Part shown: positions 1 through 64,000 of the stretch, one piece after another | Numbering within the stretch: position 1 is the first letter of the stretch | How the letters are laid out: every line of letters starts with the position of its first letter | From: Gonatopus flavifemur | Lineage: Eukaryota > Arthropoda > Insecta > Hymenoptera > Dryinidae | Assembly (NCBI GenBank): GCA_018340375.1 | Contig: JAFFJZ010000013.1 | Span: forward strand, 6,860,501 to 6,924,500 | Reading direction: 5' to 3' | DNA length: 64,000 nt | Notes under the pieces: model-generated | Seen by the model: only the letters and a program-made list of their open reading frames with translations | Database searches by the model: none | What the model was told of the DNA's origin: nothing | Translations under genes and position numbers: made by a program

Positions 1-723
1 AAGGGAGCGAGAGGAGCGACGGTCGAGAGTTATAGATTGGAGGATAAGGGGAAGGAGTGTTATCTACCGGAAGCAGGGAAAGAAGTAGAGGCAGAAGTGG
101 GGAGTAGCATGAGGAAGGAAGAAGAGGAGGAGGGCGAGCGGAGTAAGATGATGGAAGTGGAGGGAGTGCAGGAAACGGCATTGAGGCAGAGGAAGAGGAA
201 TGAGGAAGACGGAAGAGGCGGCGAGAAAGAACGTCAGCGAAAGACGGATCGAGTGGTGGAGAAAAACGAAGAAGAGGGAGACGGGCAGAGAGGAGGAAAG
301 AAGACAAAGCCGGAGGAAGAAGGAAGAATCGTGGAAGAGGAGGACTGGAAGGAGGAGAAGAGGAAATTGATGAAGCCAGAAGAAGAATGGGTAGAAAGGG
401 ATAGGCAGTGGAGAAGGAAAAATATTATCGTGAGAGGGTGGGGGGCAAAGGAGATTAGGGATAACGGGAGATTGATTGAAATCTCAGAGGAAAGGATGGG
501 AGTAAAGATCGAGGCGAGGGAGGTGGGAAGGATTGGAGCAGAAGGAAAAGATAGGTGGATAAGGATAGAGGACGGAGGGGTGTTAGAAAAGATATGGGAT
601 AGAAGAAAGGACATTTTGAAGAGATGGGGAGTTTTTATTGATAGGGATTCAACGGTGGAGGAAAGGATGAAAAGGAAGATGGGGAAAGGGGAAGGAGGGT
701 ACACAGGAGAAGGAAAAGGCTGA
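1..723 (+). pseudogene. LINE (non-LTR retrotransposon) ORF1 fragment
   Basis: The frame is open from the left edge of the window to the stop at 721-723, so the 5' end lies outside. The protein has about 110 residues of Glu/Arg/Lys-rich, probably coiled-coil sequence. A conserved-looking block follows from about residue 125: RKNIIVRGWG, then a V..IG segment, then RRKDILKRWGVFIDRD and VEERMKRKM. That order resembles ORF1 proteins of insect non-LTR elements, which act as RNA-binding chaperones of the retrotransposition complex. The RKNIIVRG and GVFIDRD motifs are seen directly; the family assignment is from memory of similar insect proteins. The strand is strongly purine-rich, so the opposite-strand ORF is a shadow. 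No endonuclease or reverse transcriptase follows, so the element is internally deleted or 3'-rearranged. Confidence 0.6.
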
Positions 724-1320
724 AGGAAGGAGGAATCGGAGGGAGGAGAGGAAGACGCAGGAAGGAGGAAATGTGGAAGAAAAGTGGTGATTTTTGTTTG
801 GTGAAGAAGTTTTGTTTTTACTTTTTGTGGAAGTATAGGGGGTAAAGTGACAAAGGTGTTTTATTTAAGTAGTGTGGCAATATGAAGAAAAGATTAGGGA
901 TTTTTAAGTTTGAGGAAGATGTAGAAGACGGAGTTAAGGTTATTTCAAGAGTTTTGTGTTTGAGTTTCGTTTTTGTTTCCTTTTCTGTTCTAATCTCTCA
1001 TGAGTCACATGGGACACATGTACGGGTATGATTATAGAAGTCAGTGAATGAATGTGTGAGAGAGATGGTGAGTGAATGAAAGAGCGAGAGGGAAGGAGAG
1101 AGCCGGGGGGGGGGGCGGTAGTTACGATGAGACGAGGATTGAGTAGCGAGGCGGGAAGAAGAGAGATGACAGAGACGGAGAGGGGGCGGGGTAGAATAAG
1201 GGTAGATATAAGGTTTATACAGATGTTGAGGAGAAGAAATGGTCTGTACGGCGCCTTGAAACATTGTAATGAAGGCGCCATGGAAATAAATAAACATTGT
1301 AACGTCCTCGGATAAATGTT
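724..1320 (+). mobile_element. probable 3' tail of the LINE
   Basis: Non-coding, G- and purine-rich DNA continues the composition of ORF1, with a G-run near 1105-1114. It ends in a segment with two AATAAA-like motifs (GAAATAAATAAACATTG, around 1281-1297), after which composition turns abruptly AT-rich. This fits the 3' UTR of the same LINE joined after loss of ORF2, but no poly(A) or target duplication was found. Confidence 0.35.
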
Positions 1321-1430
1321 TTATTCTTTCATATAATATATGTGTATATATATTCATATATACACAGTATCCATATATACAAATATTCATATATTCATTC
1401 AATTTATATCTATATATATTCATTTTAATT
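1321..1430. repeat. AT-rich TATA/ATATTC simple repeat
   Basis: Low-complexity stretch dominated by TATATA, ATATAC and ATATTC words immediately after the LINE tail. Confidence 0.6.
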
Positions 1431-4004
1431 ATAATAAAATTAATATTTTCATCAAAGATTTATCCTTCTTAAAATAAGGAATCTGTTAAATCGAGAAGAA
1501 GAATTCTATGTTATACGTGCGAGAAGTATGCATGATGAAATCATTTTACTCTGTATCGATACTCCGTGAAGAACAGAACAATGGTACGCTGTGTGCACAC
1601 ACGCACGTACGCACACCAATGCGTACCTATACATCTTGGCCCGGAGTGCAACATGACTCTCGAACATAGGTCGACGAAATGGACATAATCATAATAGTGT
1701 AGGTCCATTGACAAATCTTTGACGAGTCACCTCTTTTGATTTCTGTACTCCTAATACTTTCTTCCTGATACGAAGCTATGCTCTCTCATTATTAATGATA
1801 ATTAGCAACAATTCAACATGGTTCTACTTTATAGGAAGATCTTTCCTCCATATTCGATGAAATATTTAATCTTAGATACCTGCATGAAATGAAGACATAG
1901 AATCACCTGTGAGGTAATTATCATGTTGAGTGAGAATTACAAAGATAATCAACGAATGATGAGTAACATATAATTTCTTCTTCCATCGTATAATTCTATC
2001 GCCTCTATCACAATTTCAGAATGACGCATTTCTTCCCGTTGAATCGAATAATCGGATGTTCGATATTGATGATAATAGGAATATCGATATGGAATTTCAC
2101 ATCGTTGGACCCTGATGAATTCAGCAGGATGAAATTATCTCTGAATTGAATAAATTCAGTAGCTATCAACTGACTATCATTGAAAGCATTACTATCAATC
2201 TTATCTATCCGAAATTTCAATTCCAATGAATGATTTTGGGTTGAAGATGTGAGAATCCATATAATAGATTCAGCACTAGGTACTATATAGAATTAATTCA
2301 TGGCTTTCAAGTCAATGAACCCTTTTACTTGTAATTTCATATTTTCATAAGAGAGTTTTTCATCAAATTTCGAATCATTCACTGGATTCTTATATAATTC
2401 ATGAATGTATATGTATATTTCCCTTCATTTAGTTTTCACAAATAGATCCGAATCGAATGATTTCAAGATTGATGAGATGAACTGGATGCATGTTTCATTA
2501 TATGCGTGTATGCTATATTTTTATGTGCAGTTAGATTGGAACGATTTTGAATCCATGCGATTTTGATGTTCGCCCGATTGAATGACATGCATGTTGATAT
2601 TACATAGTGAATTTTTCTTTTATTAATCAATATTATTTCGAATTCGACTAGAAAAGGTAGGATGAGAATGTTTCTGAATCATACATATAAATTTCTTTTG
2701 CGAACTGAATCCCGTACGATTTTTGGTCAGACAGAGGGTCTTTTTTAGAATACTTTTTAATCAATAATAATTTGGCAGTTTTATAATATGTGGTTCATAG
2801 ATCCCACGGACTGGAATTTCTTTATCCGAATCATCATCGCAAGACCAAACTTCCTGTCGATAAGGTAAAGATTTATCATAAACGGAAACCTGAAGAATAT
2901 TCCTCAGGTTCCAACATTGGAGGCTTGATAACCAATGTTATGTTTATGTTACTTATAAACATTACACACTCTCTCATGAATTCGAATTTAGTCATCGATG
3001 CTGTGCGTGAGAACAATACGGAAGAAGGGATGTATGAGTTATCTAACCAATGTTCTTCAAGAACGACCCCACCTATGGTCTCCACGATATAGAAAAAACG
3101 TACAAGAAGATGACGAAGTCGAGAGCACTGACCTTTTGATTCGTCAATGCCTCCCACCACAGGGTGAATTCCAGTCAGTGGGACAATTAGTGGTTTCTAA
3201 TCAGTCAAATGACCCCACTGACCGACCAAAATCGCCATATTAGGGGTAAACCGAGGTTACTTCCTTGGTACAGAGGAAAACCTCGGGCAGATTCTCGCCG
3301 CGACAAAGATAAAACACATCAAACTCATCTTTTCAATCAAACTTTCATTAAATTGCAATTTAGTTTTCAATTTAGTTTCAGTTCAGTTTTAATACAAATT
3401 CAGTGCCAATTTTAATCTTTAAGATTCATCTCTTAGGACTCAAATTAGTGGTGAAGTGTTTGTGGTAAAATAAATCACGATGAAGTTCATTGAACCAGAG
3501 ACAGGAAGACTCTAGGGGCGCACCGATAACACAACAAAAGGTAGAATTAGATCTTATTAACTGTTATATTCCTATTGATGTAAATTCGATGTTTTCTCCA
3601 CAAGTTTCAGTGTAAAATTTCAATTAAGTAAATTTTGTTATTCCAATAACTAATCTTTTATTCCTACACCTTTGATCATTCCCTTCTCTTCCTCCTCTTA
3701 CAGCTTCACGACCGAGCCACTTTTCTCGAAAAGTGGTAAATATTGTCGTTAAGGTTGTATTTGATTTTCGAATACATCCTATGCGACAGTGCAACAACTC
3801 GTGATTCCTTAAAATCCTATCCGAATCCATTTCACGATTTCCTATTCCCAACAAGAAGATACTGGTCCTGTGGGCACAAGTTTTAGCTCCGAATCCAGTT
3901 TCACTTAGGCCTCGCGTTACTCAGAGGCATTCAAGTTAAATTGAAATTTATAAATTGAAACTTAGAAAAATATTCATGCACGTTCGACTCCCGGACGTTA
4001 CAAA
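1431..4004. other. AT-rich unassigned DNA
   Basis: No ORF here has recognisable domain content. Visible items are a near-perfect 24-bp palindrome at 2887-2910, a short inverted repeat AACATTGG...CCAATGTT just after it, and an 8-bp stem (CCGAGGTT/AACCTCGG) around 3248-3288. A B-box-like GTTCGACTCC near 3982 lies just before the CATA microsatellite and could mark the end of a degenerate tRNA-derived SINE, but no clear A box was found. Confidence 0.5.
2887..2910. repeat. 24-bp imperfect palindrome
   Basis: The arms AACCTGA and TCAGGTT flank a GAATATTC core; only one base pair is mismatched. No flanking element was recognised. Confidence 0.7.
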
Positions 4005-4042
4005 CATATACATACATACATACATACATACATACATACACA
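4005..4042. repeat. (CATA)n microsatellite
   Basis: About nine copies of CATA/TACA in tandem. Confidence 0.95.
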
Positions 4043-4770
4043 AGAGGTCCGCTGGAACTCAGAAGCCGAGGCGTTGGAGATCTTCAAGATAATATCATTT
4101 AGAGGGTTTTTGAAAAGGTCTGAAATTCTCCATTAGAAATAATCCACTGCTTTTATTATTATATTATTTTATTATTATAGTCACATGAAAACTGTGGAAA
4201 TTTTTTTTTGCGATCTGCATTTTTTGGCAATATTTTGAAAGCATGCCTGCCCTGTGACCGTATCGTCCAAATGTTGTGGAATTTGGAGCATATCCGATGC
4301 GCGAGGTGTTTATTGTACGGTATGAATTTTAAGCGGATCGGAAGTGGGGGAAAAAATGGTAAGCACTAAGGTCCGAAACAAAATTTGAAAATCTCATAAA
4401 TACTGCTATCATGGGGATATCTTCCTCTCCCACCATCCAATTGTTATGAATTTTTGATCACGGTTCGATGCAGTGTCGACGTCGGTCCAATATCAGTTTC
4501 ACCCTGATCCTTACAAAAAAGTAGGAGAGAAAATATGTTATCGAAGATCTCAATTTCGCGACCAAGCATGTTTTCGCTTCCTTTTATCTTATTGCAATGA
4601 AATTTATATCGCGGTCCAGTTATCGGAAGTCACGGTAATTTTTGGGTAAAAAGTACGTTTGCATGCTAGAGACCGAAACGAGGAAACTTTGTGCCAATCA
4701 ATTGACAAAGTTTTTTCATATACTAATAGGAGAGGAATGTGAAGAAAAACAATTGTAGAATCTAATGACA
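4043..4770. other. unassigned non-coding DNA
   Basis: AT-rich sequence without a convincing ORF, RNA gene or terminal repeat. Confidence 0.5.
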
Positions 4771-5157
4771 ATATATTCATCAAAATCGGAGAAAAATCAC
4801 ATTTCGAAAAAGCTGTACTAAATATAATTCCGACGTTGTCGAACATGTCACAATTTTGAACTACGAAATTCCTCTCAAGTGCAGTTTAGAACTATTTAAA
4901 ATAATACATTTATAAAAATCGAAAACAAAAATCACATTTCAAAAAAGCTCTACTTAATATAATCCTGACGTGGCTGAACACGTAACAATTTCAAACAAAG
5001 AAATTCCCCTTGAGTGGAGTTTAGAACTATTTAAAATAATACATTCATCAAAATCGAAAACAAAAATCACATTCCGGAAAAGCTCTACTAAATATAATCC
5101 CGACGTGGTCGAACACGTAACAATTTGAATCAAAGAAAGTCCCCTTAAGTGGGATAA
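4771..5157. repeat. tandem repeat, three copies of about 134 bp
   Basis: The block beginning ATTCATCAAAATCG, running through AAAAATCACATT, AAAGCTCTACT and CGAACACGTAACAATTT and ending CCCCTTGAGTGG, occurs three times. Matching points lie at about 4776, 4909 and 5044, giving periods of 133 and 135 bp. Copies 2 and 3 are closer to each other than to copy 1. The array lies just downstream of the minus-strand BEN-like gene. Confidence 0.85.
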
Positions 5158-5311
5158 AATAAGCTATAAGATATACTATTATTGTTCTTATGAAATGAGA
5201 AATATCACAACTTCTCATTATCAGACTTTTCAAACTGAAATTTGTGATAAAATAGATATTTTTGAAATCTTAGAAAATATATGAAAAATGTTTATTCACA
5301 AAAAACAACTA

Positions 5312-8300
5312 TTATTGCTCCTCGCTTGAAACCTCCGAATCACTTTCGCACTCATGTTTTTTATCTTTCATCTCTCGTTTACTATTCTCTTCTAATTCTG
5401 GGAGTTCACCTTTGGCTTTCATTTTTGAACGCAAATTGCCGATCTTTCTCGCGATGGCCTCATGTATGACTTTTATTGTTGTCCCGGGATAATATTCTCT
5501 CACAGCAGCTATTGAACATATGAAACAATATTCAGAGGTAATAATTTGAGCAATGTATATCATGTGGCTGAAGTCTAAATCGTTTATTGAAACAAATCAG
5601 TGAACGGACAACGGAATACTCGATTGTTAAAAACTCAAAATCTTGCAGTGCATCCTTCAAACGACGTTTTCAGTTCCTAGCAGTTAATTCGAGAAGAGAA
5701 ACACCGATGACCGATCAGATTTTGTGAGGTTGAATTTTCGTTTCATTTCAGTAAACAATCTGAACTTCAACGATATTGTCATATCGAAAAGAACAGTAAA
5801 AAAAGAGAGTTTTGTCTCATTCAATTCAGCGACTTCCATCATCTCACGTGTGAACTCACTTATGAGAGAGAGACGTTTTTTCATCAAGTGCCCATTTTCT
5901 GAATCCCTCCCCGGTCTTTGGTTTTCCACCTTTGATGTTGCTCACAACTAGAATGTGGATTGGAAAAAGTTGCAACAACATATCACCAGCAAATGCTGAT
6001 GCACTACCTCCCATTGCTGCTTCTTCAGCAGTTTTGTTGACCATGTAAGACGAATCACTATGTATAGGAACTTAAGACATAAATACTCATGACATACAAA
6101 AATATCCAAATATAATGCGTTCCTTTTATACATTTGACTACTCGACTAACCTTCAGTTCTGCACTTTCTGAGGCTACATGTTTTTGAGCTTTTTGCCCAT
6201 GACCAGTGATCACAGCTGGAATGTAAGAGAACAATTATAGATTCTCAAACAACATTCTGATGCCTCAAGGTAGGTGATCGCCTTGTGAATTAGAAAAAAT
6301 TGAATTTTTTTCCATTTCTGAGAGTTCTTATATATAAAGAATATACTGTGAAAATTGCAGATCGAAATGAGTAATATCAACGGAGTTATAGCACCTATAC
6401 CGAAAACTTGAACTAAAACGTTAATGGTTAGTTAAAACTCCCCCAACAGAACTCAAGCATCGTAGGTCAGTTTCAGATTCATTTTAAGTTGACATAAGTT
6501 CAAAAAAGGTTCATACACCGTTCAAATATCCCTCCCCCTAAACTAAGTTCATGGAACGTTCTTGAGAGCTTCGTATTCTCTTAGGGTTCAAACGCGCTTC
6601 TCTCGAAACTACTTTTTTCACATTGCTGACAGATGATCTCCGAAACTACTCGGCCGATTCCAATGTTCTCAGTCTTGTTTTGTTTTGTGAGATGTTCTGT
6701 AGGCCAATTCACCACATTCTGCCCAGAAAAGTTGATTATAACATTTTTTAGCAGATAATAGTGAAAAACAGTGCTACTTTGTCTATATTTCTTTCAAACA
6801 TCCAGCATTGTTTTATTTTTTTTTTCAATTGTGGTGATTTGCCTCGTGAGGGACCTCTCACTTGGACATGACGTGTTTTTTCTTATTTTTCATATGCCCT
6901 AATCCTGGGATAATCTGTCAGCCATGGGGCAGCATTTTTTCAGGCCTGAACTTTGGTACCTCCTGGAGAGTTCCACAAAAAAATTCAATGAAACTCAATT
7001 ATTTTTGCGTTCCATAAGTTCCAAAAAGTTTGATAAAAACCCCATCGTGATATCTTATACAGGACCTGAAAGAGAAATGATTGAAAATGTGGCATTTTAA
7101 GCCTCCCAATGTGGTCACCTCTCTTGAATATCAACCTACTAGAATTTCAGTTGGATGAAGTAAAAATCCATTTCATCCCAATAAATTTTTATTCATTTCA
7201 AATAAAATTCACTTGAATCAAGTAACATTTCAATCAATGCCATAAGATGTCTGGTAGTTTTATATTCAATTATATACCATTTTTCTGGTTTCACTTTATA
7301 AATTCAGAGAAATCAACAAAATACATGTGATAGAAAATGAAATTCCATAATGAACTTACATTCAGCAAGCATCAGCTTCAACCTTTTATTTTCTTCCTCC
7401 AATATTTTTTGAGTTCGGGAATCAGCTTTTCGTTCCATCTAAACAAATTTTCGAAATTCTGGACTTACTCAATTCAAAACCAACGTTCAAATTCCAAATT
7501 ATATGCATTTTTCTCAACTACGGTCAAAAAATCTTATCAGTTCTTATCAAACTGACGAAATTCTGACTCAAATTTGATAGGTTTCAATCGGTTTCAATCG
7601 GAATTCTGTTCATTCAATCGAAATGAATGAGATTTTGTAATCAGGAGGCTGCATAATTGATTTCGAACCTCACATAACCCTATACAGTAGGCATTTGATT
7701 TTTCTTCGTCTGATTCCTCTTCTCAACTGTTAAACAGGAGGAGAATTCGAAAGAAAAATCGGACAGAAGAAATTGAAACACCAACTGTAACAAATAATAA
7801 ATAGATTGTACTGAATTCCGCCTCAAAATTACTTTGAAATTTTGCGGGCATTCATGCCACCTAGCATCAGAAATCAACGTGAAAAAATTCTCTTGTCTAC
7901 CAAAGTGTTATTATTACAAGAGTATCACATGAGTATGGCAATGTGCTGCAATGATCATTCTTGAAACACTGTGTCGTTCTTTAAAGCATGTAGTTTCTCA
8001 TTCGATATAGTATGTAAGACTACCTCATGTAATATAGTATGTATGTATGTATGTATGTATGTACTACTACACTGTATCGTAGTTAATGAACAGAAGTATA
8101 CTCACTTTTTTATCCAGAAGTTTTGCCTTATTGGTAATTTTACTATCGTTCTCATCATTACTGTCATTGGATACAGAATTTGAGTTTTGGTCATCATTGC
8201 TATCGGATTCAGATTGTAATGGTTCTGTGTTTTCCAACTCTCTCAATTTATCTTTCAGGAAAGCTTGATTCTCTAAAAAAAGTGGAAAATTACCATATGA

Positions 8301-10191
8301 CTTTCAATTTTTCTTTTGAAATATACCAAGTATCGCATATGGCACAATACTTGAGAATAAATTCATACAAAGTTCAACCGCCATTCGACGGATTCACAAT
8401 GAATTTTTCAGAATTGTTTTTGAATTATGGAATCCGACTATACATATGACAGTATTGAATTGACCCTGGTTAAAAAAATCTATTGATTCTCACCAAATCT
8501 CAATAATTCTTGTCAAATCCTATTAAGGTTTGTACAATGTTCTGACCAAATCCTATTCAACGTTTTTCAATGAGACTTAATCAGATTAATACGTTTTCTG
8601 CAATGTGATTCTGATTGAATTCTGCCAAATCTGATTGAATCTTGTACAATGTTCTGACCAAATCCTATAAAATTTCACTTGTCCAAATTCCATAGATTCT
8701 TTGGACCAGGGGAGATTAGTTGAAGGTTTAACCTGTTGTAACGGCTCAGAAAATTCATCATTTCGAGATGCACATTGTGAAATAATTCCAGGGATGGGCA
8801 GCCTTAATTACTTTTTGTACCTGAAGTATTTTCTTCTGCCAGGCACTTTTCTATCTCCATGAGATAGAAATTTTGAATGTAAAATTACAAAGTACTTAGA
8901 AAGAAAAAGTACTTCAAGTACAAAAAGTAATTGAGGCTGTCCATCCCTGGGTAATTTTAAGTTGATAAATAACAAAACATCCGAAGATATTTTATAGAAT
9001 TCTGAAAGATTCTTTACGTAATTTGAAGGATTATTTTCAAGATATCTCATCGTAGATATTTACTAGATTTTCCTATCTCAAAGAGCCAACTACGGAACGA
9101 TAAAACAAGTTTCTTTTACAAACTTCATCTCATCTGTCTCATCTTGAAATTTTTGGATGCTGAAAAACTTCTTCTCAAAATCATATGAAACTGAAGCTAG
9201 TAAACGACCCCTAGCGAACCAGTGCAATAATCAACTTGGAATCCTGCGAAACATTCAAGTGTGGTCTACGACGAAATTGATGTAACTGGTTTGCTGAACT
9301 CCATTCGTTAGCTCCAGCTTCATCCAAATCATCGAAATTTGAGGTTTGAAATTTCAAATCCAGATAGATAACGACGGAAAATACCAGCAATTATTTATTT
9401 AAATATTTTCGCTTTGCGAAACAATTGTTTTACCGTGTCTTAGTAGAGTGTTTTGGATCAAGGTTCTAGTGATTGCGTCTCTACGATATGTCTCACATAA
9501 TACTGGAAAAAACCTTTGAGGAAAAAGAAAAAAGAAAAATTTGAAGAATCTCAAAGTGCAGCATCTAGAAGATATCTGCTGGCGTTGAACAAGACATCTT
9601 TTACGATTTTCCGAGGAATTTGTCAAACTGTTCTAAAGGAATTATTTTGATTATCTGAAAAGTAATTTGATTTTTCAGTCCAGTCTTCCAAAAGAAAAGC
9701 CTATTCCCATGGAAGAAATATCTTATTGTTAGAATTTTAGTGTATCGATGAAAGGAATTCCTGTAACTGTTACCATTATATAACTAGTTATTTATTAAAA
9801 CTGTAATTACCATTCATAACATATATGAGAGCATATTTCACGTCTCAATATGATGATAATATAGATAATTCACGAATATCTTGGAGATATCATGTTTTCA
9901 ATTACTGCTAATCAATGATTTTCTGGAATATTCTAGAAGCATTTCTAAAACATGATATACAAATCCAATTTCTAATTCCTGTACAAAATATTTCGATATT
10001 ATTCTCAGTCAATGCGTAGATCTATTAAGAAGAATTTTTCAAGAATGTTATGAATATTTCGAGTATAATGAACTAAGTTTGGGAAACTTACCATGTACAA
10101 ACAGCACGTCAGTCATACGCAACCCATCCACTATATTCAGGAAGTCTCCCCACACGCCATTCAACGACTTCTGTTTCCCGGTCTTCAGCAT
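5312..10191 (-). CDS. multi-exon gene, probable BEN-domain protein
   Basis: Exons on the minus strand were assembled from splice signals and phase. Exon 1 is 10191-10092 (ATG start, donor GTAAGT); exon 2 is 8272-8106 (acceptor TTTTTTAG, donor GTGAGT); exon 3 is 7438-7360 (donor GTAAGT); exon 4 is 6215-6151 (donor GTTAGT). Exon 5 is about 6070 or 6057 to 5860 (donor GTGAGT), and terminal exon 6 is 5567-5312. Phases agree for exons 1-4 and 5-6; the 4-5 junction does not unless a weaker donor/acceptor pair is used. The product is roughly 290 residues: a start region with GVWGDFLNIVDGLRM, an Asp/Ser/Asn-rich stretch, a Lys/Glu coiled coil (exon 3), and then exons 5-6 with DMLLQLF, GGKPKTGEGFRKWALDEK and AAVREYYPGTTIKVIHEAI. 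The last segments resemble a BEN domain (DNA- or chromatin-binding, nuclear, usually a repressor). An internal acceptor in exon 6 near AAVREYY is a plausible alternative. Domain identity is inferred, not searched. Confidence 0.6.
8037..8063. repeat. (GTAT)n microsatellite
   Basis: Nearly seven tandem GTAT units, in the intron between exons 2 and 3 of the BEN-like gene. Confidence 0.95.
8464..8711. mobile_element. MITE with CCCTGG termini
   Basis: Terminal inverted repeats begin CCCTGGTTAAAAAAATCTAT on the left and, reverse-complemented, CCCTGGTCCAAAGAATCTAT on the right. The interior has repeated TTCTGACCAAATCCTAT words. It is non-coding, lies in the first intron of the BEN-like gene, and no clear target duplication was seen. 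Confidence 0.65.
8789..8949. mobile_element. hAT-type MITE
   Basis: 161 bp with long inverted termini CAGGGATGGGCAGCCT and AGGCTGTCCATCCCTG. The flanks AATAATTC and GGTAATTT match at five of eight bases, a plausible decayed 8-bp hAT duplication. It lies in the first intron of the BEN-like gene. Confidence 0.75.
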
Positions 10192-10351
10192 TTGTGATTT
10201 TCCACTTTTCGAAATCAAACTGTTTCACCCAGCTCAAGTCAGGGACGATGCTTGATTTTCCATCATCTGTCCCTCCTTTCCATCGCACAAGGGCTTTCAG
10301 TTTGTCTGTTTGTTTATCGCCGTGTGATTTTACATTTTTCCCCCTTTCTTT
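10109..10351 (-). pseudogene. overlapping open frame resembling the N-terminal domain of BEND5-like proteins
   Basis: A minus-strand frame, different from exon 1 of the BEN-like gene, is open between a TGA at 10354-10352 and a TGA at 10111-10109. It reads ALVRWKGGTDDG, then IVPDLSWVKQFDFEKW, then TEVVEWRVGRLPEYSGW. The VRW...VP.SWV..F pattern is like the N-terminal module of BEND5-type proteins as I remember them. There is no ATG in the open stretch. Either the annotated ATG of the gene is too far downstream and a frameshift separates this module from exon 1, or an unrecognised intron or alternative exon joins them. Confidence 0.4.
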
Positions 10352-11351
10352 TCAGAAGGTTCTTTTTCCGTTTTTCTGGTCAACATTTCGATCAACTGAA
10401 CACACACAATTAAAAATAAAATATTCCTAAATAACTTGGTCAATGTTCTCTATTATTATCGAATGAACAATCAGTAAGAGATTAAATTAGATCAATCATT
10501 CACGTTTGGTAATCTGCGGTAATCCATGTAACGCTTGTGCAGCACGGAGGTATACAGACGCAAAGAACACTGGTTGGCTGTTGCGGGAAGATGGCGTATT
10601 CCTAAGGTGATGCCAGCACCGCTAGCACGCTCACTCGTGTTGCGAATTCGTCAACTAACATACGTAAGCGCTTTTGTCGGTGAACCGCTCATCGATCAAA
10701 GCCCTTACATGTGTTGGTGCGTAATGCTACACTGCAGTCACTGTGATATGATCAGCGATGCCAGCATTTGGTCGACCGAGTCGATTTACCCTCCCCATCT
10801 GACCATTTCTCGTCCCCACCATTCCAGCCGGGAGTACGGACACATTGAAACCCGTATTCATGTGATTCGGAACCGGTCGGTTCACTTCGAGTCAGCTCGG
10901 ACAATCGAGAGAGAACCAACTATCCGTCGGTCTTTGTCTTCTCAATATGTTTTACGATCGGCTAACTCCGTGCAAGATCGGAAAAAATTTAAAGCCCACG
11001 CGGTCGACTTACCGAAAAGTTTCACCGCTTTTTCTTTTCCAAGCGACAATTTTATTGTAATCAGTATCGAACTGACTTACCCGGCACCCCGGGCAATTCT
11101 CGGCCGGGGCCCTTCGATATTTTTTTCGTTTTTTTTTCAAATCAAGAGCCAGTTCAATACTGATTATTAAATTATCACGATGAAATATAAATTTGATGCA
11201 TAGCATCATTCAATTGAATTAAAATCGAATATGAGTAAATAATTTTTCAATTATTATTTATTTTTCATAGATTTTATAAGATTATTGGTTATTCTTATGA
11301 CTGATTATGAAGCTTTCAAGAACTCCTATATGTATTGTATAAAAATTTTCT
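10352..11351. other. GC-richer segment with a 211-codon ORF of unknown nature
   Basis: Plus-strand ORF 10535-11170 (TTG start) encodes a basic protein without any domain I recognise; it ends in Phe-rich sequence made by a T-run. Composition is clearly more GC- and CpG-rich than the flanks, with a GGCACCCCGGGCAATTCTC segment near 11082. It lies just upstream of the minus-strand BEN-like gene, so a CpG-rich promoter or first non-coding exon is at least as likely as a coding gene. A degenerate element end is another option. Confidence 0.3.
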
Positions 11352-11754
11352 AATAGTTGCGTATTTCTAATCATTATTTTAAATCTTGATGATTTTTCAA
11401 TGAATTTCATTAGAATTGTCAATCAATCGATGGTTGAAAAATTCTAAGATAGTTTGGGGATCTATGATAAATGTCCTGCGGTGAATTCCATAATTTTCCC
11501 TGATAAATTAATTTTCAGAGATCACTATGATATTCCAGTAATGAGGATAATCAAATCAACATCGATTATCAGATGTTGATCAACATCAAAATAATAAGAC
11601 TGAATATTCAATTGATTGAGTGCAAATTATTTTCAATGGACTGAATAATTAGATTTGAGCATTCAAATAGATATTTCATCATTTCACGCATTATCAGTCT
11701 CTTTCCTTCGCTGCATTACTTCATAGACGTGATATGTGGATCGAAATATTACAA

Positions 11755-11841
11755 GACCCCATAGCCTAGCGGCAAAAGACATGTTTCTTGCGGAAGAACT
11801 GTCGGGTTCGATTCTGTGTGGAGACATTTCATTTTTTTTTT
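11755..11841 (+). ncRNA. tRNA-like Pol III unit, left arm of A
   Basis: An A-box match TAGCCTAGCGG (11762-11772), a B-box match GGTTCGATTC (11805-11814) and a T10 terminator (11832-11841) form a complete Pol III layout of about 80 nt. The anticodon-like loop TTGCGGA would give GCG (Arg-type). The acceptor and T stems pair poorly, so this is a tRNA-derived promoter or pseudogene rather than a working tRNA. Confidence 0.55.
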
Positions 11842-12008
11842 GTCATCTCTCTGGTGAATAATTAAATTTCACATCCGATTATTATTTTTTATGTCATTAC
11901 ATCGTCATGTTATCAATAATCCTGATCTTTCGGAATGCACTTGCGGATTCGACCAAGTACAGGTCCGAGTCGATTGGAAATTTCCCAAATATTCGTGTCC
12001 ATGAGATA

Positions 12009-12340
12009 TACACAGTAAAAAATTTTTCGTCAAATTCAACACACAAGCGAATGTTAACCATTTTTCTTCACACTCAACGTGTGTTGATTCCAGAGTGACA
12101 CTCACAAAGTGTTAATCTGAACTCGAATAACATTTTAATGTGTTGAAAATGAATCGATCGAACAGCATTTGATCAGTGTGTTCAATGAACACACAAAAGT
12201 GTTAAATATTCAACACTCGAATTTTAACACGTAGTTAAATATTCAACACTTGAATTTTGACACGTAGTTAAATATTCAACACTTGAATTTTGACACGTAC
12301 TTTTTTTTTACACAATGACGGAATTTCTTTTTACTGTGTA
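12009..12340. mobile_element. TA-flanked MITE in left arm of A
   Basis: Terminal repeats TACACAGTAAAAAA and TTTTTACTGTGTA give a TA target duplication if the element starts at CACAG (Tc1/mariner-like logic). The interior holds repeated GTGTTAA/TTAACAC words and three tandem copies of a 33-bp unit (TTAAATATTCAACACTTG core) around 12200-12300. Confidence 0.75.
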
Positions 12341-13520
12341 GACCGATCGATGCAGAATCTTCTGAGATGAGGAATTAATAGCACTTCAGAGGAACGTTTT
12401 TGAAGAAGTGTACTTGCAAATTCCATCAATTCCTGTGACGAATTGATGGAAAAAATTTCAGAAACTTGTGTCCATCGAATAAAGACCCATCGATTTGCAA
12501 TCTACTGAAATGAAAAATGAAATCACTTCGGAGGAATGTTTTTAAAAAAGTATACTTGCAAATTCCATCGAACCCTTTGACGAATTGATAGAAAAATTTC
12601 GAAACTTTGTCTCCGTGGAATATAGACCGATCGATTCTGGATCTCCCCACGGAGAGCAATGGATTCTAAGGAGTATGACAAATATCATGAAGGCTGGAAT
12701 ATTTCATAATATATTTTCGAGTATGAGGACAAGTATCTAGATTATAAGTGTTATGAGTACAAGTATCCATTTATGATGAAGGCGTTTGTTTTGGGTTACC
12801 GTCAACCAGTAATATATCAATATAATAACAGCAAGGAAAAAAAGTTAGTGCCTATTATAATATAAGATTATTACAATTACTATCTTCAGTTGCTTGAATT
12901 GAGAAAAGAATAATATGAAATCGGAAAAAAAGATATTCCTCAGGACATGAACCCGCCAAGATACCACACGAAGAATCCTTTTTCAAGAGCGAGAATAGAA
13001 CTCTTCAAGAATTCTTTTCGAACTAGCGAATTCATATAGAGCTCTGGAGTTGACAGTACCATCTACCCCAAAACAAACACCTTCATCATAAATGGATACT
13101 TGTACTTATAACACTTATGATCTAGATACTTGTCCTCATACTCGAAAATATATTATGAAATATTCCAACCTTCATGATATTTGTCATACTCCTTAGAATC
13201 CATTGCTCTGCGTGAGGGGATTCAGAATCGATCGGTCTATATTCCACGGAGACAAAGTTTCGAAATTTTTTTATCAATTCGTCAAAGGGTTTGATGGAAT
13301 TTGCAAGTATACTTTTTCAAAAACGTTCCTCCGAAGTGATTTGATTTTTCATCTCATTAGATTTCGAATCGATCGGTCTTTATTCGATGGACACAAATTT
13401 TTGAAACTTTTTCATCAATTCGTCACAGGAATTGATGGAATTTGCAAGTACACTCCTTCAAAAACGTTCCTCTGAAGTGCTATTCATTTCTCATTTCAGA
13501 AGATTCTGCATCGATCGGTC

Positions 13521-13786
13521 TACACAGTAAAAAGGAATTCCGTCATTGTGTAAGAAAGAAGTACGTGTCAAAATTCAAGTGTTGAATATTTAACACTTTT
13601 GTGTGTTCATTTAACACACTGATCAAATGCTGTTCGATCGATTCATTTTCAACACATTAAAATGTTATTCGAGTTCAAATTAACACTTTGTGAGTGTCAC
13701 TCTGGAATCAACACACGTTGAGTGTGAAGAAAAATGGTTAACATTCGCTTGTGTGTTGAATTTGACGAAAAATTTTTTACTGTGTA
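13521..13786. mobile_element. same MITE in right arm of A, inverted
   Basis: Reverse complement of 12009-12340 at the corresponding palindrome position, but with one copy of the 33-bp unit instead of three (266 against 332 bp). Confidence 0.75.
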
Positions 13787-13953
13787 TATCTCATGGACAC
13801 GAATATTTGGGAAATTTCCAATCGACTCGGACCTGTACTTGGTCGAATCCGCAAGTGCATTCCGAAAGATCAGGATTATTGATAACATGACGATGTAATG
13901 ACATAAAAAATAATAATCGGATGTGAAATTTAATTATTCACCAGAGAGATGAC

Positions 13954-14040
13954 AAAAAAAAAATGAAATGTCTCCACACAGAATCGAACCCGACAGTTCT
14001 TCCGCAAGAAACATGTCGTTTGCCGCTAGGCTATGGGGTC
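13954..14040 (-). ncRNA. tRNA-like Pol III unit, right arm of A
   Basis: Inverted copy of the left-arm unit. A box, B box and terminator are conserved, with one visible difference between A box and anticodon region (CAAACGAC against CAAAAGAC). Confidence 0.55.
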
Positions 14041-14554
14041 TTGTAATATTTCGATCCACATATCACGTCTATGAAGTAATGCAGCGAAGGAAAGAGACTG
14101 ATAATGCGTGAAATGATGAAATATCTATTTGAATGCTCAAATCTAATTATTCAGTCCATTGAAAATAATTTGCACTCAATCAATTGAATATTCAGTCTTA
14201 TTATTTTGATGTTGATCAACATCTGATAATCGATGTTGATTTGATTATCCTCATTACTGGAATATCATAGTGATCTCTGAAAATTAATTTATCAGGGAAA
14301 ATTATGGAATTCACCGCAGGACATTTATCATAGATCCCCAAACTATCTTAGAATTTTTCAACCATCGATTGATTGACAATTCTAATGAAATTCATTGAAA
14401 AATCATCAAGATTTAAAATAATGATTAGAAATACGCAACTATTCAAGAATTGGTTTTTTTTCTTTCCTTCCCTGAATAGTATTCCCATCTTGTCTGGGAA
14501 AATTGGGAAGCTAATACCGAATTGTCCGAAATTCCCCACGAGTTTTGAACGGAA

Positions 14555-16688
14555 TTGGACCCATCAGGCATCTCTGAACTCTCCCTAGAGGAAATTATGA
14601 GCCGACTTCGCGGTCTTGGGCTTTCCACGGAGGGAGAAGAGAGAGAATTGCGTGAGCGGCTACAAGCTCATCTGACCCCTATGAGCGACCCCCCAGTCAC
14701 TTCTCAATCCACCCTTTTGAGTACCCTACCCGGAATCTCGGGACTCTTTGAAGACCCCAAGAACCCCCTCGATAATCGACCCCCATCGCGTGGTTCGTCG
14801 TACGCAGAAGACCCCAATGACCATCCGTGGATCGACGCACTCGCCCCGGGAAAATTAGTAGCCCTCCTAGTGGGCCATTCCCTAAACTGCGCGGGAACGG
14901 TAGACCAGAAGCGAGATCGGGCCCATCGTGATTACCGACGGGCACAAGGGGACAGAACCATTCGTTGGACCATGGATGATTTGTCCCTGGAATCCAGGCC
15001 CTCTGAGCCCGAATCTTTCTCGAGTCTCGCACCCCCCGAATCCGTTCGAAACACATCCGGAAATACTAACTCTCCTTTTGAGCTCTCATCAGGGCGCACC
15101 TACGAGTCCACCCATATCAAATCAGCCCCCAACTCCCAACATATTCCCACGTCCCATGCCGGATCGTCCACCACATTTACTACGACGACAACCACTGTCA
15201 ACGTCGACACCCGCGCCCCCATAACTGCCCCGACCATTCCTGGGCCCCAGAGGCGGATTATTCCCGCCAATATTAGTGACTTTGGGTCGACTGTCGTGCA
15301 AGACCCACCTCTGGTCACCCATCCCCAATATTTTTCGACCATCCTCCTCAATCACACGGAAAATTGCAGTGATTTCCCCCAGTTTGCCCCAAGAAACCAC
15401 CGAATATGGCCCAGGAGGACAATCTTCGACGCAAATCACGCCAACAACCTACATCTCTCAACCGATGGCCACAAGAGTGAGTCATAATGCCCCGACAATC
15501 CCCACGACTGCCCCTACTCATGGGCTTCATAGCATTCCCGGCCCTCAATTGACCCAACCCTATGGGTGCTTCAATAATCCCAGCAGTTCGGTACCCGTGA
15601 CCCAGCACTTATACTCCCATGCCCCGACCCCAGGGACGGTAGCGTCGATCCCTACTCAGCCCTCGTATTTCCAACCGCCAGCCAACTTTTCCCCGATACC
15701 GACGTCCCAAGCCCCGAACAACCTACACGTCACCCCCCATTGGCAACAACTAGCCCATTTGCTACCCCCGGTCACCTCCCAGTATGCCCTGACCCAGCCC
15801 CCCTATTCCTTGCTCCCACACTACCAAGCTACCAGTATCAACACATGGCCCAGTACCCAACCCCCATCCCATATGACCCCATATGTCCCGGCCGGAGCCC
15901 ATCGCAGCAACCTGGCTGCTATTGCCCTGGATTGGCGTCTGCCCTTCTCGGGACTAGACGGCGATCCTGAGGAATTCCTCTTGAGATTGAATGAATGCCG
16001 GGCCATGACCAACTTGTCGGATTTGGAAGTCCTCAACTTGATGCCCACCGTTCTAAAGGATATTGCCCTACAGTGGTTCCGGATCAAGAGAACGTCCTCC
16101 ACTTCCCTAGATTCCTTTTATAGTTCCTTCCGGTATAGATGTGGTTCCGCGGATTACGAAGGGAAATTGCGCCTACAGGTGCTCATCCGATTTCAAGGGC
16201 CGGATGAACCACCCGCAAATTACATCAATTGTGTACAGCTTTTATGGTCGAGCATGCGCAGACCTTATCCTCTGGAAGAACAGCTTTCTGTGGCACTAGA
16301 TCACATGCGCCCGGAGTATCGCTGCCAGATGATAAGGGCATCATTTAATACATACGAGCAAATGGAAATGCGGGCCCTTGAGGTCGAGCGATCACTCAGG
16401 CCCCAGGGAATCCCTATACAACTCCCAACATCCCAACTAGCACTCCCGGAATTGGCTTATAAGCCAAAGAAGACCCCACCGAAAAATTCCCAATCCCTAG
16501 CCTCCCTAGAGATTTCCCCTGCCACACCAGCGTCCCAAGGAACCCCAAATCCCCCTAAACGGAAGGACCCCAAGAAAAAACAAACACCCAACCCACCACC
16601 TCCCGAGACTCATACACCACAACCTACCTATGCAGCAAAAGCTGCCCTACCGGCCTCTCCGTCACCCAATCCCCGACGATTTGCCTAA
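14555..16688 (+). pseudogene. Gypsy gag, frameshifted
   Basis: Two overlapping frames (14555-15487 and 15276-16688) carry the N- and C-terminal parts, so a frameshift lies near 15280-15480. The N terminus has no ATG and holds a SAP-like helix-extended-helix motif (LSLEEIMSRLRGLGLS, then ELRERL). A long Pro/Ser/Thr-rich linker follows. The core, about codons 210-370 of the second frame, has the retrotransposon-gag pattern: LDWRLPFSGLDGDPEEFLLR, ALQWFR and VLIRFQGPDE. The frame stops at 16686, then continues to a CX2CX4HX4C zinc knuckle at about 16854-16895 (GRGHFSKQC) that contains an in-frame TGA. Gag would package the element RNA; this copy cannot make intact protein. Confidence 0.85.
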
Positions 16689-17185
16689 GCCAATCAGACC
16701 CCACCATCGCCCTCATCTGCCAAACCCCAACCCTTGATGACTATTCCCGTGCCCCTGGGGTATGTACCCCATAGTTCCCCTAGAAACTCCCCACACAATT
16801 CCCCACGACCCACCCGGAGGGTTCCGGACTCAACCCTGAACGCATCAATAGAATGTTGACGCTGCGGGGGGCGCGGACATTTCTCAAAACAATGTCCCAC
16901 CCCTCGTGGCTTCAATTACTCTCCCAAAAGGAAGGACGAGGGAAACTGAACAGAGGAACGGTGAGTAGGGTCCACCCAACCTCTGGTAGCACGCCCTCGT
17001 CGACCCTAAAACACCACCCTACCCCCGGACATAGGGTACTCGCCCACCAACCACAACAGAGTACAGAAATGGAAAATACACCCTAAACCTCTACACTTTC
17101 GGGATCCCACTGGGATGAAAACCCACCCCTACCCCAACGAGAGCTATACCGGACCACCCTAGATGAGACTCCTAGGGAATTACCA

Positions 17186-18292
17186 TTGGTTCCACCCCCT
17201 ACCCCAAACCCCTTGGATTCCTTCGATTTATTCTCCGAAACCACCCCTGACCCGAATAATTCCGAAGCGGTTGTGCTTCGAAAACACCTACCCTTCCACC
17301 CGACCCCGGACGTTCGGAACTTCGTAGAAAACACCCTCCTCAATGACCGGATGTCCAAACTACCCCAAAAACCGAAACCAATCGAGGGAAATAACCCTTC
17401 TCGGAATCCCCCAGGAGTCCCTGCACACCCACCAATAGAGAATAACCCGGAGAGATCGATTCACAGATCCTTATATGAAGACGGATATCCTTATGAAGAA
17501 TCTATCTCTCCGGAGGAACCCACCCCCTCCTTGACCCTACCCCCCAGAGAAATCGGCCCCTACCGGGAAAAGCGATGTACCAAAACCGCAGAATACCCTG
17601 GACACACCCTTCCGAGCGACTTAGTCGCGAATGCACCCCCCAGAATACACCCGTGGTTAGGAACCGATAATTCCCCAGATCCGGGAAGAACACCCGAACT
17701 AAGCAACCTGTTCCCGCCATCCCAGTCTCAGCCCGAACACAACCCTCCGAACACAACTCAGGAAACCCCACGAAGGGAACCCAATAGCCACCACCCGAAT
17801 GACCCGAGCCCTCTAGCCCGAATATACTTGACCATCAGGATCGGCCCCTACGATATTCCTGCCCTCATGGATACAGGCGCATCATGTACCTTTTTTGGTC
17901 CTCCTGGACGTGACTCACTGCGGGTTCTCAAAATCCCTGTCAAAAGAGCCTCCTATGGTGCCGTGAAGGTCGCCAATGGGAAAATTGAGCCCATTTCGGA
18001 GGAGGCCCAGGTACCAATAGAAATTCTGAACGTCAAAAAGACCTTGACTTGTCGGGTGGTACCGGGCCTAGATATTGATTTCATCCTTGGGTTGGATCCC
18101 TTTTACGAATTCGGTTTGGTTCTGGATGGGTTCAATGGCCGTTGGCGTATCGGAGGACAGGGAGAGAACTGGCAGTACTTCACTTCAAGCCCCGAGACCC
18201 CAATCCCGCCACCCACCCTCCATGATTTACTACCCTTAAACTCCTCCCAACAAACCCGTTTAGAGAATTTTGTCAAGCAGGAAGTCCCTTAA
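17186..18292 (+). pseudogene. Gypsy protease region
   Basis: A long Pro-rich lead is followed by the retropepsin active-site motif LMDTGASCTF (about 17865-17895) and the distal DFILGLD motif, with flap-region residues between. It overlaps the reverse transcriptase frame by about 20 bases, with a frame change. The aspartic protease would cleave Gag-Pol. It is internally open, but flanking frames are broken. Confidence 0.85.
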
Positions 18293-19333
18293 CCGTTCCA
18301 CTGGTGCTATCTTGTTGACTTCCCACCACATTGATGTCCAGGGACATCTAGGCAAGAAGCGCAGATACTACCCGGTCAGTCCAAAGGTCAGAGAAGAAAT
18401 GTACGAGGAAGTGGATAGAATGCTGGCCGAAGGAATAGTCGAACCTTCTTCGAGCGATTGGTCAAGTCCGATCGTAATGGTGAAGAAAAGGAAAGTAGAA
18501 CCCCAAGACGAGGAACTACAACGCATGATCGCTCGGGAAGGGGAGACCAAACCCAAAAGCGAGTACAGGTTCTGCGTGGATTACCGTGAAGTCAACAAGG
18601 TAACCAAAAAGGACGCCTATCCCCTTCCCTACATGAGTAGTATTCTGGACAAATTACGTTCGGCCCGGTACATCTCCACAATCGATCTTAGTCAAGCCTA
18701 TCACCAGATTCCCATGGACCCTCGCTCGAAAGAATTCACGGCTCTTACGGTCCCTGGTCGTGGTTTATTTCAATTCACCCGTATGCCCTATGGCTTGACT
18801 AATGCCCCTGCCACCTTCCAACGACTCATGGACAAACTAATTGGTCCCTCCCTAGAGCCCCACACATTTGCGTATTTGGACGATATCATTATCGTCACGG
18901 AAACATTTGAGGACCATCTCATCTGGCTAAAGAAAGTATTAGACAGGATAAGAGAAGCCGGGTTGGCCATCAATCCGGAAAAATGCGAATGATGCAAGTC
19001 GGAGGTGAGGTACCCCGGCTTTCTGGTCAACCAAAATGGTCTTCAAATGGATCCTAGTAAAATCGAGCCCGTACTGAACCACCCTCCACCCACCAATCTA
19101 AAAAGACTTCAGAGATTCCTCGGTATGGCGTCGTGGTACCGACGTTTTATCGAACATTTTGCCACGATCGCCGCCCCGCTCCATAAATTAACCAAGAAAG
19201 GTTCAGCGTGGAAGGGGGAAAACGCGGAACAAGAGGCCTCTGAATCTCTGAAGAAGTCCATAGCCTCAGCCCCTATCCTGGTTTGCCCCGATTTTTCTCA
19301 GCCCTTCGCCCTCCAAACAGATTCCAGTCTTTA
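18270..19333 (+). pseudogene. Gypsy reverse transcriptase and truncated RNase H
   Basis: RT motifs are clear: DWSSPIVMVKKR, RFCVDYREVN, TIDLSQAYHQIP, FQFTRMPYGLTNAPATFQR and the catalytic FAYLDDIIIV. An in-frame TGA at 18990-18992 interrupts the frame, which resumes unchanged through FLGMASWYRRFI. It reaches the RNase H start (FALQTDSS) and stops at 19333. The missing RNase H and integrase make this copy non-autonomous. Confidence 0.9.
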
Positions 19334-19741
19334 GAGGGGGAGGAGATCCCGATCCCTGACGCCCCTTGAAGGACCTTGATTCCCCGCCCTTCGCTCCCGA
19401 GTAACCCCTCGGCCCTGCCCCAAGCCCTCCTATGCCTGCCACCGTCCTGCCCCGCCACTAGCAGTTCCCAGTGACCCCAGGAGAGAACTGCAGTGGAACT
19501 CAGTAAGAAACTGCTTGTGCTGAATTCGGAGAAGGCTTTTTTTTCATTTTTTTTGTAGCTCTAAGTACACTTTGGTATACGGGGTTATAATTGCAAAATC
19601 GGATGGGGGGGAGACGTGTTTCCGAGGAGGTTAAGCGAAGCGACAGAGAGAAATGTTTGTTGAATACGTGACGTAGATGGCCCGAACGAACCGTGCTGGC
19701 ACTTGGATATCGGCATCTCAAGTGCTTAGAGCGGGGGGAGT
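19334..19741 (+). other. Gypsy 3' internal remnant and polypurine tract
   Basis: No integrase motif is readable. The segment ends with a purine run (AGAGCGGGGGGAG, 19728-19740) directly before the LTR, as expected for plus-strand priming. Confidence 0.6.
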
Positions 19742-21228
19742 TGTGATGTGACAGATCATCACAAAGAGAGTCGCGGGATGGCACCGCGCACGATCCCTAT
19801 CGATCGTAATCGTAAACATGCATAACGAGTTAGTTCACTCGTAAGAACACAGCTGTCGCTCGCTTACACGAGAATCGGGAGCACATCTCCTCTCCCTCGC
19901 TATTCCTGTCCTCCCCTAATCCCTGTCCTCCTTCTATCTGTTGAGGTTTCCCGTCCCCAAGGAGGCAGCGCCACCTATACCACGGATGCTCGGTAGGATT
20001 GGTTCAACGTCAGGAGGCGATATCAGCGCCATCTCGGCCGTTCCAAAATCGACAACCCCCAGGAGACTGGAAATCCCTCGCGGACAACACCATCTCTTCC
20101 CAACCCTGGACTAGAGAGAGAGAGAGAGAGAGAGAGCAAGATGAGTCGTCCCCGAGGAGGCCACCCCGTTCCTAGGTTGGCGGAACAACGGCAGAGAGCA
20201 ACCCGACCACGCTGTACCCCTTCTCCCGGCCCCACCTAAGGAGAGAAAAGGACATAAACACCCGCACCCAGAAGATCTCCAAAAGGCACATGCGCACACT
20301 CACCCAACGAGTAGTAAGAAGCCACCACCACCCGAGCGCGCAAGTCGAGCTCGAGAGTGCGCTCCAACGGAAAGTCCCCGACGGGGTTTCGTATATGATC
20401 TTGTGAACTCACCCGTCGGTGGAGAAGAAGGAAGCGGCCATGTTGCCTGTCACTTCTTGTGCAACTGAGCCACGGCGACGTTCCAGGATCTTCGCGCGCT
20501 GTCGAATTTTGATACGGTGAGTGTGTCATGCCATCGGGGTCCAAATTTGGTTGGAATTTTCTCCCTCGTCCTGTCGAGGAAATCAACCGGTGTCAAGTGC
20601 CCGTGCGGTGTTCCCTTCGCGGGATTTTGTGTGGTAACAGCTGTGTTGTTCACGTGGCCTCCTCCACGTGTCCCTCCTTTCTCACATCTTTCCTTCCTGG
20701 CCCCTCGTATTTCGACATCGAGCCACCCCCTTCGCCCGTGTTTGTCCTCCCTCGATTAAATTGTATGGTCGCGGTTGCCCTCTAGTTCCCTTTATTATGA
20801 TTAATGTAAACGGCATAGTCCGTGTATACATGTTCCCTCGCGGCCGCGCCCTCCGTACTCTTTTCTCAGTCCCTGTGTCCCCCAAAGTAAATTGATGACC
20901 AAGAGAGTTGTTTGTATTTTTTTTAAGCGCGACGAAGTCGCTGGTTGTGTATAATTTTGACAGATTGTAAAAATATATATACGTGCTCTGGCACGTGGTT
21001 TACCCCATTTGGAGTTTGGTTATTTTAGTGAATTAGAATCAACCCACCCCCTCTCCCTGAGCTTATTCCTTTTCCCTTGACCCCTCAACATTGCCGTGAA
21101 CAAGTGACTTGTTTGTCCTCGATATTTTTCAGGTCCCGCTGTGATATATAAATATTCACGACAGGAGTCGTGAAGGCGCTCAAGGATCCAAGCGCCTTTG
21201 TGCATGGTTTCAAGCAATAACCATCACA
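19742..21228 (+). repeat. Gypsy 3' LTR (1487 bp)
   Basis: It starts TGTGATG immediately after the polypurine tract and ends CATCACA, a 7-bp perfect inverted terminus of the TG...CA type. A (GA)n tract lies at about 20113-20135. The expected 5-bp target duplication (GCGGA after the LTR) cannot be tested because the 5' end is lost. Confidence 0.7.
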
Positions 21229-22179
21229 GCGGACAATGTTTTTCTTATATTTTATGAGTAATTGATCGTTTTGATGCGTATTTGATCGCAAATGTTCATA
21301 ATTCCAACCATATTTATTCCTATTTGTTATAGATTGCGAGGAAAAAACGCCCAGTAAACGGACAAAATTTTTATGGAAACTTTTCTTAGGATATAGTATA
21401 CGTATTATGTACATATCGTCCTCCAAATGACAGGAGATCGTAACACGGGAATCGAATTCTGTTAAATAAATATTTTATGAATTGATATTATTCATCATTC
21501 TCTATATTTGAACTTTTAATATCATACGATGTGTCATCAAGCAACGAAATAATCGAATGATATTGCGTGTAATGAAAAAGCTTGTGACATGCATTTTTGT
21601 CTAGAATGTAGAGTATTTTGAATGATTTTTTTCTCTAAAAACAGATGTTTTTTGAAATTATAATCATTATTCAGATATTCCTGTTTGAATGCATTTCTGA
21701 ATGTTTTTTTGTTTCATCGGATACTTTTCAAGAATAGCAAATTGAATAATACTTTGATCGAACTGGAATTGTCTGGTATATTTATCGATAATCCATGTCG
21801 TAATTACACCTCAATAATACCGTTACCGAAATTGAACTTGATTCGTACGAAAAATATAAGAAAATTTGATATGTTTTTTTAATGATTGGGTATAGGGAAT
21901 TTGTACCCAATTCATACCGAATTCGTGCTGGATCAATACTAAATGATTGAAAATCTTTCGGTAACCATACTTCATGGGTATAAAAATTCCACAAGCATAC
22001 GGTATGTTGTTAGTTCACTCTTAACGCCATTCTATATTTTACTAAATTATCACTACATTCATACTGATTGCATGCTATACCAAAATTATCCAACAAAATT
22101 GCAATAGTTTGAAATTATAATACATACTGAAGAGGCAAAGGATTCGACAAATAACTGTTTAAGGTATGAAATTTTCAGG
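21229..22179. other. AT-rich unassigned DNA
   Basis: No supported coding region, RNA gene or terminal repeat was seen. Confidence 0.5.
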
Positions 22180-22443
22180 TACTCTCTAAATCTGGGAGAG
22201 TGAAAAATCACGCGTTTCACTCCACTAAGTCTCAGAAGTGAGCCGATCCGCTTCGAGTGGGATTTTCACTCGTTTCAAGTGGACTCGCACCCTTTTAGAG
22301 TGAAAACTTCACTCTAGAATTTGAGTGGATGTAAGTTTCTAACCTCAAACCTTACACTATTACTCTAAAAGAGTGGAAATTTCGACAGGCTCACTTCTGG
22401 CTGGCTAAAGAGTGAGATCTCACTCCAAAAATTTTAGAGAGTA
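22180..22443. mobile_element. TA-flanked MITE with CTCTCTAAA termini
   Basis: 264 bp including TA at both ends, with CTCTCTAAA on the left and TTTAGAGAG on the right. The interior is rich in GAGTGA/TCACTC words (potential transposase-binding repeats). Confidence 0.75.
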
Positions 22444-23223
22444 GGATATAGGAAAAAGTATTGCTTATGAATGAAACAACTTATTGTGCACATTATCTTC
22501 CTCGAGAAATACATTTTTGTCATAATGTGAGAATTAATACAGTACTGTCCGTGGTTATCAGGGAGTCAAGAAAACTAGGGACCGTGACTCCAGAAGCGCA
22601 ATCCGCAAATCAAAATGAATCACCGTTGAATAATCAACCCTCTATCTCTCATAGCAGCTCTCCGAGCACTTCAATGGATATTGATTCTTCACCTTCACTA
22701 ATAATTATGGTGAGCAAACCTGAGGAAAGCGAATGTATTTCTCTCTATATCCGATTCAGTGAGAAATACTGACAATCAGTAGGAGAATTAGCACGGATTC
22801 ACCGATGAAATTCACCGATTCTCGGTATTTTCTCCACTGATTTGGATTCACAGAGTATACGTCATGTATTCACAGAGTACAGTCGATTCAATACCAACCC
22901 TTGATAAACATTTTCCTTTGTATTTCTTTGAATTACTCTGACCTAGAGTTCCTGCTCGAGAAATTATATGTAATTTTTTTTCAAGAATTTCTCGAAATAA
23001 CTTTCATTCTCTCACTCCTCATTTCTCGAGAAATTCTTGAAAAATCCTTGAGAAACACGGAGTCGGAAAATCAAAGTTATCTCGAGAAATTCTTGGAAAA
23101 ACTGAACCTCTTTGAATATATTTTCTTGCTTTCAATAATTGCTGAATTCCGCGATTTTCTGTGAATAATTTTGAACAAGCTTTAAAACTTTCAAGAACTC
23201 TAAAATGGATAGAAAAGTGTTTC

Positions 23224-23628
23224 AAGTTCCCGTACTCCACAACCACCGATCCTCCCCCTAGGACTTCGGTGGACTGGAGGTGGAGAATTGGTGGAGAAAT
23301 AGGAGCCGTGGAAACAAGGGAGAAATAAAGGGACAGTCTCCGTTGAAGCAACGGAGATGCGACGGAGAAATATCAACCTCCTGTATTTTCCATAAAATTC
23401 ATATTGGTGGTGTGATATATTCAGATTTTGTTATATAAGCCCACCGTAATGAATTTCATTGGAAATACAGAGGGCGGACATTTCTCCGTCGCCTCTCCGT
23501 TGCCTCAACGGAGACTCTTCCTCATTTCTTCTTCATTTCCACGGCTTCCATTTCTCCACCAATTCTCCACCTCCAGTCCAGCGAAGTCCTAAGTGCAGGA
23601 TCGGTGGTTGTGCTGTACGGGTTATTCA
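23224..23628. mobile_element. palindromic MITE (about 400 bp)
   Basis: The left arm 23224-23408 and right arm 23441-23628 are imperfect reverse complements. They share CACAACCACCGATCCT, GGACTGGAGGTGGAGAATTG and ACGGAGAAAT blocks, around a roughly 30-bp centre. It lies in the first intron of the Tnp2-like gene. Confidence 0.8.
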
Positions 23629-23827
23629 CGGGAATTCTAAATTTTTTATAGAATTCCATTAATTCCCAGGGACAGCATTGAGAAATGTGGTAGAATTCAG
23701 CAAAAGAACAAATCTGATGAGTTAGAGAAGTTCAAGAAATTTTTTTTCATTCGGGATAAGAGTGCCTTATTGCAGAAACATCTTGGTACTATAATGCAAA
23801 TATTCTTCCGCAACCATTGTAGAATTA

Positions 23828-23930
23828 CAGTAGACTCTCGATTTAAGCACCATCTTTGTCTTTCTCTCACATGAGATTGCATCCCAAGTAGAATAAGGAC
23901 ACGGATGGTGCTTAAATCGAGAGTCTACTG
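23828..23930. mobile_element. pogo/Tigger-type MITE
   Basis: 103 bp, with 26-bp near-perfect inverted termini beginning CAGTAGACTCTCGATTTAAG and TA at both flanks (23826-23827 and 23931-23932). The CAGT...CTCGAT terminus is typical of pogo-type elements. Confidence 0.85.
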
Positions 23931-24694
23931 TATGTTGATATTATTTCCACATTTCTCATTCCTCTATCTGGATGTATGTGATTGAATATGAATTATTATC
24001 TACAATCATGTAATTTTTCACAATTTTCGACATGTATAATCATGAATCATAATGATTTCTCTTTGTAGACTATGCAATATCTCCCCCCGAAACGTATTTC
24101 GGAAGAAGGTGAGGATGATGAATTCTTCTGTGAGGCATTTGATTCAAGCGACGATAGATTTAGCGATTCTTCGACACAAACTGATAACACAATGAATAGT
24201 GAAGAAAGTTGCGATGAAGTTGAAAATGAATTCAATACCGTAGAGAAGGTTTGTTGGCATTTCCAAATAACTTAGTGTATCCGTTAAAATTTAATACCAA
24301 GCTATTGATGGAACTCATAGAATATGGTACAAAAAATATTGTTCATTGAATTGTGCATAGGTTTTGCCACATAAGTGATTGATATTATTCAAAATATATT
24401 CTTCTATGAAAGATTATCGTCATACGAAGAAGAATTTAGGATATCATATTATCATTCGCTGGTTTCTTATGCACAGAATTTTGAGTTCTGAAATTGAAGA
24501 ATATGAACAACGCCTGAACGACTTTATCTCAACTCGCATGAGCTCGCGTATTTTTATTCAACTGAGAAAAAACCCTTTTATTCTATCCTAAACTTGAATT
24601 ACCAATACTTTGAGTTGAGATAGAGTGAAGGAAGCGTTTTATAGTTGGAACGAAATACGTATGCTTACACATATGGAGATAAAGTCATTCGGCA

Positions 24695-25092
24695 TCAGAA
24701 TTGGAAGTAATTCAATTGAAAGTCAATTGAGATTCATTTCAATTGATGATTAAATTTGATTCTCAATTAAAACGTTTCTAAATTAGCAATTGAATTTTCT
24801 CCTTATTAACAATGGAATTGAATTTCAAATTGTATTTCTCTCAATTCACCACTAAATTTGATAGTCAATTAAAATTTTTTTTAAATTAGTAATTGAATTC
24901 TATTCTCAATTGAATTTTTGAATCGACAACTAAATTTGATTCTCAATTGGAGTCTTTTTCAATTAAATCAACTTGTGAATTGAAGGACACAACTGATAAT
25001 TGAAATTTAATTGTCGATCGAAAAAAATTACAATTAAGAATTGGATTGAGTTTTTCATTGAAACAGATTCCAATTGAGAATTGAATTGTAAA
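24695..25092. repeat. CAATTGA-rich degenerate repeat
   Basis: About 400 bp built from dozens of degenerate CAATTGA/TCAATTG words, with similar words at both ends. It lies in the second intron of the Tnp2-like gene. Confidence 0.7.
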
Positions 25093-27545
25093 AGGTCATT
25101 GTGTTATTCTCCAATTATTCAATTTACACCCCTGCTCGGAATTATCAGAATATGCATTGAGTGCCCCATCCCCAATTTTTTTGAATATATTTTAACTGTT
25201 ATAATTCTGTTCCTGATAAATCATTCGACATTCACTGAATATCTTTCAATTCAGGTTGAGACTGATGGGAACGAAGGAACTTTCAAACATACTGAACAAA
25301 TAAAATCTCCGAAAGAAGACAGTGCACTTGCAGGAAACTTTGAAGATACATACCATGAAGAATGTTATCAAGATACTACATCACTGGGATTAAAATACTC
25401 TATGTTGGTGCACGTTTTGCGTGTGAAATATAATTTGGGTAAAGCTATTGTCGATAGTATTAGTGAGATACTCAACGATTCATCCATGTGTATTCTCGGC
25501 AAAGAAATCCTACCTAAAGATTCTCGTAAATTAACAAATCTTTTCAAACCTTATTCATCTTCCACTCAAAAACACCAATTATGTCACGACTGTGGAGCAT
25601 ATACTGGCATTTTACAAAAATCAAAGCAAAGCTACGTGTGTGCAGTTTGTAATTGCACAAACAATCTGAAAATTAATGAAGATAAATATGATTTTTTCTT
25701 ATATATGTCTCTGTCTGAGCAATTGACAGATTTATTCGAAAATCATATGAGAGGTCAAGAATTGTGTAAGCCACAAGAAGATAAAGCTCAACGACATCTT
25801 TTACATGGCGTGACAGATGGTATTGCTTTTAAGGCAATACAAACAAAATTCAATCCCAGTGAAGATCACATAACTCTTAATTTTAGTTGTGATGGGATTT
25901 CAGTTTTCAAATCTTCTGGTTCCTCACTGTGGCCTTTATTATGTACCATAAATGAATTCGACTCATATGAAGAGGAAGCATATTCTTTTGCCTGCCCTAT
26001 GGTATGGTGTAGATAAAAAGAAACCAGACATGAATCAATATTTGATACCGTTTGTGGAGGAATGTATTAAATTGTCCCACTATGGATTCACTTATCATAA
26101 GAATGGTGAAGAAAATATTTGCAAAGTAAGCACCATACTATGTATTGCTGATTCGGTTGCTAGGCCTCTACTATTAAACTCCCAACAATTCAATGGTAGA
26201 TACGGTTGCAGCGTTTGTTTACATGAGGGTGAACAGGTGCAAAAGGGTGATGGGACAGTGAGAATTTATCCTTACAAATGTGTTGAAAAAAGGACGATGG
26301 TTGATACACTAAAACATGCAGAATTAGCTTCTCAAAAGACTAAGGAACCTTGGCATCATTTGGGTATTCAAAGGCTTCACGATCCTTGGAGATATTCCTG
26401 ATTTTGATGTCATAAAATCTGTTGTTCCAGAATACATGCATTGTGCGATTCTTGGAGTTATCAGATATTTTTCTAATTTGTGGTTGGACAGTAGCAATCA
26501 TCATGCATCTTTCTACATTGGCCTTCATACTGTCGATGTGAATAGGCGATTACATTTAATCAAACCCCCTACTTTCATTTCTCGCACACCACGAGCGATA
26601 GAAACTCGTAAATTCTGGAGAGCCCATGAGTGGTACGCGTGGCTACTTTACTTCAGTATACCCGTCTTGAAAAATATACTACCAAATCAGTTTCTTTCAC
26701 ATTGGATGCTTTCAGTGGAAGCGATGTTTCTATTACTCCAAGAATCTGTGACTAAATCCCAAGTTTATGACGCTGCTGAATTATTGGCACAATTTAGTCG
26801 GGGAGTCGAAAAATTATATGGTAAAGTGCATTGCACTTTCAATTTACATTTGTGTCAGCATCTTCCAGGAAGTGTATTAGATTGGGGTCCACTATGGGCA
26901 CACTCGGCATTTATTTATGAAGATTATAATCAGACCCTACTCACGGCCATTCACTCCTCGAAAAACGTATTACAACAGGTGGCAACTAATATTCTCACTA
27001 CTCGTTCTATCCCAGCTGTTAAGCTATCTATCGCAGATGAACATAAACTGCAAATGAGTGTATTTGAAACCACCAATCATCGGTATATTCAACAGGCAAT
27101 CACGTCAGATTCAGAAGGTGATAACTTGACAATTCTTTCACCATATACAGACAGTATCCACGATGATCATCGCTTAGCTCTGGTTTCTTCTAGTGTAGAT
27201 GTGATGGGAGAAGAAAAAGTTGTATATTCCAATCGTATTGTACTCAACAGAGATATATTGCATTCAAAATCTCATAAGCTTGTTAAAAAGAGGAATAGTT
27301 ATACGGTCCTCTTGAAATCTGGAAAGGTTTTTTCCATCGGTAAATTTCTGGTACTCAGAGACAATTGCTATGCAGTTGGAAAATGTTATTTACCAAACAG
27401 ATCTATAAGGTTAAGTTTTGGGGAAAGGGAAAAACCCACCCCATATACACTGTCTCAACAAAGACATCGAGCCCATGAGCGCCTTCTCTGTGATGGAAAT
27501 ATATTCCGAAGTAGTATTTATAAATTGCCCTCATCTTCCAATTAA

Positions 27546-28556
27546 TCTCGCCTGTGTTCCGCCAAATCGCTGTGAAGTGCTTGCATAAATGGAAACAAAA
27601 TCACTATTCCAACTTAGACAAATTCGATTGGTATTATTGATAGGAATATTGAGTATTAATTTTTGTATATTCCATTGCATTTTGATTCAGACGATCAATC
27701 CATTTCAATATATATGTATATATAATGTATGTACATTTCAATGTGATTATTAATAACCATTACTCATTTTTTGTATTCGGACAATTTCACTTGAAAAAAG
27801 ATGAATCAATTGCCTGAAATGGATTTTCACAAACACTTGAACTAAAAAACTTGTTGTAGTCATATATTTATAGTGAAAGTTGATTTCTTCAACCACAATG
27901 AATTGGCTAACAGAATAAATTATTAGTTGTTGTAATGAATTAGGTATATGAGCCGTACTATTTCAATTAAGCCAACCAAACCAATAGTCGAAGCATTTTG
28001 TCTTTAATTACAATAATTATTGGAATGTAATGAATATTGTCATTTCCTTGCAATGTTAGGAACACATATGAACTTTGAGAATGAATATAAACTATGAAAA
28101 AATGTGAAACCTTGGATGTTCAATATATTATCAGATTTTGTCGGTACTCAATATATTTTTAGTGTAATATGAATACTATTTTTTGAATAAAAAAAATATA
28201 TTTTCCAGAGAATTTTCTATTATACGAGTATACTTGTTTTATGCTCCCATGAAAGCATGCACATATGTCTGCTTTTTATTTCTATTTGCATGTTATTGAA
28301 ATATATTTGAAATACCATGTAGAGAATGTCATTGAAAAACATTCTGCAGAAATCTATTCTAAATACTTTTTGTGAGTATTTCAATAAATTCATTCTGATG
28401 CAAAGTATAACAAATATATTCAGAAAGGTATTCGAAAGAAAAGGATTTTTCAGTCGTCTATTTGAAATACATTTTTGAATGTTTGCTTGGGAATACTTTT
28501 TCGAAAAAGGATTTTAAATACTTTTCATGCTGAAAAAATGCATTTTGAAAGCTTTT
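27546..28556. other. AT-rich 3' flank of the Tnp2-like gene
   Basis: No ORF is supported. AATAAAAAAAATATA near 28187 is a possible polyadenylation or insertion scar. From 28320 the sequence repeats words such as AATACTTTT and GAAAAAGGATTTT. Confidence 0.4.
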
Positions 28557-29425
28557 TTTGTTATTTGGGAACGAAGTGAAGGAGCAAGTGCAAATGAAAT
28601 TACAGATCCAGGGAGAAAATGTAAGCATGTTGAGATTCGTGGATGACATAGCTGTATTAGCTACGAGTAGTGGTGAGTTAGAAAATACTCTCAACACGAT
28701 GAAAACAATATTACTAGAAAACTATTGTATAAATATAAATAAGGACAAAACAAAATTCATGATTTGTACAACAGCGAGAACATCAAGAAGAACGAAAATC
28801 AAAATAGATGCAGAGACAATTCAGCAAGTCGAAGAGTTTAAATATCTAGGAAGCATAATTACAGAAAACGGTAAAAGCGAAAAAGATATAAAAGCAAGAA
28901 TAGCACAACGAAAACAGGCTTTCCACCAAAAGAAACAGTTACTATATTCGAAGAATATTAGCTTAGCAGTAAAAAAGAAATTTTTGAAGAGTCACGGTTC
29001 AAGCACAGCATCATATGGTTGCGAAACTTGGACAATTGGAAAAACAGACCAACGAAGACTTGAAGCTCTTGAAATGTGGTGTTATAGAAGGATGCTCAGA
29101 GTAAAGTGGATAGAGAGAGTGAAAAATGAAGAAGTACTTGAGAAGGTTAATGAAAAAAGAAGTCTTATGAGACAGGTCGTGAAAAGGAGAAGTAATCTGA
29201 TAGGACACACATTAAGGCATGATAACCGATTGAAAACAATATTGGAAGAAAAAATGAATGGTAAAACTCGAAAAGGTACACCTAGATTAAGTTATATGAA
29301 GCAAATTATACAAGATAAGGGATGTAGTAGATATGCAGGAATTAAACGGTTAGCGGATAGTAGGCAGGGTTGGAGGATTCCATTAAACCAGTCATAAGAC
29401 TGATTACTTCATTATGATGATAAGG
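28557..29425 (+). pseudogene. 5'-truncated LINE, RT C-terminal half (RTE-like)
   Basis: An open frame of about 280 codons starts inside the reverse transcriptase catalytic region (LRFVDDIAVLATSS, where the usual aromatic-A/M-D-D is FVDD). It continues through KYLGSIITENGKSEKDI, SYGCETWTIGKTD, LEALEMWCYRRMLRV and IGHTLRHDN, the standard C-terminal order of endonuclease/RT-type LINEs. It ends shortly before an ATGATGATAAGG tail, as RTE-type elements often do. The 5' truncation is typical of aborted target-primed reverse transcription. The frame is intact over the remaining part, so insertion may be recent. Confidence 0.85.
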
Positions 29426-29917
29426 GGCACGTCATTTCACCCTCGAGAGTATCGGTTGGTACAACATGTGATTGCTGTTGAATAACTGGCTTTGAGATAC
29501 ATTCTATCGCTGTCCTCACGTTTTTGGGTAAATCTGGTATTTCACTGCGTTCTTCTAACGTAGGTTTGAACAGACTAGCTGCTAATTTTTTGATGGAATC
29601 ACGTCGAGGAATTTCCAAGGCATTCTTGGAATGTTGATGAAGAATGTGAGCATTTGAAGTACTTATATCCAACATCCTATAAAACACAGCCATAGGCCAA
29701 CGCCTTGTTCGACGAGTTGCACAGTAGATTGCACATTTGAGATCCATAGAGTCTACTACCCCTTTTGTTAAATTATAAGATGATTTGAATTCTGGTAAAT
29801 TATTATCTTCATAATAAACATTTTTCTGCATTGATGAAATTAAAATTACCACCTTGTTGTGACGAGCCCGTCGAAGTTGAGGTGTTGTGACGGACTCGTC
29901 AGGAAATCCAGTAACCT
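29412..29917 (-). pseudogene. piggyBac transposase C-terminal fragment
   Basis: The frame includes NKVVILISSMQKN, LPEFKSSYNLTKGVVDSMD (the third catalytic Asp lies in the GVVD motif) and RRTRRWPMAVFYRMLDIST. It has the order and spacing of the piggyBac DDE domain (DDE_Tnp_1_7). It begins directly after a good acceptor (CGTTGCAG) at 29918, so upstream exons are possible. It may be the missing C terminus of the piggyBac remnant at 31725-32976, but the join is not demonstrable. Confidence 0.8.
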
Positions 29918-29921
29918 GCAA

Positions 29922-31724
29922 CGAATAAATAAAATTAATACAACGTTCTTAAGATGTGTAATATGGAAACGACACAACCTTACCGTAACCACATTACTGG
30001 CGATGGGGTACACTCTTGCTCCCTCGTCTCACCAGTCGTTATAGATAAACCTGTAAATAGAATAGCGGTTAGAAAAAGGGGTTGAATAAGTCGAGGTAAT
30101 TGAATGAAGACAAAGTTAGCATACCTTCCGTAGTCACCATCCAGTCCAGTGCTGGTGGCCCGAGGGAAACTTAATCTGAAAAATAAAGTGAATTAATAAA
30201 AAGACATTGAAGAGTGAATTGAAGATACGTTTCTTACCACACGGAGGCCCAAATAGTCACCTGTAAGTAACAATATTTTTAGATTAAAAGCGTGAATAGG
30301 ATAATAAGTATTGTACATATAAACGATAGCTTACCTGGAAATAAATGATCGCTAGGAAGATTTCCGGGTGATTTTGGCTCTAGAAAACACTTTTCTCCAC
30401 CAGAAAGAAAGTTTATACACAACTCTCGCGATATTATACTTCCGAAAAACCCGACGCGAAAGGGATGACAGGTTATAAACAAACCTGGTCATCCATATTG
30501 TTTTTCGCGAAAACTCACCGCGCAGGTGCAGGATGTGCGTAGAGCGATCATCAAACGAGACAATCGATACTATCGAGGCCGACCCTAGTTTACGCGGCAA
30601 CCGATAGGTGTCGGAGTCGCCCGTGACTCGAAATTAATTCAAACCAGGAATAAAACGAGGTACCCGAGAGGCAGTGATGCCAGGAAAAACGGTGCGGACC
30701 GAAAAATCAGCCCCTCCATTGTTCACACAATAACACGTTCGTATACGTGTGACTCACATGTATACGAAAGTTTCATCGTGTGCGCGGTAGAGGGGCTGAT
30801 TTTTCGGTCCACACCGTCTTTCCTGGCATCACTGCCGAGAGGTGTTCTTCACTTCACTATCCCGATCATAAATCCGCATCAAACGATGATCTTGCGAGGT
30901 GAAAAAATTGCTCCACTAAGCAAAGCGATAGTTGAAGTCCGTTGGGTGCGTGCATCCAACGTCAGCTAGACTTTGTTTTAGGGCCGGGGGTGGTCAGCTG
31001 GAAAGAAACCACTACCTTAGAGTAAATGCTGGTTCGGGCACTATATGACGGGGATGGTAATAATACTCCTACGTTATTAGGGGCAAAATCCAGCCCATGG
31101 GGTTAGATAGCAGCCACCCTCTCACAGCTGAAAATACTGTGGAAAGACACATGATCTAAACTTTCCGTTAGATCTTGGACGGATTCCTTCCGAATCTCTC
31201 AGGGCTCTCAGTAGCCAATTAGCTTTCAGGATCTCTTGATCTGCGACGTGATTGGTCTCCTTCCGAGACGCACGTTCGCCTTGTCATTGGCCGAAGTCTA
31301 GTTTGTCACTAGGATAACTCTAGACTTTCGAGCCACGCGATTGGTCCGCGAGTAATCGGTCGTTTACAATCGCCGCGCGCATCATTCCGTTGGAACCGCG
31401 CCTTGTAGAGTCACCGCGTAAGAGTCAATACGCCTTGTTTCCGTTAGAATCAGCCGAATTTCCAACCAAATAACGTCTTCGCGCAGAACACGTGTGCACA
31501 CGCTAGGAATAGTCGACTTAGGGTTCTTAACTTATTAAAATTTCCTAGTTTATATGATATTGTCAAATCTTACCTTACTTTTGTCTTTGTTTATACGCGA
31601 ACTGACCAGTTCGAATCTTTTGTAAAAGAAGAGTGCTTCAATAAATGTCAATTTACTTTGTTTAAAATTCAAACACTTGTCTGGTTATTTTAATGTTAAT
31701 GGTCTGTGACCCGCGTTCCTCAAT
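29922..31724. other. segment between piggyBac remnants with splice-like micro-exons
   Basis: On the minus strand there are tight acceptor/donor pairs bounding short segments at about 30241-30263, 30123-30175 and 29986-30052, and a donor CCAG|GTAAGC near 30336. Frames do not connect cleanly into the piggyBac fragment. From about 31020 to 31700 the sequence has an LTR-like feel (AATAAATGTC near 31640 followed by a T-rich stretch), but no paired LTR or primer site is convincing. Confidence 0.35.
30672..30834. mobile_element. hAT-type MITE with perfect 8-bp target duplication
   Basis: 163 bp with long inverted termini beginning CAGTGATGCCAGGAAAAACG. CCGAGAGG is present exactly on both sides (30664-30671 and 30835-30842), diagnostic of hAT transposition. 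The interior is non-coding. Confidence 0.92.
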
Positions 31725-32976
31725 CTAGAAAACCCGAACCTTGGTCTTCCGACGAGCGAGAGGTATAATTTGAGGGTAAATTCTTAAATTTACGATACCA
31801 TCATATATCAACGCGTTAGGGTCTTTGAAACGAAACGTCACATTGTCTTCCTTTGGTACATAGGAGATCAAAGTCCCGTCTTCTGACCATCCAGGAAGAG
31901 TAGACTGCACTCCTCTGTTCTCAGGAAGAAGGAATTCTCTTAGAATTCCTCCTCAATTCTTTTCATGGTATCATCATATGTAAGGCCGTTTTCTTAAGTT
32001 CCTCAAGTAACTCTATAGAGGAAATAAAGTTATCACAAGCTACATTCCTGTTTGAATTATATAATGGTTCGCAAAGACGTAGTACAGATTATGTTGGTTT
32101 TGAAAACTTTTTCTCTCCAGTGGACATTCCCTGCACATCACTTTGATGCCATATTGAGCATGTACATTTTGAATGACCATCTACCTCGAAACGCTACTAA
32201 CATTCCATCGACGCAGGCATAAGCCCCTATATTGTATAGGTTTTGGGAATTGGTAATGCACCATCGAAATAAGTCTGATATAACTGCAGTACAATCAGCT
32301 GCTCTCCTTATCAATTGATTTGCAGAATCATCAAAACGCAAGTATGCATTTAAAACTTCGAATCATCCGACGGACATAGTTGCACGAGAAACAGGTCGCC
32401 CGAAACCATTATTTGCAAATAATTAAGATGTTTTTTCATGCCCCAGACCAAAAATTGAAGTCAACATTAATCAACCAAATAAAGCTTCAATTCCTGTTAC
32501 AGATGTGAGATGCGTATGTAGAGTAAGCATTTGATAATTCGGTACGTACTTGTTTGAGTTTTTCATTGGTATGAATAACAATGTGACGTATCATTTCATC
32601 ATCAAACAACAAACGCCAAATTTCAATAGGTGCAGGGGAATCGCTCAAGTTTGTAGCAGGAGCTTTCAGAGTAGGAGTTTTGAACACGATATCCGATTTG
32701 GACGTTCGCTTAGCTCGATTGGGTTCTTGTGCATTCCGAAAATATTTAAATTTTTACCTTTACCGAAATAACCAGTTTGAACTTCTGGAGAAGTTTGCAC
32801 ATCTTCTTCTTCATTTGTAGTGTCAGGTTAGCTGTACTCTACTTCACTATTAGGATCATTTTCAGTTTCCAAAACATAGACTCATCTTCAGATGTGTTGG
32901 ATGAAATATTTCCTCCATTAGAATCCGTGTCGCTAGGTATTTCATAATTTTTTAATCGCGATTGCCGACCTTCCAT
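31725..32976 (-). pseudogene. piggyBac transposase, degraded N-terminal and middle part
   Basis: The start MEGRQSRLKNYEIPSDTDSN (ATG at 32976) begins an acidic N terminus typical of piggyBac transposases. Separate frames follow: PIEIWRLLFDDEMIRHIVIH (32687-32487), RFDDSANQLIRRAADCTAVI and VDGMLVAFRGRWSFKMYML (32341-32138, with the first catalytic Asp in VDGML). A CDNF-like segment near 32040 and GTLISYVPKEDNVTF (31910-31725) complete the order. Several frameshifts and stops separate them. The upstream side runs into palindrome B at 33015. Confidence 0.8.
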
Positions 32977-33585
32977 ATTTCTAAAATGAAAAGTATCGAA
33001 TTTGAAATAATGTGCGGGTAAGTCCATATATAACTGGCAAAAATGGGAACTGAGGGTCTCAGAAATTTTTGATACTTTGCATATCAATAGTACCTTTAGA
33101 GAAAATGAAAACCCTCAAACATTAGATCTCTACCATCCGCGGTTTTTAGAATATTCATTCTTGAACATCCTAACAATGACGGTTCCTTGCGAATTTCAAT
33201 CGACCATAACTCGAAAACTATTCCAGCTACAGGATTGAATGATCAGTCAATTTTCTTCGTAAGTCTCTCATCTTCCATTTGGTATACGATACAACCATGA
33301 TACATGAACAATAAAGAATTTATAAACAAATAAACAATGATTTTTTTAATAACTTCCGGGCGTCAAATTTTTTTTTTTTGAAAAACATACATAAAGTTTG
33401 TACACTGATAACAAATGTACACACCAAGTTTCAATATGTAAACTCGATGGCATCATATTGAAAAAAATTAATTTGTCTGATATTCGCCCCGTAACGCTGA
33501 ATACTCATCATGCGACTCTGTCGGATCTCTTCAGAAGTGAAACAAAAAAAAATAAACAAAACACAAACAAAAAACAAACAAAAAA

Positions 33586-33897
33586 TCATGTCGGGTTGAA
33601 ATCGAAATGGTATTTTTTATTTACAAAACCTTCAATTTTTTCGAACGGTATATCTTCGTCAGCCGAATGCATTTGGATTTTGTTGATGTCTGATTTCTCA
33701 GAAAAAGACGATATTTTCGTTCTGATATGCGTCTCACTTACAGGGATGAAACAGTGGTATGTTTGAGTTCCAATAATTGCTATCGCCTTTTGAAACCTTT
33801 CAGAGCTCTGGTTTTCTCCTTCTAAATATTCTTTATTTGTGACATGGAAAAATTGAATTGATAGAATGTGTTGTTTTCCCCACTCAAACAGTTGCAA
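33586..33897 (-). CDS. 103-codon ORF in left arm of B, unknown
   Basis: The start is TTG, with no ATG upstream in frame. The protein reads like folded sequence (FQKAIAIIGTQTYHCFIPV, then DINKIQMHSADEDIPFEKIE) and not like low-complexity shadow, but I recognise no family. It could be the last exon of a lost transposase or a captured host exon. It is duplicated in the other arm. Confidence 0.35.
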   Translation of the reverse strand: MQLFEWGKQHILSIQFFHVTNKEYLEGENQSSERFQKAIAIIGTQTYHCFIPVSETHIRTKISSFSEKSDINKIQMHSADEDIPFEKIEGFVNKKYHFDFNPT

Positions 33898-34251
33898 CGC
33901 TAATCAAAATTTCATCCAACCAATAAAATATAGTTTATGTGATCACACTTGTTTCCGTATTCAATTGTTTTCTCATACTTCCCCTTTCTCTTTCATGTAA
34001 AGACGCGTGAGTCGCTTGAACTTGTCAAAAGTGGGTATATTACTATTGTTTCGAAAATATATACTCTCATACGCAGAAACATAGTAACAACCCAATAAAC
34101 ATTTGATTTCTCAAGATATGTTTTAGATATGTTCAAGATTCCTTATGCGACACTCTCAGATATCTGAAGGATAACTTTTTGTATCTTGAGATATCTTAAA
34201 CATGTCTTGGACGTTTTAAGAGACATAAGATATGTTCAAGATACCTCAAGA

Positions 34252-34550
34252 TACACGGAGAAAATGATTTGACGAAAGATTACTCAAAGTTGAGCAAAAC
34301 GGGGGCATACTGGCATTTCGGCGAGGTTCCAAATTCGGTTGACGTCGTTTCACTCGACAACAGATGAAAATTCATACAAATGTTCCTTCACAATACTCAA
34401 CTTGTAGAGATAATGAGAACATCCGAATGAATTTTCATCTGCAGTCCAGTAAAACGGGGTCAATGGAATTTGAAACCTCACGGAAATGCCACTATGTCCT
34501 CGTTTTACTCAACTTTGGGGAATCTTTCGACAAAATATTTTCTGCGTGTA
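34252..34550. mobile_element. MITE at the centre of B
   Basis: Inverted termini TACACGGAGAAAATGATTTG and, reverse-complemented, TACACGCAGAAAATATTTTG, each with outer TA. The halves (CAAAGTTGAG, GATGAAAATTCAT blocks) are themselves inverted, so the MITE forms the hairpin centre of B. Confidence 0.75.
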
Positions 34551-34834
34551 CGAAAAGTCATCTTTTAGATATCTGAGAGTGTCGCATAAGGAATCTTGAA
34601 CATATCTAAAACATATCTTGAGAAATCAAATGTTTATTGGGTTGTTACTATGTTTCTGCGTATGAGAGTATATATTTTCGAAACAATAGTAATATACCCA
34701 CTTTTGACAAGTTCAAGCGACTCACGCGTCTTTACATGAAAGAGAAAGGGGAAGTATGAGAAAACAATTGAATACGGAAACAAGTGTGATCACATAAACT
34801 ATATTTTATTGGTTGGATGAAATTTTGATTAGCG

Positions 34835-35146
34835 TTGCAACTGTTTGAGTGGGGAAAACAACACATTCTATCAATTCAATTTTTCCATGTCACAAATAAA
34901 GAATATTTAGAAGGAGAAAACCAGAGCTCTGAAAGGTTTCAAAAGGCGATAGCAATTATTGGAACTCAAACATACCACTGTTTCATCCCTGTAAGTGAGA
35001 CGCATATCAGAACGAAAATATTGTCTTTTTCTGAGAAATCAGACATCAACAAAATTCTAATGCACTCGGCTGACGAAGATATACCGTTCGAAAAAATTGA
35101 CGGTTTTGTAAATAAAAAATACCATTTAGATTCCAACCCGACATGA
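34835..35146 (+). CDS. 103-codon ORF in right arm of B, unknown
   Basis: Inverted duplicate of 33586-33897. Of seven base differences I count between them, five change amino acids and two are silent, so there is no sign of purifying selection since duplication. Confidence 0.35.
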   Translation: MQLFEWGKQHILSIQFFHVTNKEYLEGENQSSERFQKAIAIIGTQTYHCFIPVSETHIRTKILSFSEKSDINKILMHSADEDIPFEKIDGFVNKKYHLDSNPT

Positions 35147-35703
35147 TTTTTTGTTTGTTTTTTGTTTGTGTTTTGTTTATTTTTTTTTGTTTCACTTCTG
35201 ACGAGATCCGACAGAGTCGCATGATGAGTATTCAGCGTTACGGGGCGAATATCAGACAAATTAATTTTTTTCAATATGATGCCATCGAGTTTACATATTG
35301 AAACTTGGTGTGTACATTTGTTATTAGTGTACAAACTTTATGTATGTTTTTCAAAAAAAAAAAATTTGCCGCCCGGAAGTTATCAAAAAAATCATTGTTT
35401 ATTTGTTTATAAATTCTTTATTGTTCATGTATCATGGTTGTATCGTATACCAAATGAAAGATGAGAGATTCACGAAGAAAATTGACTGATCATTTAATCC
35501 TGTAGCTGAAATAGTTTTCGAGTTATGGTCGATTGAAATTTGCAAGGAACCGTCATTGTTAGGATTTTCAAAAATGAATATTTTGAAAACCGCGGGTGGT
35601 GGAGATCTAATGTTTGGAGATTAGTTACTATCGATATGCAAAGTATCAAAAATTTCTGAGAACCTAAGTTCCCATTTTTGCCGGTTATATATGGACTTAC
35701 CCG

Positions 35704-36439
35704 TATACAAAAACTTTCATAATCTTCGAATATTGTAGAATGTGTGAATAAATGAAATACAATTGTATAAACATAGTCGATACACCGGGAATTTTCTTCC
35801 ATTTTTATTGATCATTCTATCCAATGTGGATATATGATTGGTAGATTCCGTTGAATTTCCCGGGTGTAGCAACCCTGTTAAATGAATGAGATTAGAATGT
35901 ACAAGTTGATGAAAATCAATCACGGATAAATAAATACTTGACCGCAGAGTATTTGAAATAAAATAACACCAAGAGTAAACCCCGGTCTGTGGGATCGCTA
36001 CACTGTTCCTTTCCGTCTCCTACTGATGTTCCACAGCGAATGACACGGCCGCGATTGCAGCGCTTATTGGAATACATGAGATACGAAGGTACTCGGAGTT
36101 TAGGGTGCTTCTTTTCGACATTGACGTGGTGACATAAAAATGAAGCTTGAATAGCAGTCTGTGAGACCGATATTACCGTTTGAAGATTGAATTGGAAATA
36201 ATATGTTTCGAATATTGAATAAACATCTTTTCATTCGAATGATTATGTAACTTTATAAATATTTGGTTTACTCAAAACTTTTATAGAATAATGTAACGTA
36301 TGAACATTATTCAAAACGGATCTGTAATCTAAAACAAAACCTCATCTGAACAGAGCTCAATATATGATTGATATACTGAAAAAATGTATGAGAAATTGAA
36401 AAAATAAAGCATTTATTACGAGAAATCATGATTCCATTT
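35704..36439. other. AT-rich unassigned DNA
   Basis: No ORF, RNA gene or paired repeat was supported. Confidence 0.5.
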
Positions 36440-36924
36440 AATATATTATTAGAATTCTATTGCCACTGTTTCATTTATACATTCAATTCCCCCGTTTTTA
36501 TACGAGCATCATCCAAAATTTTCTTCTTCTCAAGTTCCTTCAATGTTTATGAAGCTTCACGTTTTTCTGCTTTTTGTTCCAGTATTACATTTTCTTTTTC
36601 TCTATTCCTGTTTAAAGCTTCTTGTACTGATCACGTAAATTTCGCACAGCATGTATTAGGCTTTTACTTATTCCAATTGTTTACCCCGCCATGGAACATA
36701 ACTGCATCATACACTTGTAGTTGGGCTATCAATGACATTTCAGAAGGATTCTGTATTAAAATTTCTTTATCAATCAAAAAACCTCTCTCACAGAAAGCGT
36801 TGACCTGAGACGAAATGAGAATCATTTTCCAAAGGGAACGTAGATCTTCAAATTCAACGGATTTGGGAATGAAGCTCATCCATGAGTCGTCAAGTCTATC
36901 ATTTTCTATGGAGAAACTTGACAT
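36440..36924 (-). pseudogene. hAT-like transposase C-terminal remnant
   Basis: The frame 36924-36664 reads LRSLWKMILISSQVNAFCERG then FLIDKEILIQNPSEMSLIAQ and VYDAVMFHGGVNN. This matches the pattern of the C-terminal dimerisation region in a subset of insect hAT-related proteins (VERGFS..KE...EN..E.SL..QR.VYD). Beyond its stop, the other frames continue with a HAVRNLRDQYKKL-like segment and a Lys/Glu helix, so the reading frame is broken more than once. Confidence 0.5.
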
Positions 36925-36990
36925 TGTCTTCGAAAACAGTGGTCCATCACAAATATTTGTGGAAGAGCTTCTAATTTTATCCGCTTGAGA

Positions 36991-37411
36991 GCCAGAGATC
37001 CAATTATTCTATACAAAAATATCCAAAGTTTTATCCATTCTGGAAGGTCTCAAAGATGACACATTTTTGCTATAAAAATTTCTTTCTACTCTTTGGATTG
37101 AATTAAGTTTGAGGAAATGGGAATTTCAACTTTTTAATTCTTATCTCACAAACTATCAATGATAGAAAAAAATTTTCATAGCATAAATATGTGTGTTCAT
37201 CAATTTTAATAGGCTATATTTATTTTTTGTTCATTTTGACGAACTCGTTTTTCTTGTTCCACTGATAGACTGGATTGATTTCCGAGAGACGTTCGAACAC
37301 TCAGGCTGTTATTGCATCCGTAGCCTCAATTTTCGAGTGGAAAAAAAATTAAAACCACCAATCTTGTTACCCAAGAACCGATGTTTTCCAACATTCAACT
37401 TGTTCAAGGTA
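36991..37411. other. AT-rich unassigned DNA, left flank of the pogo element
   Basis: Nothing supported; ends at the TA target site 37410-37411. Confidence 0.5.
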
Positions 37412-38353
37412 GGGGAGAGTGGTGTACCCCTGACCCAATGTACCTCTGACCTATCATTGATTACAACGCCACCTGTAGTGTTTTCAGAAAGCTGGTTAGC
37501 GTAATTCAATGTTCCACTCACAGAGACACTGTCAAAGTTGTGTGCATTTCAACCGCTTACGCCTTGGCGTAAACATAACGTTTCGAAATTTTCTTGATCA
37601 AAAAGTAAGTTTTTTCCAAGGCTGTTTTTTCTTCATTACTCAGTATTAATAAAATTTTCGGACAAAGTGTTAGTATCACATAATACTATTGAGCATTCAT
37701 AATATTTGTGTCAGAGCCGAATCAAAATATACCAAACCTAAAATTTTTGAGAGGCAGTTTATTAGAAAAAGTCCACATCGTGCACCCCTGACCCAAAGAT
37801 TTTCGTGTACCTCTGACCTAGGTCAGAGGTACAACAAATATTCTTTTCTGGATATAATTGATTTGTGATGGATTCAACAATGTTTCTATCATCTTTCTTT
37901 CTCTCGATATTACAATTGAGTAATTGATTGCAAAACTGACATCGTCATAAAATTTCTGAATGATAGAACAAGCCTCCGTTTGACCATGACACCATAGTTT
38001 TTCACTCGTTGCTGTGATAATATCTCTCTTGTCATAAATTTTCTTGAAGAATTAGAAAGACTCTTTCGCTTAATTCATAGCCGTAACCGGGATCTGGAAC
38101 CCTTGCACTTCGTATACATAATCAAAATGAACAATGACTAAAATCATTCTGATAAGTGAGAAAGTTGGACATGTTTTTTTTTAGATCTTTCGTGAACGTA
38201 TCCAGTGTTTCTCCTCCCTCCTCTCAAATGTTTCCTAAGTTACGGCTTTTTATGCATTTACTGATATTTCGAAATTTCATCAAGAAGTTTTCTGTTGCCT
38301 ACTTGAAAGTTGAGTTTGAGAGTTTTTTGTGTTGATCAATCTCAGGATAAAAA

Positions 38354-39414
38354 ATCCCACGCAGTGAACATAAAATCAAAAGGAAACGGGTATCTGTCAC
38401 AGACCTGGAACGTGCTGTTCAAGGAGTTGTAAGAGGTGAATTGACTGTTCATGTGGCTGCGAAAAAATATGGTTCAGTGAAAAATACTGTCCGGCATCAT
38501 GTGAATATTTTCAAAGAATCGGGCCGAGACAAATTGACTTATAACCGAAATAATGATACTCAGGAAGTATTCAATGAAGAAAAGGAGTTACAACTCGTTG
38601 AGTACTCGAAAACTGCTAAGACTTACAATATGGTTTGAAGCCAGTTGAAGTAGAAGTGCTGCCTTATGAATTTGCAAAGGTGCTTCACAGAGTTTATCAC
38701 AAGTCATGGGATGAAAAGTGTATGGCAGGTGATGAATGGCTCCGTCTTTTCCGCAACCGACACAAAAATTGCCTTGCATTGCGAAAACCAGAAGCGATAA
38801 GTCTTGCTAGATCTACAGCTTCCAACAAAGCCAACATATCTTCATTTTTCGATAATTACAAGGCGGCTCTCGCTAAACATCCTGACATAGGTATAAGAAA
38901 CATTTGGGATGTCGATGAGACTGTGATAAGCACGGTTCACGTTCCACCGAAAGTGTTTGCAGCAAAGGGTGTGAAGCAAGTTGGAAGTATGACCAATGCA
39001 GAAAGAGGCGCACATCTAACTATGATTGCAGCAATATGTGCGGGAGGAACTTCTATATCTCCAGTGCTCATTCTTCCACGGATGAGATTCAAAGATTTTA
39101 TGCTCGAAGGAGTACCAACAGACTGGATTGGAGGGGCTAATTCTTCTGGTTGGTCTAACGAAAATCTTTTCCATGATTTTTTGTTGCATTTCATAAAACA
39201 TACGCAAGCAAGTTTACGAAATCCAGTTATTATAAGTTATTTGATTGCTTAACAACCATGAATCACACATGTCACTCGCCGTCATTCAAACTGCCAAAGG
39301 AAACGGAATGACTTTGGTGAGTTCCCATCCTCATACAAGTCACAAGATGCAGCCATTCGATAGAGGAGTATTTGGACCTTCCAAAACATATTACAGTGAA
39401 GCCATGAGTGACTG
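38354..39414 (+). pseudogene. pogo-like transposase, N-terminal DNA-binding and DDE core
   Basis: The frame begins at an ATC where an ATG is expected (38354), followed by RSEHKIKRKRVSVTDLERA and LTVHVAAKKYGSVKNTVRHH, a Psq/CENP-B-type helix-turn-helix. A frame change near 38635 leads into YHKSWDEKCMAGDEWLRLFR, then IRNIWDVDETVIS (first catalytic Asp). A second frame change near 39240 leads to LLNNHESHMS, where the usual second catalytic Asp of the DNHESH motif is Asn, and then HKMQPFDRGVFGPSKTYYSEA (third Asp). It encodes the cut-and-paste recombinase of the outer element and is interrupted by element C at 39415. Confidence 0.85.
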
Positions 39415-42123
39415 TAGGCCAGTCAAATTAGAACAAAAAGAGGCTTTAAGGTGAACTAATTGGAGCCAGGATCAAACCTGGTGGAATCGATAGTGGAGAT
39501 GGTCCAGATGGAGGGAAATGAAATTTGCAACTCGTACCTGTTGTGGGGGATAAATTATTGGCAATAAACAATTTTTCAACTCCGTCTTTTTTCCTATTCC
39601 GATGGATATCTCGGTAAGAGTTCGAGATATCGAAACATTGTACTGAGCCTTTTTTGTAGGGAAATGAATTCTCTAAAAGTTGAGCCATATTCATTTTTGC
39701 CGTAATTGTCTTTGTTTCGATGCTACGGGGTCTCAAAGTTGGGATTTTTTATGTCAAATTTGACCCGTTTTTCGGTGAATCCACTTTCATCAACAAATTG
39801 AAAACAACGAACTTAGAGTTGCTGAATCGATTCGGCAAAATTAAGGGGATAACTAGACACCTGAAGGATCATTTTCATATGGATTAAAGATTTTTGCAAA
39901 ACGTTTTGTTTATTTGCAAGTCATGTGAAGATTAATCTTCAAAAAACGCGTTTTTTTTTCAGTCCTTTAAGGTATTCACCCATTTAAAGGACCCCAAGAC
40001 GAAAAATCCTGAATGGATCTTGTAGAGAAGGATGAAACCAACGAATTTGAGCCCTTGAAATTTTGTTGTAAAATACACCACTTCGCTGTTATTCAACGAC
40101 GAAGGGGACCCCTTTTGGAGAAGCACATATATCTTTCTACAGGGGAACATTTTTAGTGTCGTAGATACTCTATTTTTTCAACATTCCAAAGCACCTGACA
40201 AATGCAAGAAAAAAATTGTTGAAAAATTTCATTTGTTCATAACAAATGGAATTGTTGCTTGATTCTTGGGATCCTGGATCTTTTCTATACCTGAATCGAA
40301 TAGCCTTTGCCACCTCAAAAATGATCTGGTATTGAGAAAAAATCCAAAAATTGGGAAAAAAAAATTGTCTACAACAATTAATCAACATTATCGATATTTC
40401 GGTTCCCAAAGTGGGCCAAAGTGTTCCTCAGAATCCCCGATAAAGATGCCTGATTTGAAAAATTTTTTTCATCCATGATTTAACATTTGTTTATTTATTT
40501 GTTTATAATAAAAAAACCGAAATTGTCGGATCTTCATGGGAATGGACAGGTCATCATATGGAATGGAGCTAGCTGAACGCGAATATGGAGATTTGATTCT
40601 TTATTTCTCATCCCTTTTTCATTGTTTATCAATTGTTTATAACTAATTCCTAATTTTCCACCGTTTTTCGATCCGAGAAAAATCTTCAAAAATCACATTT
40701 TTTCTTCCAAAGTCATTCCACTAGTCAAAAATTGCAATTTATTTTTTTTTTACTGATTGGTCATAAAATTATTTGAGAAAAAAAATTTTTCCTCAACAAT
40801 TTTCAATCTGGAAAACGCTGCTTCATATAAGGGAGCGCTCTACAAACATATATTCGTCAACAGGAATTCCATTTTTGGTTCTTCCAATTGATGTTTAGTA
40901 ATTTGTTTATAAACAAATTAATTTTTTTTCAATTTTTCTTTAGGAAGAATGTCTTTTCGAATGTTTTCGAGGACGCTGAACACGAATCCATGCTCAAAAA
41001 TGTTGATTTTTTACCCCTTCTCTATTTCTGTTCATATTGTTGTTGAAAGAAAAATCTTTTTTTCCATTCCATCTAAAAGTGAGGTATACATTGGGGTGGG
41101 CCGAAAAAACTCAACTTTTTCCCTCGAGTCGCTATACCGCGGAGAAGTTGCGATTTGGAATGACAAGAAATATTTTAAAAAATCAATAAAAAATATAGAT
41201 GTCTTCCGGTCGCGCAAAGCTCCCAAAGTTCATAAAAATAGGTGAAAATCCACTATTCCACGTGAATTTTCGAAATAATCAGAGATATTATGATTCGAAC
41301 GCTATAGCTGTGATGAATCAATGATGAAATCATCGTAAACAATCGAGGGTCCCCATGCAATAACCACGTAGGCGCTCGAGAAGCGGCATAAGTATTGCCC
41401 AAGCCATGACGTCGAGGGGCGCAGAAAAAATTCGGAATTTCGAAAATCCAGAAATACTGGACAATAGGGCTTGAAGAATTGATATGAGTCTCCGTTGACG
41501 ATTTTTTTCCAGGATCAGTAGTTTTCGAGAAAAAAAATAAAAACTATCTATTCTTCCGCACCACAAATCAATGTTTCCCAATATTAAACTCGTTCAAACT
41601 CGGTCATTTTTCGATGTATCTTGATGAATCTTCCGGATTCTGATTCGTAAGACTTCCCCGAAGACAACAGTGTATAAAAAATTCATAAAAGTTGATAATA
41701 AATCACCAATTTTTTAATCCGAAGTGAAAACCCCGTTTTCCATGCTTTGCATTGAAAAAGTGTCAGGGGAAATATGAGCTACAAAAAACTTCCAGCGACA
41801 AAGTTGTTCACTAGTATATGGACAAACTTTGTGGAAAGTTTCAGATCGATTGGACTCTTAGTTCGCGAAATACAGCGGTTTATTTATTGACGCGCGACCG
41901 AAATTTTTCACCATTTTGCGTCATTCATCAATTAAATATCAAGGTCCGTAGGAAAGATTGTGTTCGCTCAATATTTGAACCTGGGTTTATGTTTTTGGGG
42001 TCAGAAAATTCGAATATCGAACTATTTTCGCAAAATTCTGTATTCATTTCTCTTGAATGAACAATTCAATTGTTTATAACGTTATTATGAAATACTATTA
42101 ACCAAAGAGAAACATTTGCTTGA

Positions 42124-42345
42124 CAAGAAAAGTTTAAACATAATTATTATGAAAATCGGGACGGTACAACATTTTTCATAGAACAATCATTAACCGTACA
42201 GCATTTAGACGGAGCACCACTCACTGAACCAGTGGGCATTCCTAAAGAGAAACAGAATGATTCCAATTATCTTATGAAATATCTCTCTCCAAAGGGAAAA
42301 GAATTCTTTGATGCATTAATACCTAAAGATGGGGAAGAGGTGTAA
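42124..42345 (+). CDS. coding-like fragment in the spacer of D, unknown
   Basis: An open frame of 73 codons without ATG, ending in TAA, reads TTFFIEQSLTVQHLDGAPLT then YLMKYLSPKGKEFFDALIPK. Composition is protein-like and unlike flanking arm sequence. It could be a 3'-terminal exon of the transposase that once mobilised D. No family is recognised. Confidence 0.35.
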   Translation, partial: QEKFKHNYYENRDGTTFFIEQSLTVQHLDGAPLTEPVGIPKEKQNDSNYLMKYLSPKGKEFFDALIPKDGEEV

Positions 42346-43758
42346 AAATAATCGATTTGTGAAAGGCACAACATTACAAAGTTAGCTGCATAATGTGTTG
42401 TTTAAAAAATTTGCTACTTTATGTAATACAGGCCATGTGAATTTATTCAAATATACTTATGATACTCATGAAAATACAAGTGTTTTGATAAAAATTTTTG
42501 TGTACAAAATCTAATTATCGCAAGATAAGAAACTTTTGTTGTCAAGAAAATGTTTCTCTTTGGTCAATAGTATTTCCATAATAACGTTATAAACAATTGA
42601 ATTGTTCATTCAAGAGAAATGAATACAGAATTTTGCGAAAATAGTTCGACATTCGAATTTTCTGACCCCAAAAACATAAACCCAGGTTCAAATATTGAGC
42701 GAACACAATCTTTCCTACGGACCTCGATATTTAATTGATGAATGACGCAAAATGGTGAAAAATTTCGGTCGCGCGTTAATAAATAAACCGCTGTATTCCG
42801 CGAACTAAGAGTCCAATCGATCTGAAACTTTCCACAAAGTTTGTCCATATACTAGTGAACAACTTTGTCGCTGGAAGTTTTTTGTAGCTCATATTTCCCC
42901 TGACACTTTTTCAATGCAAAGCATGGAAAACAGGGTTTTCACTTCGGATTAAAAAATTGGTGATTTATTATCAACTTTTATGAATTTTTTATACACTGTT
43001 GTCTTCGGGGAAGTCTTACGAATCAGAATCCGGAAGATTCATCAAGATACATCGAAAAATGACCGAATTTGAACGAGGTTGATATTGGAAAACATTGATT
43101 TGTGGTGCGAAAGAATAGGGGCCATTCCATTTCAAATCGACCACGACATGCGGGACCAAATTCTTTTTTGGCCTGTAACTCACAGGACACATTCTTTGAG
43201 TGATATTAAGAGACACATGTTTCAGCTTTTTGCGCAAAATTTGATCCTTCTCGTTCTAGAGTGAATTGAATTCCCAGAAAACGACATTGATTTCTTTTCT
43301 CCTCCTGTGAACTTTTTCTTCAAACCTGCGTAGTTTCCTCAAAAATGCACCGTTTTGGATGATTCTTTTTTTAATTTGCAGGTCATTCCCCACACTTTAA
43401 GAATCCGTGAATAGAATTCCATTTCTTTGAGCGCGAAATCTGTAAATTTGCATTAAATAAAAATTGTAAAAAAAATTCAACTGCAAAATTTTCAAAGTAC
43501 TACATTTTTTTTTTCTTTCAAACTTTTTTGTCGAAAAGTACGAGGTTTGAACAACAATCTCTCCGTTCCTCAATATGCGAATTGTGTTTGTTTCCGAATA
43601 ACAATTTTTTATTCAAAAATACGACTTTATTCGTGTTCATATGTTTTCAATCTGTATGTATAGCTTTGTGGAGGGAAGGAGATGTATTTATTGCACAAAG
43701 TGTCAATACACAAAATAATGAATAAAACTGAAAACAATTTCAGATTCATGATTTTATT

Positions 43759-44871
43759 TTATTTCAACTTCATCAAATCGTGATCGCATGTTTTGGCTGT
43801 ATATACGCAAGACGATGAGTCCTCGTGATATGCTTTCTTCCATACATGGGTAGCCCATATTCCGTTGAAAGTCTTCACATTCTTCCAAGCTTTTATTTTC
43901 TTCTCACGGAAAATTTTCAATTTTTTTGTATCAAGAAGACATAAATTTATATTCGGTGTGTAGTTTTTCACCTGCGTCACAAAATCTTCTGCTGTTTTGA
44001 TACTGTCAAGCATTTCTTTTGCCAAATTATGTTTAGTGGCATAATGTTTAACGAGTCCCCCAATTCCATCGCATGCTCCCTTTCCGTGTCCTGTGCCAGA
44101 AAAAATCCATTTCTTATCGTGTTCAGAATTTTGAAATTCCTCAAACTGAAAACTATTTTTGAAGTGCCCTGCTGCTCCATCAGATATGATTGTTTCATAC
44201 TCAATTTCTTCTGCGGGGTATTTCTGTTTTACTTCTCCTTTAATTATGTCCATGGCTAGTATAGCAAACGCGGTATCGTGCTGTCTGTCATCGCTGACAA
44301 CTGCAAAGCTTAAAGTTCTCTCACCGTAATAGCAAACTGCTGTGAAAATCGAAATTTGCTGATTTATCCAATGATGCCCTTGGATTTCATCTTTCAAGAT
44401 TACAGCCCAATTTTCAGCAAAATCCACATGGAGTATTAAATGACCTGATTTTGTTCTAGCAACGTCTTTTTCATTTCTTATTCCACGCTGCTGAATCTCC
44501 TTACATCGTAAATGCGGACTCACCTTCATTGTCCATATTTTCAATTGTTGGATGAAGTTTTCCATCGTTACTGTTTTTTTAATCAGGTCATTCTTTTCCC
44601 ACCAAGCAAAAGTTATTTCTTCATCTTCATCTATTTCGGAGAATCCTAAAACGTTTACAGTGATCGCGTCAGCTCCGGGGCATGTCGAACATTGTTGAAA
44701 AATGCATTCATTACTGTCTACCGAACATACTATCGCGGAGAGAAGTTTTTGACGGATACTTAGCATATTTTGCGTAGTGTCATTAACTTCACAATTTGTC
44801 AATACTGTCAGCAATAAAACGAAATTTGCACAATATATACACAGGCAAACTTCCTGAGATGGAGAGAGCAT
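43759..44871 (-). CDS. DDE-like transposase with GHGKG...DGIGG motif
   Basis: An uninterrupted 370-codon frame. The N terminus starts inside a conserved-looking block (QEVCLCIYCANFVLLL), so upstream residues are probably lost at the spacer boundary. A Cys-rich region follows (CIFQQCSTCPGA), then acidic motifs that look catalytic: LHVDFAENWAVILKDE, AVVSDDRQHDTAFA and ETIISDGAAGHFKNSFQF, and the hallmark FSGTGHGKGACDGIGGLVKH. The D...DG...GHGKG-D order suggests an RNase H-fold recombinase seen in many animal genomes, but I cannot name the superfamily. The start ATG may be secondary. Codons 211-370 lie in the palindrome arm and are repeated at 44895-45389. It is the largest intact transposase-like frame in the nest and the obvious candidate to mobilise F. 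Confidence 0.65.
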   Translation of the reverse strand: MLSPSQEVCLCIYCANFVLLLTVLTNCEVNDTTQNMLSIRQKLLSAIVCSVDSNECIFQQCSTCPGADAITVNVLGFSEIDEDEEITFAWWEKNDLIKKTVTMENFIQQLKIWTMKVSPHLRCKEIQQRGIRNEKDVARTKSGHLILHVDFAENWAVILKDEIQGHHWINQQISIFTAVCYYGERTLSFAVVSDDRQHDTAFAILAMDIIKGEVKQKYPAEEIEYETIISDGAAGHFKNSFQFEEFQNSEHDKKWIFSGTGHGKGACDGIGGLVKHYATKHNLAKEMLDSIKTAEDFVTQVKNYTPNINLCLLDTKKLKIFREKKIKAWKNVKTFNGIWATHVWKKAYHEDSSSCVYTAKTCDHDLMKLK

Positions 44872-44894
44872 AACCCGCGTTTGCTATACTAGCC

Positions 44895-45389
44895 ATGGAC
44901 ATAATTGAAGGAGAAGTAAAACAGAAATACCCCGCAGAAGAAATTGAGTATGAAACAATCATATCTGATGGAGCAGCAGGGCACTTCAAAAATAGTTTTC
45001 AGTTTGAGGAATTTCAAAATTCTGAACACGATAAGAAATTGATTTTTTCTGGCACAGGACACGGAAAGGGAGCATGCGATGGAATTGGGGGACTCGTTAA
45101 ACATTATGCCACTAAACATAATTTGGCAAAAGAAATGCTTGACAGTATCAAAACAGCAGAAGATTTTGTGACGCAGGTGAAAAACTACACACCGAATGTA
45201 AATTTATGTCTTCTTGATACAAAAAAATTGAAAATTTTCCGTGAGAAGAAAATAAAAGCTTGGAAGAATGTGAAGACTTTCAACGGAATACGGGCTACCC
45301 ATGTATGGAAGAAAGCATATAACGAGGACTCATCGTCTTGCGTATATACAGCCAAAACATGCGATCACGATTTGATGAAGTTGAAATAA
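44895..45389 (+). pseudogene. inverted partial copy of the GHGKG transposase
   Basis: 164 codons identical to codons 207-370 of the minus-strand gene except for about five substitutions (for example KKLIF for KKWIF and NGIRATH for NGIWATH). It begins at the arm/spacer boundary, so it lacks the first acidic motif and cannot be a complete enzyme. Confidence 0.8.
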
Positions 45390-46976
45390 AATAAAATCAT
45401 GAATCTGAAATTGTTTTCAGTTTTATTCATTATTTTGTGTATTGACACTTTGTGAAATAAATACATCTCCTTCCCTCCACAAAGCTATACATACGGATTG
45501 AAAACATATAAACACGAATAAAGTCGTATTTTTTAATAAAAAATTGTTATTCGGAAACAAACAAAATTCGCATATTGAGGAACGGAGAGATTGTTGTTCA
45601 AACCTCGTACTTTTCGACAAAAAAGTTTGAAAGAAAAAAAAATGTAGTACTTTGAAAATTTTGCAGTTGAATTTTTTTCACAATTTTTATTTAATGCAAA
45701 TTTACAGATTTCGCGCTCAAAGAAATGGGATTCTATTCACGGATTCTTGAAGTGTGGGGAATGACCTGCAAATCGAAAAAAGAATCATCCAAAACGGTGC
45801 ATTTTTGAGGAAACTACGCAGGTTGGAAGAAGAAGTTCACAGGAGGAGAAAAGAAACCAATGTCGTTTTCTGGGAATTCAATTCACTCTAGAACGAGAAG
45901 GATCGAATTTTGCGCAAAAAGCTGAAACATGTGTCTCTTAATATCACTCAAAGAATGTGTCCTGTGAGTTACAGGCCAAAAAAAAATTTGGTCCCGAATG
46001 TCGTGGTCGATTTGAAATGGAATGGCCCATAGATAGTTTTTATTTTTTTCCTCGAAAACTACTGATCCTGGAAAAAAATCGTCAACGGAGACTCATATCA
46101 ATTTTTCAAGCCCTATTGTCCAGTATTTCTAGATTTTCGAAATTCCGAATTTTTTCTTCGACCCTTGACGTCATGGCTTGGGCAATACTTATGCCGCTTC
46201 TCGAGCGCTTACGTGGTTATTGCATGGGGACCCTCGATTGTGGAAAATCACCGAAATCATTCAATGCATTCAGTTTACTCATTGACATGAAATTCATGCG
46301 GAATATTGAGGAAGCAAGTGCGTGCGTGCACTGAAAAAAACAATGTAGCTGAATTTGAGTCCGAGTCCATTCTGTAATTACTGTGATTGTATTATGACCA
46401 TGAAAATGTGCGATAGATATGACCGAACTCGTGTGGATCCCTCAGAGAGAGAAGAAAAATGGAATTAGTATCACTTTCTTCATTCAATACAATGTATAGA
46501 ATAAAGAAACCTTTATTAGTCTGAGTGTTTTCTGTTAAAATATTTTATCTCTTTCCTACATGACTCTTTCCATTTCTCTCATTTATTGCCTTCATTTACT
46601 CAATTCTGATTGATTGTCTTTGTTCTATGTATTCATGATTATGGATGTTGCACTTACTTCCAAAGTAACCTCAATAAGAACGTGACTTCCGTAACTACAA
46701 AACTCAAATTCGATTGCATTCTCTTCTCAATGTGTGATTGCCGTGTTTATTAATCTGAAATTCATAAGAAATTGCTGTTTTGTTACTACATGATATAAAT
46801 ATATTACTACGTGAAAAAATTGAGAATATTGACCCAGCTCAGGTTGAGGATGGTAAAATCCGATTAACCCCTGGGCGCCAAAAATGTACAAACGCCCTTG
46901 CTCCTGCCTTCTTTTCTCATCATTATGCCAATTTTGCTGAAGCTCTCATGCGTTCACATCTTCATGTTACTTTACG

Positions 46977-47291
46977 TTGAGTGTTGTGCGGTGTTGTGTT
47001 GTGAAGTTTTTGAGATACATAATGGCAGCCTCAATGAAAATGATTACAAGAAATGTCTCCGAGTGCCCTATATTTGGTAAACCCAGAGATCTTGTGCAAA
47101 ATATACTTCCCACGCACGAAGACGTGATTCGGTGCTGTTTCCAAGAACAGTATAATTTATCTGTGAAGGTTAATAACAAAAGTGTCAGTTTTTCAAACGT
47201 GGCTCATAATGTGGCTGATAAAATGAAATGTTGGTTGAGGAAGGATCTATTCTATAGTATAGATGCTTTCTCAAACAAAATGTTCGTTTGA
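46977..47291 (+). CDS. ORF at the centre of C, left arm, unknown
   Basis: Reads CPIFGKPRDLVQNILPTHED then CCFQEQYNLSVKVNNKSVSF, running to the palindrome centre. The block is repeated inverted in the right arm (47490-47292, frame 47577-47185), with a few substitutions (K/Q, N/K, K/E). The NILPTHEDVI style recalls N-terminal parts of transposon proteins, possibly of the GHGKG family; that is inference. Confidence 0.35.
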   Translation: MSVVRCCVVKFLRYIMAASMKMITRNVSECPIFGKPRDLVQNILPTHEDVIRCCFQEQYNLSVKVNNKSVSFSNVAHNVADKMKCWLRKDLFYSIDAFSNKMFV

Positions 47292-48602
47292 GAATATATA
47301 CTATAGAATATACACTATAGAATAGATCCTTCCTCAACCAACATTTCATTTCATCAGCTACTTTATGAGCCACGTTTGAAAAACTGACACTTTTGTTATT
47401 AACCTGTACAGATAAATTATACTGTTCTTGGAAACAGCACCGAATCACGTCTTCGTGCGTGGGAAGTATATTTTGCACAAAATCTCTGGAAGTTGCGGAA
47501 GTCATGTTCTTATTGAGGTTACTGTGGAAGTAAGTGCAACGTTCATAATCATAAAGACATAGAACAAAGACAATCAATCAGAATTTAGTAAATGTAGGCA
47601 ATAAATAAGAGAAATGAAAAGAGTCATGTAGGAAAGAGATAAAATATTTTAACAGAAAACACTCAGACTAACCCTTTAACGCCGAGAATGCACGTAATTT
47701 TTAGTCAACTTTGGAGGTGTGCATTGGTTACTTAACGGGTGAATTTTTCATCCAACCCCACTTTTCTTATTGTTTTCGAGGTCGCTCTTTCTAATGACGT
47801 TGAGAAAAATTGAGAGAAAAAATTGTAACACCGAGTTTTTTACACTTTTTCATTAAAAACCACGATTTTAAACGAAAGTTAACTTTGACCATTCGAGTGT
47901 AAGAGATACCAGGGGCGGATTTAGGAATGGATTTGGGAGGGGAGGGGGTCGTGAACTTCTCAATAGGAATGAGGAGTTATATTTATTTCAAGGCTTATAC
48001 CACAGTGGTGATTTTTCCGTGAAAATGTTCGGGAACTGTTGAAAGAGAACACGGGCCAGATGAGGCCTCATTTTGCACGATGCCCTGAAATTAGGCACCA
48101 TCGGGCCCATTTTTTATTTTGAGAGTTTTCGTACATTTTTGAGAAAAAAGACCACTTTGGCAAAACTTTTGACGTGACCTTGACTTTTTGTTCCTATTAG
48201 TTTGATTTTGGATTTGAGAATTTGCAGATCGTTCTCAAAATTCATTCTGCAACTAAGTTTCTGGCAATATTTTTTCTTAGGAGAGGGGGGTTGTCATCCC
48301 ATACTGAATTCAATATTGTCTTTCGCCATTGACTCCCAATGTTGCCCGATTCTCACCACGCGGAGGTAGACAATCTTCGAAAATCTTTTTCTAATTTTTT
48401 TTTGTTTTTTTTTTCATTAAATTCCTTTTTTGTTTCTCTTATTCTTTGAAATTTTTTTCCATTTTTGAACGTTTCTTAAAATTGTTCTGTATTTTTTTCG
48501 AGTTTTTGTTTCTTATTTCCAATTTTCTTTCCATTTCCATACATTTTTTCTTGTCAATTCCGTCCATAAGCTTGGTGAATTTTTTCCACATCTTCACAGA
48601 GC

Positions 48603-50302
48603 TCAATGGCTGGATTTGAAACATGGCATACAATAATACGAATCACAATCTTGACAATATCTATCCGTTCTTTTTTCGCACTTTTTTGCTGGGCAATATT
48701 CGAATGTTTTCCCTACGATTGATTTGTGCTGGTCAATGTTAGCCTCCCTCAAGTACTCTTCGCTCAATGCAATTGCGAAGTCTTCCGTGCTATACTCTTT
48801 ATCTTCTGGCCCAGCCATATCTCTCAGAATAACCGCATTTGTAATGGAAGATTCAATCATCCTCATCAGAATCACCGATGTCCACTTTCTCGAACGCACC
48901 ACGGGTAATACTTTGCTACACCTCTGATCATGCAAATCTACCCCACCCATTAACCTATTATATGCTGAAAAGGCGCTGGGAAAAGATGTATCGCATTTCT
49001 CTCTTTTTTCCTCATCAAAACGTTTGACAACAGTAAGAGGAGTTACGCCTGCTGCGCTTGATGATATTGACACTGGTTTGGAGTCTGAAACAGTGATAAA
49101 ATTGATTCCACTCTTTACCTCATGTTTAACTGCGAAAGTCCCTCTTTTTGCTCTGGTGTCAATATAATTCTTCTCTTTCATACGGTTCTTTCTTACTGTA
49201 CCAGTTGCCCGTATTACAATTTCACCCAGGTGTACTAATAAATCAGGACAGCAGAAAAGATTGTCAAAGCAAACGTGATATTGATCTATTTTATTTTTTG
49301 GTCCACTATGGAGCAGTTTCTGGAACATTTCCATGACCACACGACTTCCCATAGCGCATTTGAGTAAGAGATTAATGTTGGCGTTTCTCCGCAGTATATA
49401 TCACAGTCGAATAAATACCCGTTAGCGCCGCACAAAGCCCACATTTTGATTCCAAATCTGATAGGTTTCGATCTGATGAACTGTTTCAACGAAGTCCTAC
49501 CGTAAAATTTGAGCATCATCTCGTCGATCGGAAGAGCTGTTGAAAACACTCCAAATCTGTTCAGATTTTGCCTAAATATCTGTAAGACTGGTCTCACGCG
49601 CCAGATTATATCACTAGGATTTTCATCTTCTGGTTTTGATAATTTGAGATTGGATTTGATCATTTCGAACTCATCACGAGTCATGACCTTAGCAACCACG
49701 TCAGATCTGAGATACGGATCTGTCGACCAATAATCTCTCTGAGACGTGCGGCCATTGAATGTTGTGAATATAATTATACCCAAGAATATATTCAATTTTT
49801 CTGGATTGAGATCATATCCATCCATTTTTGTAGCCTCAATTATGTATGTGTCCATCTCAGAAGAAAGAAAGAATTCAAATAATTGGGTATCGGAACACTC
49901 GGAGAGTTTTTTTCTTCTAGTTTTTTCTGGAAGTGGCATTTCATTTTTCAGCGTAGAATTGTACCTTTTTCCTCCATCAACCCAAGTGTATTCGGAATTC
50001 TCTTCCAATTTTTTTTGCGAATCTTCATAAGCCTGGAAAATTTTTTGATAGGATGAAGATGAGAGAAAATTTTCACTTTCGCTATCTGAACTATCTGAAA
50101 CGGTTCCTTCAAATTCTGAGTTATAGGCATCAGATTCTCCAGAATCATCTGGATTCGGAATGTAAACGAACTCATCATAATCCTCTCCCTCGTAAGATTC
50201 AATTGAATCAATTGATACATGTTTTCTTTTGTCACATCGGCTGGTCGAAGCTTTCTGAGCAGATGGAATGACACTTTTTCTTTTCGGCATTTCAATGACC
50301 AA
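48603..50302 (-). pseudogene. piggyBac transposase, nearly complete, one frameshift
   Basis: Frame 50302-49286 gives an acidic N terminus (DSGESDAYNSEFEGTVSDSS) and the DDE start: LPEKTRRKKLSECSDTQLFE, FLGIIIFTTFNGRTSQRDYW and ALPIDEMMLKFYGR with the first catalytic Asp. Frame 49352-48603 continues with QYHVCFDNLFCCPDLL (second Asp), AYNRLMGGVDLHDQR (third Asp) and the C-terminal Cys-rich zinc domain (CPAKKCEKR, YCQDCDSYYCMPCF). The frames overlap near 49320, so a single small indel separates two otherwise complete halves. Total length of about 570 residues is normal for piggyBac. The last ~95 codons lie in the palindrome arm. Confidence 0.92.
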
Positions 50303-50789
50303 TTGAGGAACGAATTATTATTTGATGGATGTGATGAAGAAGGTATAAGGAAATCAGTAGACTCACAGTACTTTTGACGAATATAGAAGAAACCGTAGAA
50401 TATATGAATCTAGTCGCGAATTATTTGAGATTCAAGAATAAGAATATAGACGTACGAAAAAATATAAAGCATCATTTTCACTCCTAAAAATGTTAAAACT
50501 AGGGAGATTTTGTAAAGGGGAGATCGAGAATGGGAATCATTATGAGGATATAATATCTGTCTTCCAGTATATAATAGTCTAGTGTGATGATGATGATGGT
50601 ACCTATTTCGATATTGAAAATTTGATCTTCTGTGACTACTGTTCAGCGTTATGTGCGCCCATCAGGTGTGATGAAATTTGATGTCCAATTTGTGGAGATT
50701 TGGCTGACATTCGTACTATATTCTGGAAATTCAGAATCAGTTCACAGTGTTAGTTTGTATAAGTCCATGCAAAATGGACATGGGTGATT

Positions 50790-51226
50790 CTGATGAGGAT
50801 AATTCAATCTTCCATCGCAAATGTGGTTATTCTGGGAAATATTGCTGGGCTAGGAAATGAAAAATATAGTACGAAAAACTTTGCAATTGCATTGAGTGAA
50901 CGGTACTTGCGCAAAGCCAAGGGCGTATCCAGAATTTTTTTTCGGGAGGGGTCCACATTATAGGTGTATCGATATATCGATATATATATATGAGATATAT
51001 CGACATATAGGAAGGGAAAAATTGAGGAATTCGGGGGAGGAGTCCGGGCCCCCTGGACCCTCCCCCTGAATACGCCCCTGCAGAAGGCTAACATTCACCA
51101 GCACAAATCAGTGGTAGGGAACACATTTGAATATTGCTCAGCAAAAAAATGCGAAGAAAGGACGAATAGATATTGTCGAGATTGTGATTCATATTATTGT
51201 ATGTCATGTTTCACATCAATCCATTG
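50790..51226 (+). pseudogene. inverted copy of the piggyBac C terminus, split by a MITE
   Basis: The plus strand encodes a diverged version of the C-terminal end (ILMRIIQSSIANVVILGN, then AKKCEERTNRYCRDCDSYYC), reaching a stop at about 51224. It is interrupted by a MITE at 50918-51079. It is the right-arm counterpart of 48603-48890. Confidence 0.8.
50918..51079. mobile_element. MITE with CAGGGGCGTAT-like termini
   Basis: Termini CAAGGGCGTATCCAG and CTGAATACGCCCCTG. The flanks CGCAAAGC and CAGAAGGC match at five of eight bases, compatible with an old hAT-type 8-bp duplication. The interior has an ATATATCGATATAT run. Confidence 0.7.
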
Positions 51227-53236
51227 AGCTTTGTAGAAATGTAGAAGAAATTCTCTGAGCTTATGAACGGAACTCACAAGAAAAAATGCATGGGAATGAG
51301 AAAAGAATTGGAAATAAGAAACAAAAACTCGAAAAAAATGCAAAAAAAAACGCTGAAAGAAAAATAAGTGAAAAAAAGATCCTCGAAGATTGTCTACCTC
51401 TGTGTGGTGAAAATCGGGCACCATTGGGAGTCAGTGACAAATGACAATATTGAATTTAGTGTGGGATGACAACCCCCCCCCCCCTTAAAAAACACTATTG
51501 CAAAAACTTAGTTGCAGAATAAATTTTGAGAAGGACCTGCGAATCCTCAAATCCAAAATCAAACCAATAGAAACAATAAGTCAAGGTCACGTCAAAATTT
51601 TTCCCAAAGTAGTCTTTTCTCTCAAAAATGTACGGAAACTCTTAAAATAGAGAATGGGCCTGATAGTGCCTGATTTCGGGGCAACGTGCGAAATGGGGCC
51701 TCATCTGGCCCATGTTCTCTTCCAACAGTTGCTGAAGACTTTCGCGAAAAAATGACCACTTTGGTACAGGCCTTGACATAAATATAACTCCTGGTTCCTA
51801 TTGAGAAGTTCACAACCCCCTTCTCTCCCAAATCCATTCCTAGATCCGCCCCTGGTATCTCTTACACTCGAATGGTCAAAGTTAACTCTGATACGAACAG
51901 TCAATCCATTTTCACAACTTTTCAGTACAAGAAAAGATCGTTCTATTTTCTCAGAAAAAGACGGTTTTGCTTTGGCCCCAAGAGTGTACCCCAAAGCACC
52001 CAAAGTAAAAGTGAGTTTTTTGACCAAAAGGGTCAGAATGTCTATTGGGCCATCTTTTATACATGAACAACCCGCACAAGGGGTCCATTCCAAATCCACG
52101 AGTCGTATTCGTGTAAAAAGGATTGGAAGCCTCCAGAATATGACTATTTTTACACTTTTCGAGACTGTTTTTCTAATATATTGGAGGCCCCCTGCTGGAT
52201 TACTCTCAGATTATCGATGATTAATCGTGCAAGATACTTGTGAGAGTGATGAAGTCACTAATAATCAGCAGGAACAGAAACTAGTGGCACTTGAATGCAA
52301 AAAAACGTCGAAAAATCGAAGGTTTGTAAATTTTTGAGTTTAAGCCGCCATTTTGAATTACCTGTCGGTAAAAAAATTTTTCTGCTGCACAGTCTTGGAG
52401 TTCAACTATCAATTGCACGGTCTATGTTTGTTCAACCCGGATAGAAAGGCGTTCTGGTGTTGAAAATTCAGTTTGTAAAAAAAAACAGACGGAAAAATCG
52501 TGTTTTTCAATGGAAAAGGGTAAAAACTCAGTGTTACAATTTTTTTTCTCATTTTTTCTGAACGTCATTAGGAAAAGCGACCTCGGAAACGATAAGAAAA
52601 GTGGGTTTGGATGAAAAATTCACCCGTGAAGTAACCAATGCACACCTCCAAAGTTGACGAAAAATTTCGTGCATTCTCGGCGTTAAAGGGCTGATAAAGG
52701 TTCTTTTATTTTATACATTGTATGAAATAAAGAGAGTAATTCTCATTCCATTCTTCTTCTCTTTCTGAGGGATCCACACGAGTTCGGTCAAATCTATTGC
52801 ACATTCTCATGGCCATAATACAGTTACAGTAACTACAGAATGGACTCGGACTCAAATTCAGCTACATTGTTTTTTTTTCAGTGCACGCACGCACCTGCTC
52901 CCTCAATATTCCGCATGAATTTCATGCTAATGGGTGAACTGAATGCATTGAATGATTTCGGTGATTTTCCACAATTGTTTACGATGATTTCATCATTGAT
53001 TCATCACAGCTATAGCGTTCGAATCATAATATCTCTGATTATTTCGAAAATTCACGTGGAATAGTGGATTTTCACCTATTTTTATGAACTTTGGGAGCTT
53101 TGCGCGACCGGAAGACATCGATATTTTTTATTGATTTTTTTTTATATCTCTTGTCATTCCGAATCGCAACTTTTTCGCGGTATAGCGACTCGAGAAAAAA
53201 AAGTTGAGTTTTTTCGGCCCACCCTAGTATACGTGT

Positions 53237-53617
53237 GTATAAGACCTTCGAATCACAATATTTATCAGTCAAATGCTGTCAAGAGATATTTTCATACCGT
53301 CAGGGACCGTTCTTAAGGGATTATTTCATTTGGAATGGAGATTTCGAAGTCCTACATGTTCATGAATTATATCGAATCTAGCGGAGTCAAGAATTCACAC
53401 ATGTATATATATATATCTCATGTTTCACGACTTTTATAACAATCAAGTTTGCCATGGAGGAATTGAACAACAAAATTCTGTATTCCCCCCTTACTAGATA
53501 CGGCAGGATAATCCAAATGAAATAATCCCTCAAGAACGGTCCCTTACAGTATGAAAATATCATTTGACCGAATTTGACTGATAAATATTGTAATTTGAGG
53601 GGCTTATATACATGTAC
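53237..53617. mobile_element. palindromic MITE in the right arm of C
   Basis: Absent from the left arm of C (compare 41080-41105). Long inverted arms share CACAATATTTATCAGTCAAA-like, GATATTTTCATAC and GGGACCGTTCTTAAGGGATT blocks, around a non-coding centre with (TA)n. Edges are approximate. Confidence 0.7.
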
Positions 53618-55274
53618 ACCTCACTTTCAGATGGAATGGAAAAAAAATTTTCCTTTTCATAACAATATGAACAAAAATAGAGGAGGGGTGGAAAATCAAC
53701 ATTTTTGAGCACGGATTCGTGTTCAGCGTCCTCAAAAACATTCGAGAAGACATATTTCCTAAAGAAAAATTGAAAAAAAATTGATTTGTTCATAAACAAG
53801 TTACTAAACATCAATGGGAAGAACCAAAAATGGAATTTCTGTTGACGAATATATGTTTGAAGAGCGCTACCTTATATAAAGCAGCGTTTTTCAGATTGAA
53901 AATTGTTGAGGAAAAATTTTTTTTCTCAAATAATTTTATGACCAATCAGTAAAAAAAAAATAAATTGCAATTTTTGACTAGTGGAATGACTCTGGAAGAA
54001 ATAATGTAATTTTTAAAGATTTTTCTCGGATCGAAAAACGGTGAAAAATTAGGAATTAGTTATAAACAATTGATAAACAATGAAAAAGGGATGAGAAATG
54101 AAGAATCAAATCTCCATATTCGCGTTCAGCTAGCTCCATTCCATATGATGACCTGTCCGTTCCCATGAAGATCCGACAATTTCGGTTTTTTTATTATAAA
54201 CAAATTAATAAACAAATGTTAAATCATGGATGAAAAAAATTTTTCAAATCAGGCATCTTGATCGGGGATTCTGAGGAACACTTTGGCCCACTTTGGGAAC
54301 CGAAATATCGATAATGTTGATTAATTGTTGTAGACAATTTTTTTTTCCCAATTTTTGGATTTTTTTTTAATACCATATCATTTTTGAGGTGGCAAAGGCT
54401 ATTCGATTCAGGTATAGAAAAGATCCAGGATTCCGAAAATCAAGCAACAATTCCATTTGTTATGAACAAATGAAATTTTTCAACAATTTTTTTCTTGCAT
54501 TTGTCAGGTGCTTTGGAATGTTGAAAGAATAGAGTATCCCCGACACTAAAAATGTTCCCCTGTAGAAAGATATATGCGCTTCTCCAAAAGGGGTCCTCTT
54601 CGTCGTTGAATAACAGCGAAGTGGTGTATTTTACCAAAAAATTCCAAGGGCTCAAATTTGTTGGTTTCATCCTTCTCTACAAGATCCATTCAGGATTTTT
54701 CGTCTTGGGGTCCTTTAAATGAGTGAATACCTTAAAGGACTGAAAAAAACGCGTTTTTGAAGATTAATTTTCACATGACTTGCAAATGAACAAAACGTTT
54801 TGCAAAAATCTTTAATCCATATGAAAATGATCCTTCAGGTGTCTAGTTATCCCCTAAATTCTGCCGAATCGATTCAGCAACTCGAAGTTCGTTGTTTTCA
54901 ATTTGTTGATGAAAGTGGATTCACCGAAAAACGGGTCAAATTTGACATCAAAAATTCCAACTTTGAGACCCCGTAGCATCGAAACGAAGACAATTACGGC
55001 AAAAATGAATATTGCTTAACTTTTAGAGAATTCATTTCCCTACAAAAAAGGCTCAGTACAATGTTTCGATATCTCGAACTCTTACCGAGATATCCATCGA
55101 AATAGGAAAGAAGACGGAGTTGAAAAATTGTTCATTGCTAATAATTTATCCCCCACAACAGGTACGAGTTGCAAATTTTATTTCCTCTCATCTGGACCAT
55201 TTCCACTACCGATTCGACCAGGTTTGATCTTGGTTCCAATTAGTTCACCCTAAATTCCTAATTTGACTGGCCTA

Positions 55275-56281
55275 TGGATGATTCAACCTGGAAATGCAGG
55301 GAAGCCTGCCACTATTCATGATGTTCCAGAATTGGCTTACAAAGCTTTCCAACTCACCTTCACTCTATCTAATATAATTTTAGGTTTTTGTGCTACTGGT
55401 ATCCAGCCTTTGAATGAAGGTATTTCCACTGATGCAGATTTCTCACCATCTAATGTCACCAATAGACCAGTACCTCCACTTACGACACAATTCCGTCACA
55501 ATTAACTCTTATTCCTCCAGAAACAGCTTTCACTCCTTCATCACAGTCCTCGTCAGGAGAGGGCCTACTCACAGGTACGGACATTCAATGGCACCAGTCG
55601 ACCCCTTCTGACAGTTCTTCATTGGTCAAGTCATACACACTTGCTGATTTGGATGCTACAGTTGGTTCATCGGCCATAGTTTCCTCTGTTGATATCAGGG
55701 CCTTCCCAAAAGCTGTACCAAGGGAAAGAACTCGAAAAGGACGACCGAAAGGCAAGAGTTGTATTCTAACTGATACACCAGAGAAAACTCGAATTGAGAA
55801 TGAAATAGCTGCATCACTTGCAAAGGAAATAAGACTTACAAAAAAAGCTATTGATAAGAAAGGAAAACTGACAACAATCCGAAGGAGAATCATTCCAAGC
55901 GGTTTCGAGTCAGATCTAGAAACTTCAGTCGCACAGTTATATGACAGTCCTCATGGAGAAGAAGAATTTGGAGATTTGGAAGATTTTGATGAACAAAAAA
56001 TTCAAAGAGGAGTCTACATTTTGGTGAAAATTTGTACTAAAAAAACAGCGAAGTTCTTTATCGCAGAAATAATCGAAATAGGCGAAGAACATTTGCAGGT
56101 GAAATACTTGAAAAGAATTCCCAATTCTTACAAATTCACTCGAGATGACGATACAATTCACAATATAGAAAAATCAGATCTGATTTTGAGATTACCGATG
56201 CCAATTGTTAGCAGAAAGTCAGCGAGACAGCTACGAAATTTATCTTTTGGCGTTGATCTTTCCCAACATGGAGTTGAATAG
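55275..56281 (+). pseudogene. pogo-like transposase, C-terminal part
   Basis: Continuation of 38354-39414 after element C: GNAGKPATIHDVPELAYKAF, FCATGIQPLNEG and SPSNVTNRPVP, the usual C-terminal DDE end. After a frame change near 55500-55620 comes AFPKAVPRERTRKGRPKGKS, a basic-acidic tail and ILVKICTKKTAKFFIAEIIE, ending at 56279-56281. Confidence 0.85.
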
Positions 56282-57027
56282 AATCAAAATAGGAAAATAG
56301 TGATCGCAGGTTTACTTCCAATCTATTCCACATTATCACTCAACTCACATTCACTCAATAGATTTGATTAAATTTGCTATATTTTTATTTTTGTTCGTAC
56401 TTCGTTTCTTCTATGAAATCTACATTTGTGTTTATTTCCCTTTGAGTGTTTCTGTTTTCGTCTTATTGTTTTGTTTTGGTATAGTAATTTTATTATTTTT
56501 TGAAAATTTCTCAATAAGATTGATGAGTCGGAACTCGTTTTTTTTATTTGTTTTCTTTGACATATTGTTAGTATAATCCACCGAACGCTTGTTCCTTGAG
56601 AATTCCTTTTTGATTGAAAGTTTTGAGAAATAGGTCAGAGGTACACCATGCCTAGGTCAGAGGTACATTGGGGTGTTGTACCTCTGACCCAATTTTCTTT
56701 TCGCAAAAGAATTCAAGAAAAGCATAGGAGGAATTGATTCAATGCCTTTATCAAATCCCATAATATGTACAGACGTACTAGTGACTGATATCTACTCAGA
56801 AGAATCATAAATTGCCAATATTATGGGAATTCAAAATGAAGAGGCGAAAATAGGTCAGAGTTACAACACCTTCCCCTATCTCATTTTTTGACATATCGGA
56901 ATAAAACTTACAAAGTCTGATTCGTAAGACTAACAGAAACATAGATGTGGGCAGAATTTGTTGGAATCGATTGTTGATTAGTATTTTTTTTTTCATGAGA
57001 ACCTCCCCTCAATAAACTGGTACTAAT

Positions 57028-57200
57028 CAGGATACCCAAGCCAACATGTTCGCCATCTGGAACTGTAGAGAGCAATATACTACAGCCACCAACACACCCC
57101 TTCTTTGTGTGCACATGATTGTGAAAAGCGGTATGTGTTGGTGACTACAGTATTGCCCTCTACAGTTTCAGATGGCGAACACAAAACGGCTTGAACACCT
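57028..57200. mobile_element. MITE with 10-bp target duplication (Mutator-like?)
   Basis: TGGTACTAAT is present directly on both sides (57018-57027 and 57201-57210). The interior is a strong inverted repeat: TGTTCGCCATCTGGAACTGT against ACAGTTTCAGATGGCGAACA, with CCAACACA/TGTGTTGG inside. A 9-10 bp duplication is typical of Mutator-like elements. Confidence 0.75.
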
Positions 57201-57210
57201 TGGTACTAAT

Positions 57211-57678
57211 TTATCAATTCACACTCAAGTTCCCACTGCAAAGATGTTGATGATGAAACTCGTACTATTTTCAAATCCTGCATGTTCCAAATACTCTCCG
57301 GGTTACGCTTACCCATGTGTGCAGTCAGAGGGTTGAGTGGATACGAGCGCATACATGGCTCCATCTGGTGGAATTTCTTCCGCTCAAAATACTCGGAAAC
57401 TGAACGCATAAAAAAGTCTGGAACTTTCAGGGATGAATCTTTGAAGTTTCATCTAGGTCTGTACACAGCCGGGGTTTCAAATTCCGACCAAAAAAATTGA
57501 CCAAGTGGTGAAGCGAATTGATGAAGAAATTTCAAGAATTGGTCTCCGTGGGATATATTAGGTGTATAACTTTGCTTCCGCCGTTTTTTCCGAAATTCGA
57601 GGCTTTATTGTAAAAAACTGGTTATAAATTTATGATCCAAAGTATTGTCCATCGCTGGCCACTACTTTCTCCCATCTT
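57211..57678. other. unassigned DNA
   Basis: No supported feature was seen. Confidence 0.5.
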
Positions 57679-58041
57679 TCATTACTGCGAATTGTGATTA
57701 TCTTAAGAAGGGGTTGGAACAACCCGAAACGTCGGCTCAAGAATTCAATAAAAAGGCTCGACCACTTATTCGGCAAATTGGATTACCTCTCTAATTTTTG
57801 ATTCCTGATCCGAGTACGATCCAAATCGATTTGATTTTTTACCCTCTCCATACGTGATGGGTCCGGACGACGAACATTTTTCATTACTGCGAATTGTTAT
57901 TACTTCGGAAAGGGGTTGAAACGACCCGAAACGTCGGCTCAAGAATTCAATAAAAACACTCGATAACTCACTTGGCAAATTGGACTACTTCTCCAATTCT
58001 GATTCCTGATCCGAGTACGACCCAAACTGATTTGGTTCAAT
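57679..58041. repeat. tandem pair (about 202-bp period), Penelope-like terminal motif
   Basis: Copies start at ATTACTGCGAATTG (57681 and about 57883). Each contains a hairpin followed by CCCGAAACGTCGGCTCAAG and AATTCAATAAAAA. The hairpin stems are GGGTT/AACCC in copy 1 and GGGTT/GACCC in copy 2, so pairing is kept. AAGAAGG...CCGAAACGTCGG...AATAAA is the pattern I associate with terminal repeats of Penelope-like elements. No Penelope coding region is nearby. Confidence 0.5.
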
Positions 58042-58549
58042 TGATTAAACTTCTTTCCTCGAACAAACCTGTCCGCAATTTTGAGTCTTTCGATCGATTC
58101 TTAGATCGAAGAATTTTAATTGTTGTTCGTCGTGTTTGTTCAAGTCCTCTTATATCTGTTCAATCGATTGATTTCGTGATTCATTTTTGAAAATTGAATT
58201 GCACATTAAAAATATTCACTTACCAAACAATGCCCAACACCTCGATCCTACTGCACTTCGCACTGGGGTAAAGGCACATTCGAATCACGAAACACTATAC
58301 ACTACATATTATGTATAATACACTATACACTATCATATTATATAACACAATAATGCAATGACAAAGTCGGTACGAATGTGAAGTGAAATCACCGTTCACG
58401 AAGTCCGTTCTCTATAAAGTTGGCCGACATTGTTTGGAGAAAATCGTGTTTGAGGTTTCTATGGATTGATTATACAACAAAACATCATACTCACACTGAT
58501 CGTCTATCCCTGCGCGTACAATGAGCCTCCCACCCCTCCATAGGCTTCA
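58042..58549. other. unassigned DNA before the BEL element
   Basis: Contains a short ACTATACAC/TATTATGTATAAT repeat near 58290-58350; nothing else is supported. Confidence 0.4.
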
Positions 58550-60041
58550 TTTGTGATCACTTTGTCAGCAAAAGAAAAAATTCGATTCTTTCAACTCAAG
58601 TTACCATACTACTACTGTCGAATCGTCTACTTGAAAATTCACGGATTCGGGTATTTCCGTGTGCGTTCGTGCACGATCGTTCATGTGCCTGAGGTGGTCG
58701 CGTCGCTTCGGTTAGTTGCCGCTGGGATTCACCGAAGAGTGCACGAACATTCAGAGCACGATCCGAATAATCTATTCCTTTTCATGTCCTTATATTTTTA
58801 ATAAAGTGAAATTTCATAAGTAAATAGCGAAACGTCATTTCGCCGAGACACCCTTCCCTTGAGTACTAATCGAGGGTCCGTGTTTCGATAAAATTGTCAC
58901 CGCGAAGAACAATTAACAAGTTGGTCCTAACGAGCCAGGTTTCCCATAAACCACGTTAACGGAGTGAGTGAATTTCGGTTGACATAGTGCTCATGACGCA
59001 AATGTGCATAAGAATCGCTCAAGTGCAAGTGAACAATAAACGTGAACAAATCGTTATGAGGAATGTGTACCCGACTGAATAAGTGTACTGGCGGCGACTC
59101 GATATTTTTCTAATCAAAATCGTTGACGAAACGTTGTCAGTAACACGGAACGTGGTGGAAAACAAGCCATCATTTAGCCGCACGAATTGTCGTACATTTT
59201 CAAGCGACATAAGGACGCGGCCTGGGTCGCCATTTTGTCCCATTCGACTCAGCACGGCAGACGAGCCGTGCGACGGATTTCTTGTTCAACGGAACAGGAT
59301 AACACAGCGCCAACGGACGCTTCAGTGATTGTCGGTGCTCCGCGCTGGTTGCGACTTACCGACACTTCGAACAGTCAATCGATTGATGAGCTTCCACACA
59401 ACGAGTAGTAGAGGGCATCTCATCGAGCCTTGGTGACAATCATCGGGCAAAACAACGAAGCGACATTCTTGGCGAAAGAATGTCAACATCCACGATCATC
59501 ATCAACGTTACGAGATAAGTCATTAAACTCTTATTTGTTATTTCCGCTCAATGTTTGAGGATATCAACACGAACAAACCGTTATTTCAAATCGTAACGCA
59601 TCATTTGCGAATTATTTTGAATTCCATTCGAGGCGTAGTACATGATTATCAGTGTGTATATTATATTTCGATTTTGATTGAATGATTAGAATCAAGGATC
59701 ATTGAAATCATCCGTTCGTGTAATCCATTAGTTGTCATATTATATTTTTGTTCGAGAGTTAGCAGATTATGTTTACCGCGTTTAACTTTACGTTATCATA
59801 ATATCAAATGCCTCAGAACGTCTTTAGTATATTTATTTTGAAAATATTGTATCAAAGATACTTTCGTATTTGTTCATTTGATTATTTTTCTTTAGAATAA
59901 CTGACAACAGAACTTAAGATTCAACGTAGTGAGTCGGTTTTCGTTTCGCGTATTTTATTTCACGAATGCACACGTGTATTCGGATATCCGTGATTCGATT
60001 GGATTTATATTACCTTTCATTCGAAGTAAATTGGGTAAAAG

Positions 60042-61340
60042 ATGGCCGAGGTCGAGGTTTTGAAAACGCGTCGTAGGGTAATCAAGGGTTGCTGTACACG
60101 TATTGCGAATTGGATCCAAGCTAATCCAGGTGGAAGCCCTGAATTAATCTCTCAATTAAAATCGCGAAAGAATCGACTCCAAAAATACATGGAAGAATAT
60201 GACTCTATTCAAGCTCAAATAGAGACTTTAGTTCCAGCCGAAGAAGCGGATAGAGTTGCATTTGAGGAAGCGTTTTTCGAAGTAGATGGTGTGATGTTGA
60301 GACGATTATCTGCAAATGTTCCACAAGCAGTGATTCCTAACGGAAATCAAAACCCACAGCCGGGTCAGAACCCGGGTGGACAGAACGAAAATCAAAATCT
60401 ACAAGCGGATGCGGATCACTCGCTAAATGTAGGATTGCCCATTTTCACCGGCAAGTACGAAGATTGGCTACTGTTTTATAATATATTTCAGTCAATAATT
60501 CATAACAACAATGCGCTTGGCAATGTTCACAAATTTCAATATTTGCAAGCGTCGCTCAAGGGTGATTTGGCCGCGGTCATTCGAGCGTTGGAGCTTTCGG
60601 ATGCCAATTATATAGAGGCGTGGAATTGATTGAAAGCGCGATTTTATAATAATAGAATAATTGTTCATACGCATATCAAAGAGTTATTGCAATTGCGGCG
60701 TATGGGTGAAGAAAATGTTGCTGATCTGCGTCAGTTAGTCGATGTTTCCAGCAAACATTTGAGAGCATTAGGATCCTTAGGACGGCCCGTAGAACAATGG
60801 GATGACATGGTGGTTTGCATTTCACTACATCTCGTGAATGGCAAACGTCTTGCGAAGGTGAAGGTTTGCCTACATTAAAGCAGTTGACTGATTTTCTTGT
60901 CCATAAATGTCAAGCGTTAGAAATATCTAGCAAATCCAGCGTAGTTTGCAATCCATCAAGCACGCGTCCTCAGAATCATCCCAATAAGAGGCAGACCTCA
61001 TCCCATGTAACGTCGGTCAAGGGCAAGTGCTTCTTTTGCAAGGGAGACCATCCAATTCATTTTTGCAAGTCATTCACGAAATTATCTATTCAATCGGGCA
61101 TAAAAGAAATCAGGGATCGGAAATTGTGTAAAAATTGCATGCGTTCGTCCGAACATTCGTCTAGTGAATGTCCGTCTGGATCGTGTAAGATTTGCGGTAA
61201 TAAGCACAATACTTTACTGCACATTCCTACAAATCAAAATCCTCATACTAATCAAACAAGAAGTTCCGAGGAAAATGTTCCTGTTTCTCAGAATCCCACG
61301 ACCACGATTGCTACCCATCCATCAATCAACAATGAGGGTC
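60042..61340 (+). pseudogene. BEL/Pao Gag
   Basis: ATG 60042 opens MAEVEVLKTRRRVIKG, followed by an N-terminal coiled coil and a Gln/Asn/Gly-rich linker. The DUF1759 core follows (LPIFTGKYEDWLLFYNIFQS, FQYLQASLKGD). An in-frame TGA at 60627-60629 is followed by continued homology (VHTHIKELLQLRRMGEENVA). Near 60845 the frame shifts. The second frame has zinc-binding CFFCKGDHPIHFC and a Cys-rich CKNC...CPSGSCKICGNKH segment, typical of BEL/Pao nucleocapsid. Gag forms the particle around the RNA. Confidence 0.88.
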
Positions 61341-62110
61341 AATTGGCTATGCTATCTACTGCAAGAGTTTATGCTCACGATCGATCAGGAAACAAGGTTA
61401 TTTATCGCGTGTTATTGGACTCTGGTTCCCAGGCAAATTTTGTAACGCGATCATTTCTCGAAAACCTCCAAATCAGGCTACGAAAGGCTCATTCCTCAAT
61501 TTCAGGTATAAATAACACAGTTACTTCGAGCAACGACACAGTTCGTATTAAATTGCAATCGCGACTCAATTCGTTCACTGAGGAAATTGAGTGTATAGTG
61601 ATGAATAGAATAACTGATAGGTTGCTATCTGCCCCTATTCAGCCAAGTCTTATCACGATTCCCCATAACGTCAAACTTGCTGATCCCAAATATTGAAATC
61701 CTTCGGAGGTTGACATATTAATGGGAGTAGATTTATTTTGGAGAATTCTCTGCGTGGGTCAAATTAAGCCGTCGTTGAATCATCCACTCTTGCAGAAAAC
61801 GCATTTTGGTTGGGTGCTTGCTGGCAGTATGATCTGCGGATCGAACCAATCAAAGGTTGTTAAGAACTTCCATATTTCGATTAGCAACGCTGAATTGCAC
61901 GACGGTTTGAAGAGATTTTGAGATCAAGAAGAACTTGTGAACGCAACGGAAGCTTATTCTGTGACCGAACGATATTGCCAAGATTGTTTTATGACCACAA
62001 CCACGCGGGATGAAAACAGTAGATTTATTGTAGGATTACCCGTTGAAGAGGATGTACTTCAGAGATTAGGAGAGTCGCGGTTAACTGCATTGCGCAGATT
62101 TTATAATTGA
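61341..62110 (+). pseudogene. BEL/Pao protease and linker region
   Basis: The aspartic protease motif YRVLLDSGSQANFVT is followed by LSAPIQPSLITIP and, after an in-frame TGA at 61694, VDILMGVDLFW and KTHFGWVLAGS. That is the usual PR-to-RT order of Pao elements. Further in-frame stops at 61919 and 62108 interrupt the same frame. Confidence 0.85.
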
Positions 62111-63079
62111 GAGAAGAAATTCAAGTTGGATACTCAATATAAGGATCGGTACGTGGATTTTATGTCGGAATATTTATCTCTAGGTCACATGCGTTTGATT
62201 GATGAAAAAGAAGGTCGTGATAATCAAACCTATTATTTGCCACACCACGGGGTGTTTAAACAAAATCAGCAAGGCGTTGAACTGTGGGTAGTATTTGACG
62301 CCTCAGCTGAGAGCTCCACTGGGATCTCACTTAATGACGCCTTGCATATCGGTCCGGTAATCCAGCAGGATTTAGTTTCTATTTTCGTCCGTTTTCGATT
62401 GCAATTCTACGTTTTTACGGCAGACATCATAAAGATGTACCGTCAAATTCGAGTACACGATGATCAAACACCTTTGCAAAGAATTTTTTGGCGTGAAAAT
62501 TCTGACGACGAGTTAAAAGCGTACGAACTTTGCACCGTTACATACGGCACTGCACCGGCATCTTACCTTGCTACCGAATGTCTTCGTCAGCTTGCGCTTC
62601 GGGAATCTAATGATTATCCGCTAGGTTCACAAAGGATACTCCATGATTTTCATATGGACGACCTATTGACCGGCGCGGATTCTATTCCCGAAGCTTTTAT
62701 TATACAGGATGAGATATTAAGGTTGCTCAAGAGGGGTGGATTCGAGCTGAGTAAGTGGTCGTCAAACCACCCCGAGATCATGGCTTCGGTATGCGATTCT
62801 AGTCAACATCGGTTGGTAGAATTCGACAAACAAAACCATTCACGTATCTTGGGAATCCTTTGGAATTCGGATAGCGATTCGTTTTTGTTTAGGACGGATG
62901 CCATCGAACAACATGAATGCTCAAATAAGCGAACGATACTGTCGGAAATAGCGAAGATCTTCGATCGGTTGGGACTGCTTGGACCGATTGTAGTTATCCC
63001 AAAATTAATTATGCAAGAGTTGTGGCAGTTGACTATCGATTGGGATTCTTCGGTTCCATTGCATATCCACACTCAATAG
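62111..63079 (+). pseudogene. BEL/Pao reverse transcriptase
   Basis: The frame is open across the whole domain: YLSLGHMRLIDEKEG, YYLPHHGVFK, ELWVVFDASAESS, YVFTADIIKMYRQIRVHDDQ, TYGTAPASYLATECLRQLA, and the catalytic box FHMDDLLTGA (HMDD in place of the commoner YVDD). The stop at 63077-63079 (TAG) separates RT from RNase H in the same frame. Confidence 0.92.
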
Positions 63080-63781
63080 AGGCGCGTAAGGGAGCAATTA
63101 GTCGATTCACGTAAATTTCGAATTCCACGTTGCATAAAACATAGCGATCGAATCCAGAACTTGGAGTTACACGGGTTTTCAGACGCAAGCCAGAAGGCGT
63201 ATGGAGCCTGTGTTTATTTGCGTTCGCGAGTTTCTGAACAAGAGTCTAAATGTGAGCTCATATGCTCAAAATCTAGAGTTGCTCCATTGAAGGCTCTTTC
63301 GCTTCCCAGGTTGGAGCTCTGCGCGGCTGTGCTATTGGCACAATCATTTACTAAAGTTGAACAATCACTTGAGCTAGGTTCGATGAAAATATTTCTGTGG
63401 TGCGATGCCACAATGGTTCTGCACTGGATATCGTCATCATCTCGACGTTGGACAGTTTTTGTGTCCAATCGTGTCGGGGAAATTCAAAGGTTGACAGACG
63501 GCAATGATTGGCGACATATTAGTTCACAGGACAACCCGGCAGATTTGCTCTCTCGTGGAGTGGAACCTATCGATTTATGCGACTCACAATTGTGGTGGCA
63601 TGGTCCTTCGTGGCTCAGCCTTAGTTATGACCATTGGCCTGAGAGTGAGTTGGAGCCAATTGACGACAAAGCGGAGGAAAGAAAGTTGGCCTCCACCACT
63701 GTAATTACACCAAATCAAGGCATAAGTCGATTGATGAATCAGTGTTCCGGTTTTTCTAAAGTATTGTTTGCGATTCGGTAG
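63080..63781 (+). pseudogene. BEL/Pao RNase H
   Basis: HGFSDASQKAYGACVYLRS carries the first acidic motif; RLELCAAVLLAQ and FLWCDATMVLHWI follow with the second and third, then HISSQDNPADLLSRGVEP and LWWHGPSWL. This is the standard Pao RNase H and connection. It stops at 63779-63781. Confidence 0.9.
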
Positions 63782-64000
63782 GGAATCAAAGAATGTAACC
63801 GGAAGCGCATTGCGGCGGAGTTTGGAGTCCTTTGAGATTTCGGATGCCACGAATTCGTTATGTAAATTTGTACAGGCGAGTGCCTCAGGGTTGGTGGACG
63901 TTTACAGAACTCAGACCTTTCGCATGATAGCCAACACCAGATTCTTTTACCGGAGTCTCACCGACTCACTGAGCTCCTAATCATGCACGAGCATGTCCAA
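63782..64000 (+). pseudogene. start of BEL/Pao integrase
   Basis: After two more in-frame stops near 63833 and 63862, the original pol frame resumes at 63887 with RVGGRLQNSDLSHDSQHQIL and HRLTELLIMHEHV. That is the zinc-binding N terminus of Pao integrases. It runs off the right edge. Confidence 0.8.

Follow-up and report, generated by a model that had tools for sequence, protein, structure and literature searches.

Nested palindromic DNA transposons in the genome of Gonatopus flavifemur, with a predicted HDV-like ribozyme behind a piggyBac transposase gene

How does one locus come to hold palindromes within palindromes, made of transposons of unrelated kinds? The question is raised by a 64,000-nucleotide stretch of the Gonatopus flavifemur assembly (G000:C35:6860501-6924500; hereinafter referred to as the window), whose relatives were searched for in the whole assembly (636 Mb, 402 contigs). 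Self-comparison revealed inverted repeats throughout 39415-55274, with arms of about 100 bp to about 1.7 kb and 80-98% identity. These repeats are far beyond chance: the top one scored 2618 bits, against a maximum of 40 when the region was resampled 20 times under a first-order Markov model. The original prediction was a four-deep nest of palindromic transposons inside a pogo element. Palindromic transposons of unrelated kinds are indeed nested here, and copies of their families were found elsewhere in the genome, but the nest is deeper. As read from the sequence, the nesting runs pogo > X > Y > D > F, which is five deep, with P as a second branch within Y.

We propose that several DNA transposon families, each with a palindromic form (very long terminal inverted repeats, TIRs), were inserted serially by ordinary cut-and-paste, each element having moved as a ready-made palindrome. 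Y would have entered X, X with Y the pogo element, D the left arm of Y, P the other half of Y, and F would have entered D. The proposal also includes a conserved 3' module of P and its putative function, and we give this explanation as a whole a probability of roughly 0.8.

The host is a pogo-type element on the forward strand (37412..56876). Its ends, which were read directly, carry the TIR GGGGARRGTG and adjoin TA at both flanks, so that the predicted ends and the TA duplication were confirmed. The pogo gene is broken at 39414/55275 and continues in frame over the join, reading SEAMSD before it and WMIQPG after it; the DDE_1 match in the pogo ORF (38620-39252) was weak (17.5 bits against a cut-off of 22). 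A 235-nt query made of the joined flanks matched one uninterrupted place in the assembly, C392:19132187-19132419, at 92% over 233 bases, which corresponds to the empty site of X. The duplication at the insert in pogo is TG, not TA as had been claimed.

X is a palindromic element (39415..55274) with the TIR TAGGCCAGTC and, in the window copy, TG at both ends. Its arms of about 1.68 kb, the left (39415..41091, forward strand) and its inverted partner on the right (53612..55274, reverse strand), are 94.7% identical. The X centre (53235..53611), itself a small palindrome, had earlier been named H and taken for an insert in one arm; in 12 of the 20 loci fetched it lies directly against an X arm on the inner side, and it is part of the X centre. 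These 20 further X loci were picked from the best genome matches, and an inverted arm pair was found in 12 of them and arm matches in one orientation only in the other 8. The simplest copies, L011 and L012, each with a small deletion, consist of arm, H and arm. Six longer copies contain an extra 2.0-2.3 kb in the centre: one stretch, which lacks a long frame, is common to L010, L013 and L014 (90-93% alike), a second occurs in both L017 and L020, and the centre of L015 holds a 215-aa frame that, read by eye, resembles a mariner-type transposase. No gene naming the superfamily of X was found in these six centres, and the stretches may have been inserted or may belong to an extended form of X. 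The 3-bp target duplication of X was exact in 6 of 11 two-ended copies (L009, L012, L018, L019, L022, and L023); the window copy, carrying TG, is among the five without an exact 3-bp match.

These copies also bear on the extent of the outer palindrome. The whole insert in pogo resembles one long palindrome with a piggyBac gene mid-way, and it had been described as a single palindromic element, C, with H as a later insert in its right arm. That C is a single piggyBac element appears very improbable, since H is the sole content between the arms in L011 and L012, piggyBac-type termini lie well within C at 47672/52690, locus L009 holds X, Y, and H but no P, and the arms of P are 80-91% alike as against 94.7% for those of X. 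C is really X, Y, and P together. The divergence rises toward the centre of C because these three elements differ in arm age, and a gradient produced by gene conversion within one palindrome was dropped as an explanation. The original division of the nest was in part incorrect.

Y is a palindromic element within X (41092..53226) with the TIR TAGGGTGGGCC. It is flanked by an 8-bp target duplication, GTATACAT at 41084-41091 and GTATACGT at 53227-53234, of which 7 of 8 bases match in the window; in L009 the duplication is perfect (ATGTATAC). In the orientation of the window, L009 reads X, Y (Y-Y2-G-g-G'-Y2'-Y'), H, X, without D, F, or P. The centre of Y in the window (46519..47671) comprises G (46519-47082), g (47083-47489), and G' (47490-47671) in the same order as in L009, and G, once considered a separate insert, was accordingly reassigned to the Y centre. 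Matches to MIR2593 in segment g (62.3 bits, cut-off 96.2) were also rejected, as they reflect a hairpin. Regarding the criteria for hAT elements, Y has an 8-bp duplication and is without an own ORF of 150 aa in the window; it was not classed as hAT.

Y is located at one X/H junction, which is uninterrupted in L010, L011, L012, and L014. Because L009 holds Y at the same junction, Y was probably already within X before X entered pogo. The window X differs from L009 by about 10% and is no closer to it than to other X copies, so that the common insertion site is what points to a shared X+Y ancestor. A hot spot for Y in X may be an alternative to such an ancestor, and it is strengthened by the further 2.0-2.3-kb stretches that other copies of X have in that centre.

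D (41344..46236; TIR CGAGGGTCCCC, AT at the flanks) is a palindromic element in the left arm of Y, and F (41551..43115; TIR TTCTTYCGCACC, TA duplication) is an abundant palindromic element in the left arm of D. Both placements agreed with the prediction, with the opposite arm uninterrupted in each case: the uninterrupted D site AAACAATTGTGG was found in the right arm of Y and in both Y arms of L009, and that of F is visible in the right arm of D. The D arms (41344-41548 plus 43118-44273, and 44875-46236) enclose a loop (44274-44874). An N-truncated transposase ORF of 374 aa (43762..44883, reverse strand) was identified in D, whose match begins at residue 263 of its relative P0001.

A search with the D arm gave nine loci at ≥93%, namely five full palindromes, two long forms, and two truncated copies. 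The boundaries of the 601-nt loop are common to four of the five palindromes (one within 2 nt); the fifth (C35:7768221) has a shortened loop, into which one arm extends by a further 27 nt. The long forms, on C392 and C166, are longer by 1,611 bases and have a short arm, and the 702-aa transposase frame is open at C392 and has one stop at C166. Relative to P0001, the palindromic copies begin at residues 261-270, and what the second arm repeats of them begins only at residues 440-460. Thus, the long form and its palindromic derivative coexist in the genome. The derivative may have formed when the second arm was extended inward by reverse copying of the 3' end of the gene, the 5' part being lost. 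Such an extension would most simply occur via aberrant gap repair after excision, and the derivative would then have spread, presumably mobilised in trans. With the long form present beside its derivative, this route to palindromes is testable.

No Pfam family was matched above its cut-off by the D ORFs. For the predicted fold of the D-type transposase (pLDDT 67), RNase H-like nucleases were among the best PDB matches, none of them at E ≤ 0.001. As for F, both arms of about 586 bp were present in 17 of 17 other full-length copies among the matches listed (40 scored of 3,045 first-look candidates). X, Y, and F contained no ORF of their own of ≥150 aa within the window.

P (47672..52690; TIR CCCTTTAACG) is a palindromic piggyBac element in Y. 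Its 4-bp target duplication is at the expected place, but in the window copy it reads CTAA/CTGA instead of TTAA. The uninterrupted P site CACTCAGACTAATAAAGG was found in the other Y arm of the window and in L009, with a single change in one L009 arm. The P arms (47672-48888 and 50771-52690) enclose a loop (48889-50770). The transposase (48606..50314, reverse strand) is encoded by two overlapping ORFs (50314-49289 and 49400-48606) with a frameshift between them, and both matched DDE_Tnp_1_7 (PF13843) above the cut-off (E 4.9e-32 and 4.6e-22). An inverted 3' arm was present at all nine P loci with gene matches (82-100%; 40 scored of 81 candidates). The closest species-named relatives of the piggyBac transposase of L030 were from Prorops nasuta (61%), Leptopilina heterotoma, Phymastichus coffea, and ants; none was confirmed in IMG/VR or prokaryote contigs.

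Palindromes are a known hazard in long-read libraries, and hairpin reads, or an arm duplicated by the assembler, might imitate such a nest. We find it scarcely credible that the nest is an artefact of this kind. At the sequence level, neither refutation proposed with the original prediction is borne out. The arms align over long stretches rather than in short tracts, they differ by 2-20% with values that are family-specific, the inserts are confined to one arm and bear target duplications, and like structures recur on many other contigs. In addition, the copies of X, D, F, and P elsewhere in the assembly are likewise mostly palindromic as assembled, which argues for mobile families rather than assembly errors.

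Each palindrome could instead have arisen where it lies, a normal insertion being followed by inverted duplication. Their occurrence in elements of unrelated kinds hints at a process that acts throughout the genome, the loop of one D palindrome is bounded slightly differently, and the arms of X behave as re-formation or gene conversion predicts: in 11 of the 13 two-armed copies (L017 and L019, with short arms, were omitted), mean arm identity was 93.1% within a copy and 86.3% between copies, and in 8 of these 11 the two arms resembled one another more than they did any other copy. Such similarity within copies indicates conversion between arms or re-formation in X. The opposite pattern was seen in P, where the window arms are 80-91% alike whereas five full-length copies elsewhere are 92-94% identical to the window copy over the gene region; the P palindrome thus predates the spread of the family, and the two families behave differently. 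Since target duplications enclose whole palindromes and the loop boundaries of D are shared as described above, formation in place appears improbable as the general origin, and serial insertion of ready-made palindromes is preferred.

Behind the piggyBac gene of P, 217 nt from the transposase stop codon, an HDV-like ribozyme was predicted (48315..48385, reverse strand; RF02682, 48.4 bits, cut-off 44), with predicted cleavage 5' of 48385. Its mirror copy in the other P arm (51378..51448, forward strand) is decayed (29.9 bits), and its pairing P1 is broken. In the ribozyme of the window, pairings P1 and P2 are 7 bp each, P2 being AUUGUCU/AGACAAU. P2 is missing from the printed pairs of the Rfam model, so that its pairing serves as an independent check: the summed P2 score of eight family representatives, chosen by us, was 91, which was equalled by 2 of 40,320 strand pairings including the true one. 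P2 pairing was weak in L056 and L047 and unconvincing in L058.

A genome search for RF02682 gave at least 38 matches, 25 of them above the cut-off; this count is a lower bound, as 62 of 21,377 candidates were scored and the ribozyme of the window itself is missing among the matches listed. None of 14 control genomes had a match to the family. Of the 38 listed matches, 30 loci were read, and a sense-strand piggyBac transposase was found upstream of the ribozyme in 28, the exceptions being L050 and L058. The flanks of L050 align at 81-85% with loci that do have an upstream piggyBac. Ten ORFs near ribozymes were tested against Pfam, and nine matched PF13843, the one without a match being that of L058. 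Among eight other copies of P, seven contain the ribozyme (four above the cut-off and three below it, at 38.0-43.2 bits), and the eighth, L067, has no match and unrelated sequence at that place. The position behind the gene also recurs in divergent piggyBac families of the genome.

The ribozyme was the best conserved of the stretches compared. In cluster D of the ribozyme loci (10 loci, L046 omitted), identity was 92.6% for the ribozyme, which aligned without gaps, 88.0% for the coding stretch, 83.9 and 78.5% for the downstream stretches, and 81.5% for the tract between gene and ribozyme, where 28% of the columns are gapped. The corresponding values for cluster B (8 loci, L050 omitted) were 90.1, 84.5, 81.7 and 76.6, and 68.6%. 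Two stretches were compared among 8 copies of the P family, of which the ribozyme showed 92.9% and the tract 69.3%.

HDV-like ribozymes are often borne by retrotransposons at their 5' ends. The ribozyme might then be the relic of a retrotransposon that landed behind a transposase gene, without a role there. One locus of the 30, L058, fits this origin: its ribozyme is not behind a piggyBac gene, and downstream of it lies a frame, read by eye and without a Pfam match, which we take to be endonuclease-like. We consider a relic unlikely, because the same place behind the gene is occupied in divergent piggyBac families, the ribozyme is conserved above the coding stretch in both clusters, and the composition of the tract is kept despite turnover of its sequence.

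This A-rich tract (48386..48520, reverse strand) lies between the transposase stop and the ribozyme, directly before the latter. The 60 nt before the ribozyme contained ≥53% A in 29 of 30 loci, and 43% in L058; the threshold was chosen after the values were seen, and 48 of 12,241 other 60-mers of the same loci reach it. In 20-nt bins, A content was 38% at -140, reached up to 74% at -20, and was 27% in the first bin of the ribozyme. The A fraction of the tract in the P family was 0.60-0.69. Judged from these alignments, the sequence of the tract changes but its composition is retained.

P thus appears to carry a conserved 3' module common to several piggyBac families of this genome, composed of transposase stop, A-rich tract, and HDV-like ribozyme. 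Self-cleavage just past the encoded A-rich tail would generate the 3' terminus of the transposase mRNA, and the fall in A content where cleavage is predicted fits this model. It is likely that the transposase mRNA gains a DNA-encoded A-rich tail via the predicted self-cleavage. A broader claim is more tentative, with odds that we put slightly below even: a piggyBac clade may make its mRNA 3' ends without host cleavage and polyadenylation, using an encoded A-rich tail and release by an HDV-like ribozyme, and thereby bypass or dampen host control of the transposase. If true, this may be a novel means by which a transposon completes its mRNA.

The main rival to the 3'-end model is that the ribozyme mainly cuts read-through transcripts, either avoiding dsRNA from the arms or lowering transposase output, the A-rich tract being incidental. 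The ribozyme of P does sit within an inverted arm, and RNAs cut without a proper tail would be short-lived. We hold this to be a serious possibility, though on balance an unlikely one. In the abundant L043-type ribozyme family (40 scored of 235 candidates), the ribozyme is included in 35 of the 42 matched stretches, and a nearby inverted pair was found in only one of the 42 (C219) within the 1.2 kb searched. Palindromes are thus not the common factor, and within this distance the module is not apparently a by-product of them. In addition, A content is maximal beside the predicted cleavage site.

The closest known architecture is that of Galileo, a Foldback-like element of the P superfamily in Drosophila, whose very long TIRs have taken over the terminal portion of the transposase ORF, in both orientations, and take up insertions of other elements, according to PMC4168063. 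The statement of the original prediction that such an arrangement had not been described was too strong, since long TIRs with foreign inserts are published for Galileo in that source. Long TIRs, a recruited gene end, and other elements inserted in the TIRs are the features in common; the present nest differs in that it is five deep and involves piggyBac (P) and an unnamed transposase (D). A P-type transposase was absent from X, Y, D, F, and P, as P is piggyBac, the D ORFs match no Pfam family above its cut-off, and X, Y, and F are without a sizeable ORF of their own in the window. No report of a comparable nest was found among the best matches listed in the open-licence literature. The present locus adds a new, deeper case of Galileo-like architecture in other families, and the long palindromes known from Galileo also arise in piggyBac elements and in those of an unnamed transposase family.

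For the ribozyme, no report of its occurrence in a natural piggyBac element was found among the best matches listed in the open-licence literature. The HDV-like ribozyme of R2 makes the 5' end of the retrotransposon RNA (PMC3414825). R2 and other non-LTR retrotransposons share with P the ribozyme class and a mobile element that defines an RNA end, by cleavage that is predicted in P; unlike theirs, the ribozyme here is located 3' of a DNA transposon gene, after an A-rich tract. IStrons, which combine a group I intron with a bacterial IS, are likewise DNA transposons bearing a ribozyme (PMC4227781). That ribozyme is bacterial and self-splicing, whereas the one predicted here is self-cleaving and belongs to an animal piggyBac element. 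Laboratory cassettes end a templated poly(A) with an HDV ribozyme, and resemble the module in their encoded A tail and ribozyme class, but they are designed, not natural. If the module acts as proposed, it would link self-cleaving RNA to cut-and-paste DNA transposons, and it suggests a natural counterpart of the laboratory combination of A tail and HDV ribozyme.

Copies of the palindromic element X elsewhere in the genome carried different 2.0-2.3-kb stretches inside the X centre. One stretch was common to three copies (L010:2637-4767, L013:3852-5983, and L014:2536-4632), and another, with inverted segments, was shared by two (L017:1464-3804 and L020:2487-4687); a stretch was also found in the centre of a further copy (L015:2732-4770). 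At the centre of Y, the palindromic element within X, a hairpin (47083-47489) matched the MIR2593 model on both strands, with scores below the cut-off (62.3 and 47.4 bits vs. 96.2). In P, the palindromic piggyBac element within Y, a stretch of approximately 175 bases (50910-51084) with inverted, GGGGCGTATTCAGGGGG-like ends was present in the right arm and missing from the left arm.

Two further palindromes were identified in the window outside the nest. Self-comparison revealed one at 11344-14451 (arms 11344-12798 and 13064-14451, 93% identity), and the second, at 33015-35703, had arms of 95.8% identity, the termini CGGGTAAGTCC, and self-inverted segments at 34180-34550. Long frames were present at 14549-18992 and 60039-63781, whose translations look like gag/pol of LTR retrotransposons, the latter resembling BEL/Pao. 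A tandem repeat was located at 4770-5152 (135-bp unit, 2.9 copies, 84% matches).

A fragment of a second piggyBac transposase was detected (29412-29948; PF13843, E = 1.6e-6), adjoined by a frame (28549-29397) that, judging from its translation, looks like a reverse transcriptase. Elsewhere in the assembly, related piggyBac stretches formed inverted, diverging pairs on three contigs (C35:2208456-2211553, C240:182928-186025, and C133:1867981-1870466), so additional palindromes seem to exist in which each arm carries a copy of part of the piggyBac gene.

Among the 30 HDV-like ribozyme loci read genome-wide, no relation to piggyBac was found for one (L058:1-1577). The frame 3' of its ribozyme reads as endonuclease-like, and a ribozyme upstream of such a frame would correspond to the arrangement in non-LTR elements.
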